A stretch of DNA of 64,000 bases, from assembly GCA_019054805.1 (NCBI GenBank), contig JAHQIY010000004.1, forward strand, positions 7,634,501 through 7,698,500, in the 5' to 3' direction. This stretch comes from Brachionus manjavacas. Taxonomy: Eukaryota > Rotifera > Eurotatoria > Ploima > Brachionidae. The translations under genes and the position numbers were made by a program. The notes beneath the pieces are model-generated. The model saw nothing but the letters and a program-made list of their open reading frames with translations, had not been told where the DNA came from and searched no databases. Position 1 is the first letter of the stretch; the number at the start of each line of letters is the position of its first letter. This document shows positions 1 through 64,000 of this stretch, in pieces.

Positions 1-3000
1 AATATTTATTTAAATTTTGACTAAATAATGTGGATTAATTAAAAAACATCAATTTAAATGATGGATTAATCAAGCGTTTGGTTGATTTGTCTTTAAAATG
101 AGAATTGTTTTTAAAAAAAATATATTTTTATCATTTTGATGACATAAATTTGCCCTGAATTAAAATATTGTTGACCAAGAATTGATTTAAAAATGCGTAA
201 ATTTTTAAAATTGTTACGAATATTAAATTTTGAAAGGTCAAAATTAGCCCTAAAGAGTTTTTGTTTGGATAGCAATAGCAAGAAAATTTTATATCTACAC
301 TTGAGTCACACAAAAAACATTAAGATAAGCACATTTTTTCCGTGAAGTTTTAAAAGTGATTAGAAAAATATTAAAAAAAAAGATAAATAGATATAAACAA
401 TTTTTAAATTAAATCAATCAAGAAAAATATAATATTAAAATTAGCAAAAACAAATTTAATTGTAAATAAGTAATAATTAATAAATTTTCTTTTTCAGCAT
501 CAAAAAGAGACAAAGGACATTTTCATTCTTCCATATATAACCAATTCTTCAAAGTTTCTTTAATCTCATAATTTTCCATTTCAATTAATAAATTTTAAAC
601 TATAAAAAAAAATCAAAATATTTTAAAATCTTATTAATTTCTAAATAAATTATTTTTAAAATATGTATAGATTTTAAAATCAGAGTAAAAGGAACTAAAT
701 TTGCCCAAAAACGTGACATGAAGATGAGTCACAAATATCTACTTCCGTCTTTTAAACAAGATTTGATATCAATTATAATAAGTAATATTTAGTTTTCGTG
801 AGCCAGATATTAATCGTTTAGAGTCAATTGTGGCAAATATAGAAGAATAAAATTAAATACAGGTTTTTAAAGCGCCCGGTAAAACGAAACTTTGATTTTT
901 AAAAACTTGTTTGCTTAGATCCTATTAAAATAAATAATTATGAATATTAGAACTTGTTCTGTAGATTGTAAATAAATAAATGTTAACTCAGCTTGTTTAA
1001 AATTAATTAATTAAAGACATTTCAATGATTTCTACCAGTTTCAATGAAAAATTATTTTTTTCTTAGATGGAAAATCTTGAAATTGAAATTCAAAAATTTC
1101 TAATTTTTAGAATTTAATTTTTGAATTCAAAAATGAAAAGTTGACCTATAATGGCGTGATATTCTTAAGAATAAAATATTTTTCTAGAAACCATTAAAAT
1201 TTCCACTTTAAAAATTACTGTAATCAGGATAAGTTCATTGTTGAACTTTCGTAATTTAATATCAGACTATTCTAGTAAATTTTTCTATTTATTTTAATTT
1301 TTCTTTTTCAACCAGATTCAAAGGTATCTGTTAAGCACATGTGATAATTTGAAAATTATAACTAGAAAAAGAAATCCGACGAATATAAAATTAAGTACAA
1401 AAAGAAAAAAAATATTATTTTACGTTCCAAGTACTTTGAAAAAAAAACTCGAGTTAAATTTTGGTTAGGCTTCAAGCGTGTCTTATTCAAGGATAATTGA
1501 GTAGTCTTTTCGATATTTTTTATAAAAGATCAATTTCCAGACAAACTAAGAATATTTTAGATAATCCGATCAATTCAAGTTGTTATTATTTTTGAATTTT
1601 AGTAAAAAATTTGCGTCGGTGCGTTATTTTTTCAAAAAAAAATCAACCAAAATCATTCGAAACTTTAGATAATGCATTTTTATAAAACCGATATTATAAA
1701 TCAGTATAACTAAATTAATTCAATTAATAATGTTATATCTTTGTGTAAAATTTAAGCTAAATTTGGGCGTAATTTTGGTTAACAAAATTTTTGTTAACTG
1801 CTTTATTCACTTGATGATTACAATAAATTTAAATAATTTCACCTTATTTAAAGCCTGTTGAAACTAAAAAGATAAGATAGATGATCTTAAATTCTTCAAA
1901 CAAATCGATTTCTTTTATCAAGAAATTCAATGAAATATGATCGAAAATTTAACTAAATAATTATTCTATTGTGTCAAGTTGCAGATTTTATATTTCTAAA
2001 ATCAATTTCAAAACAAGTAAAATTACAGAATTTTTTAAAATTTAGGAGTTGATGATTTTTTTTTAAAATGACATTGATTTTTCACAACAAAAATATCATT
2101 TTTTTTGCCTTTACCTAAAAACGGCTTGTTTCAAAAATCCGAAATTTTAAGGAACTGATAAGACTCAAATCGGACTTTTTTAATTTTTAGAAAATAAAAC
2201 TCTCTTAATCATCAGATATCTACAATCACATTCTGCAACTGTAATCCGTGTCTTAGGGACAGGATTATTTTTCAAGTTTTAAAAATGTAAAGCTACCCTG
2301 AAAAACGTAAAATGATCCAAAAAATAGGTGGTCTTGAATGAGTCATATTTCGTAAATCGATTTCTAATTTTATTCTGATTTTTTTAAATATTTGACAGAT
2401 TGATGACGTGATCTGATTGGCATCAGGTGCAATCTGCAAAAAGTGTTAAATTTAAATAAGAAATGATCTATTCCTTTTTGAAATTCAAGGGTGCTGATAT
2501 CATCCAAAATATGGTGCAAGCTTCTGAGCTCTTGTTGTCAACTAAATGCATAATTAAATCCAGCATTTGGTATTTTTCTAATTGTTCGTTTAAATGATCG
2601 TATAACTTTTTTGACTATAATTTTTTATTCAAAAGGAAATAATCTAATAACATTCTTTAATTTGAAAAATAAATTGTCACTTTTAAAACAAAGCTGATTT
2701 AAATTAACTTCAATATTTGCCAAACAAATTTTATTTGCAGTCATTAAGATTTATAAAATTTTCTAAATCGGGCTCCTAAATTTTGTGATCTACATTTAGT
2801 TTAGAAAAAATATTTACTACTCAAATTAATTAATATGCTAATAGTGGTTTGATTGAAAATTTTATCTTTATTTCATCAAGGCCCTAATGAATAAAAAATC
2901 AAGAATTATGATCCAGAAAACTTTTTTTTTAGACTTAGTAATGTTTTTTTGTTAATTAATCTTCTAATTAAACGTATCCTGTATCAAAAACAAAATGGAA

Positions 3001-3126
3001 ATACATGGAAAATATCATTTTAAATCAGACCAGGACATTTTGCGAAATAACGCTCTCAAGAGTCTAAATGATTTATTAGATACAAAAAAAAAGTGAGAAA
3101 AAATAAAATTTGTTAACTATTTATAA
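1..3126. other. AT-rich sequence without a recognised gene
   Basis: No exon with coding character, tRNA or clear transposon was seen on either strand. The only ORF over 60 codons (131-313, minus) is low-complexity AT-rich translation and is not credible. Homopolymer A and T runs are frequent. Confidence 0.5.
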
Positions 3127-3353
3127 ATTATTGTCTCAAGATCAATTTTTCTCGGTGAAATCAACGCGTCAAATAAGAAAAAAAATTTGTTTAAAAGTCA
3201 AAATTTGCAGAAAATTGAGAAGCCAGAGTTGAGAAGTCCAACTAAACAAGAGAAAAAACCGCTTCAAAAACAATACAGTCTTCAAGGAAAAGTCAATGAG
3301 ATAAATGGATCAAAAACTCAATCTAAGTCAAATTGGTCAAGGATAAAAGCAAG
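3127..3353 (+). CDS. candidate exon, possibly an alternative 5' exon of the PKA gene
   Basis: A 227-base stretch is open in one frame in otherwise stop-dense DNA. Its last 143 bases (3211-3353) follow a good acceptor (TTTGCAG) and end at a GTAATT donor, and the other two frames stop early. The translation is hydrophilic and rich in Lys, Ser and Gln, with no family I recognise and no in-frame ATG. The exon ends in phase 2, the phase of PKA exon 1, so it could splice to the PKA exon starting at 7594 without breaking frame. It could equally be an exon of another gene or a chance open stretch. Confidence 0.3.
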
Positions 3354-5735
3354 GTAATTAAATTTTAATGAAAAAAATTTATTTAATAATGCCTCATCTC
3401 ATCTAACTCCCTCTTAAATACTAACCACTAAAAACTATACATACAATTTTTATCTTTATGAATAAAATACCTGAAATAATAGCTATCACGATTAGAAAAA
3501 ATGGTCTCTGTTTATTGCTCTATAAAAATATGCAATGTTAAATTTAACTTTAGTTTAGATTTATTTGATTATTTTTCACTTTTATTATCTTCAAAATTTC
3601 AAGCATTTTTATCTTTTTTTTCTAGTTTTAAAAAAAAACAGCTTTTGAATTTTGAGCGTTATTATTATTTTTGAGGTCTATATCTTTTTCAGCAATAAAT
3701 TATGCTTTTATAATTGAAGTATAATTTAATAATATATTTGCCTTTTTTTCATATTTTTATATTTTTTTGTTTTCAACGTGAGTTTTGACAATAATTTAGA
3801 TTCAAGTTTAGGATTTAAAAAAATTTATTATGCACATTTTCATATCAAATAAAAAGAAGAGTCAGATAAGATAATTAAAAAAAGGCATTAATTTTTCAAA
3901 TACGACAATTTTTTATGTTACTATAAATTAAGGTATTCAGAAAATCTTACAACAAAAATTATTAAACAGGATGAATCTTTTAGGTTGCAAAATTTTTTTA
4001 ATCAAAAAAAAATTATTTTTATTATAACTAATTTATCTAGCTTTAATGCAAATAATTTTTTTTTGATTTAATCACCAGAAAGAAAGAAATCAATTAAGGG
4101 ACTTTAACTCATGATTTTGAAAAAAATTGCTCTTAGTGATTTCCAAGCTCTTTTAAATAATTTAATACTTCAAGTACTTAAAAAGACATTGCAGACAAGT
4201 AGTTATAAAATTTACATTATCAAATTAAATTAGCAATAATACTTGATTTTGTTTTAAATTTTTTTCTTACCTGGAATTCTTTCAGATTCTTCGAAAAAAT
4301 TAAAAAAGTTCAAGAATTCTAGCTTTCAAAATAAAAATTCATCTTTAAAATTGTGTTGATTTTGTTCTAGCAAAATTTCATTAATTTTAAATAAAAAAAT
4401 TGTATGTTTATTGTTTTTTTATATTTCTTAAACATCAAGTTTTTAAAAGTTTAAAAATCGACAGCTTCTAAAAAATCATGGTAAATCAGCTTTCATTTGA
4501 AAACACAAAACTGGTAAAAGAGCCTTTTTTGTCTATAATCAACAATTTTAAGTAAAATATTTATAAAAAAATTCGCCTAGTTTGTCCCTTATTCTTTCAA
4601 CAAACTTGGTAGTAAAAAAAGGTACATTGGCTTACCATTTTTCAAGACTAAAACTCGAATTAGCATACCTTTTAAAACTCATAGATATTTTCACTCAAAT
4701 AACTATTTCTAAACATACTTGGCATTAAGCATAAACTATAAAATTTTCATAAAACCCAAGGTAAAAATGATAGTCGGATAATTTAGAACCTTAAGAAAAA
4801 ATAAAACTATTTTTAGTTACTTTAGCATTTGAATTTTTTAACAATTACCATTTTAGCTGCTATAATTAAGCATCCTTGACTCAATTGATTACCAAAAAAA
4901 ACTTAAAATTAGCACAGCATCTAAAAAAAGCGAGAGAACAAAAGTTATTTTAAGCAATTTTCTATTGCGTAACTTGTAAATATCATGTGATATTATTTTT
5001 TTTGAAATAAACAAATTTTTAAAATTTTATTATTTTTTATTATAATTTTCTTTTATATGTTGTTAATGATGTATTAATTTTTGAACCAAATGGATCGGTC
5101 TTTGCTTTTTTTGTTTTCAATGACAAAGATTTTATTATTTAATTGATTTAGATCAAAAAGCAAAATAAATGAACATTTTAAACACTGGCTAAAAATAGAA
5201 GTTTGCACAAAGAGTTTATGAAAAAAAAGCAAAAATGAAAAAGATCCAAAATGAAAGTGTAGTAAAATTAAGTTAGATTAACCCTTGAAAGCGAGTGGAT
5301 TGAAGCAAAATATAAAAAATATTCTTTACTTGCCACAGTCTAAATTTAAAACCAAACTTCTAACTTTTTGAATTAAAAAAAAGAGAAAAAAATTAGTAAG
5401 CAATACGTGTTTTTATTTTGTTTCAGTGGGTGTTAAGAAAATCACCAAATAATTAAGCTTTTCTGCTCTTGTGTTTGATTGAATCGCTAGTATTAGATCC
5501 GAAACATATAAGACTTTTTGGAGAACAGATTTTTTTAATTAGAGATCTTTTTTACAAATTTCTTATCCCACTTATCAATGCTAGCTGAATTTTAATGAGC
5601 TAAAAAATTCCTCTATTAATGAGAACCAACAATTAAAGTTTAAAAATAAGAAAATTTTGTTATTTGTTTTCAAGAATTATTTAAAAGCCTAAAAAGAAGG
5701 TAATCCAAAAGTGGTTACTTTTCTGCTAGTCAAGT
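3354..5735. other. intergenic or 5' intronic AT-rich DNA upstream of PKA
   Basis: Nothing coding was identified. If 3211-3353 is an alternative PKA 5' exon, this stretch would be intron. No promoter element could be assigned with confidence. Confidence 0.4.
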
Positions 5736-8700
5736 ATGGATTCAGGAAATCAGATACCTAAGTTTATGAATGCATCGTCGACTATGAGCAAGCCGCGAAT
5801 ATCCAAACAGCACACGATTCAAAACAGCGAACACTTTGCCGCCGATAATGGCTTTGGCAAGAAAAAACTTTCCAGTTCCAAATCGGATGGGTATGTCTAA
5901 TATTTATTACCAAGATTTATTCATTCATCAATACTGAATCGCAATTTAAATTGTTAATTTTTTTTTTGTTGTGTTCGACAAAAAAAACAAAATTTATTTT
6001 ATCATTTCCAAGATTTTAATCACATTTTTTAAAGCAAATATCTCGCATAAACTTTTCGATATAAAATGGAAAAACTTGTCGATTTTTTCTTTTTTTTTTG
6101 CCATCGGCAATGCTTGAACACTCGGGCATCTAGTGTGGAAATTTGTAGGATCATTCGAGTGAAAATATTATCAATTAGACAAAATGTCAAATTATTGCTT
6201 TGTAATTTAATTTTTATCTCGCTGTTTTTGTTGATTTTTAATGAATTTTTTCTCTCATGCAGGAGTCCTTTCTCGATTGGAAATTTTCACCCGATTCCTT
6301 TCAGCGACATTTTGTGCGTCAAATTTTCTATCAGATTTTTTGATTTTTTTCTTTAATAAACTTGTCAATTATTTTACTAGGCAAAACTTAAAATTTGTTT
6401 TCTCTTTAGACTATTTTTTATTTGAAAAATTCCATTTCCTCGAGATTAGCCCATTTTAGCAAATTAAATATTTGACATGTCTTTACTTAAAAAGATCCAA
6501 AATAAATCCGAAAGGTAATTTTTTTAGATAAACAAGCTATTAATCGAAAACTCTATCTTGAAATTAAATCTCGAGGACACAAGTAGTGGCGGAGTTGATA
6601 AAGCGTTCATTTAATGGAAAATGTCTAAGTACTTTAGTTTTACCTTTAATTAAGTCATTTAATTGGACGCATTTGAGTAGAAGCTATATAAAAGCTTGCT
6701 GATACCATGTGAAATTAGCAGATTTTTCTAAAATACCAAATTAATGGTAGATTTCTGAAGGCGTAATTTTGATTTTGGTTTAAAAGTAGACAGACTTTGT
6801 TTAGACAGCTAAGTCAGGACTTAAATTGCACCCAGCGCAGTGATTAGAGCGCTGAAGATATTTAAGCTCCTGATATTAATTCAAGACTAGAATTCGGAAA
6901 TTTGTAATTTTATGAACTTAATAAAGTCTAATAAAAACATAATTAATAATCTTAATTAAAATCAACTCCGCTGAGCATTGTATCCTTGAAATGAAGCACC
7001 TAAAACTTCTTAAAAACCCATTAACTCTCTTTTTTTTCATTAAGTAAATAACATTGATTAATTTCGCAAAATTGATTGCAAATATGCGATCAGCACTTTA
7101 TCTACCAGGTTATTAAGGCACTAAAGAGCCGATCACCCGCTCTTAAGCTTGTATTTTTGTTTCTTAAAATCAAGATAAAATTAGATAACTAATTAAGGAT
7201 TGCTCGGCTGAAAATTAAGTAACTAAAATTAAAAAATCAAAGTTTTTACTTATGAATTAATAACAAATTTTCACGTTATAAAATAAAAGCCTAATTAAGC
7301 CATGATGGTTTTGTTATGTATTTACTAAAATCAATAATGTTCAACCAGATCAGGAGAAGAAATTGGATCAGAGTTTTTCATTAAAAAAATTGCTGCAAAA
7401 TATCCAAGTTTATTTGATTTTTTTTTCGAGCAAAAAATTCCAACTATCTGGATAATATGTAAAATGCTTAGCTAAAATCCCGACACTTTTTTCTAAACTA
7501 AAAGATATTACATTTTACCTTATGCTAATAATTCTTTTAACAAAAATTTCTATTTTTAAATTTGGATTTTTTTTATCTTTTCTAATAAAAAAGGCTCATC
7601 AAGATAGCGACATCGACACTAAATTCTGCGGGATCATCTTCTAGTTCGTCCGCATCATCGTTCGCCAGCAGCGCCAGTCACAATCAAACCAATTCCCAAT
7701 TGTCAACCAACAATCAGAAACAGTCCAAAGAAACAGACAAGCAGATGGGTCAGAGTAGCTCGGGTTCTAAATCAAGTCCAGGCTTTTCTAACAATCCGAC
7801 AACCGGATTTTTGACACCTGAATACGAGGCGAGTGTCAAACAATTTTTGGAATTTAAGCGGAAAGAATTCGAGGAAAGGTACAAGCATGGACCCAAGAGT
7901 CAATCGAATCAATTACTTGATCCAAAGAATGTCAAACTTGACGACTTTGAGCTCGACCGGACCATTGGCACCGGCAGCTTTGGTCGAGTGATAATTGTCT
8001 ATTTGAAAAAAGATAGATCGCAACGCTATGCAATGAAAATGCTTAAGAAAGAAAACATTGTCAAAATGAAACAAGTCGAGCACACACTAAACGAAAAAAA
8101 GATACTTAGCTCAATTGACTTCCCGTTTATTGTCAAGTTAGCCTATAGCTTTAAAGACACGACCAATTTGTACATGATTTTGGAGTATGTCACAGGTGGA
8201 GAGATGTTCACTCATTTGAGAAAAACTGGACGGTATTCCGAGGAGAATGCATGCTTCTATGCCGCCCAGATAGTTCTCACCTTTGAATATTTGCACTATT
8301 TAAACATTATTTACAGAGACCTTAAGCCTGAAAATGTATTGTACGACTCCTCTGGTTACATAAAGATAACAGATTTTGGTTTTGCAAAAATTATCAAAGA
8401 TCGGACTTGGACTTTGTGCGGAACGCCCGAATATCTAGCTCCAGAGATAATTCTCTCTCGCGGATACAACAAAGCTGTTGATTGGTGGGCCCTTGGTGTT
8501 ATTATCTATGAAATGGCAGGTGATCATCTTATTTTAAATAATTTAAATTTTTTTTTAAATAAATTAAAAATCTATTTTCACTTAGAAAAAAGCCCTAAGA
8601 CAGTTAAATTTTATTTAAAAAAATAATAATGTAATAAACTAATTGATTTTCAGGTCAATTTAGCAAAAGGATATTAGATTTTTTTTCAAACAGCCAAATA

Positions 8701-9094
8701 AATTGATGATTTTAAGAAGATTCTATTTAAAATAATGATTAAATTTTATTTTTTTTAAGCCGGATATCCTCCGTTTTTCGCAGAGCAACCGATTCAAATA
8801 TATGAAAAAATTGTGTCGGGTCATTTACGTTTTCCGTCTCATTTCAGCGTCGATCTTAAAGACTTGCTGAAAAATTTACTTCAAGTTGACCTGACCAAGC
8901 GGATTGGCAACTTAAAAAATGGTGTCAACGATGTGAAGCAGCACAAATGGTTTCACAGCATAGATTGGATGGCTATCTATGACCGAAAGATCAAAGCGCC
9001 ATATCTACCCAAGGAAGAGTACGAGCATTATGACGAAGAACCTTTGTATATATCAACTACGGAAAAATTCGCCAAAGAATTTGCGGAGTTTTAA
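5736..9094 (+). CDS. PKA-C: cAMP-dependent protein kinase catalytic subunit
   Basis: Serine/threonine kinase of the AGC family, normally held inactive by regulatory subunits until cAMP binds them. Three exons: 5736-5890, 7594-8519 and 8760-9094, joined in phase (GT/AG), giving 471 residues. About 160 Ser/Asn/Gln-rich residues precede the kinase core, against a usual total near 350. Visible kinase features: glycine loop [11 protein letters not shown] lysine in YAMKMLKK (about residue 200), NEKK glutamate, catalytic YRDLKPEN (Asp about 294), DFGFAK, activation loop [15 protein letters not shown] with its phosphorylatable Thr, and [10 protein letters not shown]. The C-terminal FAEF matches the hydrophobic motif of PKA. 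The segment before the FDDY-type tether is several residues shorter than in vertebrate PKA. No N-terminal MG myristoylation site is present with this start. The family call is very secure; the first exon is less so, because PKA genes often use alternative 5' exons. Confidence 0.95.
6833..6905 (+). repeat. possible degenerate tRNA-derived SINE head
   Basis: Inside PKA intron 1. A tRNA D-arm-like block (AGCGCAGTGATTAGAGCGCT) resembles a pol III A box and is followed about 35 bases later by a weak B-box-like segment. There is no intact cloverleaf. It may be an old SINE or chance. Confidence 0.25.
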
Positions 9095-10686
9095 AACAAT
9101 TTATTTTAAAATCGAGTTCTTATTCCTTTAGATGGTACATTTCGGCAAAAAATATCTAGATCATTTGTATACCAAAGAGGACATTTGTTAAAGATGAGTT
9201 TTTTAATGTATTTTAAAAGAATTAAAATTTTTCCTTTTGTTTTTTTTTTAAATTAATTTTATTTTCTGATTATTAAAAAATTTATGTTTTGAAATATAAT
9301 TAAAACTGTTCTGTCCGCGAGTTTTTTTTATTACTTAAACTCAATAAGAAAGCTATTTCTATTGTAAAATTATTTCCTTTTTAAATTAGAACTTGATTTT
9401 TTGATGCTAAAAATTTAAAAATAAATAAACGAAGTTAAACCATCAAATATTCAATCGTTATAAACGATTTAATTAAATTAGCATGCTGCAATTTTATCTC
9501 GTTTTTTTGCCTCAGTATCAAAAAATTTTAAAAACATATTTAAAAAAAATCTATTTTAGTACTTGATTGCTTCAGCACTAGATAAGATAAAATATTTTTT
9601 TTTTGGCGTGGCGTAAAACACCTACCTAAAACTACGATATATACTCAGATATTTACTCTTTTAAAAAAATCATCTGAATTCAAAATTTTGATGATGTAGA
9701 TGTTGAAAAATTTTTTCATTCAAAAAAAAATTCGGCTTGAGCTATCACTTCTTTCAGAATTTTCCAAAAATGCTAGATTTTATCTATAAAATAAAAATTT
9801 AACTAAAAAAAAATAGAAGAATATTTTCAAGACCAACAAGTCATAAACAAACAAACAAATACTAGTCAAAAAATAGATCCATAATTTGAAAATTTTTCTA
9901 ATCTTATTTTATAATAAATAAAAAATTTAAATTAAAAAAAAAGCTAAAATCAAAATCAATTTTGAAATTTAAATAAAAAATTTTTAAAATAAAAGCTTGA
10001 ATTCAAAAATCTAAATCTAAAACTAAACACAAATGGATTTTGCATTTTTCGAATAATACAAAAAAGTGGAAAGTCTTAATTTTTTTTTCTAATAATCATA
10101 TCTGTAAGTGTAACATGTTGCAACAAATATTATACCATCTAGAAAACTTTAACATTGATGCATCTATGTTCATTAGACCCCAATTCACTTACATATATAA
10201 TTATTAACTAATAGAAAGAAAGTTTATACTTATTGTACTGTTCTTGTGAACCTAACTACACAAAACTATCAAATTTAAAATAAATCTAAATATATTTGTA
10301 ATAAACCTATTTATTCGGCACAAAGGATTTATTAAAAAGACTTAAAATAGATAAAAGAAATTCTTTTTAGTAGATTTTTTTTTGGCCACTTGAAAAATAC
10401 AATACATATAAAAAAGAAACATAATGGAAAACATGTTAAAAAAAATTAACATGCTTTCATATAACTAGCTAAAAAAATCATATGAAATAATTTTAGGTCA
10501 AAATTAACTGTTCCTTAAATGAAAAATTGATTTAGAAAACTACAAAATATATACATTTGACACCACTCCCTTTACAGAGAATTTTCAAATCTATTTGGAT
10601 AAAGCTTAATTTTTTTAATTAAATAGAATATGTAAATACTTTGAAAACATAATCAGTAATTACAATAAAAATTTATCAATTGAGGG
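9095..10686. other. intergenic AT-rich DNA
   Basis: This is the 3' flank of the PKA gene. Possible AATAAA-like signals are too common here to choose one. No coding or structured element was recognised. Confidence 0.4.
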
Positions 10687-10875
10687 TTATATAAATTTAT
10701 TCTTAGCATTGATAGCATCAAGTCTTCTTCGATTGCTTCTAATACGCTCATAGTGGAGTCTGTATCTCTCAAGATAATTCTTGAAAGTTTCTTACTCCTC
10801 AATCTCCTGAGTAGTAACAAATACAGATACCTTTTTCTCTGTATCATCTTCAGTATTCAAGTTTTCCCTGGCCAT
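10687..10875 (-). pseudogene. small coding-like ORF broken by one stop
   Basis: Read on the minus strand from an ATG at 10875, 27 codons of acidic, coding-like sequence (starting MARENLNTEDDTEKK) are followed by a TAA and then 34 more codons in the same frame with Glu/Arg/Tyr-rich content (ETFKNYLERYRLHYERIRSN) before a final stop. Composition is distinctly less AT-rich than the flanks. I do not recognise the family. It is most likely a decayed gene or transposon fragment. Confidence 0.35.
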
Positions 10876-11549
10876 CAACTAAATGAAAACTAATTTCCTT
10901 TATGTACTTTTTGTACTTATTATAATTTTAATTATTTTAGCCCTGCTCCTTTTTGTAATTTACCATATTTTGTAAACTTTATGGTGATATTTTTTTATTC
11001 AGCCCTGCTATTTTTATTATAGAGCAAAATGAAATTTAAATTCTGATTAGTACAAAAATTACAGAAATGATTTTTTCTTTTTAATATTCTCATTTTATAT
11101 ACCTCAATACCATTGTACCAGAATCAGTCAAAACGACTTAAGTTTTATCTGAAGGTTTTTCTCGGTTAATTTCAAAAATCGGAATTTTTTTTAATTTTTA
11201 TTGATTTTGTCATCTTGTTTTCCAAAATAATGGATACAAATCAACAATATATCCAAAAAATGGTTAAAATAATAATAATAATCATAATAATAATAGTAAT
11301 TTATAAAATGCATGTATAAGGTATTGTGACCATCGATTCCAGACAAAAATTTAATCAAATAATAAAATAATAATAAGCTACAGCAGGAGACCTGTGGGTC
11401 GAGAATAGATGCAGTTTCGCTATGGTAGCTATATTTCTGCGAAAAAAAACCTTCATTCATTATTAATTTAATTTAATAAAAAATTAAAAAAATTGTTAAT
11501 AATTTTGATAGTTTTAATTAATTGTGATGATTCAATAAAAGGAGATCAT

Positions 11550-11630
11550 TAAATAATTACGGATATCAAAACAAATAAAGTTAATTGTTATTTTTATTAA
11601 ATATTTTGATATCGTAATTATTTTATTTAA
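11550..11630. repeat. long imperfect hairpin
   Basis: About 20 bases (AATAATTACGGATATCAAAA) recur inverted after a loop of about 33 bases with one extra base in one arm. The arms are not simple AT repeats. This could be the core of a small foldback element; no target-site duplication was established. Confidence 0.4.
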
Positions 11631-12385
11631 ATTCTAAATAATTTGAAATTAAAATTATAAACAATAAATAATTTAAAAATAAATTTTAGATTTCCAAAAT
11701 TTGTTCCACATAATAACCAATGCATGTCTATTTTAATTTCGTTAATATCAACAGAAAAGATCATATTGTATTTTTCTTGTTTTTATATGCGCAAAATACT
11801 AATAAAACTCTGAACCTGTAATAATGCTGGATCAAAATCGAAAGTGTAAGCTTGACCCTTCAAGGTAAAAATTGATAATTTGAATTTACGGAATTAGGAT
11901 AAAAAAAATTAAATTAAATAATTAAAAATGGCTATTTAATTAAAAAAAATTCTATCCTAAATTTTAGTACAGAGATAAAATTAAAGATTTTGGAAAAATT
12001 GCTTTCTGAATTAAGTTTTTGAAGGCCTTGTGAAGTTGATTACAATTCACTCATATCAATTCATGCAAACTCCAATAACTTTTGAACGGGAAGTGATAAA
12101 ATTATTCTACAAAAGGTTACATATTTAAACAATTTTGTTGCACCTAAAAATAATGGTCTGCAATAACTCTGTAGCTGTGCAAAATGTGCACACCATTAAT
12201 AAGATGCCCGATCCACTCTGCATTGTATTTGCATATTTATTTGGGTGAAACAAAATTGTTAATATGTAACATTTTACATAATAATTTTATCACTTTCTGT
12301 TCAAAAGTTATTATAATTTGAATGAATTAAAATGAACTTGACAAAGCCGTAAAATTATTAAAAATGGAACTATGCTAATTAGAGT

Positions 12386-12704
12386 ATATTTTCCAGAGTT
12401 GGTCAAAAGTCTAAGTCAAGTCCGGACTTTGACTAAAACTAAAGAATTTTTTTAAAAATTTTTGTTTTAAATAAAATTTAGTTCTCGAATATCAATGTTT
12501 TTAAATTAAATTTTATCATTGTTAATTTTCTGTAATTTGGTGCTAATATAGAATGATGAGGTCTAATGTAATAGCCTGAAAATAATTAAGCTGACTTGAG
12601 TGAACTTTGACTTTAAAATTATTTGAAATCAAAGTCTGACTTTGACTTTGACTTTTAACGATTCTGACTTTAAAGTTTGACTTTTGACCAACTCTGATAT
12701 TTTC
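12386..12704 (+). mobile_element. hAT-type MITE with 8-bp target-site duplication
   Basis: The element itself is 12394-12696 (303 bp). It starts CAGAGTTGGTCAAAAGTC and ends with the inverse complement, GACTTTTGACCAACTCTG. It is flanked by a perfect 8-bp direct repeat, ATATTTTC (12386-12393 and 12697-12704), the target-site length typical of hAT transposons. Subterminal zones are packed with short inverted GACTTTGACTT-like units. It has no coding capacity. A second copy in opposite orientation lies at 56399-56715. Confidence 0.85.
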
Positions 12705-13497
12705 TAATTTTAGGGTGTTTTTTTTCATTGCATTTTTATTTTAACAAATTTTCATTTTTATTTATCATATTGATGTTTGGTTTGTCAAAAATTAAGCCAA
12801 AAGATGTAGACGATAAAATAATTTTTACAAATCAAATTTTTATCACTTTGAACAATTAAAAATTGATTGTTCGATATTTATTTTTTTAATTCAATGCATT
12901 TTCTTTTCAATTCATATATATTTGAATTTTAAATTTGCATGCTAAAATTATTTTTGATTCTCAAATTTAAATCTTTAGTTAGTTTAATTTCTTAATGACA
13001 GAAACATATTTCTTCAAGCCAAAGCTTTATTCATGAAACGTTTTCAAAGAGCTCCTGACTTCTGTATAAAGTAGAAGTTTTTACAAAAAAGTCTTTGATT
13101 ATTTTTGTTTAATTTAAAAAAAAAAAATAAAAAATTAATCTTTATTTTTTAAGTTTCATACGGTGAAAAAATGCAAAAAAAACGTTAAAGGAATAATAAA
13201 TTTTTACATTTGCATTGAAATTCAAATAATTTGGACTTTTCCAATAGATTTAAAATTTACGAAAAATAAAGACAAATAAAGCAATTACTGTTATTAATCG
13301 CCGAAGGCTAATAAAGACCAAAGATTGGTAAAGCAAAAATTACTCTAATAAATAACTGCCCATATATAACATTTCATTTCACTTAAAGAAATTATCAAGC
13401 TTTTAATGATAGACGTTGGTTTTTGCTTTCTCAATCCCAAACAAAATACTCATAATTTTAAATACAGAATAGCAAAATATTTGTAAATAGGTAGCGT
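12705..13497. other. intergenic, 3' of TMEM127
   Basis: No gene seen. It contains the likely 3' UTR and polyadenylation region of the minus-strand TMEM127 gene just above it. Confidence 0.4.
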
Positions 13498-16400
13498 TTA
13501 AGCGTTGACTGGAGCATAAGGAGGTGGCGGTTCGGATATAGAAAACGGCTGGTAGATAATGTTTGTGTGTAATGGCGGCGGAGGAGTTGAGGGTGGTGTA
13601 GGCCGAGATTGTTGGGATAAATCTGACGGCATTTGAATCGGAACTTGTTGGTTTTCGCTTAAAGTATCGTGATTAGAACTTGCCGGAAGAGATCTTTCAA
13701 CATGCATTGATTCTTCCAAGGTGGTATATTCTTCGAGCAAACGCTCAATCTGTTCGTCTTCATCACTCGGATAGCGTCTGACCAATGTAAACGCTGTTGC
13801 CATTATTGACAAAGCGCTTGCCAAAACAACCAGGTAATAACTTACATCAAAAGACACATCTATTTTTTTGCCATTTTTTTCTCTTGTTTCGTTTTGTTGA
13901 TAGTAAATTCGTTCCGATATCCAGAAGCAAAATCCATTTATTGCCAGACAAAATATAACAGTTAATATATGGAATATAGCGTGACGTCTTAAAAGTTTAA
14001 CACCTGATTTCATAAAACCGAATGTATCAAGCATTAGACCGATACATGAAGAGAATATAGCCAGAAAAATAAATGCTATTACTGTCCGCATGATAATTAT
14101 TATTTCTCGGTTCGCACAACTCCGCAAAACTTGGTGAAAATTAATTTAAAATTGCGTTATTTTAATAAAATAAAATAATTAAACCATTCTTCTGTTAGAT
14201 CAGATAATTTTGGATTATAGCTTGATAAATGGATTTGATTTTTTTAAGATAAAAATTTTTGTCTTCAAGATTTATAAAAAAGAAATCTTTTCATTATTTT
14301 AAATTTTTTTCACGCTTTATATGCGAAGATTATCCAAAATTTAAAAAATTTTAAAAGTGTTTTCTTGTAAAAAATAGCTACTAGTTGGCAAAAAATGTTA
14401 CTAAATGGAAAAAAAATTTTTTGATGTTGTTTTTGAAATTTTAATAACTTAAAAAATAATTTTAATTTTATGTTTATAAAATTTAGTAAAATAAATTTTT
14501 ATTTTTCAGATCGCCTGAATAACCTTATTATTTTAAAAATTTGTTTGTTTTTTAAAATAGCCTCTTAATTTTACCTTGATTATCAATTAACCTAAAATTA
14601 ATTTGACGTTAGTTCAAAGATTTTTCTAGAATGTTTGAAAAAATACCAGAAACTGCTCTCAGAACAACTGCAAGCCAATTCAAAAAATCTAACTTCTTGG
14701 TCAGATCTATAATAAATTGGCCAAAATTAGAAAATGAATTAAAATGCACGTATAATATTTTTAAATAACAATAATATGCAATTTAAAAACTAAAATACTG
14801 AATTAGGAACAAAATTAAAACATTTTAGTTTTTTTTTGTAATTTATGTCAATTACATTTAAATTGATCACTATTTTAATTTATTAATACATAATTGATTG
14901 AAAAGAAACTCTTATACAATCAAAAAAACTTAAATTTTTTATTAATCAATTCTATGATGTTCAAAAACATAGCCACTTTGAAATTTATTTTATCTTTCTT
15001 GTTTTGTTTTTCAAATTAACACTTTTGATTTTACTTTAATATAAAACAATGTAGCCTTATCTCTAGTTCGATATAGTTAATCGAATAAATAAACAAATCT
15101 CTAAAATAACTCGTGAATTTAAAAAAAATGCCTGTAATAGAAGAAATTCCTAATAACATATCTCAAGATTAGGCCTTGGAAGCTAATACTAAAGGTAAAA
15201 CTAGAGGAAAAGGAAAAAGTTATCTTCCTTTCTGTAGTTTTCGCTCCTTGGAGGATGCTAAAAATAGAGAATTTGATTTTTTTGTCCTTAAAAAATATAT
15301 TTTGTTTTTATTTTTATTTTTTTGTTCTATTTAGATAATTAGTATTATATATTTCGAAAAAAAAGTAATGAATAAAAAATTTTGTTCCAAATTCAGTATT
15401 TTAGTTTTTTTTTGCATAAAATAAACCCAGGTAATAATTATATGCCATTAAAATGTATTTTAGCAAAAAAAAAGCTAATATTTCCAGTATCAAATAATTT
15501 GCGTGTCACATACTCTCGACGAACTTACCGATGAAAAATATTGTTGTTATGTAAAAAATGATTTATAATGGAAGAAACAAAGATGAAGCAATGATAAAAG
15601 CACGAGATGCAAATGCACCTCCTTTTTTTTACGTTTTTTATTAAAGTGAGTTGAGTTTTTCACTCTTTTTCTCACTAAGGAGTATTATTTTATATTTGAT
15701 TTTAAAAAGAATTTAAAAAATAAAAAATATAAACAAAAAAAATAGTATTTGTAAACAATTCAAATAAAAAAAATGATCTGGTACCAGAAGCGATTTTAAG
15801 GTGGATACATAATATTTTTATCTTTCGTACTCATCGAATAATAGTTTTAAGTTAGGATCATTTTTATCATGTTTTAAATGCACCTTTACTTAATGAATTC
15901 AAGTCAAAAATTGACAAAAAATGTTTATATTATAGCTTTTAAAATTAGTTTTTTGTTTTTTTCATTTATACATAATTATTCAATATTTTAAATAAAATTA
16001 GTTCAATTAAATCTTTGATTGAGTAGAATTGAAAAAAATATAACTAAGACTAAATTTTAAACCGATTTAGTAAACATGTTTTAATTAACTTCCTTACGAG
16101 ATAAAATTGGTAAATTAGAATGAAGCTTGTTTTATTAAAAAATTTAAATAAACCGGTAAAAATATGAGCTGAATATTTTCAAAAAATAAATTTTTTTTTT
16201 TTAAATTATTTATTATGTTTTAGCTCTAAAGTTTCTAAGGCCATTTGGAATTAAAAGCCAAGGGTTGCGAATTGGTTCCAACTGAAGGTCAAATTTTTTT
16301 TTTCAATATATTGATTGTAAAATTAAAATAGACTCGAGTGGTTAGACGAGCCTGATAACGAAGCAAAAATAAAGAAAAATAAAAAATAAACTTTTTTTAA

Positions 16401-18581
16401 CCACTTAAAAAATATAGTAAAAAATGCTAATGACAAATTATTGATTGTGTTTTACAGCTCATAGACAGTTACGTAAAAATAATAATTAAAAATATTAAAA
16501 CAAAGTAAATTCAAATTATGGATTTTCTAGATAAATTAATATGAAAAGCTGCAGAATTAAATTAAATTTTGTTATTAATATTTTGTTTTTCTAGTAAAAT
16601 TAAAAATCAATTGAATAAGGAAAGGCATTTTTCTTTTTTTGAGGAGGTAAATTTGATTATTTACTCATTCAATTAACTTTATTTGGTGCCAATCAAAAAA
16701 AATAATCTTTTAAAATTTATTTTCAATATTTAATGACCAAAATCAATTTAATTTAATTAATTTATGTATTTATAACCAAATTAATTTTAAAAAAGTAAAT
16801 TTTTAGAAGATTTAGACGTTACTTAAAATGAATAAGCTGATAAAATTTAGAGAGCGCCCCGATGAAAATTCCAAAATTTTTTATACTAATATTATTGTTT
16901 TTTTACTTATTTAAAATTAATGAATAAAAAAATATAAAAAATTAATTGAGTAACTAAATTTCATGCTTTTTGATTCTTTTCTAAGTTTAATAAAGTTTCA
17001 AATCGCTTTAATTCATTAATCTTTCAAGGAAATTCAAAAGAATATTTTTCAGATTAAAATAATTAAAATTCAATTGTAGCAAACTTTGTTTAATTATGTT
17101 AAAATTATAATAAAATTGTATAATACATAGATTTTTAGCCTACTTTAAAAAGTTCCTAAAAATTAATCTTTTTCACTTAATTTTTTTCTTAATCACATAG
17201 CCATTTTGTTTAAGTCTTAATTTAAATTCTAATTATCAAAACACAAGTAATTTTATTACAATGAAAGATTTTGAAGTTTATTTCAATCCGATAAAACTTT
17301 AACTTTTTTAAAGCAATTGGATAAATCGGTTCTGCAAAAATGTCAAATTTTGTCCCACCAAAAGCACTCATCTACAAAAAGCTGACATTTTGCATGGCAT
17401 TTACAAACTAAGGACACCCTTTGTATTAAAATGACTAAATAATTTATAAATTTTTTTGTAAATGTAAACAATGCTAAAATATCAAAAACACAAACAATAT
17501 TTATAGACAACGAAAAAGAGTGCAAAAAATTTGAAAAGTTAAATAATTGACTAAACTGAACAAACTAGATTGAACTGATTTTAGTTTTGAATGTTTGGTT
17601 TTAAAATTATCAAGACAAGTTTTAAAGGAGCCTGGTATATATCTTCATAGCTAAAATATTGCGACCCTTGAGTTTTACTAATTACTAAAAATGTCTCTCA
17701 AATTTAATTTGAAAAATAAAAATTATGATAGACTTAATTATTGTCTAGTGGAATTAAAAAATCAATTACGCAATAATTTTTTTTTAATTTTTTTATTTGA
17801 TTTTCAATTCTATATTGGACAGAAGAATGTGAATAAAAGGGAGGAAATAATTTAATTTAATTTTATTTTATTTACCTATGCCGTTCGGTAGGAAAAAATT
17901 GTAAATAATGATGTTATTTTTGGAAATTTTGCTTGTCTCGATATGGTACTCGAGACGACCGGGAGCAAAAAAATGCGCAACACCAATGTAATTAAGATTA
18001 CACCCGCCACCTTGAAGAAAAAACCACCTCGTGTCGACTAATGACACGGACATAATTGAGATAGCGAAAATAGCACAAATTGCGGATAGGAAATTTCGTT
18101 CGCGTTTTTTGTACATAGAAAAGTAATCATTTACATTCGTTTGAGTTGAATTTGTCAGCAAGGCTGTGGTATTGGTGGGCACTCGAGCGGAACTGGTTGA
18201 GAAAAAAAGCTGAGAGTTGGTTGAGCGCCGAGTGGAGTGTCTATCCGAAGGTCTTCCAAAGAAACGCATGCTGGCCAATGTTTGGTTGAGACGACCTGGA
18301 CGACTCGTCCGGTCCAGTTCATTGTCCCCTACGTTCATTTCAAGGTTTTGGACACTGTCGCTTGGCTCTCGTTGCTCAGTTATTGCATAATATAAATGGT
18401 TTGAATTTGCTGGTGACGAAGCCGAGTTAAGATCAGTCAGCTCGTTTTGAGACAATGTGTTTGAAGAGTTCTCTCTGCTTTCGGACAAGTTGAGCTGTTC
18501 TTGAGTGCTACTGCGCGAACCAAATGTTTGCTGTTTTATGTTGTTTACCAAACGAGCCACTCGGTTCAATATTGAACTCAT
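13498..18581 (-). CDS. TMEM127: transmembrane protein 127 homologue
   Basis: Multi-pass endosomal membrane protein; in vertebrates it restrains mTORC1 signalling and helps ubiquitin-dependent turnover of surface receptors. Two exons: 18581-17876 and 14129-13498, joined in phase across a 3.75 kb intron, giving 445 residues (human about 238). The extra length is a Ser/Asn-rich N-terminal tail of about 160 residues. Four hydrophobic segments follow. The core matches my memory of TMEM127: RRHAIFHILTV, FCFWISERI, VSYYLVV, SIMATAF and RRYPSDEDEQIERLLEE. The tail ends EPPPPYAPVNA, keeping a PPxY motif of the type that binds NEDD4-family ligases. The junction residues continue the family alignment, which supports the splice. 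The ATG at 18581 is the first in the open exon. The family call is confident; function is by homology. Confidence 0.88.
15128..15283 (+). pseudogene. broken transposon-like coding fragment in TMEM127 intron
   Basis: An ATG-initiated coding-like stretch begins MPVIEEIPNNISQD, meets a TAG, then continues open for over 30 codons with a Lys/Gly-rich part and YLPFCSFRSLEDAKN. Base composition is less AT-rich than the surrounding intron. It looks like the N-terminal piece of a dead transposase or similar protein; I cannot name the family. Confidence 0.3.
16663..16695 (-). repeat. 33-bp copy of the TMEM127 start-codon region inside its own intron
   Basis: This 33-base segment is identical to 18576-18608, which spans the TMEM127 initiator ATG and its immediate upstream sequence, in the same orientation. 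After the copied ATG the intronic frame ends within three codons (ATG AGT AAA TAA), so it is not an alternative start. It appears to be a short duplication. Confidence 0.75.
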
Positions 18582-21209
18582 TCAATTAACTTTATTTGGT
18601 GCCAATCAGAAAAAATAAATTTTCAAAATTTTCATTATTTTCCAATCTTCCTTCTAAACAAAAAGCAGACTGATATATGAAATTGCATAATTAGAGATAA
18701 ATTATGAGCTATGGGGGCTTAGGAACGGGCCAACCAGCTAAACAAAAGCCAACTATTACTAGTGAATCTTGTTTAGCTGGTAATTATTTTTTTCAAGAGC
18801 GAAATCTTATTTTCGACTCGAGAAAATATTCACCCAAAACATAAAAAATTATAATTTTTCCAACAAAAAAATAAAAAAATAATATAGATTGCAAATGAGA
18901 AAGAAAAAAATGCAAATTTGAAAATCTAGTTTTTGTTCTTTTTCGTTTTTGCTAATGCAAAATAGTCATTAAAAATTTCCTTAGTAATTTCTATGGATAT
19001 AAATTAGCATAATTGTTTCAAGACTCTTTTGGTACTTTTGATCACTGCTGCCTACCTGCGTCGAAATAAAACTAAAATTATAAACAATACAATGTTTTAA
19101 ATTAAAAGCAAAAAATCAATTTAAATTGGAAATAATTTTACAATTTATACTCTTTTTTTTGGTTATTGTGATAAGAATTTATAGATTCCTTTATAGAAGC
19201 AGATTAAATTCATTTGTTATGCTTATATGACGTGTTTATCTGTAAAAGAAAAAGTCGTAAATTAACATCGACAACGATGCCTCATTTTCTGATAATTTTG
19301 TTTTAAATTTTTTTTGTAATAAACTTAGGATTGATTAGATAGAGAAGGTATTCGTCTAATTAAAACTTTTATTTATAATCAGTAAAGGGTTTTAGAACAA
19401 AGTCTCTAACATGGCTATAGCTTTTCTATTTTTTTTCATTGAATTTTTAAAACTGCAAAATATCCCATTGAAATATGAAAATAACACAAATAAACTTTAA
19501 AAAAATAATATTTTGATTTAAATTTAGTGCTCGGAGCAGTCTATCCGACTGAAATTTAATGGCATTTTATTTTTTTTGATCCCGACTCAAAAATTATAGT
19601 ATCCTACTATAATTACGGGAATACCCGCGTAGGGTATTATATTTAATTATTTTGTCAAAGCTATTAATATTTATTAATCATTAAATGAAGCCTTTTTAGT
19701 TTCATTTCGTCAAAGGCTTCTTCTTCCATAATTCCCTGAATTGCATGGTCTGACGACTATTTAACTTTAAACGCTTATGTATTAAAAAATGGTAAGAGAT
19801 TTTATGGTATTTTTGGGAGCTTTTGAAATAAATTTGGTTGCTAGTATTTAGAATTTCAAAAAAAATTTGATATTCTTAATTATAGTAAAAAAATTAGAAA
19901 AGCCAAAATCCAACAATAAAAAAGGTCTTTTAATGAAATTTAAAAAAAAAAGATTAAATTGCTAGTTGTCAAGTTGATTGTCCGCTTTTTATTTACACTT
20001 TTTACTTACGTAATAGTTATTAAGTGATAAAAAGGTTTAAGTAAAAGAGCAAAGTATAGACATAACCCTAGTTTAAAAAAAACATTGTTAAAAGGTTATA
20101 GTTCTTTGATAATTAAATGGAGAAAATAATATTTTTAGAAATTTTAAGGTTTAGAAATAGCTAATTAAAATTCAGTATTCTTCGCCTAATTTAAGAGATA
20201 AAAAATTTTAGTTTTTTATTTTTTAATTTTTTTAAAACAAAAAACAATAATAGCAATAAAATTTTGGAACAAGATTATAAGTTTTATCTTAGATGAACTA
20301 TTCATTTATGAAATATTTCCATAAGTATTTTAGGCAACAAATGTATAATTTAAAGGCAATAATAGGGACTATTTTTTAGAAATAGAAAAAAGAGTTTTGA
20401 ACTAAAATTGAAATAACCCATAGTCAAATTAAAATATAAAAAAGTGCTAATTGATATTTTCTAAATTTACATAGCATAGTAAAAAATCTAAATCTACTAT
20501 TTGGTAATAAAATTTAAATAATAAAGAACTGTCGAGAAGACAGAGGAAAATTAGTGAAATTGAATAGAACAAAAAGTTCAAATAAAAAATTATGAAATTT
20601 TCAGGTAACGAATGTGACAAAAAAAATTTTGCTTTTAAATATATAATTTTCTAATGAAGAAATTTTTTCTTGATTTTGACCCTAAAATGTTTTTAGCTAA
20701 GCATTCAAAATTTCTAAATAAAAAGCCTAGTGAAAAATATTTTAATGATAGCTAATTTTCTAGAAACTTGATAACTTTTGGATAAGGTAAATTACAAAAA
20801 CAATATTTCAAATTTTTGCCTTTTTCATTTTGAAGCAAATGATAAGTTACAGACTAATTAATTGAAAATTAAATCTTTTTAGTTGGTAATATTTAAGAAA
20901 ATTAATTAAAGCAAAACGTCAATATTTATCTCAAGGGTCTCTATTTTATTTTATAGCTCAAAGATTTATAAACGCTGTTCTATCGATCTTAAGTTAAAAA
21001 ATTTGATTTGTCTCGGCACTCAATGATTTTTTTAAGCGATTTGACAAACCATGTCACCAATTTTAGAATTAATTTTAGGATTGAAAATTTTTAAGTCTGA
21101 AAAATCAGAAAACAGATCATGTAAAATTTTATTGGATTTATGGCATTTTTGTAATATCAATTAAGTGTCATGATCATTTGCTTGAAATGACTTAAAAATG
21201 GAAATAAAG
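18582..21209. other. AT-rich intergenic DNA with small hairpins
   Basis: No gene was recognised between the divergent TMEM127 and CENP-A-like genes. Three perfect stem-loops stand out: 12-bp arms (CCAGCTAAACAA) at 18734-18745 and 18769-18780; 9-bp arms (ATTATAGTA) at 19593-19613; and 7-bp arms (AATACCC) at 19620-19638 directly beside it. They may be ends of decayed elements. Confidence 0.45.
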
Positions 21210-22357
21210 AAATTTAATTTAATATTTCAAAATATGTAAAAAAGAGTAGATTATCGTTGATGAATGACACTGGAAAAACATTTGTTCAAATTTGACATTA
21301 AGAAATCATAAAAAAACAAAATCTGAAAATTACAGACAAATTTCAAAAAAGTATTAGTAATAAATACAGTTAAGAAAATAATTCCAGTAGGTGTAAACAA
21401 TATTTATTCGAAATAAATTTAGAAATAAAAGAAAAATTAGCAAAAATTTATGAACATTGATAACATAATAAAAATTGGAAATTTAAAATGAAAATAAACA
21501 ATTTTATTATGTCTATAATAATATATAGCAAAACAAAATCTCAGATAATTATTAAGGGTTTATTATTTAGACTGATTTAAAATAATAATTGTAACCTCTC
21601 CAATAAACATCAGCCTTAATTTAAAGGTCATAATTGTTGCTTGATGTTTAAATAAAATTTAATAAGAAAGATTACGAAATACTAAATAATATTATGCTAA
21701 GTTATTTCATTACAAATGTATAAATTAGATAATTAGGTAAAATGAATAATCAAAATTATAATTGAATGTTAATTGAACCAAAAAAAAATAAGGAAAAATA
21801 AATTTTTAGTTTTAATTATTTTTTTGCTTGCATTGAAATATTCTAAAATGAAAATTAATCAACAAAAAAGCAAAAGAAAATTAAAAAAAAAACAAGAAAA
21901 ATTTAATCAATTTGATGGAAAAGTTTTTAATTAATCATTTAACTTGTCAAAAATAAAAAAATGAACTTTTTAAAATATTTTAATATATTCACCCGCAAAA
22001 ATTAGAAGCGTGTCATTTTTAAAATACTCAATGTACACGCAAACATAAAAATCTATTAAAAAAATCTTCTATTTCCCATTGCTTTTGAGAACATATTTTG
22101 AAATTTTTTTTTATATCATAAAAAAAAACTGAAATTTTTGTTGATTCCTTTGAATATTTTGATTAATTTTAAAACTTGAGAAAAATTATTTTCTAAAGCA
22201 AAGACAAAATTTGTGTCTCCAAGAATTTGCGCCAAATTTTTTTTTTGAAATCCAAATAACTAGCATAATTTGACTAAAAGAAAAAGACAAATTATTTTAT
22301 TCGAGTTGCTCTTCGATTAAGTCTTTCATTTAGACAGATACAGTTGCACACATAACA

Positions 22358-22906
22358 ATGGTCAAACGAAAATCTTTGCCAAAGCCTGCTGATCGGGCAG
22401 GATATGCCGCTCAAACAGCACCTCGAATTTCTGACAGTACGTCCGATTCAACCTCATCTCCTAGCAATGAATTAATGTCCACACGCACTTCTCCTCGAAA
22501 ATCACTAACTACGTCAAAACTAAGCAAGGCAAATACAACAAAAACAAGGGGCAAAAAATTGGCACCTGTTTTCAAACAAATAAGAGATTTACAGAAAACT
22601 ACAAATCTCTTGATTCCAAGAGCTCCCTTTCTCCGTTTAGTAAGTTGAGTTTTAGACTTTTTTCATGGTTGATTAAATGATTTGTTTGTACAGCTACGCG
22701 AACTACTCCAACAAAGATCAACTGGAATTAGAATTACCGAAATGGCTGTGGAAGCGCTGAGAGAAGCAAGCGAAAATGTTCTGGTCAGTGTTTTCGAAGA
22801 TTCATACCTCCTCGCATTGCATGCTAAAAGAGTCACTCTAATGCCGCGTGACATTTCACTTCTTCTCAGAATTCGCAACGACTTTAATCTTCTAAGTTCA
22901 ACTTGA
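22358..22906 (+). CDS. CENPA: CENP-A-like centromeric histone H3 variant (intact copy)
   Basis: Replaces H3 in centromeric nucleosomes and is the base on which kinetochores assemble. Two exons: 22358-22639 and 22694-22906, with a 54-bp GT/AG intron, giving 164 residues. The C-terminal histone fold is clear: QIRDLQKTTNLLIPRAPF (alpha-N region), then RELLQQ, MAVEALREASENVLV, FEDSYLLALHAKRVTLMPRDI and a final RIRND. The roughly 75-residue tail is Ser/Thr/Lys-rich and lacks the canonical H3 start (ARTKQ) and its modified lysine sites, so this is a variant, not replicative H3. I saw no extra residue in loop 1, which some CENP-A proteins have. An alternative is another divergent H3 variant, but tail divergence with fold retention favours CENP-A. 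The intron splits the fold early. Confidence 0.82.
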
Positions 22907-22954
22907 ATTTATATTTGATCCTTTCTCTCAAAAAAAATATGTATGTAAAAAACC

Positions 22955-22981
22955 TTGTTTAGTTTTGAATAAACTAAACAA
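22955..22981 (+). terminator. 3' hairpin presenting an AATAAA signal after the CENP-A-like gene
   Basis: Forty-nine bases after the stop codon, an 11-bp perfect inverted repeat (TTGTTTAGTTT) encloses a 5-base loop. The AATAAA polyadenylation hexamer (22968-22973) lies across loop and stem. It is not the short GC-containing stem of replication-dependent histone mRNAs. The mirror copy is kept in the right arm near 32781-32807. A functional role is inferred. Confidence 0.4.
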
Positions 22982-23529
22982 TTTTTATCTCATTCGACTC
23001 TACTATGTAAGTACTGTTATTTTTAGGAATTTCTTTTTTATGTGAATAAAATTCAGTAGAAGGCATAAGATTTTTGCACTTGAATAAATTTAAATAAATT
23101 TCGCTTCAAAAAATGTTATTTTCTTTTTTTAATTTTTGGTTTATGTTTGAATAAAGTGTCGAATTTTAATGGTCTTGAATTGTAATAAAAAAAAAATTTG
23201 TTAAGAACCTATAATTCAACATTTAAATAAAATGTTTTTTTCCCAAATATATCATATATTTTGATTGATTTTTTTCAGCTATTCAGCTCTTTTGGATATT
23301 TTTTAATTGCTCTAGTTTTAAAAATACTAGTTTATGTCCTTAATTTTTTATATTTTTTTCAAATAAAAATTTTGGGATTATTTTGATTTTTAGAGTTTAT
23401 TTTTGTCACATTTTGAGAAATGATTCCATTTAATTAAAAAATTTAATTAATTTATTTTTCTAATTTTTTATTAGCTAAAATTTAAAATTCAAAATTAAAT
23501 CCAACCCCACGTCATATGTATATGTTTCA

Positions 23530-24376
23530 TTATAGATTCTAATCTTGACCTTAATACACAGGCAGTTATAAATTTTAAAAAAGTTCAGAGCAGCTTTTTT
23601 GGAATTTCATATCTTCTGCCTAAAAATAGTCCTACCTCTTCACCTAAATTCAAATCATTTATATACAAAACATTTTGCTTATCTAAATTCACATATGGTC
23701 TTGAGGCTCTTACTCTTAATTCGACCACAAAGGATTCAATTACAAAACAACTTAATTAGACAAATGTTTGGTTTAAAAGCCTACTGTCACATGTCACGAG
23801 TCTTAAAAGTACTAAAATTATTCAACTTTGATGAACTTTATCTATTTTCAAAACTAACTTTTATTGATACAATTAAATATAATTATCTATCATCACAATT
23901 TTTAAAATATATGCTAAGTGACCCCCCTCTAATAAATCTTTTTCCTCCGACTTAGTACTTATTTCCAAGTACTTTAAAATTGAAACCTCAAAAATTTCAG
24001 TAAATATAAACCAACTTAAAGAAAATCTTAAGTTTAATCTGATTTCTAATGATGGTATATCTGATTCAATTTGGTTATGTCCTTGCAATTTAAAATTAAA
24101 ACATTACAAAACTCTCCTAAATGAGCTAATTCAAAATAAAAGAAATTCATGAATCTTGGTCCAAATTATCTTGCTTTCTAACTTTCATGCCTTTTTCTAT
24201 TTTCGAACTAATGTTCCTTTTTTTTTTGTAATTTTATTTTTAGGTAATAATTTTTCATTTTTTTAAAAAAACACAAAAACACAACTAAAAAAAAAAAAAA
24301 AAAAAAATTATTTATCTTTATTTTCTTTTACTTCTCCTTAAAGGAGGTTAATTCAATTCAATAAATAAATAAATAT
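23530..24376 (+). mobile_element. non-LTR retrotransposon (LINE) 3' fragment
   Basis: Frameshifted remains of a reverse transcriptase C-terminal region read plus. One frame gives FGISYLLP, FTYGLEALTLN; another gives QLQNNLIRQMFGLKAYCHMS and ELYLFSKLTFIDTIKYN; a third gives a closing HYKTLLNELIQNKRNS. A 3' UTR follows with a long A run and the block CTTCTCCTTAAAGGAGG, ending in an AATA-repeat tail (24359-24376). A related, more decayed 3' end lies at 41450-42012. Dead copy. Confidence 0.7.
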
Positions 24377-24867
24377 ATGTTGATGATACATTTTCTTGAT
24401 TTATCATAATCTTTTCCGAAATTTGATACAACCTTGGTAATGATGCTGTGTTGAAATTATCAAAAAGTAATAATATTACTAGACTACAAAATAGATGCTT
24501 AAATACAGTAATCAATTAAATAGATGATAATAAACAAAGAAATGGATCTTTTTATTTGAAAATATTTAATTGAAAAAATAGAAAATTAATTAAATTTAAA
24601 AACATTATTTGTCTTTTGCAAACTAATTTATGATGCTTTTTTTTATAAATGTCGGATTGAAACTAGACAAATAATTCATATTATTAATTGATATTTTTCG
24701 CTTGGAATACAGTATGCAAATCTGACATAATCTTGACCAAGTTCTCTTCTACTAATTTTAATGCTAACCTCTCGCTTTCATTTTGGTGGAAATTTTCGAG
24801 TCCGTAGTATATGAATGGTCTAATGAATGGATTCTTAAGTTAGCCCTTCATAGTTGGATGGATCTCA

Positions 24868-25653
24868 TTGGAAATAATTGAATTGAATTGTCTTCACGCA
24901 ACGCTTTCATGGTGCTACGAACTGCGCTCTCAGCCTCTCGCTCACACTGACTCGGTTCCTCGCCAAATTCTCTCTCGAGGTTACTACGAGCTTTTCAGCG
25001 AACGTATCCAAGACATTGCTAAGCTCTTGGAGAATGATGTCAACACTGCATACAACCAACTAGTCAAGTGTTACTGCGAAGCCTCTTCTATCCCAACACA
25101 ATTTCACCATGCCCGTTTGCGTCATAGTCCTAAGTGGTTCAATGCCAACATCAAGAAACTAACCAAGAGCAAATTTAAGCTTCATTGCAAAATACGTTCG
25201 GCCCCCCACATCCTAGAGCTCAGAGCTTCATATGCCTTGGCGTGCAAACGAGTCAAGTCCGCGGTCATACATTCAATTTGTAAGTTCGAAGCTTCGATTG
25301 TCCGGGTCTGTAAGGGTCAACCCAAACTGCTTTTTAATTATATCAACAGTCGGAAGCAATGCAAGGAAACCATAAAAGGCTTGGTGGATAGAGAAGGTGT
25401 CTTCCATACAGACGGTGGTACGATAGCTCACCTCCTTAACGTCCAGTTCGGAAGCGTCTTCATTCCATCTTCAACCCATGATCCGACTGTAGTTTCCAAG
25501 TATTCGTCGCAACGCGAGATCAATGTTAACATATTTTCGCCAGAAAGTAACCGCAAATATATTGAGCGCCTCAACCCCAGGAAATCGCCAGGAATGGACC
25601 ACATACATCCCTTCGTCGTTAAGAGCTGTGCCGTTGCTTTTTCTGAGGCTTAG
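24868..25653 (+). mobile_element. LINE ORF2 fragment between endonuclease and reverse transcriptase
   Basis: A 261-codon open segment with higher GC than its surroundings. It has the look of the LINE ORF2 linker and RT entry: SPKWFNANIK, KSKFKLHCKIRSA, QPKLLFNYINSRK, GGTIAHLLNVQFGSVF, then YIERLNPRKSPGMDHIHP, the motif just before RT block 1. Neither a full endonuclease nor an RT palm follows in frame, so it is truncated at both ends. The same 261-residue translation occurs at 30107-30892 in the opposite arm. Confidence 0.8.
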
Positions 25654-25734
25654 AGCAGCATAGGTTCGTACTGAGAAAATCCGTTGTTACTAATCTTTTA
25701 GTGACTGTCATAACACAAGGTATAATACTCACAG

Positions 25735-25851
25735 AAGAAATACAGTTTAATTCAAGGTCAAATAAGAGTTAAGATTCCAGATAGAAAAAGCTGGAGTATA
25801 TGTAAAGTACAATTGATGGATAATTTTACATTTAAATTGAAAGCGCAATAA
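25735..25851 (+). other. coding-like terminal-exon candidate in the duplicated arm
   Basis: After an acceptor-like ACTCACAG, 38 codons are open before TAA: begins KKYSLIQGQIRVKIPDRKSW and ends FKLKAQ. The amino-acid mix looks coding but no upstream exon or family was found. It also lies in the right arm. It may be a captured gene fragment or LINE tail. Confidence 0.2.
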
Positions 25852-26004
25852 AAGAATAATTTTAAAAAATTTGAAAATTTTATAAACAAATCTTGATGTT
25901 CAAGATTTTTGACTAGACCGGAAGGCGTCGTATCTGTTCTTGAAATACATCTCTAATTTTTGCTATCTCAAAATCGAAATTTTGCTGCTCGCTATTAATC
26001 AATT

Positions 26005-26360
26005 AATCTTTATTTATTTGTTATTTTGGACCGAGCTTGAGCTCCCTAAGAATTAAAAAAACAAAAAAAAAATAAAAATAAAAATAATAATTGTAAATGA
26101 TTAAAATAAAATTCAAGAATAAAAAAAGATAAAATAAAAGAAATTAAAGAAAAGATAAATAGATATGTAATAAATGATATATTATTATTTTTTTTAAACG
26201 TAGAATAGTATCAGACATGCTTAAATATTTATCCAAAAGCATGTTTTATTCATTATTTTATATTTTTTTATTTATTTGTTTTCTGTACCGATCTATGGCT
26301 CCTTCAGAATAAATTTAAAAAAAATAAAAAATAAAATTAAAGTTAATTGTAATAAATCAA
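26005..26360 (-). mobile_element. two related LINE 3'-end sequences in tandem
   Basis: Read on the minus strand, two segments (about 26087-26005 and 26360-26260) each contain a GGAGC block, a GGTCC/GGTAC step and an AAATAAATAAA tail, the layout of LINE 3' termini seen elsewhere in the window. The first marks the inner edge of the left arm of the inverted duplication. Confidence 0.5.
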
Positions 26361-26714
26361 TTCCTCCGCCGCCTCGACGAATAGTTACTAAACATTCGTA
26401 GAGTTATCAACGTTGAGAGTGTGAACATCAATTCTCTCACTATAAAAGAGATTGTTTTTTTTTAAATAAAGAAATAAGAATAATAAAGTAGTTTCCCCCA
26501 CTTAACGTTTATCATTTACCCCAACGGCCTTTTCGGCAAAGATCTCCATCCATTACATAATTAAATAAGAAAAAAAAAATCAAAATAAAGTAAATAAGCA
26601 AAAAATTGAAAGTTAAGAAGACATAGATTGTTACATGTGGCACATGTTTACATAGTTCGGTTTTCAGGAAAAAAGGAGGTAATAGTAAGGTAGCAATTGA
26701 GTTGGGTATTCAAT

Positions 26715-27142
26715 TTATCTCGATTCGAAACTTTCTTTGTATTCCTCCACCAGTCTTACAACCAATGGAATAGAATCACTCGGTCCTGTCCCAACATATC
26801 TCTTATATTCTTTAATTTCGTCTACTAATATAATAAAATTTAACTTAGAATCAAATTTTATACCAAGAAAATTAAAACACGACTTTTCAATCGATATCTT
26901 CATTTTCCATTTTATAAGCCATTGTTCAGGTTCGTTGGTGTATTTATTTATCTTATGTTCCCCTTTTTGTTATAAATGAAGAATGTAACCAGATCATCTA
27001 CGAAAAGCAGTGAGTATTCATTATTTGTTTTTTTTATTTTGGGTATGTTATTAAAATATATACTAAATGAAAGAGGACTAATTAATGAGCCTTGAGAAAC
27101 ACCTACAGTTATTTGATATTCGTCGCTCAAGTGGTCATTCAC
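26715..27142 (-). mobile_element. LINE reverse transcriptase fragment, frameshifted
   Basis: Minus-strand frames give VGVSQGSLISPLSFSIYFN and LLFVDDL, the RT motif B and a YADD-box variant. After a frame change near 26950 they give EQWLIKWKMKI and FNFLGIKFDSKLNF, the RT thumb side. At least one frameshift separates the pieces and the start and end are missing. The residues after about 26800 no longer look like RT. Confidence 0.8.
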
Positions 27143-27145
27143 ATT

Positions 27146-27225
27146 TACTTTAGATAGTGTAGTGGGTAAAACAACAGCTTATTGCGACTGAGAGTCCGGG
27201 TTCGAATCCTAGTCAAGTTAAATAA
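27146..27225 (+). mobile_element. tRNA-derived SINE-like head
   Basis: An A-box-like TAGTGTAGTGGGTA and, about 40 bases on, a perfect B box (GGTTCGAATCC) have tRNA-gene spacing. The T-stem and acceptor arms do not pair well, so this is not a functional tRNA. It is best read as a SINE head or old tRNA pseudogene inserted among LINE debris. Confidence 0.5.
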
Positions 27226-27697
27226 ATGTAACGTTTAAAAAAAATAAATTATGGATTTGAGCTAGTGCTTTCAGTGTTGAGCTTCTCTGATTTGAGTTCA
27301 TCGCCAAATCATTTCTCTAGATGGCTGTTACCATTCATCTAAAAAATAGAACCTGGCGTTAAAACAGCAATTATATTCCTATGAGAATGAGAAGGAAATT
27401 CTTGCCTAGAATGTTTAAGAATTCAAGGCTGAAGAAACTTTTGTTGGTGCAGAAACCGCCGTCCCTTAGAAGACGAGGACTGGTTACTCGAAGTAAATTA
27501 GAAAAAGGCCTATAATATGATATTTCAATTATTCATCAATAAAAATTATTTCTTTAAAAAATTCATAAGAAGGAAAAAAAATAGATCAAAATTTAATAAA
27601 ACGGATTAATTTCAAGGGGGTTGGGAAGTTCATTTCAATTCGTTCTTTTCAATTCAGAATAAGTTAAATAACTTTTTTCCCAAAAGAGATAATCCAG

Positions 27698-28199
27698 TTC
27701 TGTAAAATGCTTAATGGTTAAGCAACTTTGCTTAATCCAAAAATATATGTCTGCAAAAACTCTGCAATGTTATTGCACACTTGATTGGAATACTGTTTAA
27801 TGGCGGGCAAAATACAGAAAATTGCAGAGTATTTGATTTTCACAATTATCATGTTCATGGCAAAACCAAGCACCGGCAAACATCAGATAATCTATTCTTT
27901 TTAATTCAAAAAATTGCAGAGTATTTTGCAGACTTATTCTACTGCATTAAGCAAATTTGCTTAATGCATACCTTCCTGCGTGTCCAGACCAACATTACCT
28001 GTACCTCCTTACTATGTTCTCTAGCGGTGCCGACTGTGCTCTCTGGTAGAGCTTTGAGTTTGTCAAGCCCACTCTCCTGTGACCCGCTAGCTGCTGCAAT
28101 CTCCTGAGATGAAAACGGTTGATTTTGGCATTATCTTCGTTGCAAGTCCATGTCTGAGCTTTATAGAGAATTGAAGACAGCATAGTCGCTTTGTTCATC
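27698..28199 (+). repeat. left arm of the inner inverted repeat
   Basis: About 500 bp that matches 29172-29670 in reverse complement with few differences. It contains a foldback element carrying a piece of RT sequence, plus the C-terminal end of a LINE ORF2. It nests within the spacer of the larger inverted duplication. Confidence 0.9.
27705..27970 (+). mobile_element. foldback/MITE-like element with a captured RT fragment
   Basis: Roughly 50-bp imperfect terminal inverted repeats: TTAAGCAA, TTTGCTTAAT and TCTGCAAAAACTCTGCAAT near the left end recur inverted at the right end. The right end also holds a 26-bp perfect palindrome (27943-27968). Inside, 27835-27915 copies part of the LINE RT seen on the minus strand at about 28555-28640 (HGKTKHRQTSDNLFFLIQK). 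That insert is bracketed by a direct repeat, TTGCAGAGTATTT. The element interrupts a LINE ORF2 end. Its mirror copy is in the right inner arm. Confidence 0.6.
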
Positions 28200-28279
28200 T
28201 CTCGAGTCAAGGGGACTTTAAATATTGGCGTCGAAAGACGTAAGTAGCGAGTATAAAAAAACTCTGTTATAAGCAGCAA
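27990..28279 (-). mobile_element. LINE ORF2 C-terminal fragment
   Basis: Minus-strand translation runs from RLSTPIFKVPLTREMNKAT through MLSSILYKAQTWTC, NRFHLRRLQQLAGH and LENIVRRYR, then a stop followed in frame by CWSGHAGR. This is the usual LINE RT C-terminal end, R-R-x-R-x-x-W-x-G-H. It is interrupted by the stop and by the foldback element. The mirror copy starts at 29172 on the plus strand. Confidence 0.8.
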
Positions 28280-28341
28280 TGCTTCTACAAGCTAACCAAA
28301 TATAACTTGTGTTGTACAAGGGTTTAGACTTGTCGCAGAAA

Positions 28342-28376
28342 AATACTACTACCGCTACTACTTCTACTACTATATG
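28342..28376. repeat. imperfect TAC trinucleotide microsatellite
   Basis: About eleven imperfect TAC/TTC/CGC-type triplets in a row, between the LINE fragments in the spacer of the inner inverted repeat. Confidence 0.7.
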
Positions 28377-28401
28377 TCCTATTGTCTAAAATGGATCTAA
28401 T

Positions 28402-29060
28402 TCAGTTAGTCAAGTAATGAGATGGATTCATTTCAATCAATTTAAAAAGTAAACCTACATGCCAAACATTATCAAAGGCCTTAGAAATATCAAAAAAAAG
28501 GCAATAAACTCTTTTTTTTCTATTAAATGATTCCACAATTTTTTGAATTAAAAAGAAAAGATTATCTGATGTTTGCCGGTGCTTGGTTTTGCCATGAACA
28601 TGATAATTGTGAAAATCAAGATCAGAATTTGCCTTACTCAAATATATCTTTAATTAATTGAGCAAAACAATATCCTGACATTTGAGCAGACTATGCATAC
28701 CTTTTTGACTGGACTGTGACGACAAAAGAAATTTCTTATTTGTTGACTCGTTATTTTGGAACTGTGAAGTTTTGTTTATCATTCCAAGCATGTTTGTTTC
28801 TATTTGAGAGATTTTTTCTTCTTCATCTTGAATTTCATCTAAAACAAAGAATTAAATATACCACCTGTGTTGATCGTGGCAATAGAAAGTTTTAACTCAT
28901 CTGGTTGTACATCACATGACACGGGAAGTTAATTACTAGTGTTTGACTTGGTATAATTGTTTTGTTATCAATTTGATTATTGTGTCAAAGCCAATGACTT
29001 GACCTTCTTTTGTCTCTTTTACATCTTCTAACAAAGTATCCATTTTCTCTTTAAGAAAGT
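28402..29060 (-). mobile_element. LINE RT palm fragment and upstream ORF pieces
   Basis: Minus-strand frames give HRQTSDNLFFLIQKIVESF then YCLFFDISKAFDNVWHVGLL, the RT block with the motif A aspartate (FFDISKAFD), ending at 28402. Farther up (about 28690-29050), separate frames give EEEKISQIETNMLGMINK and FLKEKMDTLLEDVKETK, coiled-coil-like pieces perhaps from ORF1. Stops and frame changes separate these parts. This is the likely source of the fragment captured in the foldback element. Confidence 0.7.
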
Positions 29061-29171
29061 TAATTTCTAGTTTATAATGAAATTTTTATAAATTTTGGAT
29101 TGAAGTTAGCTATAAAAATCGATATTTTTTCTTAGCTAGAAAATTACCCTAGTACCAGAACCAAAGTCAGG

Positions 29172-29670
29172 ATGAACAAAGCGACTATGCTGTCTTCAAT
29201 TCTCTATGGAGCTCAGACATGGACTTGCAACGAAGATAATGCCAAAATCAACCGTTTTCATCTCAGGAGATTGCAGCAGCTAGCGGGTCACAGGAGAGTG
29301 GGCTTGACAAACTCAAAGCTCGCCCAGAGAGCACAGTCGGCACCGCTAGAGAACATAGTAAGGAGGTACAGGTAATGTTGGTCTGGACACGCAGGAAGGT
29401 ATGCATTAAGCAAATTTGCTTAATGCAGTAGAATAAGTCTGCAAAATACTCTGCAATTTTTTGAATTAAAAAGAATAGATTATCTGATGTTTGCCGGTGC
29501 TTGGTTTTGCCATGAACATGATAATTGTGAAAATCAAATACTCTGCAATTTTCTGTATTTTGCCCGCCATTAAACAGTATTCCAATCAAGTGTGCAATAA
29601 CATTGCAGAGTTTTTGCAGACATATATTTTTGGATTAAGCAAAGTTGATTAACCATTAAGTATTTTACAG
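29172..29670 (-). repeat. right arm of the inner inverted repeat
   Basis: Reverse complement of 27698-28199. Read plus, 29172-29375 is the LINE ORF2 C-terminal piece (MNKATMLSSILYGAQTWTC to ENIVRRYR, then a stop). Read minus, the rest is the foldback element with its RT insert. Its outer edge at about 29670 abuts the inner edge of the large right arm (29671) with no spacer. Confidence 0.9.
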
Positions 29671-30106
29671 AATTATTTTTATTTTTATTTTTTTTTTGTT
29701 TTTTTAATTCTTAGGGAGCTCAAGCTCGGTCCAAAATAACAAATAAATAAAGATTAATTGATTAATAGCGAGCAGCAAAATTTCGATTTTGAGATAGCAA
29801 AAATTAGAGATGTATTTCAAGAACAGATACGACGCCTTCCGGTCTAGTCAAAAATCTTGAACATCAAGATTTGTTTATAAAATTTTCAAATTTTTTAAAA
29901 TTATTCTTTTATTGCGCTTTCAATTTAAATGTAAAATTATCCATCAATTGTACTTTACATATACTCCAGCTTTTTCTATCTGGAATCTTAACTCTTATTT
30001 GACCTTGAATTAAACTGTATTTCTTCTGTGAGTATTATACCTTGTGTTATGACAGTCACTAAAAGATTAGTAACAACGGATTTTCTCAGTACGAACCTAT
30101 GCTGCT

Positions 30107-30892
30107 CTAAGCCTCAGAAAAAGCAACGGCACAGCTCTTAACGACGAAGGGATGTATGTGGTCCATTCCTGGCGATTTCCTGGGGTTGAGGCGCTCAATA
30201 TATTTGCGGTTACTTTCTGGCGAAAATATGTTAACATTGATCTCGCGTTGCGACGAATACTTGGAAACTACAGTCGGATCATGGGTTGAAGATGGAATGA
30301 AGACGCTTCCGAACTGGACGTTAAGGAGGTGAGCTATCGTACCACCGTCTGTATGGAAGACACCTTCTCTATCCACCAAGCCTTTTATGGTTTCCTTGCA
30401 TTGCTTCCGACTGTTGATATAATTAAAAAGCAGTTTGGGTTGACCCTTACAGACCCGGACAATCGAAGCTTCGAACTTACAAATTGAATGTATGACCGCG
30501 GACTTGACTCGTTTGCACGCCAAGGCATATGAAGCTCTGAGCTCTAGGATGTGGGGGGCCGAACGTATTTTGCAATGAAGCTTAAATTTGCTCTTGGTTA
30601 GTTTCTTGATGTTGGCATTGAACCACTTAGGACTATGACGCAAACGGGCATGGTGAAATTGTGTTGGGATAGAAGAGGCTTCGCAGTAACACTTGACTAG
30701 TTGGTTGTATGCAGTGTTGACATCATTCTCCAAGAGCTTAGCAATGTCTTGGATACGTTCGCTGAAAAGCTCGTAGTAACCTCGAGAGAGAATTTGGCGA
30801 GGAACCGAGTCAGTGTGAGCGAGAGGCTGAGAGCGCAGTTCGTAGCACCATGAAAGCGTTGCGTGAAGACAATTCAATTCAATTATTTCCAA
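30107..30892 (-). mobile_element. LINE ORF2 linker fragment, right-arm copy
   Basis: Mirror of 24868-25653, with the same 261-residue translation including KSPGMDHIHP. Truncated at both ends as in the left arm. Confidence 0.8.
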
Positions 30893-31384
30893 TGAGATCC
30901 ATCCAACTATGAAGGGCTAACTTAAGAATCCATTCATTAGACCATTCATATACTACGGACTCGAAAATTTCCACCAAAATGAAAGCGAGAGGTTAGCATT
31001 AAAATTAGTAGAAGAGAACTTGGTCAAGATTATGTCAGATTTGCATACTGTATTCCAAGCGAAAAATATCAATTAATAATATGAATTATTTGTCTAGTTT
31101 CAATCCGACATTTATAAAAAAAAGCATCATAAATTAGTTTGCAAAAGACAAATAATGTTTTTAAATTTAATTAATTTTCTATTTTTTTTCAATTAAATAT
31201 TTTCAAATAAAAAGATCCATTTCTTTGTTTATTATCATCTATTTAATTGATTACTGTATTTAAGCATCTATTTTGTAGTCTAGTAATATTATTACTTTTT
31301 GATAATTTCAACACAGCATCATTACCAAGGTTGTATCAAATTTCGGAAAAGATTATGATAAATCAAGAAAATGTATCATCAACA

Positions 31385-32231
31385 TATATTTATTTATTTA
31401 TTGAATTGAATTAACCTCCTTTAAGGAGAAGTAAAAGAAAATAAAGATAAATAATTTTTTTTTTTTTTTTTTTTTTTAGTTGTGTTTTTGTGTTTTTTTA
31501 AAAAAATGAAAAATTATTACCTAAAAATAAAATTACAAAAAAAAAAGGAACATTAGTTCGAAAATAGAAAAAGGCATGAAAGTTAGAAAGCAAGATAATT
31601 TGGACCAAGATTCATGAATTTCTTTTATTTTGAATTAGCTCATTTAGGAGAGTTTTGTAATGTTTTAATTTTAAATTGCAAGGACATAACCAAATTGAAT
31701 CAGATATACCATCATTAGAAATCAGATTAAACTTAAGATTTTCTTTAAGTTGGTTTATATTTACTGAAATTTTTGAGGTTTCAATTTTAAAGTACTTGGA
31801 AATAAGTACTAAGTCGGAGGAAAAAGATTTATTAGAGGGGGGTCACTTAGCATATATTTTAAAAATTGTGATGATAGATAATTATATTTAATTGTATCAA
31901 TAAAAGTTAGTTTTGAAAATAGATAAAGTTCATCAAAGTTGAATAATTTTAGTACTTTTAAGACTCGTGACATGTGACAGTAGGCTTTTAAACCAAACAT
32001 TTGTCTAATTAAGTTGTTTTGTAATTGAATCCTTTGTGGTCGAATTAAGAGTAAGAGCCTCAAGACCATATGTGAATTTAGATAAGCAAAATGTTTTGTA
32101 TATAAATGATTTGAATTTAGGTGAAGAGGTAGGACTATTTTTAGGCAGAAGATATGAAATTCCGAAAAAGCTGCTCTGAACTTTTTAAAATTTATAACTG
32201 CCTGTGTATTAAGGTCAAGATTAGAATCTAT
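31385..32231 (-). mobile_element. LINE 3' fragment, right-arm copy
   Basis: Mirror of 23530-24376: decayed RT C-terminal frames (QLQNNLIRQMFGLKAYCHMS), 3' UTR, long T run on the plus strand and AATA-type tail. A substitution shortens the open frame relative to the left copy. Confidence 0.7.
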
Positions 32232-32855
32232 AATGAAACATATACATATGACGTGGGGTTGGATTTAATTTTGAATTTTAAATTTTAGCTAATAAAAAAT
32301 TAGAAAAATAAATTAATTAAATTTTTTAATTAAATGGAATCATTTCTCAAAATGTGACAAAAATAAACTCTAAAAATCAAAATAATCCCAAAATTTTTAT
32401 TTGAAAAAAATATAAAAAATTAAGGACATAAACTAGTATTTTTAAAACTAGAGCAATTAAAAAATATCCAAAAGAGCTGAATAGCTGAAAAAAATCAATC
32501 AAAATATATGATATATTTGGGAAAAAAACATTTTATTTAAATGTTGAATTATAGGTTCTTAACAAATTTTTTTTTATTACAATTCAAGACCATTAAAATT
32601 CGACACTTTATTCAAACATAAACCAAAAATTAAAAAAAGAAAATAACATTTTTTGAAGCGAAATTTATTTAAATTTATTCAAGTGCAAAAATCTTATGCC
32701 TTCTACTGAATTTTATTCACATAAAAAAGAAATTCCTAAAAATAACAGTACTTACATAGTAGAGTCGAATGAGATAAAAATTGTTTAGTTTATTCAAAAC
32801 TAAACAAGGTTTTTTACATACATATTTTTTTTGAGAGAAAGGATCAAATATAAAT

Positions 32856-33403
32856 TCAAGTTGAACTTAGAAGATTAAAGTCGTTGCGAATTCTGAGAAG
32901 AAGTGAAATGTCACGCGGCATTAGAGTGACTCTTTTAGCATGCAATGCGAGGAGGTATGAATCTTCGAAAACACTGACCAGAACATTTTCGCTTGCTTCT
33001 CTCAGCGCTTCCACAGCCATTTCGGTAATTCTAATTCCAGTTGATCTTTGTTGGAGTAGTTCGCGTAGCTGTACAAACAAATCATTTAATCAACCATGAA
33101 AAAAGTCTAAAACTCAACTTACTAAACGGAGAAAGGGAGCTCTTGGAATCAAGAGATTTGTAGTTTTCTGTAAATCTCTTATTTGTTTGAAAACAGGTGC
33201 CAATTTTTGCCCCTTGTTTTTGTTGTATTTGCCTTGCTTAGTTTTGACGTAGTTAGTGATTTTCGAGGAGAAGTGCGTGTGGACATTAATTCATTGCTAG
33301 GAGATGAGGTTGAATCGGACGTACTGTCAGAAATTCGAGGTGCTGTTTGAGCGGCATATCCTGCCCGATCAGCAGGCTTTGGCAAAGATTTTCGTTTGAC
33401 CAT
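32856..33403 (-). pseudogene. CENPA: CENP-A-like histone H3 variant, frameshifted copy
   Basis: Second copy of the gene at 22358-22906, on the opposite strand. Exons 33403-33123 and 33068-32856. The tail and the exon-2 histone fold translate as in the left copy. In exon 1 a run of six A in the left copy is five A here (T run at 33204-33208), shifting the frame after TRGK and ending the ORF about eight residues later (NWHLFSNK). That removes the whole histone fold. The splice sites and the 3' hairpin remain. The lesion is in a homopolymer, so a sequencing or consensus error is a real alternative; if so this would be a second intact gene. Confidence 0.78.
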
Positions 33404-34551
33404 TGTTATGTGTGCAACTGTATCTGTCTAAATGAAAGACTTAATCGAAGAGCAACTCGAATAAAATAATTTGTCTTTTTCTTTTAGTCAAATTATGCTA
33501 GTTATTTGGATTTCAAAAAAAAAATTTGGCGCAAATTCTTGGAGACACAAATTTTGTCTTTGGTTTAGAAAATAATTTTTCTCAAGTTTTAAAATTAATC
33601 AAAATATTCAAAGGAATCAACAAAAATTTCAGTTTTTTTTTATGATATAAAAAAAAATTTCAAAATATGTTCTCAAAAGCAATGGGAAATAGAAGATTTT
33701 TTTAATAGATTTTTATGTTTGCGTGTACATTGAGTATTTTAAAAATGACACGCTTCTAATTTTTGCGGGTGAATATATTAAAATATTTTAAAAAGTTCAT
33801 TTTTTTATTTTTGACAAGTTAAATGATTAATTAAAAACTTTTCCATCAAATTGATTAAATTTTTCTTGTTTTTTTTTTAATTTTCTTTTGCTTTTTTGTT
33901 GATTAATTTTCATTTTAGAATATTTCAATGCAAGCAAAAAAATAATTAAAACTAAAAATTTATTTTTCCTAATTTTTTTTTGGTTCAATTACATTTCAAT
34001 TATAATTTTGATTATTCATTTTACCTAATTATCTAATTTATACATTTGTAATGAAATAACTTAGCATAATATTATTTAGTATTTCGTAATCTTTCTTATT
34101 AAATTTTATTTAAACATCAAGCAACAATTATGACCTTTAAATTAAGGCTGATGTTTATTGGAGAGGTCACAATTATTATTTTAAATCAGTTTAAATATTA
34201 AACCCTTAATAATTATCTGAGATTTTGTTTTGCTATATATTATTATAGACATAATAAAATTGTTTATTTTCATTTTAAATTTCCAATTTTTATTATGTTA
34301 TCAATGTTCATAAATTTTTGCTAATTTTTCTTTTATTTCTAAATTTATTTCGAATAAATATTGTTTACACCTACTGGAATTTTTTTCTTAACTGTATTTA
34401 TTACTAATACTTTTTTGAAATTTGTCTGTGATTTTCAGATTTTGTTTTTCTATGATTTCTTAATGTCAAATTTGAACAAATGTTTTTCCAGTGTGATTCA
34501 TCAACGATAATCTACTCTTTTTTACATATTTTGAAATATTAAATTAAATTT

Positions 34552-37527
34552 TTTTCAATAGTTTCAAATAGACTATTCGAATTTAGCGAAAAAAACGTAA
34601 GCTCTGGACTGTTTGATTCTGCTATGCCATTAATCTGAATGCTAAATGAATAAATAGTTAGCGAGTCTAGATATTTTGAGATTCCGACTTTTTTGTGTAA
34701 TTCATACCTAACTTTTATTTTATCCTTCCTGAACCCTCAAATTTTTAATTATGTACAATCTGTCACCCTTTAAATCAATTTATTTAATTTAATTTTAATC
34801 ATTTCTTTTATTATCTTAATCATTAATTTAGATCAGCTTCATTAAAAAATTTTAATTTTTACATTAGATTCTGTATTTGTTTGAAGAAATTATAGATAAA
34901 ATAAAATTGTTTATTTTGTTTGGTATTAATTTTTTTCGAATTTACCTGAATTAATTTAATTTAAAAATATATACTAATGCTTAGTCAAACATCACAGTTA
35001 AATAAATTTAAAAAGGTCATTGATGAATACTGTTTAAATATACTCAATTTTTTTTTAATTGTACGAGTTATTATTTTTACTTTAATAAAATTTGTTTTGT
35101 TTGATTACTGCGCTATACTATTATCATGATGTATTTTTTTCAATTGACTGATTCATCATCGGGAAGAATATCTTAGTTACTTTAATTAATCATTTTTCTT
35201 AAAAATTATTATATTTTTATTCAAGATTATAACTAATTTAGAAATATAATTTTCGATCCTTTTGATATTTCTCATCAATGACTCATCAATAAATAATTCT
35301 AAAAAGTTCAAGTTAAATACATTACAAATAAGACCGTAAAAGATTTAAATAAATGTTAAAAAACTTGACAGCTAAAATATTTTTACACCAATAAAGCTCA
35401 AAATATATCTCTAAATAAATTAACAAATCTGTAAAAATTTAAATACACGATAAATACATGATATAAATAAACAAATTTATTAGTTAATATCACAAATGGA
35501 GATTTTAATTTCGAATTTTTTTTTTCATAATAAATTAAAAATTCTAAAAAGCGTCAAAACTTTTGAATCCAATTCGAAATTGTCTTGATGTTTTATTTGA
35601 CAATTTGCGAATAAGTATAAATCATTTTTAGACAAATTTCAATCAGTTAAAATTGTAATAATTCATTCATTAAATTAGAAAATATTATTTAGCTGTTAGT
35701 TTTTAAGAAGAAAAAAGTTTTTAGTATGTTTTAAAAATAGCTTTAAAAATTACGAATCTAATATTTGTAACAGAAAAAAATCTAAATATAAATTTAAATA
35801 TATTTTAAAGTCGTATATTTTCCTTCCTAATCTGAATCTAATAATCAAGGTGATTTAATATCAAAATTAAAATTAGAGATAGTTTAAAAAAATTGTAGAA
35901 AAGTAATAAATTAAATTAACATGTTTTATCAATAGCAATAAAAATACGACTAATATCCTTCTTGTAATAATTAAAATTTCAATGTAAACAAAAATTGTAT
36001 TTTTTATATAAAGAGTTAGATAAAAGTAATAATCAAATAATTATGATGCAAGAATGTTTAATCCATTGAAAAAAATTTATTTAGAATAAAAATTACAACT
36101 ATGTTTTGCTAAAATTTTTATAAAAAAAAACAAAATTTGGTAAATTAGATTAATACAAAAAATAGGAATCAAATTCTATTTAATATCTATTTAATTTTTT
36201 TTAATCATAGGGTATGGTAACATTTAAATTACTTTAATTTTTTTAATTATCCTAGATTACGTAAGAAAAAGATACAAATAACTTTAAAAAAAATTTAATG
36301 TTTTTATTTACAAATAGATAATGTAAAATTTTATTTTTGCATTGTGAATTAATATAAAGATATTTACAATCTTTGGTTATTTTTGAAAATGATCATATAT
36401 TAGTGTTTTTATATTTGTATATTTTGCGAAACTCACTCAATTCCAAAAGTAAATTTTTATTTATTGAACATCTATACTTTTTTATATATATCTAAAGACT
36501 AACACAAAATAATTTTAGTAAATTTAAAGAAGAAATTTTAAATTTTTCAACTCAGTTGGTACCAGAATCAAAGAAAAAATACCAGTTACTCTTCCTAGTT
36601 GTTTTTATTGAATAGTAAAATTACAGTTCATTGGCAAACACTTTTTTAGAACATTATCTGAATTTTATGTGAAGTTATTTTAAAAAGTTTTTAAATTAAA
36701 AAAATTAATTATTTTTATGATTTTATATCGTTGAAATGAGCTCGTTTTTATTTTAGAATATTGTTCCAATTTTTCTTATTATTAGATTTAAAAAACCCTT
36801 TTTTTTGTTCCAAAAAAGCAAGTAAATAAAATTTTCAAAAAGTTAATTTAGTTATAGAAGGAAAGTGAAAATTTTTGGATTTTGAGCTAAAATTTGAGTG
36901 CAAATAACTTAAATATACGATTTTAATTTTAACGATCATTTTAAATTTAAAATAGCAATTTAATTGATGAACCAGAGCAAGCACGTTGGAAAACGGCGCA
37001 AATTTAATTAAAAACAGGTCCGGTCTCACAGCAAACAAAATTAGATTCACATCAGCGGACTCGAATCGAGCAAACGAACACATTTATTCTCAACCGGTAG
37101 CAACAAAATTTTATCATTTTGAATCTAATAAACCCGGAAAAAAAATAATAAAATTTTATTGATCTTTAGAGCGGAGCTGTTAACTCGTAACACTCTTGAA
37201 TCTAATCAGAACTTCGAATCTAATTTACCTGGCTTTTCATGTGAAAAGATAATTATCTTCCAATTGTTACAACTTTCCCATACGAAACTAATTTTCGAAT
37301 AGAATTTCATTTAGAATTAATCCACGAATAAACATGTTTCAATACCTGACACTTTACTGTTTATTAGTTACAACAATTTGAAACATTCAAGCCAATTTCT
37401 AATTGTCTACTAGTATGTTACCTGGTTTTTAATTTTACAATCATTGCATTAACTAATTTGTTCAAGGTATATAAACCAGAGTTGGTCGTGTAACTAGAAC
37501 ATATTTGTAAAAAAACTTCATGTGGCT
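34552..37527. other. AT-rich intergenic DNA, 5' region of Cdc25 at the end
   Basis: No gene recognised from 34552 to about 36900. The stretch 36960-37090 is distinctly richer in CG dinucleotides than its flanks and may hold Cdc25 promoter or 5' UTR. At 37481, 11 bases (CAGAGTTGGTC) match the tip of the hAT MITE family, perhaps a solo end or chance. Confidence 0.4.
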
Positions 37528-39477
37528 ATGACGTCATCATTTTCGCCAATGACCATCGACGAAAAGCCAAAAATTTTCGATACCAAACTTTCCAAAGAGA
37601 CTAAGCATTTTCTTAAGTAAGCCGCTGTATTATAAAGCTGTTTTACAGTTTGTAATTTTAAAACTGTTTGCAAATTATGACGCTGTCAAAAAAATGACAT
37701 TAGCCAAAGCTGTAAATTCGGTACATTTTGTAAAAACAACACTTCTTTATTTTTTAGTTTGTTTGACAGTTTTGAAACAGCATAGAAAATTCTTTTAAAT
37801 AAAATTTTTTTCAAGAATATTTGTTATTTTTGTTTCAGATTACAAACCGGAACGCCAAAGCGAAGGCTATCTTACAACGGTAACACCAGCAACACAAGTA
37901 CTCCGGGAAACATGTTTGTCAGCTCAAGTCCATATGCGGCCAAAGACACATCAAATCAGGAAAATGAAATGTCTCCTCAATCCAAAAACGAGAACGAAGC
38001 ATCCGCTTCGCCATTTATTAAGCGCAAATGTATCCTCAAGGATCACAACAATTCCAATTTTTACACGTCTCCCTACCACTTATCATCATCTAATTTGTGT
38101 TCAATCAAAGACCTAGCCTCGAGTCCCAAGAATTTAAATGACAGGTATTCGCCCGACAATTTTTCCTCTCCATGTTTGTGTCCCTAATTTGGAGCATACT
38201 TTTAAAAAATTAATCAAATAAATTTTTAAAACTTATTCATTAAGCTTTGAAACTTTGCACAATTACGAAGGTCTATCCCGATTGCCTTCACGGCTAGGCA
38301 ATGGTAAGTTTTTGTCCAGACGAAGTTCCCAGTGTTCAGTTTTCAGCAAGCACAAATCAGCGCCTTTGACTTCTTTGATGAATAACGAAATGAACAAAAG
38401 CAGCGATTTTTATCAACCATTAAATGACATATCTAATCAATTTAATTGCAAAAATTCGTCAAAATTTTTTGGCTTTTATCAGAATAAATCACTGTCAAAG
38501 CAAAGTGATGATCAAATAATGGAAGACCAAATGGACGATGTGGCCGACTTGGAAAATTTGGTATGGGGAAACAATTCACTAAGCCAGCCCATGAATCATA
38601 ATGTTATAAAGCAAGCTTTGGAGGTTGACGCCACTTGTTCAAATTTGATAGGTGATAGGTCTAAAAAGCACATACTACCTGTGATCAATGGAAAGCACCA
38701 GGACCTGCAATGCATTGCGCCTGAAACTGTAAAATAAAAATTTTGAATGAAAAAAATGATCAAAAATTTTAAATTTAGTTGGTAAATGTTCTGGACGGAA
38801 AGTATTCAAATGAAATAGATGAGTATATCATAATCGACTCAAGATATCCGTATGAATTCGAAGGTGGTCACATCAAAAATGCGCTGAATATTTTTACCAA
38901 AGATAAACTATATGAAGAAATGTTTATTAAGAGGCTTAATTTCAAAAATACTAATCTACACAAGTTGCCAGTATCGGCTTCATCTAATTGTCTGCTGGAC
39001 AAGTCATTGACCGGCCAGGGCCACTCTACATCTAGCACCTCAATCAACTCTATGGAAACTGACGAAACTGATCTGTTCTCTTGTACCATTGAGGATTCGA
39101 ATTCAGTTCACAAACAAGAGAGTAAACGCATCATAATCATTTTTCACTGCGAGTTTTCTTCAGAACGTGGACCGTCTCTGCTACGATTTTTGCGTAACCA
39201 AGACAGAACCCTGAACGAACACACATACCCAAATTTGTACTACCCCGAATTGTATTTGCTCGAAGGAGGATACAAAAGTTTTTATGAAAATTTCAAGGAC
39301 TATTGTTATCCGCAAACTTACAAGCCGATGTTGCACGCAGAGCATCTAAATGATCTAAAACACTTTAGAGCCAAGGCCAAGTCTTGGGAAGTATCCAGAC
39401 ATAGCCTTTTAGTCAAATGTTCAGAAGGTCGGAAACAAATTATGCTGAACCAAGTGGCTACAGCTGGCAATAAATGA
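37528..39477 (+). CDS. CDC25: Cdc25-type dual-specificity phosphatase
   Basis: Removes inhibitory Thr/Tyr phosphates from CDK1/CDK2 and so drives entry into mitosis. Four exons: 37528-37616, 37839-38144, 38245-38728 and 38779-39477, all joining in phase, 525 residues. The N-terminal half is Ser/Asn-rich and probably regulatory. The catalytic rhodanese-type domain starts after GKHQDLQCIAPETV and shows YIIIDSRYPYEFEGGHI, then the active-site loop HCEFSSERGPSLLR (Cys about residue 417), followed by YYPELYLLEGGYKSFY. About 60 extra Ser/Thr-rich residues (about 348-407) lie between the LYEEMFIKR helix and the strand before the catalytic Cys, where relatives I recall have only about ten. The start ATG (GGCTATG) is the first in the exon. 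Family call secure. Confidence 0.93.
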
Positions 39478-40739
39478 CTTTTTTAAATAGTTTTCTGTCC
39501 TAATAAAATTAGCTTATTAGACATATTATATATAATTGAGTAAAAGAGAGGAAAAAATAAAAATGCGTGTATCCTTTTATCATAAATTATTATTGGTTAT
39601 ATTTTTTAAATGTCTCTCTAAATCATTCATCTAAAAAATTTTCATTTAAATTTTAAAATTTTCTCTTTTTTTTATGTGTGCTGTAATTTTTTACTCAAAA
39701 ATAATTTTTTATACTTGATTGAATTTTTTTGTAATGATCTAAACAAAAAAAAGTTTTCAAATTTGAGATTTTATTTGTCAGACAATAATTTATTTAAATA
39801 AATTTGAAAAAGGAATAAAATTTCTATTATAAAAGTAATCTTTGTACTTTCTTTTTTATTTTAAATAAACAACTTCTAACTCACCAGTTAGCGCATGCAT
39901 TTAAACTGAAAATTGATTTTTTCAAAACAAAACCTACCATTTCGCCCATGGTATATAAGCCTTTTTTAATTCATAGTTGCTTAAGTCCAAATCAAAGACT
40001 TTAGATTTTTTTTTCAAAGTCCATAAGAATTTGTTGTCGTTCTAGACCTAATTATAGTCAAAGTAACTAAAATAAAAGCCTATTACCGTGCTTTAAAAAA
40101 AAAATCCCTGACTTGGACTTGACTTGAGGCTTGTGACTTTAAACAACTCTGCATTTTTTATAGGTATTTTGATTTTAATCCTAAGAGTTACTAAAAATTA
40201 AAATTTTAAGCTAATGCTTCACGTAGAATTAAAATTGTTTGTTTGATACGGAATCTAATATTTAGAACAAAAAAAATCAAACTATGGATTCGAATTTAGG
40301 CATTGTTTTTTTAAAATTGTAGACAAATTATTTTAAATTATAATTATAAATATTTTTAGATAAATTATTTTAAATTATAAATATTAAACTCATTTAAAAA
40401 AAATGTTTCAACTGATAAAAGCTTTGTTAAAATTAAAATTCAATTTAACGAAAATTATTAGTTATATTGCAGGACTAAAAATTAAAGTAAAAACGAGATA
40501 AAATATAAAACAGAATTTATTTTCATTTTTTTAAAGTTGAACCTAAAGAATAAAGAAAAAATAAAATTTTTAAATTTTATTTTAAATTAAGATGACTTTT
40601 CTGAAATGCCATTTCAAGATATAAATACCGTAAGAATGCGTTTTCTCTTAATATTATTTTGGGTTTATTTTTCAATTCTTTTATTCAATTCTCAGATTTA
40701 AATAATTCAATTATTTACATAGTTAATCTGTAACGACCA
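39478..40739. other. intergenic DNA with a possible decayed MITE
   Basis: No gene. The segment 39972-40151 begins CATAGTTGCTTAAGTCC and ends GTGACTTTAAACAACTCTG, recalling the hAT MITE ends at 12394 and 56399 and with the same GACTTGACTT-like subterminal units. No target-site duplication was found, so it is a diverged relative at best. The remainder is AT-rich. Confidence 0.4.
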
Positions 40740-41042
40740 TAAGCTTCTTCAGATTGATAATAAATTTCGTAAAAGATAAATATACAAAGTACATAAATGA
40801 AATAATTTAAAGGAAAATATTTTTTTTCCTTATTCACTCCTTGTCGAGCATAGGGTCATTACTTTTGATTTCCATTCAAGTCGATCTTTTGCCTTTACCC
40901 TTGCTTCGCCCCATGCCATTCTCATTTCGATGAGCTCTTTCGTGATTGTTGACCTCCATGTTACTGCTGGTCGTCCTCCCTTACGTCGCCCTTGAGGTGT
41001 CCATTGAAGGGCTCTTTTTGGTATCCGTGTTTCTTTCATTCT
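40740..41042 (-). mobile_element. LINE ORF2 C-terminal end and 3' flank
   Basis: Minus-strand ORF 41039-40830 carries the typical end of many LINE ORF2 proteins: WTPQGRRKGGRPAVTWR, a Trp/Glu/Ala-rich middle, KDRLEWKSKV and a final LCSTRSE before the stop. About 90 bases of AT-rich 3' sequence follow. The 5' part is missing, so it is a truncated insertion. Confidence 0.8.
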
Positions 41043-41449
41043 AAGTAAAAGAAAATATAAATTAATAAAATTAAAAAATGATTGTAGCGTTCCAGATGTA
41101 TTAGATTTACATGTCTCAAGACAGTATGAAAACTTAGCAAATTGCTAAAATTCTAATCAAAATAAAATTAATTTCATTACTTATCAGTTACAGTCTATCC
41201 TCACTTTTAATCAGGCTCGATAATTACTTTATAGACGCTTTTATTTGGTTTGATTACATGAATTGAATTCACTATTAATAATATTTTTGTTTTAATTAAA
41301 ATTCAGAGTTTGTCTTTAATAGAGTTTCATCAGAGAACTAAAAAAAGGTTCAAAATTTGAGTTCCTCGTCCTTCTTTATAATTGGATAAAATAATAAACT
41401 TACTCCATTTCTTAAAAACTTTATATAAAACTTATTGTTTTTCACAATT

Positions 41450-42012
41450 TACGTATGGTCTGGGAATAGTTACACTTAATAAGACAACTTTTAAAACATA
41501 AAATATTAATCAATTAAATTTTATTTAGTTTTAAATATTAATGAGAACAATTTATTTAGACAATTGTTCAACCTTTGTTCTAGATACCAAATGTCAGGGG
41601 TCTTAAAAATTCTCAAGATTTAAATATTTGATCAAATTTGATTATTTTCATTAGCATCTTGTATTTTTAAATAAATTAAACAATCAAAGTCAAATAAATC
41701 TTTTAAGGCAAATATTCAACTTTTGACTTATACTTTACTTTTAAGTAAAAAAAATAAGTTTAAGAGTGTTAAAAGGGCATTTTTTCATCAGTGAAGGTAT
41801 TTCTGTCTAAATCAAAATGTGTCTAGAAAACTTAAAATTTAAAGATTATCGTTTATTTTTAAATGAATTAAAAAGGCCTTAAAAAAATTCAAAGCCTCAG
41901 GTCCAAGAAGTTCAATTCTTACTTTTTTCTCTTCATTTTCTTACAAATTTATTTTTTATGGACTTTTTATTTTTACTTCTCCTGAAGGAGGCTAATTAAA
42001 TTGAAAAATAAA
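41450..42012 (+). mobile_element. degenerate LINE 3' end
   Basis: Many stops, but the plus strand retains VYGLGIVTLNKTTF (compare TYGLEALTLN at about 23690) and a terminal block CTTCTCCTGAAGGAGG followed by an AAATAAATAAA tail, like the end at about 24376. It is an older relative of the LINE in the inverted arms. It lies just upstream of PIG-C. Confidence 0.55.
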
Positions 42013-42218
42013 TAAAAAATTTTTTGGCAGCATTTTTCCCAATAATTAGGTTGGATAGCAAATTTTACCTGTACCGAGTTCTCTGATTTGAAATTTTGTT
42101 TTTGCAGACAATTTTTTAGTTTAAAAAGACTTTTAAAGATTAAGTTAATTTTTTTATGCTTTATCTCGCAATTAAAAATGTAGAAAAAAATTAATAAAAA
42201 TTGTTTTTGACAACAGTT

Positions 42219-43549
42219 ATGAAAATACACCAAAGAACAAGCAACCAGAAATACAGTCAGAATACTTGGACAAAAAAGCTATTCATTAAGCATCCGTATC
42301 CAGATAATTATGTTGATAAAAAGACTTTTTTAAGTCTTAAGCGAGTAAATGGTAATACAATTTATTATTAATAGTGTCAATTTTTTGTTTGAATAAGATT
42401 TATAAATATTTATATAATATGAAAAAAATTACTTTTTTTTTATTGTTTAATACAAACCTTAAAATTTATTAACTGCTATAAAAATTTGATACTTTGAAAT
42501 CAAATTGATTTTTATTGATTAGGATTTTTAAATTTTTTTTTTTTTTAGTAAATGCGCGACTTTATTCATATTCAGAGGCTGTTCTGTATTCAGGATTACT
42601 TTTACAACAATTTAGCGCGTAGTTATTGTCTTTTTTGATTTAAAATTGAGTAATTTATTTTTTCTAGGGTTATTGTTTTTGTTTTTATTTATGTATATTT
42701 AAGAAATAATATAGTAAAAATTGAAAATTTAGCCTACTTTGTGATTATTCCGACATTTATTCTAGGCTATTTGTCCAAGCTAATTGCTTTGAAACAGACT
42801 TTAATTGAAAGTAAATTGACAAAAAAAAATAATTTTTAATTTTAATTTTTTTTATTTAAAGCAAAAAAAGATTTAGGAAATGTTCTGAAATTTGTTTTAT
42901 TCACGTATGGTCTATCACCTATTTTAAGCAGTTTAACCGAATCGATTAGTAGCGATACTATATACGCATTAGTAACATTTATGTTGATTGTAAATCTTAT
43001 TTTTTATGACTATGATTCATCCGAAGCTACTATGTAAAATTTTTAAATTAAAAAAAATCATATTTAATTTTTAATCAAGAGCCTCAAAAACTTTCTCTTT
43101 TAATGCTGCTTTATTTGCCTGTGTTTGTTTGGCGTCAAGATTTGAAAATAGCACCTTTCACACATTTACTTTTCTAATTCTGGCTTTTATGATATTTGCG
43201 CTCTTTCCTGAATATCGTAGATACATAGAAGTAAAATTTTATTTAAATCCAAAATGATATTTATCAAATTTTTTTCAACTAAAGAATCGTTATCCGAACT
43301 CAATTGGAATCGTGACATTTATTTGCTTTTTTATTTGCTTTACATTGATGGTTTATTCACATGAGTGGCTCTTTACATTTTATTATTGTATGTTTAGTGC
43401 TCTATTAACATTTGTATGTCCTTATATTCTGATCATACTGCAGACCAAAAAAAAGTAAGAATTAATTTTTTTTGAATTTTTTATTCTAAAATTTTCCATT
43501 AAGAACAATTCATGGTCCGTGGGATGAAGCATTAATAAATAATCAATAA
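42219..43549 (+). CDS. PIGC: phosphatidylinositol N-acetylglucosaminyltransferase subunit C
   Basis: Part of the ER-membrane GPI-GlcNAc transferase complex that makes the first intermediate of GPI anchors. Seven short exons, all in phase: 42219-42351, 42549-42618, 42668-42810, 42862-43033, 43080-43230, 43285-43454 and 43504-43549, total 294 residues (human about 297). Conserved pieces: KHPYPDNYVDKKTFL near the start, SEAVLYSGLLLQQFSAVIV, FTYGLSPILSSLTESISSDT, NLIFYDYDSSEA, LFACVCLASR and the terminal IHGPWDEA. Several hydrophobic spans fit a multi-pass protein. No exon is long enough to stand out as an ORF, so this gene is easily missed. Its stop is 35 bp from the stop of the convergent coiled-coil gene. 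Confidence 0.92.
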
Positions 43550-43584
43550 TAATTTCTAAAACTTTTCAAAAATAAATAAAAAAT

Positions 43585-46500
43585 CTATTCATTTTCAGCG
43601 TTCATTTCATTAATGATTTCTTTTCGCTCCATTATAGCGATACGAGTTTTAAGTCTAGCGATTTCGGCATCTTTGAGCACCAGAGAATCATTAAAAGATT
43701 CAATTAGATTTTCTTTTATTTTTAAATTCAGCTTTAGCTCATCTAATTCAATTTTTTGATCATTTAATTTTTGGTATGACACATTCATTTGATCAGTCTG
43801 TGGTATCTCTTTTACTGGTGAAAGTTCTGATTCAGGCTCAGGTTCTGGTTCGAGTTCTTGTTCAGTTTGAGTCTCTTTATTATCTTTAATTTTCTCATCC
43901 AATTTTTCTCTCGATTCTTCGATTTTTTTTTTCATTTCATTTTTTAATTCTTCAAGTTCATTTTTTGTATCCTTTATCCTTAATTCCAACTGTTTGATTA
44001 TTGAATGTTTGCTCTCTATTTCAAGCTTTTGGCATTTGTTCATATTTTCGTATTGTTGAATTTTGTATTCAGCCTGATCTTTTTCTTCTTTAAGACTATT
44101 GACAACATCGCTTAGCTCTTTTATCTAAATTTATAAAGATTACTTTTAGCGATTTATGATTAATTCAGCAATATTAGTGAATTCTCATAATTATGATCAA
44201 ATAAATATTCAAAATTATTTTTATTTACTATTACATCTATTATTTATTCTAATTATTCTTGAAATATAAATAAAATAATCTTTTTATTAATTTCAAAATG
44301 ATCGATTTTAAAATCGACAATTCAGACTCAAAAATACAAACAAAAGATGATCACAAAAATATGCTCTGAAGATGCTGAAATAAATGACAATTTTGAAATC
44401 GTCTTGTCAGATGGATTGAATTGATGTATCAAGTTCTAGTCAATGCTGAGGACTAGCAAATAAAAAAAATTACTTTTATTTGTGAAAAGAATTTTTGTTT
44501 ATTAAAAATCAAATTTAAAAATAATCTCTCATTAATATTAAAACAGTGGTGTTCCGCTTTTTGTTTTTTACAACGTCAATTGTTGTTAAAACAAAAATGT
44601 CCAAAAAATTTAAGAGCTTTGGCGTCTTTAATGTTTCGTAAGTGGTTTATGAATAGATTTGTTTAAAAGTCCTCAATTGAAGTCAAAGTCATTAAAATTA
44701 AAGTCCGAATTTATAAATTTTAAGTTAACATTTTAAAATTAACTCACTCAAAAGACGACCTTAATTTTTTGGATATTTTCATATAATGTTTAATTAAAAT
44801 TTGTGATTTTTCAGAAATTTTGATAAATTTATTTTATTAAGCCATTATTTTTTAATCAGGACCAAATATAAATACTATTTATAGGGAAGATTTAGTCATA
44901 ATGATATTGAAAACATTGGAGCATTCAATGAATATACACAATTTTAACCAATTTTTTGTATTCTTTTGGTAAAAATGCTAAAGTTTGCGGAATAAATATT
45001 GAATCAGAAAGGAATAAATTAGTCAGTATTTTTAAATCAAAAGAATTCTAAATACAAATTTTTACTGACTAAAAGATACGAAAATATTTTAAATTACTTG
45101 ATCAATTCTTTGGTGCAATTGTTTAGATTTTGATTTTAAATTGGCTTCTAAATGAGCCATTTTAAGATCAAGTACATTTTTTTCTTCTTTTAAATGCTTA
45201 TCCATTATTTCAATCTGGAAGAAAATAATTCAAAATTTTTTCAAATACTCAATTTTCAGTGAAAACAAACCTGTGTAATTCGTTCATTGATTTCAGCTTT
45301 TCTTTTGCTTATTTCGCTATTTAACTGACTAAAAAAATTTTAATAAAGAAAATTATCTTAAATACAAATTATTACTTTATGACCGATTCTAGACGATCAA
45401 TGGTCTGATTTTTAAGAATGATCTCCTCGTTCTTTTTAGAAATGGCGCTGCTCAAATTTTCCAAATCAGTCATTGCCGATTCAAGAGAATTCTAATTGAA
45501 TGTTTAAGCTTAATATTTAAAAAACAATTAAAAATCAAGTTACTTTATTCAAATAATTATCTCTTTCCAAACTATTTAGATGTTCACATTTTTCAGAGTA
45601 TTTTGATTCCAAATCAAAGCATTTTTCTTGCAACATTTTAACTAAAAGTAAACAAAAAAATATTAAAAAAAAAAATTCTCCAAATATTCAAAATACTTTG
45701 AGCTTCATTTTTCGAATTTTCTTCGCTTTTCTTTTTACATTTCAATTGAAAATCGGTAAATTTTTTTGTAAACTCAAGACATTTAAGTTTAAGAGATTTA
45801 ACATCCAAAGTTTGTTTTCTTAATTTCAAATTTTTAAAAAAATAAATTAAATTTTTCTCTCCTAAAATAATTACTTGTATATTTCAATAAGTTCCTCTAT
45901 GAATTTTTGTTGATTATTAAACGAAGACACTTGATTTTTTATTATAGTTTCATAGTACTTTTTTTGCTTTCTCAATTGATAGCTTTCAGACTCCAAATAT
46001 TTTGAATTAAAATCACTCTTTAAAGCAGAATAAAGAAAAATTTAACTATTTATTTTATTTTACTTTATCTTTCAACTCATTAATTTCACATTCAAAATCT
46101 TGTTTTTGTTTCAGGGTCATTTGAGTGAGACTTTTAATTTGATAAAGTGAATTTTCGAAGCTGTTCTTGAGTTCCTCATATTTAAGATCTTTATTCTCTA
46201 GATCTTTAATCAAAGATTCGTTCTTGAATTTAAAATTATTGGAAATTTTATTTATTTTTTTAACTATTACTTTTTTTATTTGATTTGCATAGTTATTTTT
46301 AGCTTCATTTATTACTAAGTTCATTTCGTCTATCTTTGAGTTTGCTTTAGAAAGGTGAATTTGAAGATCGTTTATTTTTTCCTGATTAGTATCAATCTTA
46401 AAACATTGATCACCGATATTCTGATCATACTGTTTTTTCAAGACATCAATACTATGCTTCAATTGTTCTTCAGATGATTTTAGCTCCATATTGTTCTTTC

Positions 46501-47196
46501 GTGCCAACTCAAGCTCAGTTTGAAGAGAGTGACAAGTCTTTTTAAATTCTTTAATTGTTTCAACATACTTGTCGTTATCTTCAAAAAGCTTTACAAAAAG
46601 AAAAAATTAAGGCTTGCTGAAATTCATTTAAATAATTTACTTTTTTCAAATTAACTTCCAAATCATTGACCTGGTCACCAAAAAGGTCTTTCAGCTGTGT
46701 TTTCTCCTCTTCCAATCTTATATTTTCACTATGTAAAATTGATAGTCTTTCTTCCATCGCATCCAAATCGGATTTTTGTTTGGTCATGCATTCTAAACAA
46801 AGTTTGTGCTTTTCTAGCAATTCATTATAATGAAATTCCAAAGACTGATAACGCTCGGTCTCACAGTCAGCCTTAAAAATTAAAATTAAAAAAAAATTAA
46901 AATTTCTTTTTAGTAAAAAATAAAATTATTACGTTTATTGATCTTTCGTTTATTAATTTTGTTTTAGCTTCGAGTTGAATTTTTAAATCCTCGTTTTCTT
47001 TATTTCTAAAAAAAATTAATAGAATTTTTTTTTTTTTTAATTACTTGTGAACGTATCTAATTTGCAGTGCCATTAGCTCGTTTTCGGATCTCGATAGCTC
47101 ATTTTGAAGTCTAATAACTTCATTTATTTGGCTATTTGATTTTTCGAATTCAGCTAGTATATTTTCTATAAGGTTATTTTCCTCAGATTTTGTCAT
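43585..47196 (-). CDS. long coiled-coil protein, family not recognised
   Basis: About eleven exons in phase: 47196-47045, 47005-46933, 46871-46641, 46588-46064, 46017-45875, 45818-45697, 45641-45544, 45491-45376, 45328-45271, about 45214-45100 and 44124-43585, roughly 724 residues. Starts MTKSEENNLIENILAEFEKS and is Glu/Lys/Leu/Gln-rich with heptad-like spacing almost throughout, as in golgins, centrosomal or cytoskeletal linkers. Near the C-terminus there is an acidic Glu-Pro repeat (EPEPEPESELSP), then another coil ending IARLKTRIAIMERKEI. No transmembrane segment or catalytic motif is visible. Most introns are about 45-60 bp; the last is about 970 bp. Exon edges may be off by a few bases. 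Function unknown. Confidence 0.75.
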
Positions 47197-49076
47197 TTTA
47201 ACAATAAATCTATTTTTTGGATTTAAAAAAAAAATTAAAATATATGACGGTCAATATATATACTTCAATTTTTAGCTATATTTTATGTTTCTATGGTTGC
47301 GGTGAAAATGTGATGAACATTTTTTTATCTTAAAATAAATTAATAAAAAATTCTCATAGTTAATTAAATTTGTTCATCTAAAAATAATTTTGATTTTTCA
47401 ATAAAAATAAAAATACACAATTCTAATTATAAGAGAAAATTACTTTTTTATTATTTTAATTTTTTAGAAATCGACTGTCTGTGCATTAATCACTTCATTG
47501 TAAACCATGTGGACAGTGAAATGGTTTAAATTTTGTAGTTACGAATTTAGAAATTTGTTTTTGTATGTATCAAAACTTTTATTCTAAGTGAATGGTTTAT
47601 TCCTATCTTTTTTACATTATGTAAGACTATGGGGAATGTTAAGACCTATTTCAATAATGACAATAATTTTGTAACTATTCAGTTCTAGTTACAGGATTTT
47701 AATGATAGTGTATGTCTGCTTGTTTTTCATGCAATTTCGTTTAATTATTTAAATATTTAAAAATCCCTAAATTTATGTGTAAAAATTGGTTAACTTTTTT
47801 AGATCTAAAAACTCCTATTAAAATAGATTATCATTTAATTAAATTAAATCAAAACAGTCAAAATTTTTTTTGATTATTTTCTAAATTTAAAAAAAATTCA
47901 AATTAGTTTGAATTTCAAATTTAAATCTATTATTTTTATATTTTTACTAAAGCTTAAGATTTATTATGAAATTAAAATTAAAAAAATTCAATTTTTTATA
48001 ATTTTTTATTGGAAAAATTTAGCGTTTTAAAGGTTTTTTTGGTCATTCAAAAACATTTTAAGTTGCTCAAATTTAGCTGAGTAAGTTGAAATGACTATTC
48101 AGCCTCAGAGTTTTATTACTTTTAAAACCTTACTTTTTAAGGACACATAAATACTTAAGTTATTTTCATGCATAAAAAAATAACTTAAGTAATTATTTCT
48201 TTCTATATTTTCAACTGTTTCAACAGCATCTTTTATAACTTTGAATAAAAAAAGTATCATCTACGTGTTTGTGATGATGCCGATTCCAAAATGATGGAAA
48301 AAGTATTAAGATGGTCTTCCTCGCCTTGGTTTAACACCCGAATCTAAACAAAAAAGTAGAATGCCAAGATTTTTTAATTTTTTTCAAGGTCATTTGAGTG
48401 AGACTTCAAATGACCCTGAAATATATATATGATATAATATATTAGATGATCTCTACTTTTATTTTATATTCGGTATTTTTAAGAGAATTTTGTTTCGCAT
48501 TACAGTATGATCTTGTTCCATATTTTGTTCCGTAAATTATTACATGCTCCATAGAAAAACATTCCGCATTTTCTATGCTGGAATTGAATTTTCGGTCCTA
48601 ATTCCATTCCAGCATTCCGTAATTTTAATCCGTGTTTTAGGTCGACCCTAAAATAACTTAAATTGGTTACGTTAATTAGTTTTAGAGGCTCATTAACTCA
48701 GTAACGAGAATTGATAAAAAATTCATTTCAAATATTTTTCGATTTTAATTTTGGATTTTTTTAATAAATGTTCTAAGTTTTCACCTTGCGGCCAAATAAA
48801 CTTTAAAATTAATTTTTCTTAAGAATAAAGTTCACATGTTAAGATTTCTCAATAATTAAATGAATTGAAACTTGAATCTAAAGTTGAAATGATAAATTTA
48901 TTTAAATTTAATTTTTTTAAAAAAAACTATAAGTTTTCGATTTTAGTAGCATGAACATAAAAATTTGAAAATTTTTTTCGTAGTTTATTGAATTCCATCA
49001 ATATTGGATTAAAAATTTATTTATTTTGTAAAAAGGTTATTAAAATTTGTTCTTGAAATGAAACAATATTTTTGAT
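47197..49076. other. intergenic DNA with two hairpins
   Basis: No gene between the coiled-coil gene start and the lysA-like stop. At 48388-48415 a perfect 10-bp stem (GGTCATTTGA) encloses 8 bases; its left arm and loop repeat 19 bases found at 46115-46133 in the coiled-coil gene. At 48576-48614 a 15-bp stem with one mismatch (TGCTGGAATTGAATT) encloses 9 bases. The region 48490-48660 may be a decayed inverted-repeat element. Confidence 0.45.
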
Positions 49077-50567
49077 TTAAAATTCTGTAAAACACCCCAT
49101 CACATTTTCTAGACTCTCTGGATTTCTAGTCAGAAAATATTCATTCTTGGTTTTATTCTCATTTGTGTCATGTATTTCTTCAATAAAAACTTCTGCCGGC
49201 TTTGTGTGTATATTGTAGTTTAGTGCCATCGAGGAACAATAGGCTCCAACATCCATAATTGCCAGGTAAACACGATTATCATTTGAATTTGTAGGCATTT
49301 GTAAAAGTCTTTCTTTTCCCAAAAAATCACCACTTTCACAAACCGGACCAACAATATCAAACAACTCATTTTTTGAAGATAATGGTTCTAAATATTCAAT
49401 ATGATGATATGCTGAGTACAGACAAGGACGGATGCATTCACACATTGATGAATCCACAACTAAAAATTTTTTATTTCCATTTTTTTTGAAGCCAAGTAAT
49501 TTAGTTAAAAGAATACAGGAATCACCAACTAGAGATCTTCCTGGTTCTACTACTATTTTTATATTTAAATTTTTCAATTTATTAATATGAGCTGCAATTA
49601 CTTTAGCTAAATCATTTGGTGTTGGGAACTCAATTTCTGGTGTAGGGTTGATCGATGTTCTTGAAGCAAATCTTTCGTAATTTATTCCGAGCCCTCCCCC
49701 AAAATTGATGAGCTCAATGGTTTTGATATTGTGCTTCTCAATCGTCGTGTTTATTAGATGAATTAAATTTTTAACACATTCATTATAAATATCCAATGTT
49801 TTGATTGTTGAACCAAGATGACTGTGAAAGCCTGAAAGTTGAACGCAATCATTTACTTTAATAATATTTATCAATTCATCTATTTGGTCTTCACGTGTCC
49901 CAAATTTGCACTCATCGCCTGATGTATTCAAATATTGATGAACATTAGCATTCTCATTCTGATTAATTCTCAATAATAATTTAGCTGGAAAACAAGATTT
50001 TAAGCTTTCATTTTGTTCCAATTTTTTGGCTATCTTAATGGTATCTTTCAAATTGAACAAGCTATCAATATTTAAATAGCATTTATTTTTGATAGCTAGC
50101 TCGATTTCGAATAATTTTTTTCCATTACCATTAAAAATTAAATTTTCTCCTTTTATACCAATTTTTCGGGCCAACAATAGCTCATTTTTATTCACCAAAC
50201 TAGCCCAACATCCATTTTGGTGAAAAAGTCTTAAAATGGATGGATTAAAATTTGCCTTAATTGAATAAGAAATATGTGTTTCAATGCCAAATTTTTGTGA
50301 TATTTCCCTCTGAAACGAATTCTTGTAATTTAGGAAATTAATTAGAAGTCTTTTTTTGCTGTATACGTATAATGGCGTGGTGAGTTGACTTTTTAAAGGT
50401 ACAAGTCTATTTCCTTCCTCCAAAAAAACCTCTTTCGAAGAGTCGATTTCATCGTTGGAGAGAAATTTCTCCACCAAATCATTCAATGGCGTTTGGTTAA
50501 CACTCAAGACATTGGCATAATTAAAGTAAAATGAACCATTTTGAATCTTGTCAGCCGAATTAGTCAT
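49077..50567 (-). CDS. lysA: diaminopimelate decarboxylase-like enzyme, intronless
   Basis: Fold-type III PLP enzyme; the family decarboxylates meso-diaminopimelate to L-lysine, the last step of bacterial and plant lysine synthesis, absent from animals as a rule. One uninterrupted ORF of 496 residues starts at ATG 50567. Motifs in order: TTPLYVYSKK; YSIKANFNPSILRLF with the PLP lysine (about 104); NGNGK; CKFGT; GFHSHLGS; INFGGGLGINY; EPGRSLVG (about 341); MCECIRPCLYSAYHHI; GPVCESGDFLGKER with the catalytic Cys (about 410); GAYCSSMALNYN. All expected active-site elements are present. About 35 residues are inserted before TTPLYVYS. Ornithine decarboxylase is excluded by the CESGD and NYN blocks. 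Base composition resembles the animal neighbours, so it looks resident. Substrate is inferred. Confidence 0.9.
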   Translation of the reverse strand: MTNSADKIQNGSFYFNYANVLSVNQTPLNDLVEKFLSNDEIDSSKEVFLEEGNRLVPLKSQLTTPLYVYSKKRLLINFLNYKNSFQREISQKFGIETHISYSIKANFNPSILRLFHQNGCWASLVNKNELLLARKIGIKGENLIFNGNGKKLFEIELAIKNKCYLNIDSLFNLKDTIKIAKKLEQNESLKSCFPAKLLLRINQNENANVHQYLNTSGDECKFGTREDQIDELINIIKVNDCVQLSGFHSHLGSTIKTLDIYNECVKNLIHLINTTIEKHNIKTIELINFGGGLGINYERFASRTSINPTPEIEFPTPNDLAKVIAAHINKLKNLNIKIVVEPGRSLVGDSCILLTKLLGFKKNGNKKFLVVDSSMCECIRPCLYSAYHHIEYLEPLSSKNELFDIVGPVCESGDFLGKERLLQMPTNSNDNRVYLAIMDVGAYCSSMALNYNIHTKPAEVFIEEIHDTNENKTKNEYFLTRNPESLENVMGCFTEF

Positions 50568-52742
50568 TTAAGTCTATTATTTAAATAATCGATCGATGGA
50601 TTTTTTTTAAAATTAAAAATTATTGGAGTCGAAACGTAGATCTAAAATAAAATGCAGGAAATGTCGTCCGACCATATTTAAGATAAATTGAAAATGAAAA
50701 AAAAACGAGATTCGATTATATTTTTTTATGATTTAATAATTATTTATTTTTTTAACAGAAAATATTTCCTTGTTTTTGCTAATTAATAAATATTTAAAAA
50801 TTTTAAATAAGCTTATTAATTTCTTTCGAATTTTTTAATTTGTAATCTTTATTTTTAGTGATTTTGTACTGAAAGCATCGGGTCTGGAAGAAAAGTTTTT
50901 AAGAGAGATTTCGCTTAAATATCAAATGAAAAAGAGTAAAAAATATGAATATAATTAACTGAATAAAAAAAAGATGCATATTATATTGCAAAGAGATTAA
51001 AGAGGTTAACAAGAATCATTAAAAAAATGCTAAAATTTTCTAACATCTTGAAAAATGAGTTGGCAAAATTAAAAAAATCTGAACTAAAATGAAAAAGTAA
51101 AAATCTATTCTAGTCAAATTTATGACTTGAATTCGCGACTAAACAACAACTTTCAAAATTGAAAAAAACTCTACATAAATCTTTTTAAAAAAACATTAAT
51201 AAAGTACATTTGAACTCATTTAATCATTATTTTAATTATTTGAGATTCATATCTCTCTTTAAAGATCTCAATATCAAAAACAACAAAAACAAAAGTTTTT
51301 GAATAGTGAAAAAAATGGTTCGAGTAAAAAATAAATTTTAAGCTAAATTGACAAGCTTTTAAATTATCAAAAGTTTTATCCTAAAATTTCAATAATTATT
51401 GCTGCTAAAATTTAAAAAGCACATTATAGTATAAGTTCAGGATGGGAAAACGCTTACTTTTTGAAAAGATCAAAAAATTGTATTTGAATCTACAAGTATT
51501 TTTGAATAATCTTCTATTTTCATATCTTTTGAATAAAGAAAATTATGTATTAGTTAACATCAGACCAAAACTAAAATTATTTGTAATAAAAGTAATTTTA
51601 AAAATGAGACTACAAAATTGTGTAAAGTTTTTAAACTCGTTTAATTTTTTTATTTTTCATTTACTTTGTTTTCAATTTTACTTAACTTTAATTTTTAATT
51701 ACTTAATTTTATTTTAATTTTAAAGTAGCCATAACTTGATACAGCTATACAAATAATTAAATACAAAAGTGTTAGTAACTGCATTCATTTACTCCCAAAT
51801 ATTACCAATTTAGCAATCCGATCAATATTATTCTCCTTTTCCTTAAAACTTTACTGCTAAGTAGTGAAGCAGAGTCGTTCTCTTATTTTGATTGTTATAA
51901 TCTAAACAATAAAAAAAAATTTTAATTAAGCCGAACTCTTGGAAAATTTATAAATTTAAATCGACAAAATCTTAATAGTAATTAGAAATATTTTCTATGT
52001 CCTAATAGTTGAATGTTTAGTTAGAACAAAAAAATCATGAAAATAGAAATGAGTTCCATTAATTGATTGGAAAAAAGACACTTTAAATAAAAAAATAAAA
52101 GTTCATAAAAACAAATTGTACGAAAATCGCCATTTTTTAGATTTTTTCTCCAGTTTTAACTAATTTTATTCGTACTTAATTTTTAATTTTAACGCTATAA
52201 ACCTATAAAGGTTTGGATATCCGTAATAATTTTTCATAATACCGTGGCTTTTTATGTAAATACAAAAATTTAATTTTTATGTTTTTTGTGTCTTTTTTTC
52301 AACGTTTTGACTAATTCTCTTATTTTAAAATAAAAAATTTTAAATTTTCAAGATCTTGTTAGTAGCTAGAAATATTTTATATAAATTTGGTTTTAGCTTG
52401 TCTTAAAATTCTCAAAAATCGTAAAATTTTATCATCTAGACTCGTATTATAAAAGCATAGTTCAAATATGAAATATTTAAAATTCTAGTACTTTTCTAAT
52501 CCATATTTAAAAAAAATGAATCAATAAAGATAACGATTTAGACAATGGATTACTGATAACTGATTATTTTATCATTTCATGTAAATATATTTTAAATAGA
52601 AAAAAACATAATAAATTAATGATTTAAATTTTTTATTATTGATATATGAAAAAAAAAATTCAATTTAAAATTATTGAGATAAGATTATAGAACAACTGTC
52701 AAATCTCATTTTATTATCAAAATTCTAAGACATTCTTTAATT
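50568..52742. other. AT-rich intergenic DNA with one exon-like stretch
   Basis: Mostly featureless. At 50859-50958 (+) an acceptor-like ATTTTTAG precedes 32 coding-like codons (DFVLKASGLEEKFLREISLK, then a Lys-rich end and TAA); no partner exon was found. A 91-codon plus-strand ORF at 51442-51717 is Leu/Phe/Asn-rich AT translation and not convincing. Confidence 0.3.
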
Positions 52743-55700
52743 TTAGTAACCCAAATAGTCTTTTTTAGAATCAAGCAAAATTATAGACGAGTCAGCTATT
52801 TTGTTTAGAAAAATTCTTAATTGCTGATTATCAAATAAAGAGTACAATTTGTAATTTTCGGATGCAATTAGATCACCAAGTCGAATCAATTCTTTGTTCA
52901 AATTCATTTTGGTCATCATATCCAAAAGAACGAAGCACATATTTGGCAAGTAGAATTTCCTCAATTCTTGCATTTGATTATTTCGTCGTTTTATTTCCAT
53001 ATTTCTGCCGTTCTGGTTATCACTCTCATTGATTTCTGTATTCATTTCTTCATCGTCCATTTCGATCTCATCATTATCCTCGTCTATTGATTCTTCAAAT
53101 CCTTTTATATCACACAGCCATCCACCAAATGGAAATTTTAGAACATTCGAAAATTTAGCCTTCACTTGCTCACTGTATTTCAATGCCTTAGAATACCATC
53201 TTGACGAATTTTCTTCATATTCTTTCATTTGGTAGTCATGTGACATTTTTTCAGCAAAAGTTTGATCATGAATAATTGAGTCACCTGATTCGAATCTCGA
53301 GCTTGGTTTGCTAGGTTTCCCTTTATGAAAAAAATCAAACCATTCATTATACAAATTAATTGATTCCTGTTAACAAAATGCATTAAATAAATACTTAATT
53401 TAAAAAATAAACAATTTTCTCTTACTATATATTCTTTAAAACATAAATATTCTTTAATTAAATTGGTAATATTTTTAGGCAAATTGTCTATTAGTTGCTC
53501 AAAATGAGAGTCTATATTGAATACAGATGTCTGATTTAGATTGTACTGATTTAGAATGACAGTGATGGTATCGACTGGTATTTTGGAAAAAACAGCTTTG
53601 GTAGCCTCAAAAAATTGTCTTTCAAGTAAAAAGTATCTCATGGTGAAATTGGCATACTCGAGCAATTTTAGCCGCTGCGAAGGATCATAAGCAATCCAAT
53701 CGATTGCATTGATTTTGGTTTTGTCTTCATCGGTCACTATTTGACCAGTTCTAGTCGAGAACATGTCAAGGGTTTGGGAAATAAAAGCTGTTGTTGAAAG
53801 ACCGGTTTCATCAAGACGCTGAGTCGTATCTCTCCTAGCTACGGGCTGTTTGCTTAAAGTATCCACAATACTTTGTGTTATTGCCTGCACATTCATATTT
53901 CTCTCTTTGGCAAGTTTTAACATAACCATTCTTTCTTTGTTATCAGTGATAGCTACAGTATTTATATTAATTAAAAATTTAAAAATAATTAGTTTTAGTT
54001 ACTTTGTAAAAATTTTGAATATCTTTTTATTTGAAGTTCTGGTGATAAACTTGATACGTAGTAAGCAATTATTTCTTTGTAATTGTTGTCTATTAGATAT
54101 TGGCAATAGGCGTCCAAGATTTGAATGAATGTGTCATACTTAATTAATTTGAAATTTTATTTTGATACCTTTTTTTTCAAACAGGAGAGTTCTTTCTTAG
54201 GGTTTTACCAAAATTGACAAAATAAGTCTTCCTAAAATATTGAAAGCCTTTAAAGTAGTTATGAAATCGAATCCACTTTCCAACGATATTTAAATACCTG
54301 AATTCAATTCTTTTTAGAATACAAAGATTAAATTAAAGCTTAATTTCTTTAAAATAAATGGGAGACTTTGTCCGATCAACAGGTCAACAAAGCGTATCAT
54401 TTCATCTCGGTAAATTCATTAAAACGAATAAAAACGGCAAAGACTTCTCACAAAAATGAAACTTCTCACAAAAACTCGATTGTGTATGTTTAAATGCAAC
54501 GTCACTAGTTAATAAATGGTACAACTCCAAGTGTAAGAGTTTCCACATATTGTAATGGTCACCCAGACATGGTTTAATGAGAAGTCAACGAAAAAGATGC
54601 TAAATTATACTTTGTTTCATGAGAACAGGGGGCAAATAAGAGGTAATGATGTTGCTGTTTACTTAAGATATTATTGTGATGCATTCTAGGTGCTGAGCCA
54701 AGGCATAATTAATAACCAGGGAGAAATGGCATGGTGTAAATTGGTAGTTGAATCAGAAACGTTCCTTGAAGGTTGCATTTACAAACCTTCTTATTGGAAT
54801 CACGAAATGAAGATGTAAACTCAGCTTAGGGGTGGGAAAACGGTTCGAAGTTGAAACTGTTTTTAATAGATGAATAAAAATAAAATTTTTGAAAGTTTAA
54901 CTTTTTTAACCTAATTAATTTAAATTTTTTTGAATTTAAAGATAATTAAAAATTTAATTCTGATTTAAAATTTTTTTTTAAATCTTTAATATTCTGTTAT
55001 TTAATGTTGACCGGTTCCTCAAGCCGGTTTCAACTTCGAACCGGTTCGAGAAACCGGTTTTCCTAGTTCAGCTATTGATGAGCGCCGATAAATACAGTGA
55101 CCTGCTCATAGCCGGCGAATTTAACTACCGGAAAATTAAATGCGACAGTTTGCATGGATTTGTTTCCGGAAGAAGTTGACTTGGCCCTTCTTACAATCGG
55201 ATTTCGCTTTTCTAAGTTTTGCACAATGACAGTCTCACTCAGACCCTCTGAATTTTCAAGTGTTTCAATGTAATGAATTAAGCAATTGCTATACCCGCCA
55301 ACTTCTTCCAGAAACAAATCCATGCAAGCAATCTCATCTAATTTTCGGGTAGTGGAAGTCGCCGGATATGAGCGAATCGCTATAATTACTTGAGGATAGT
55401 TTTCCTGTCCGACACTTAATGAAACCAACTTAATTCTGGATCTGGTGATCAGTGATAATTTAAACAGTATTTATAATGTCCAAGTTGGTTTTACGGAATT
55501 TAAGACTAAATCCAGTTTTTTACGGTGAAATGTCATGTTGATTTAGACGTTTTATGTACTGCTAATACATATGGGTTCAAACCAAACTTGATCAATTCAA
55601 AGCACTTGGAAATGACGGCATTCATCTATTTGTTTAAAATACATGCTTGGTATCATTTTCAGTATGCTTAGAAAATTTTCAAAGCGTCATTTTTAACTGG

Positions 55701-58700
55701 TAGGGTGTCAGTGGCTTGGAAAGAAACAAACAAATGTCATTATTTAATAATCTAAGTTATAGAACGTATGATTGAGATGATTATCCATTTAATTAAGTTT
55801 GACTTGGTGGCAAGGAAACAACATGGTTTTGTTACGATAAATTTAGGTTTAACCAATGTGTTAGAGACAATCAACACAGTAAGGGAGGCACTCAATCGAA
55901 TTTTTGCTTTGGTAATGATATTCATGGATTTTGCAAAGTCATTTGACTTAATAAGTTTCATATAGGGTGTTGATAAAATAATTTGAACTAAATTGCTTAA
56001 CTGGTAGGCTGCTCATTTGGTTGAAAGACTTTTTAATTAACAGAAAACAGAGTGTGGCTATTAGGAACATGTCTTCGAAATGGTTGTATTAAGTGGTGTG
56101 CTCAAGGGTCAATCTTAGGTACAAAAAATTCTGAAATATCTTTTGATTTATCGTAACAAATTGAAATGTATTTAAAAAATTATATTTCCAAAAAATTAAA
56201 TTAAATTTTTAGGTACTTATGTTTTCGATTAGAAATTGAAAATTAGTAAATTTTGGCAACAATCTGGCGTTTTGAATATATTTAATATAATTGGAGCAAA
56301 AACAGAAACAATTTTTTTGGTTTAGGGTTAAGACTCTTTCTGTAGTACCTATCAGTTGATAAAATTTTGTATCACCCGAATTTAGAATTTAATCTATACA
56401 GAGTTGGTCAAAAGTCAAACTTTAAAGTCAGAATCGTTAAAAGTCAAAGTCAGACATTGACTTCAAATAATTTTAAAGTCAAAGTCTGACTTTGACTTGA
56501 GTGGACTCAAGTCAACTTAATTATTTTCAGGCTATAAAGTCTATAGACCTCATCATTCTATATTAGCACCAAATTACAGAAAATTAACAATGATAAAATT
56601 TAATTTAAAAACATTGAAATTCGAAAACTAAATTTTATTTAAAACAAAAATTTAAAAATTTTTTTTTTAATATTAGTCAAAGTCCAGACTTGACTTTGAC
56701 TTTTGACCAACTCTGAATTTATATAAAGAATTAAATTAAATGATAATATCATTTTTATTTAATACTTGGCCTATATTTAATCAAAAGCTTTTTTTGACTT
56801 CATTCAGTAAATTTATACACTCGGGATTTTATATTTAATTCTTATTCTTTAAATTTTTAAGTTTTTAGTTTTTATCGAAATTTATAATGATTGCAAGGTA
56901 TAATATAAAATACTCGCGTTTCAAAACAATTATTTACGATTTATACATATTTCAATATTTTTGAGCGTAAGAATATATGCTTTTGAAAATTTCTATCGAG
57001 AAACTCGGTTTCAAGATAAAAATTAAAAGTTATTTGCTTTTGTGAATTCAAAATATTGATTAAAAGCTTTATACTTTTATCTATCATGATAGTTACCATA
57101 GTATAATTTAAAATTAATTGTTGACAAAATCAAATATTAAACAAAAATTCACTGATAATTTAGAATATTTTTAATGAATTTATTGCACCTTGATCAACCA
57201 CCACATTCATTTGATTCAATTGAAATTTTTCTGATCTATTTCTATCATTTAATGAATATAAATCAACTTCTTATAATTTTTTACAATAGAAATATTCCCA
57301 AAGATAATATCTATTAATTATATGCTATAAATTATATGCTATAATACCAAGCTTATTTTATATGCTATAAAAATTTTCCTCGTATTGTTTAAGTTTTTAA
57401 AATTCTTTTAAAATATATGCAAGCCTTACGTTTATTTGATAAGACGCCACTCTGTAAAATAAGGCCAAATGAGAACTGAATCTAAGAATAAGTCCATTTT
57501 GCTGTTCACTAACAATCAAATTCTTCAAGTATTCCATAAGATCTTAATTTTTTGTTTGTGTTAAAAAGTCCATTTCTGGAAAATTCTAATTTACCTAGAG
57601 TTCCAGAATCAAAATTGCTAATTCCACTCAAGATTATGTGTTTAAGAATAACTGAAAAAGGTTTGTTCGCATCGGTCTTAAGGGTCCCTATTAGTTGAGC
57701 CGAAGCATTTATTGTGTTGATGCCTGTGCTCATGTTATCACCCACAATATTCGAGCTGTTTTTAATAAGTATTTGAATACGGTCAAATATGTGCTTGATT
57801 GTTTGATTACTGCATAAATCTGACGATTTTCCACATATGATGTACACATTTTCGTCATCAGGATCACTCAAAAATTCACGATTTGTAATTCTTTGTCTAT
57901 TATTTAAAAAAAAAATATTAAATTAATTAAAAAAAAATAAACTATACCTTATTTCTTTTTCAATTATTTGGTTATACAACGCTTTGAAATAAATCCAAAT
58001 ATAATCAGAGAAATTTTTGCATACTGGCAGTACGGGGGTCACAAAACCGGCCAAAGAAGCATACACCGCTTTTTCATACGGTCCAAAGTTTTCATCTTTG
58101 ATCAGTTTGTGCACCATAAGGCGCCATATGTCCCTGTTCAAATTTCCCTCATTTTTGAAAATTTGCTTTTGATTGTTCGAACCAAAATTTGAATTAGCTG
58201 AATAATTTTTGTCACCGAATAGTCTGAAGCCTTCCAAAGTGGCAGCACGCCATGATTGGCCTATTTTTTGACAAAAATCTCTCGCTGACTTCAAATCTCC
58301 CGCTCGAATGAACGCAAAAATATATTCCATTAACTTATACTCATCCTCTTGGTCTAAATCATGCAATGATTTGGATAAACGAACTGGCGCATCTGGGTCC
58401 AGTTCATCGACATACTCTCTTCCAGACAAATTGCTTTTACCAAAAGCACTACTGCTTTTCAAGTTGTGCAAAGTGTGCTCCCAATTTACGGACTTTTCCG
58501 TAAAAGAATTCAAATTTTCTTTTATTTTTTTCATGTAGTCTGACTCGAAGGCTATTTTTTCTAGCCAATTAATAACCAATTTGACCCTTCTCACGAACGG
58601 ATTCCGCTTTTCCAAATTTTGCACAATGGCAGTCTCACTCAGGCCTTCTGAATTTTCAACATCCATGTCATTATCAAACTGGATTTCTTGATTCTTAGTG

Positions 58701-59300
58701 TCCTGTTCGTCTTGAAAAAATGCACTTAGCAAACTCCAGATATATTTTTCTTTATCCAGTCCATCCTGGTCATTCATGGTTGAATTATACAAGTCTCTAT
58801 TTACCAATAATTAAAGTTCTAATAGACATATTTTGATGATGATTACCTATTTCTATTTGGATTCAAATGCTCAAGCTTTTCTTTCAAGAAATGGCAATGT
58901 TCGTCACAAATAGTTGTGTAGGAATCGACAAGATCAACCAAGTTCAATTCTTCATCAATATTTTTGTTCGTGTCAATTTTAAATTGGGTGTAAATGCTGC
59001 TTTTTTGTTCTTCTTTCAGCAAAAATAGTCATTAGTGAAGAGAAAAATTTTAGATTAAGTACTTGGTTCGTTAGCAAAAGTGTCGTGGGACACTGATTGG
59101 GAAAGCATCGATTTAGACTGTAAAAGTGATGTTTTTAAGAGACCTGAAGCTGGTTTTGATTTAATACTTGGGCTAGCGATCATTTCATTTAGCAAAAGCT
59201 TTGAACGATTCATTGCCGAAGATATGTTGGCTAATGAATCGTTCTGCTCATCAAAAAAAGAATCATTTCGGTTCGAAAATGATGCCATAAAAGAATCCAT
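52743..59300 (-). CDS. NUP107: nucleoporin Nup107
   Basis: Scaffold subunit of the Y-shaped Nup107-160 complex of the nuclear pore, also found at kinetochores in animals. Eight exons, phases consistent: 59300-59063, 59012-58847, 58796-57948, 57896-57595, 57542-57430, 54138-54003, 53952-53426 and 53366-52743, giving 984 residues (human about 925). Recognisable blocks: AGDLKSARDFCQKIGQSWRA then ATLEGFRLFG; LILRFSSHLALFYR; KEIIAYYVSSL; INAIDWIAYDPSQR; EATKAVFSKIP; LYNEWFDFF; FPFGGWLCDIKG; ASENYKLYSLF and a terminal LDSKKDYLGY. An acidic Asp/Glu/Asn-rich insert of about 40 residues lies in the last exon. Six introns are about 50-60 bp. The fifth, 54139-57429, is 3.3 kb and filled with mobile elements. 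Confidence 0.95.
54827..55067 (+). mobile_element. second hAT-like MITE, inserted in the LINE
   Basis: Starts TAGGGGTGGGAAAACGG and ends in CCGGTTTTCCTAG. A subterminal block, GGTTCGAAGTTGAAAC, occurs inverted near both ends. TCAGCT flanks both sides (54821-54826 and 55068-55073), the core of an approximately 7-8 bp target-site duplication. The LINE reading resumes directly after it. No coding capacity. It is a different family from the MITE at 12394 and 56399. Confidence 0.65.
55181..55259 (-). pseudogene. NUP107: copy of part of a Nup107 exon inside Nup107's own intron
   Basis: The minus strand reads ENSEGLSETVIVQNLEKRNP followed by IVRRAK. The Nup107 exon at 58660-58580 reads the same with T for V... 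that is, ENSEGLSETAIVQNLEKRNP then FVRRVK. Orientation matches the gene. The copy is flanked on both sides by inverted pieces of LINE endonuclease sequence. Divergence at several bases shows it is not brand new. It lacks splice sites and is not an exon. Confidence 0.85.
55302..55385 (-). mobile_element. inverted second piece of LINE endonuclease
   Basis: Reverse complement of this stretch resembles 55107-55185 (plus): both encode GDF/GEF-H/N-YxKI and then LHGFVSGRS. Together the two form an imperfect inverted repeat of about 80 bp around the Nup107 fragment. Confidence 0.7.
56391..56723 (-). mobile_element. hAT-type MITE, second copy, in Nup107 intron 5
   Basis: The element is 56399-56715 (317 bp) with the same CAGAGTTGGTCAAAAGTC termini as the copy at 12394-12696, in the opposite orientation. 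The flanking 8-mers AATCTATA (56391-56398) and AATTTATA (56716-56723) match at seven of eight positions, an aged 8-bp target-site duplication. Confidence 0.85.
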
Positions 59301-61099
59301 TGTTTACTCTGATAAAAAAATATTGAAATTTAGATGTGGTTTTTTTTTAAGTTAAAATAAAATTTCAAATTTTTTAATTCAATTTTTTATTTGTATATAC
59401 GATTCAATATAACAAATCAAAGTTGCTTAAAGTTGTAGATAATTTTTTTTAAAGTGACTTCTTGAGATATATGTAACACGTAAATATTATTTTTACCTAA
59501 AATAAAATTTAAATTTAAAAAACGGCTCGCTTCAAGCGGTTCCTTTTATTTTCAAAAAATTTATAAACTAGAGTTGGTGGGCTGAAAATAATCAAAAAAA
59601 AATTTAAGCGTCTTTGCAAACAGAAAATTTTACAAAAACTTCATTTTTTCAATATGAAAATTTAGAAATAAAATCGCTAAATTTGTTATTTGTCCAAGTC
59701 TACAATCAATAAATATGAGTATAAAAAAAATTGTCGCTCAAATGAAGTCGAGTTTAGAAAATCGTTAATTAAGAAAATCTATTTATTTTTAACATTGCTC
59801 AAGCCATTTTGAAATAGAAATTTCATTCTGCTTCTTTAGGTTCTTAAATAAACTCACTCAAAATAAAAAAATGAAAAAAAAATTAATTTTTTTTCTCAAT
59901 GTTTGTTAAGTGCAGGTGAAGAAATCAAACAGCGTTGTTAAGCTGTATTTTTTATTCATAGAATTACTTTTTTCTTTTAAAAAAGTGTTTTATTGATAAT
60001 TAATTTATCGAGAATCGGCTACGATCTATTCATACGATTATGTAACTAAATTTGCTTTTTCAGGTATTTTATTTTGTCAAATTGTAGCTAAATAATTGAT
60101 TTCCGTAAAATTTTGTAATAAGCTGATTATGTCCCCAAGAAAAAAGAAAGAGGCAATTTTTGAAAACTTTCTATGTTTCGTTTCAATTATATTATAAAGG
60201 TATTTTTAATTGAAATGAAATGAACCAGTTTTGGGTCAATATAAGAAATTTAATCATGGAAAATTTTTAAAAAGCTATGATTTATTATTTTAGATAAACC
60301 TAGGTTGCTAATTAAGCGATTCAAGATCCTTGGAGTATCTCGAATATTTAAGGTAGAAATCAGAAAAATAAGTTAAATTAAACAAATAGTTTTAAAATGT
60401 TATGCAAGAATTTTAGCTGGATGAATTTTCATTTATTTTGAAAAACATAGAACCAACGTGTGTTTTTAGAAATTTGGTAATAACTTTACGTAACAAAAAA
60501 ATAACCAAGGGTTTACTAAACCAATATTTTTTTTAGTTATAATTAGCTAAAAAAAATAAACATTTTTTTTAAATAAAAAAAATAAGAAAAACAAAATATA
60601 AAATTTAGACGTAGTTTTTGTTGTATTGATCAAAGAAATAAGATAAATTAAAAAATTAATGTGTTTATTTTGATTACCTTAATGAAACAATACTAAATTT
60701 TTAATTTAAAAAAAAAATTTTGTTAATGTTTTTTAAGAAATTGATTGCTTGCTATAGTGACGGAAAAAGAAATATTATGTTAGTTAATTTATTATGGGAG
60801 AACTTTTTAAGATCAAGTTATAACTGAACCACATTGGTTTCTTTTATACATCGCTTTTTTAACTTTCATTGAACAAAACAAAATCAAAAACTTAAAAGAT
60901 AAATTAAAAGTTAATTTCTTTTATTTTTTTAGATAAGATGAATTTTAATCTATAATAAACAAATTATCGTAAATATTATTAATTTTTTATTTTATTGCTG
61001 TCATAAAATTTCAAATATAAAACATTTTTTTAAAATAAAATAATCAATTGAACTTATAAAGTTGAATGAAATTCGATTAATATTGAATATTTAAAAAAA
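59301..61099. other. intergenic region between divergent Nup107 and ARM/FN3 genes
   Basis: About 1.8 kb of AT-rich DNA that must hold both 5' regions. No coding stretch, tRNA or repeat was recognised. The short frame at 59080-59355 (+) is the antisense of Nup107 exon 1. Confidence 0.45.
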
Positions 61100-64000
61100 A
61101 TGGTAAATTTAACCCACTGGTACAAAGAAGATTATTTTCCGTATTTGAGTCAAAATTTTAAAAATGCAGTTCTTGCGCTTGAATACTTAGGTAAGTTTAG
61201 CTGACAAAACATTTTTTTCCTATAAAATAGATAAATTAATATTTTATTTTTAAGTCGATGACTTACACATCAATAAAGAAAAAACATTGGAAAAATTTCT
61301 AAATCATGTAAATAAAGACAATCTAATTGTCGGACTTGTAAAACTCATGGCATCGGATAATTTACGAGTGAGCGGAAATTCAGCATTTGTTTTTGGCACT
61401 ATTGCAGAAACAAGCGAGGGTATTGGAATTATTTTAGACTTTTTGAATGATCGATCCCATCCAGAATCAACAAAATTACTGAACTACTTGATAAAGCTTC
61501 TTAAAAGCTCTGACTATGAATGCATGATGAACGCAGCTGGCACCATCGGAACCATTGTGAGTAATCAATACTTGGTAGTAGTACCGAATTAAAGAAATTA
61601 ATTTATTTAGTCAGAGAATAATTTGGGTCGTAGTTGGCTAATATCTCAACCATTACTAGATCAAATAATTCAAATTAGTATAGAACTACTTGACAATGGC
61701 AATATCTGGGTAAGCAGTAATGCTGCTCTGGTAATAGCAAGGTAAATAAAAACAATTTGAATATTTGATGATTTAAATTTTAAATTAAGAATTGCAATAG
61801 AAGAGGAGGGTTGTGAAAAAATATTAAATCACGAGTTATCAAAAAAAATTCTAATTCGAATGATTCAGTCTCTGGGTTGTGATAACATAGGTCGTGGTAT
61901 GAACTGTGCCTTTGCAATTGGTAATTCTTGAGACATGGTTTTTGGTGATTATTTTTAATTATTTTTCCAGGTAGATTGTGCGACACTGAAACTGGTAGGC
62001 TCGCTTTTTTGGCAATTAATGAAATTAATGATTTAATCGAGTCATTGTTCAAAATGATCGAGAGCAATTCAGATAATGGGTGCACAAAGAATTCTTGCTA
62101 TGCTTTAAGCTGTCTTGCTGTCAACCAGCAAGCTCATCAGATAATATTAAATAACACAGAGTTCAATAATTTAATTACGACTTTATGTGATTTATTATAC
62201 GATGTATCTGATCCAGAGTCACAGTGGTTTATTGCCATGTATTAATTTAGTATTAATTTTTTATCTTTAGTTCTAAATCGTTGACAAAAAAGGTTGTTAA
62301 GAGTTTTTTCTAATTATCCGTCTGGTTACATTAAAATGAAGAATATAGGATCTCTATGGAAAACCATCAGTGATATTTCGAAGAAAAACGATCTGAATAA
62401 TGATGTAAGAGAAGAAATAAATATTATTTTGGAGACCTTAAAGCCCATTGAGAAGCCAGAAATGCTGAATGTTACAGGTAAAAATTTTTTTATTTATTAT
62501 TGTTTATTACATGTTGAAACTGATTTTTTTGTAAAAATTAATGGCCTATACTTTACATTCTATCGCAATTTTTTTTAGAAGCTAATTTATATTTCGAAAA
62601 AAATAAAAATAAATCTTAGGTTTATCAGAAATTTAGGGACAAAATAAATTTAAATTAATTTAATTTTAAATTTTAACTATTCTTAATAATTAAAATTTAA
62701 AAGTTCTTGGTTCCAGCAATGTGAGGTGTGAATGGAAACCATTAAAGTGCAAAGCTCAATTAACAATTGAATATTTTTTGTTTAAAAGTAAAATTTTGAG
62801 AAAAGCTTTATTAAATTTCATAATTTTATTTTAAAATAGATGAAGAACGAATTTATGTTGGCCCTGGGTTAGAGTACGAAATAAACGACTTAGAGCCAAA
62901 CACTGAATATTCGTTTAGTGTACAAGCTTTAATTGTAGAAAATAATGAAAAAAGTGAAATTAGCAAACAAATTTTGGTCCACACTCACGAAGCATTGCCA
63001 TCTGAACCAGAGAATTTAAAAGCTACTGGCGCCACCATGAACATAATTCGTGTCGTATGGGAACCTCCGAGCAAACCAAACGGAACCATTAAATCTTACT
63101 TTGTTTACAATGGAGAAACTCTTGTGGAACAGACATCGGAATTGAGTTCGACGATTACTGGTCTACAGCCTGAGAGCTCTTATGATATTTCAGTTTGTGC
63201 GAGTAATAATAGAGGAAAGGGCGAAAAAGCTTATTTGAAAACAAGCACTTGTGGTTTAGGTGATGTGTTGCCAGATAAGCCTTCGTTTGGCATGATCGGA
63301 AAAAGAGAAATTCTGGTCAGATGGCAACCACCACCTGTCATTAGTGGTAAACTAACTCGTTATGACTTGAATATGAGTTCTAAGTACGAAAAAAAATGTA
63401 TCTATTCCGGCATAACAACTGAATATCATGTTACCATGCTCAGACCAGATAATGAGTATAAATTTGAAGTTGTAGCTATCACAACTGAAGGAAAATTTAA
63501 GAGTAAATTAGCCAAAGTTAGAACGCAAAAGGACGAATGTAATTTTTATATTTAGATAAATAAATATTCAGAAAAAAATTTATTTTAGATGATCCCGAAA
63601 GACAACCACTTTATCCCGGACCGAATTTAAGTATTCAAATTCAACCAAGTCAACCTATTATCAAGGAAAGGAATGAGTCGAGTCCAGAGCGTAAGAAAAG
63701 CTCATTTATTGAGAATAGCCGAATTGGCTTTGTAAGATCTAAAACAAAGCCTAAAATTGTAATTCTTTCGAGTGGATTTGTAAGGTATTGGAAAATTTGG
63801 TATAAAAATAAGTAAAAAAAATGCTAAAATAATTCCAGTTTTTTTGTTCCGTATATTTGTCCCAAATTACACAATACCGATTTTTAAAAAAAAAATCAGC
63901 ATTCTTTGATTTTAGACTAAAGAAGTACTGCCTACAATGTTATGCGAAGAGGTGGATCTGAACCAAGTCAAAAAATTGGATTCAAATTCTTACAATAGAA
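61100..64000 (+). CDS. armadillo-like plus fibronectin type III protein, 3' end beyond the window
   Basis: Ten exons so far, all in phase: 61100-61190, 61255-61556, 61611-61741, 61790-61920, 61971-62238, 62293-62477, 62704-62787, 62840-63538, 63589-63779 and 63916 to the window end, more than 720 residues. Residues about 1-370 are helical repeats of armadillo/HEAT type: NLRVSGNSAFVFGTIAE, WVSSNAALVIARIA, GRGMNCAFAIGRLCD and NGCTKNSCYALSCLAV. Residues about 370-630 hold three FN3 domains, with VRCEWKPL, LEPNTEYSFSVQA, VVWEPPSKPNGTIKSY, LQPESSYDISVCA, LVRWQPPP and LRPDNEYKFEVVA. No signal peptide, so probably cytoplasmic. I do not recognise the named family. The exon at 62704 depends on choosing the TTTAAAAG acceptor; a downstream TTCCAG acceptor breaks the frame. 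Confidence 0.82.

Follow-up and report, generated by a model that had tools for sequence, protein, structure and literature searches.

Anatomy of the palindrome and its gene copies

In the window examined here, which is the whole 64,000-nt stretch analysed from Brachionus manjavacas contig JAHQIY010000004.1 and in which all positions are counted, a palindrome of about 13 kb in total carries one CENP-A-like gene per arm, the right copy being frameshifted as assembled (Table 1). Window self-BLAST aligned the outer arms (21206-26088 with 34555-29672) at 99.591% identity over 4,888 columns, with arm boundaries placed to a precision of about one base, bearing out the two nearly identical facing arms of about 4.88 kb noted in a preliminary description of this DNA. 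That description also placed about 3.6 kb of transposon debris between the arms; the spacer between the outer arms is indeed about 3.58 kb long and rich in retroelement pieces, but a further 502 bp of the right arm pairs inward, past a 1,609-bp block that the right side lacks, and the centre proper measures 971 bp. A second palindrome of similar identity lies on the same contig.

Table 1. Positions of features of the palindrome within the window
Feature	Position	Strand	Remarks
Left palindrome arm, outer part	21206..26088	+	Self-BLAST, 99.59% to 34555-29672
Right palindrome arm, outer part	29673..34555	-	Self-BLAST
Left arm, inner continuation	27698..28199	+	98.8% inverted match to 29171-29672
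Right arm, inner continuation	29171..29672	-	Directly abuts the right outer part
Block in left arm only	26089..27697		1,609 bp, without counterpart on the right
Palindrome centre, outside inverted repeat	28200..29170		971 bp: mosaic insert end, retroelement T pieces, other sequence
Homogenised stretch	22199..26088		1 substitution in 3,890 bp (edges: 11.1 and 8.0 events per kb); contains the complete gene plus two fragments of repeats
CenH3-type gene, left copy, exon 1	22358..22639	+	Encodes N-terminal tail and first part of fold
CenH3-type gene, left copy, exon 2	22694..22906	+	Remaining histone fold, stop
CenH3-type gene, right copy, exon 1	33123..33403	-	One base short in A6 run (aligned at about 33209): frameshift as assembled
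CenH3-type gene, right copy, exon 2	32856..33068	-	Identical to left
Dispersed repeat in arm	23526..24378	+	Copies elsewhere in the genome reach about 96% identity; right counterpart 31384-32237
Long-ORF fragment	24889..25655	+	92.5% to C4:6077985-6078756; right counterpart 30105-30871
Non-LTR retroelement T, 3' part	26002..27155	-	Reverse transcriptase and endonuclease domains in other genomic copies
Further T pieces	28371..28683	-	28371-28584 contiguous with 27155 in other copies
Mosaic insert inside T	27156..28370		Pieces of several repeats
Inverted T piece	27833..27916	+	84-bp copy of 28536-28619, 1 mismatch

The 1,609-bp block was most likely lost from the right arm by deletion rather than gained on the left, because elsewhere in the genome repeats continue across its two ends: repeat copies L038, L036 and others cross 26088, and L044 and L036 cross 27697. 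For the same reason, the left arrangement looks the older. Several copies of retroelement T elsewhere place 28580-28683 farther along the element, so T is internally deleted here, and its 84-bp inverted copy is probably a locally templated piece, which suggests templated copying nearby. The long-ORF fragment, which presumably resembles a retroelement ORF, had no Pfam match.

The two genes converge, tail to tail (left on +, right on -), and the head-to-head arrangement first described does not hold. Likewise, the earlier account of a whole gene in each arm applies to the left copy, which is intact and is the sole copy that reads through as assembled, but not to the right one, whose exon 1 has 281 bases against 282 on the left (A6 to A5), resulting in a frameshift and a stop. 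The lesion raises the alternative that the right copy is a genuine pseudogene in a decaying palindrome, with the left copy alone functional, which we consider unlikely: intron and exon 2 match the left copy exactly, no further difference is listed within the gene, and the same class of indel recurs in non-coding parts of the arms and in the second palindrome, a pattern indicative of sequence error or slippage at homopolymers. Of the indel events that separate the arms in the middle stretch, all five (with a terminal alignment gap left out) fall at A runs of at least 6, and all eight indel events in the second palindrome fall in A or T runs. A sequence error, or else a very recent lesion, is the more likely source of the one-base loss than old decay.

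Arm differences, assembly and a possible origin

Differences between the arms are unevenly distributed: 11 events fall in the outermost 993 bp and 4 in the inner 502 bp, against a single one in the 3,890 bp between them, which hold the gene. The edge rate would predict about 39 events in the middle stretch, and none of 2,000 simulations matched the observed unevenness. Coding constraint does not explain the homogeneity of the middle, because this stretch also contains repeat pieces. Gene-converting palindromes are recognised by long inverted arms, about 99% or more identical, that flank a spacer, and by a homogenised tract flanked by more diverged edges, both of which are present here; the differences are distributed as arm-to-arm gene conversion would give, in agreement with the earlier suggestion that the arms may undergo it.

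We favour, with a probability of roughly 0.62, a real inverted duplication of a gene for a likely centromeric H3 variant, which would have originated by fold-back and undergone later arm-to-arm conversion. A very recent inverted duplication without conversion, its edges of about 1% divergence stemming from an other-haplotype template or a patchwork origin, would fit both the almost identical middle 3.9 kb and the presence of a locally templated piece at the locus. We regard it as rather unlikely, since it would take a minimum of two switches of haplotype, one per edge, and since conversion in long palindromes is already known, as described for the human Y palindrome P6 (PMC3723533).

An assembly artefact is also an unlikely origin. 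The edge divergence of about 1% might be heterozygosity, the homopolymer indels suggest an imperfect consensus, and a systematic artefact might produce a second palindrome of similar identity on the same contig. We nonetheless attach a low probability to two haplotypes of one locus having been joined inverted, or to a chimeric read having been incorporated, given that the two flanks are distinct and were each found once, that the 971-bp centre takes no part in the inverted repeat, and that the arms differ structurally by 1,609 bp. About 3 kb of left flank gave one full-length genome match and one 56-bp match, and about 3 kb of right flank gave one full-length match and 6 weak matches of partial length (65-72%), lying within 34557-34882. 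Among the matches listed for 21300-26000, two in the 114 Mb genome were full-length, both at the palindrome, and at least 40 were partial, all to repeats inside the arm; these repeat counts are lower bounds, as 40 of 733 candidates were scored. The flank and arm stretches that were searched had no second copy in the assembly, nor did we find a simple path by which an allele would become inverted. Moreover, missed-adapter or fold-back reads yield abutting arms and no second unique flank, which counts against an artefact of that kind. Taken together, the distinct flanks, the unpaired centre, the lack of a second copy and the lack of an inverting path weaken the head-to-head joining of haplotypes by the assembler that the preliminary description had raised.

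For the favoured inverted duplication, we infer the following course. Replication through the retroelement-rich stretch would have turned back near 29170/28199 and proceeded leftward from 28199 to 21206, adding a copy of about 7 kb to the opposite side, before the end was rejoined at 34556. Subsequently, the right arm, being the newer one, would have lost the 1,609 bp, and later arm-to-arm conversion would have evened out a tract of about 3.9 kb with the gene inside it while both edges stayed about 1% diverged.

Inverted, nearly identical blocks were reportedly described in another rotifer, Adineta vaga (Flot, 2013), where they are said to be allelic blocks and to have been later revised; the B. 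manjavacas arms, in contrast, span 5-7 kb between two distinct flanks. Large, near-identical inverted arms with genes inside are likewise described for human Y palindrome P6 (PMC3723533) and for inverted repeats of C. elegans (PMC1803023), and in comparison with these the B. manjavacas palindrome also has a homogenised tract. Its arms differ in being small, in carrying a centromeric-type histone, and in having no known sex linkage.

Identity of the histone gene

The joined left-copy protein matches the H3-type histone fold (PF00125, E=1.6e-28, residues 42-155), and its N-terminal tail is unlike that of H3, beginning with MVKRKSLPKPADRAGYAA where the animal's own H3 has MARTKQTARKS. We take its YLL-LHA-RVTL stretch to be CENP-A-like. 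Loss of the helix-1 Gln and a loop 1 usually longer than that of H3 are diagnostic of CenH3, though they do not define it functionally. The Gln is absent from all 19 family rows and from 3/3 references with a centromeric name, and Brachionus H3 has it; it is nevertheless a soft mark, since it is kept in 6 of 16 non-family rows and is missing also from the H3-like P0020. Loop 1 is longer than that of H3 in 14/19 family rows, by 1-8, and is likewise longer in 3/3 centromere-named references; it shows no extension (that is, H3 length) in the window gene, its paralog on C29, the B. plicatilis relative and 2 others. We therefore speak of a CenH3-type gene rather than of a proven CenH3.

In a tree whose rows were hand-picked by the analyst, the 19 family rows fall on one side of a branch with values of 98/88. 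The tree places the family provisionally nearer some named CenH3s, those of Trichinella and Blattella, than Brachionus H3, the branches that join it to Trichinella, Allacma, Blattella and other insect rows being unstarred (90/83, 92/84). The family shares with the named Lampris, Trichinella and Blattella rows an H3-type fold, a divergent tail and the lack of the helix-1 Gln; it differs in the unextended loop 1 of B. manjavacas and B. plicatilis, and the Lampris CENP-A row falls outside the tree group. The monophyly of CenH3 is itself described as uncertain (PMC3380720).

Structure prediction gave a model of low confidence, with a mean pLDDT of 64.5. A genome profile search found no CENP-C cupin (PF11699), with 4 prokaryote controls matching below the cut-off; the Ndc80 control (PF03801) was also unmatched and no control genome was positive. 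Judged from its sequence, the window gene most likely encodes an H3 variant marking centromeres. That it is some other, non-centromeric H3 variant is very unlikely, despite the H3-length loop 1 in B. manjavacas, the exclusive listing of H3s, with no CENP-A, among the 60 listed of 180 matches in a PDB sequence search, and the reported absence of CenH3 from Gnathifera (PMC12460157), given the divergent tail, the Gln absent in 19/19 rows and loop 1 extended in 14/19, the tree position, and an intron that the canonical H3 ORFs read here do not have, although one other H3-like match, on C15, is also split.

CenH3-type genes and their copies in rotifers

A 2025 Nature paper names CenH3 among the genes lost in Gnathifera, in a discussion of holocentromeres and fast rearrangement (PMC12460157). 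The window gene would argue otherwise and, together with its relatives in B. plicatilis (92%) and B. calyciflorus (70%), would shift or split the gnathiferan loss of CenH3. It would also make rotifer centromeres directly testable, and CRISPR editing has been published for B. manjavacas (PMC10395877).

Animal CenH3 duplications are described as having been considered rare until the Drosophila and mosquito cases (PMC8200288), and a CenH3-type duplication inside an apparently converting palindrome would be unusual. The preliminary description had called CENP-A usually single copy, which is not so in this genome: a third, diverged copy lies at C29:727223-727756 (end read from sequence), most likely a faster-evolving paralog alongside the palindrome gene, with dN/dS between the paralogs of 0.70 in the tail and 0.20 in the fold. 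The Cid paralog sets of Drosophila and mosquitoes likewise comprise more than one CenH3 gene per animal genome with strongly diverging tails (PMC8200288), and differ from the present case, in which two copies are nearly identical and lie in a palindrome. As a speculative extension, to which we give only limited credence, CenH3 would have been kept in monogononts, its loss not being ancestral to Gnathifera, and the converted pair and fast-tailed paralog would have been kept in B. manjavacas because its life cycle, with mitotic parthenogenesis, meiosis and haploid males, divides the work at centromeres among the copies or requires that their dose be buffered.

Anatomy of the palindrome

Self-comparison of the window identified a single long inverted repeat, in which 21206-26088 aligns with 34555-29672 over 4,888 columns at 99.591% identity, together with a further inverted match of 502 bp (27698-28199 versus 29672-29171, 98.8%) that is directly continuous with the outer part in the right arm and separated from it by a block in the left. 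Since this inner match extends the arms, the palindrome, whose inverted arms the preliminary description had correctly recognized, reaches 502 bp further inward than was thought, and its centre is narrower (see table).

Features of the palindrome and of the CenH3-type (CENP-A-like) genes
Feature	Position	Remarks
Block separating outer part and inner match, left arm	26089-27697	1,609 bp
Palindrome centre	28200-29170	
CenH3-type gene, left copy	exons 22358-22639 and 22694-22906	164 aa
CenH3-type gene, right copy, exon 1	33403-33123	one base short
Third CenH3-type gene (C29 paralog)	C29:727223-727756	intron position as in left copy, exons open
Non-LTR retroelement T	palindrome spacer	minus strand

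We searched the genome (114.17 Mb, 61 contigs) with arm segment 21300-26000; among the best 40 of 733 candidates scored, two matches were full-length, both at the palindrome, and the remaining ones, at least 40, were partial matches to repeats within the arms. Each flank (~3 kb) gave one full match, plus weak or short partial ones, and the spacer (26089-29170) also gave one, its pieces being many-copy dispersed repeats. The palindrome is present in the assembly and very probably real. Elsewhere in the window, an imperfect short palindrome (12051-12335, 73%) and a distant inverted pair (12394-12700 / 56395-56715, 86%) are perhaps transposon copies.

The two gene copies converge, rather than lying head-to-head as first described. 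A whole gene had been placed in each arm, which holds for the left copy; the right copy as assembled loses its reading frame past residue 66, with intron and exon 2 the same as those of the left.

Uneven divergence between the arms

Differences between the arms are concentrated at the outer edge (21206-22198), with 13 substituted sites or 11 events (three adjacent sites scored as one), and in the inner 502 bp (6 sites, 4 events), while the middle (22199-26088) contains one substitution, at 23600. Had the middle diverged at the edge rate, it should show ~39 events (Poisson P(<=1) ~4e-16), and none of 2,000 uniform simulations matched the observed unevenness. Arm-to-arm gene conversion, previously raised as a possibility, is likely, and is the simplest account of this pattern; its main rival is a recent duplication with haplotype patchwork. 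Selective constraint is ruled out as the cause of the near-identical middle, because repeat pieces (23526-24378 and 24889-25655) lie inside it. For the account as a whole, combining a real palindrome, gene conversion and a CenH3-type gene, we estimate a probability of roughly 0.6.

All five indel events between the arms in the middle stretch occurred at A runs of at least 6 (a sixth gap, at the alignment end, was excluded). The same contig harbors a second palindrome (C4:3121905-3125996 / 3132845-3128752, 99.54% identity), with 4.1 kb arms and a ~2.8 kb spacer containing pieces of retroelement T (loci L048 and L047; C4:3117001-3134000). Its arms are distinguished by 5 substitutions; they also differ by 8 indel events, each in an A or T run. 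In both palindromes the indels look like homopolymer sequence error, or slippage.

History of the spacer

Copies of T elsewhere in the genome encode endonuclease and reverse transcriptase domains. Copies elsewhere in the genome show T-like sequence crossing 26088, the inner edge of the left arm (e.g. L038, 26002-26160, 78%), and a second repeat crossing 27697 (L044, 27617-27834, 89%; L036, 27682-27743, 84%). Because both boundaries are crossed in this way, the left arrangement looks ancestral, with ~1.6 kb apparently lost from the right arm. Other T copies join 27155 directly to 28371, an interval occupied here by a mosaic insert inside T. This insert carries an 84-bp inverted T copy (source 28536-28619, 1 mismatch), suggesting locally templated copying, and the palindrome itself may have originated by fold-back template switching.

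Family assignment of the histone gene

The window protein contains the core histone domain PF00125 and was matched by 31 of 112 candidate proteins, including relatives from B. calyciflorus (70%) and B. plicatilis (92%, named 'histone H3, partial'). By eye, 10 of the 31 are short ORFs stopping just past a PF(L/I)RLV stretch, where exon 1 of the window gene ends, consistent with conservation of the intron. The B. plicatilis relative (P0001) lies on a contig just 1,305 bases long, which could reflect a repeat-broken locus and is no evidence alone.

In a tree of 37 hand-picked rows, most without a name, a branch (98/88) separates the 19 family rows from all others. Next to the family stand Trichinella CENP-A, on a long branch, and Allacma (90/83), and Blattella, Culicoides and Frankliniella join thereafter (92/84), neither branch being starred; Lampris CENP-A falls outside these branches. 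The helix-1 Gln is absent in all 19 family rows, and loop 1 is longer than in H3 in 14 of them, the window gene not being among these. Its tail carries an SPRK motif, compared with the SPKK motifs mentioned for the Drosophila centromeric H3 tail in PMC2642717. The window gene is likely of CenH3 type, with its function predicted from sequence.

CENP-A had been described as usually single copy, yet this genome holds a third such gene, the C29 paralog. Relative to the left copy, its dS is 0.39 and its dN/dS 0.40 overall, with a fast tail (0.70) and a constrained fold (0.20). Purifying selection has acted on the fold, which makes it probable that the paralog has been functional. The tree places it with B. 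plicatilis and the window gene (98/95, without fixing the order of the three), branching once B. calyciflorus had split off (99/99), and its surroundings match spacer repeats only, with no match to the arms beyond the gene.

We found no report of a rotifer CenH3 in the literature searched. In PMC12460157, nearly all CenH3 chromatin assembly genes (12/20, including CenH3 and CENP-T) are reported lost in Gnathifera, and B. manjavacas (spelled manjacavas) is among the data at least for synteny. If the family is CenH3, the reported loss did not extend to Brachionus. The vasa and mlh3 guide targets given for B. manjavacas among the tabulated oligonucleotides of PMC10395877, which names assembly GCA_018683815.1, each have one exact match in the genome, as a very close relative could also have.

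Other H3 genes include an unusual variant (MARNKQTARKST...) in two copies (L027, C16:794951-795364; L028, C16:790190-790564; 96% over 524 bp); by eye, loop 1 is as long as in H3 and helix 1 keeps its Gln. Two canonical H3 genes (L030, C17:1773648-1774007; L031, C17:1784744-1785103) are inverted, 11 kb apart, and have ~1 kb in common at 97.8%.
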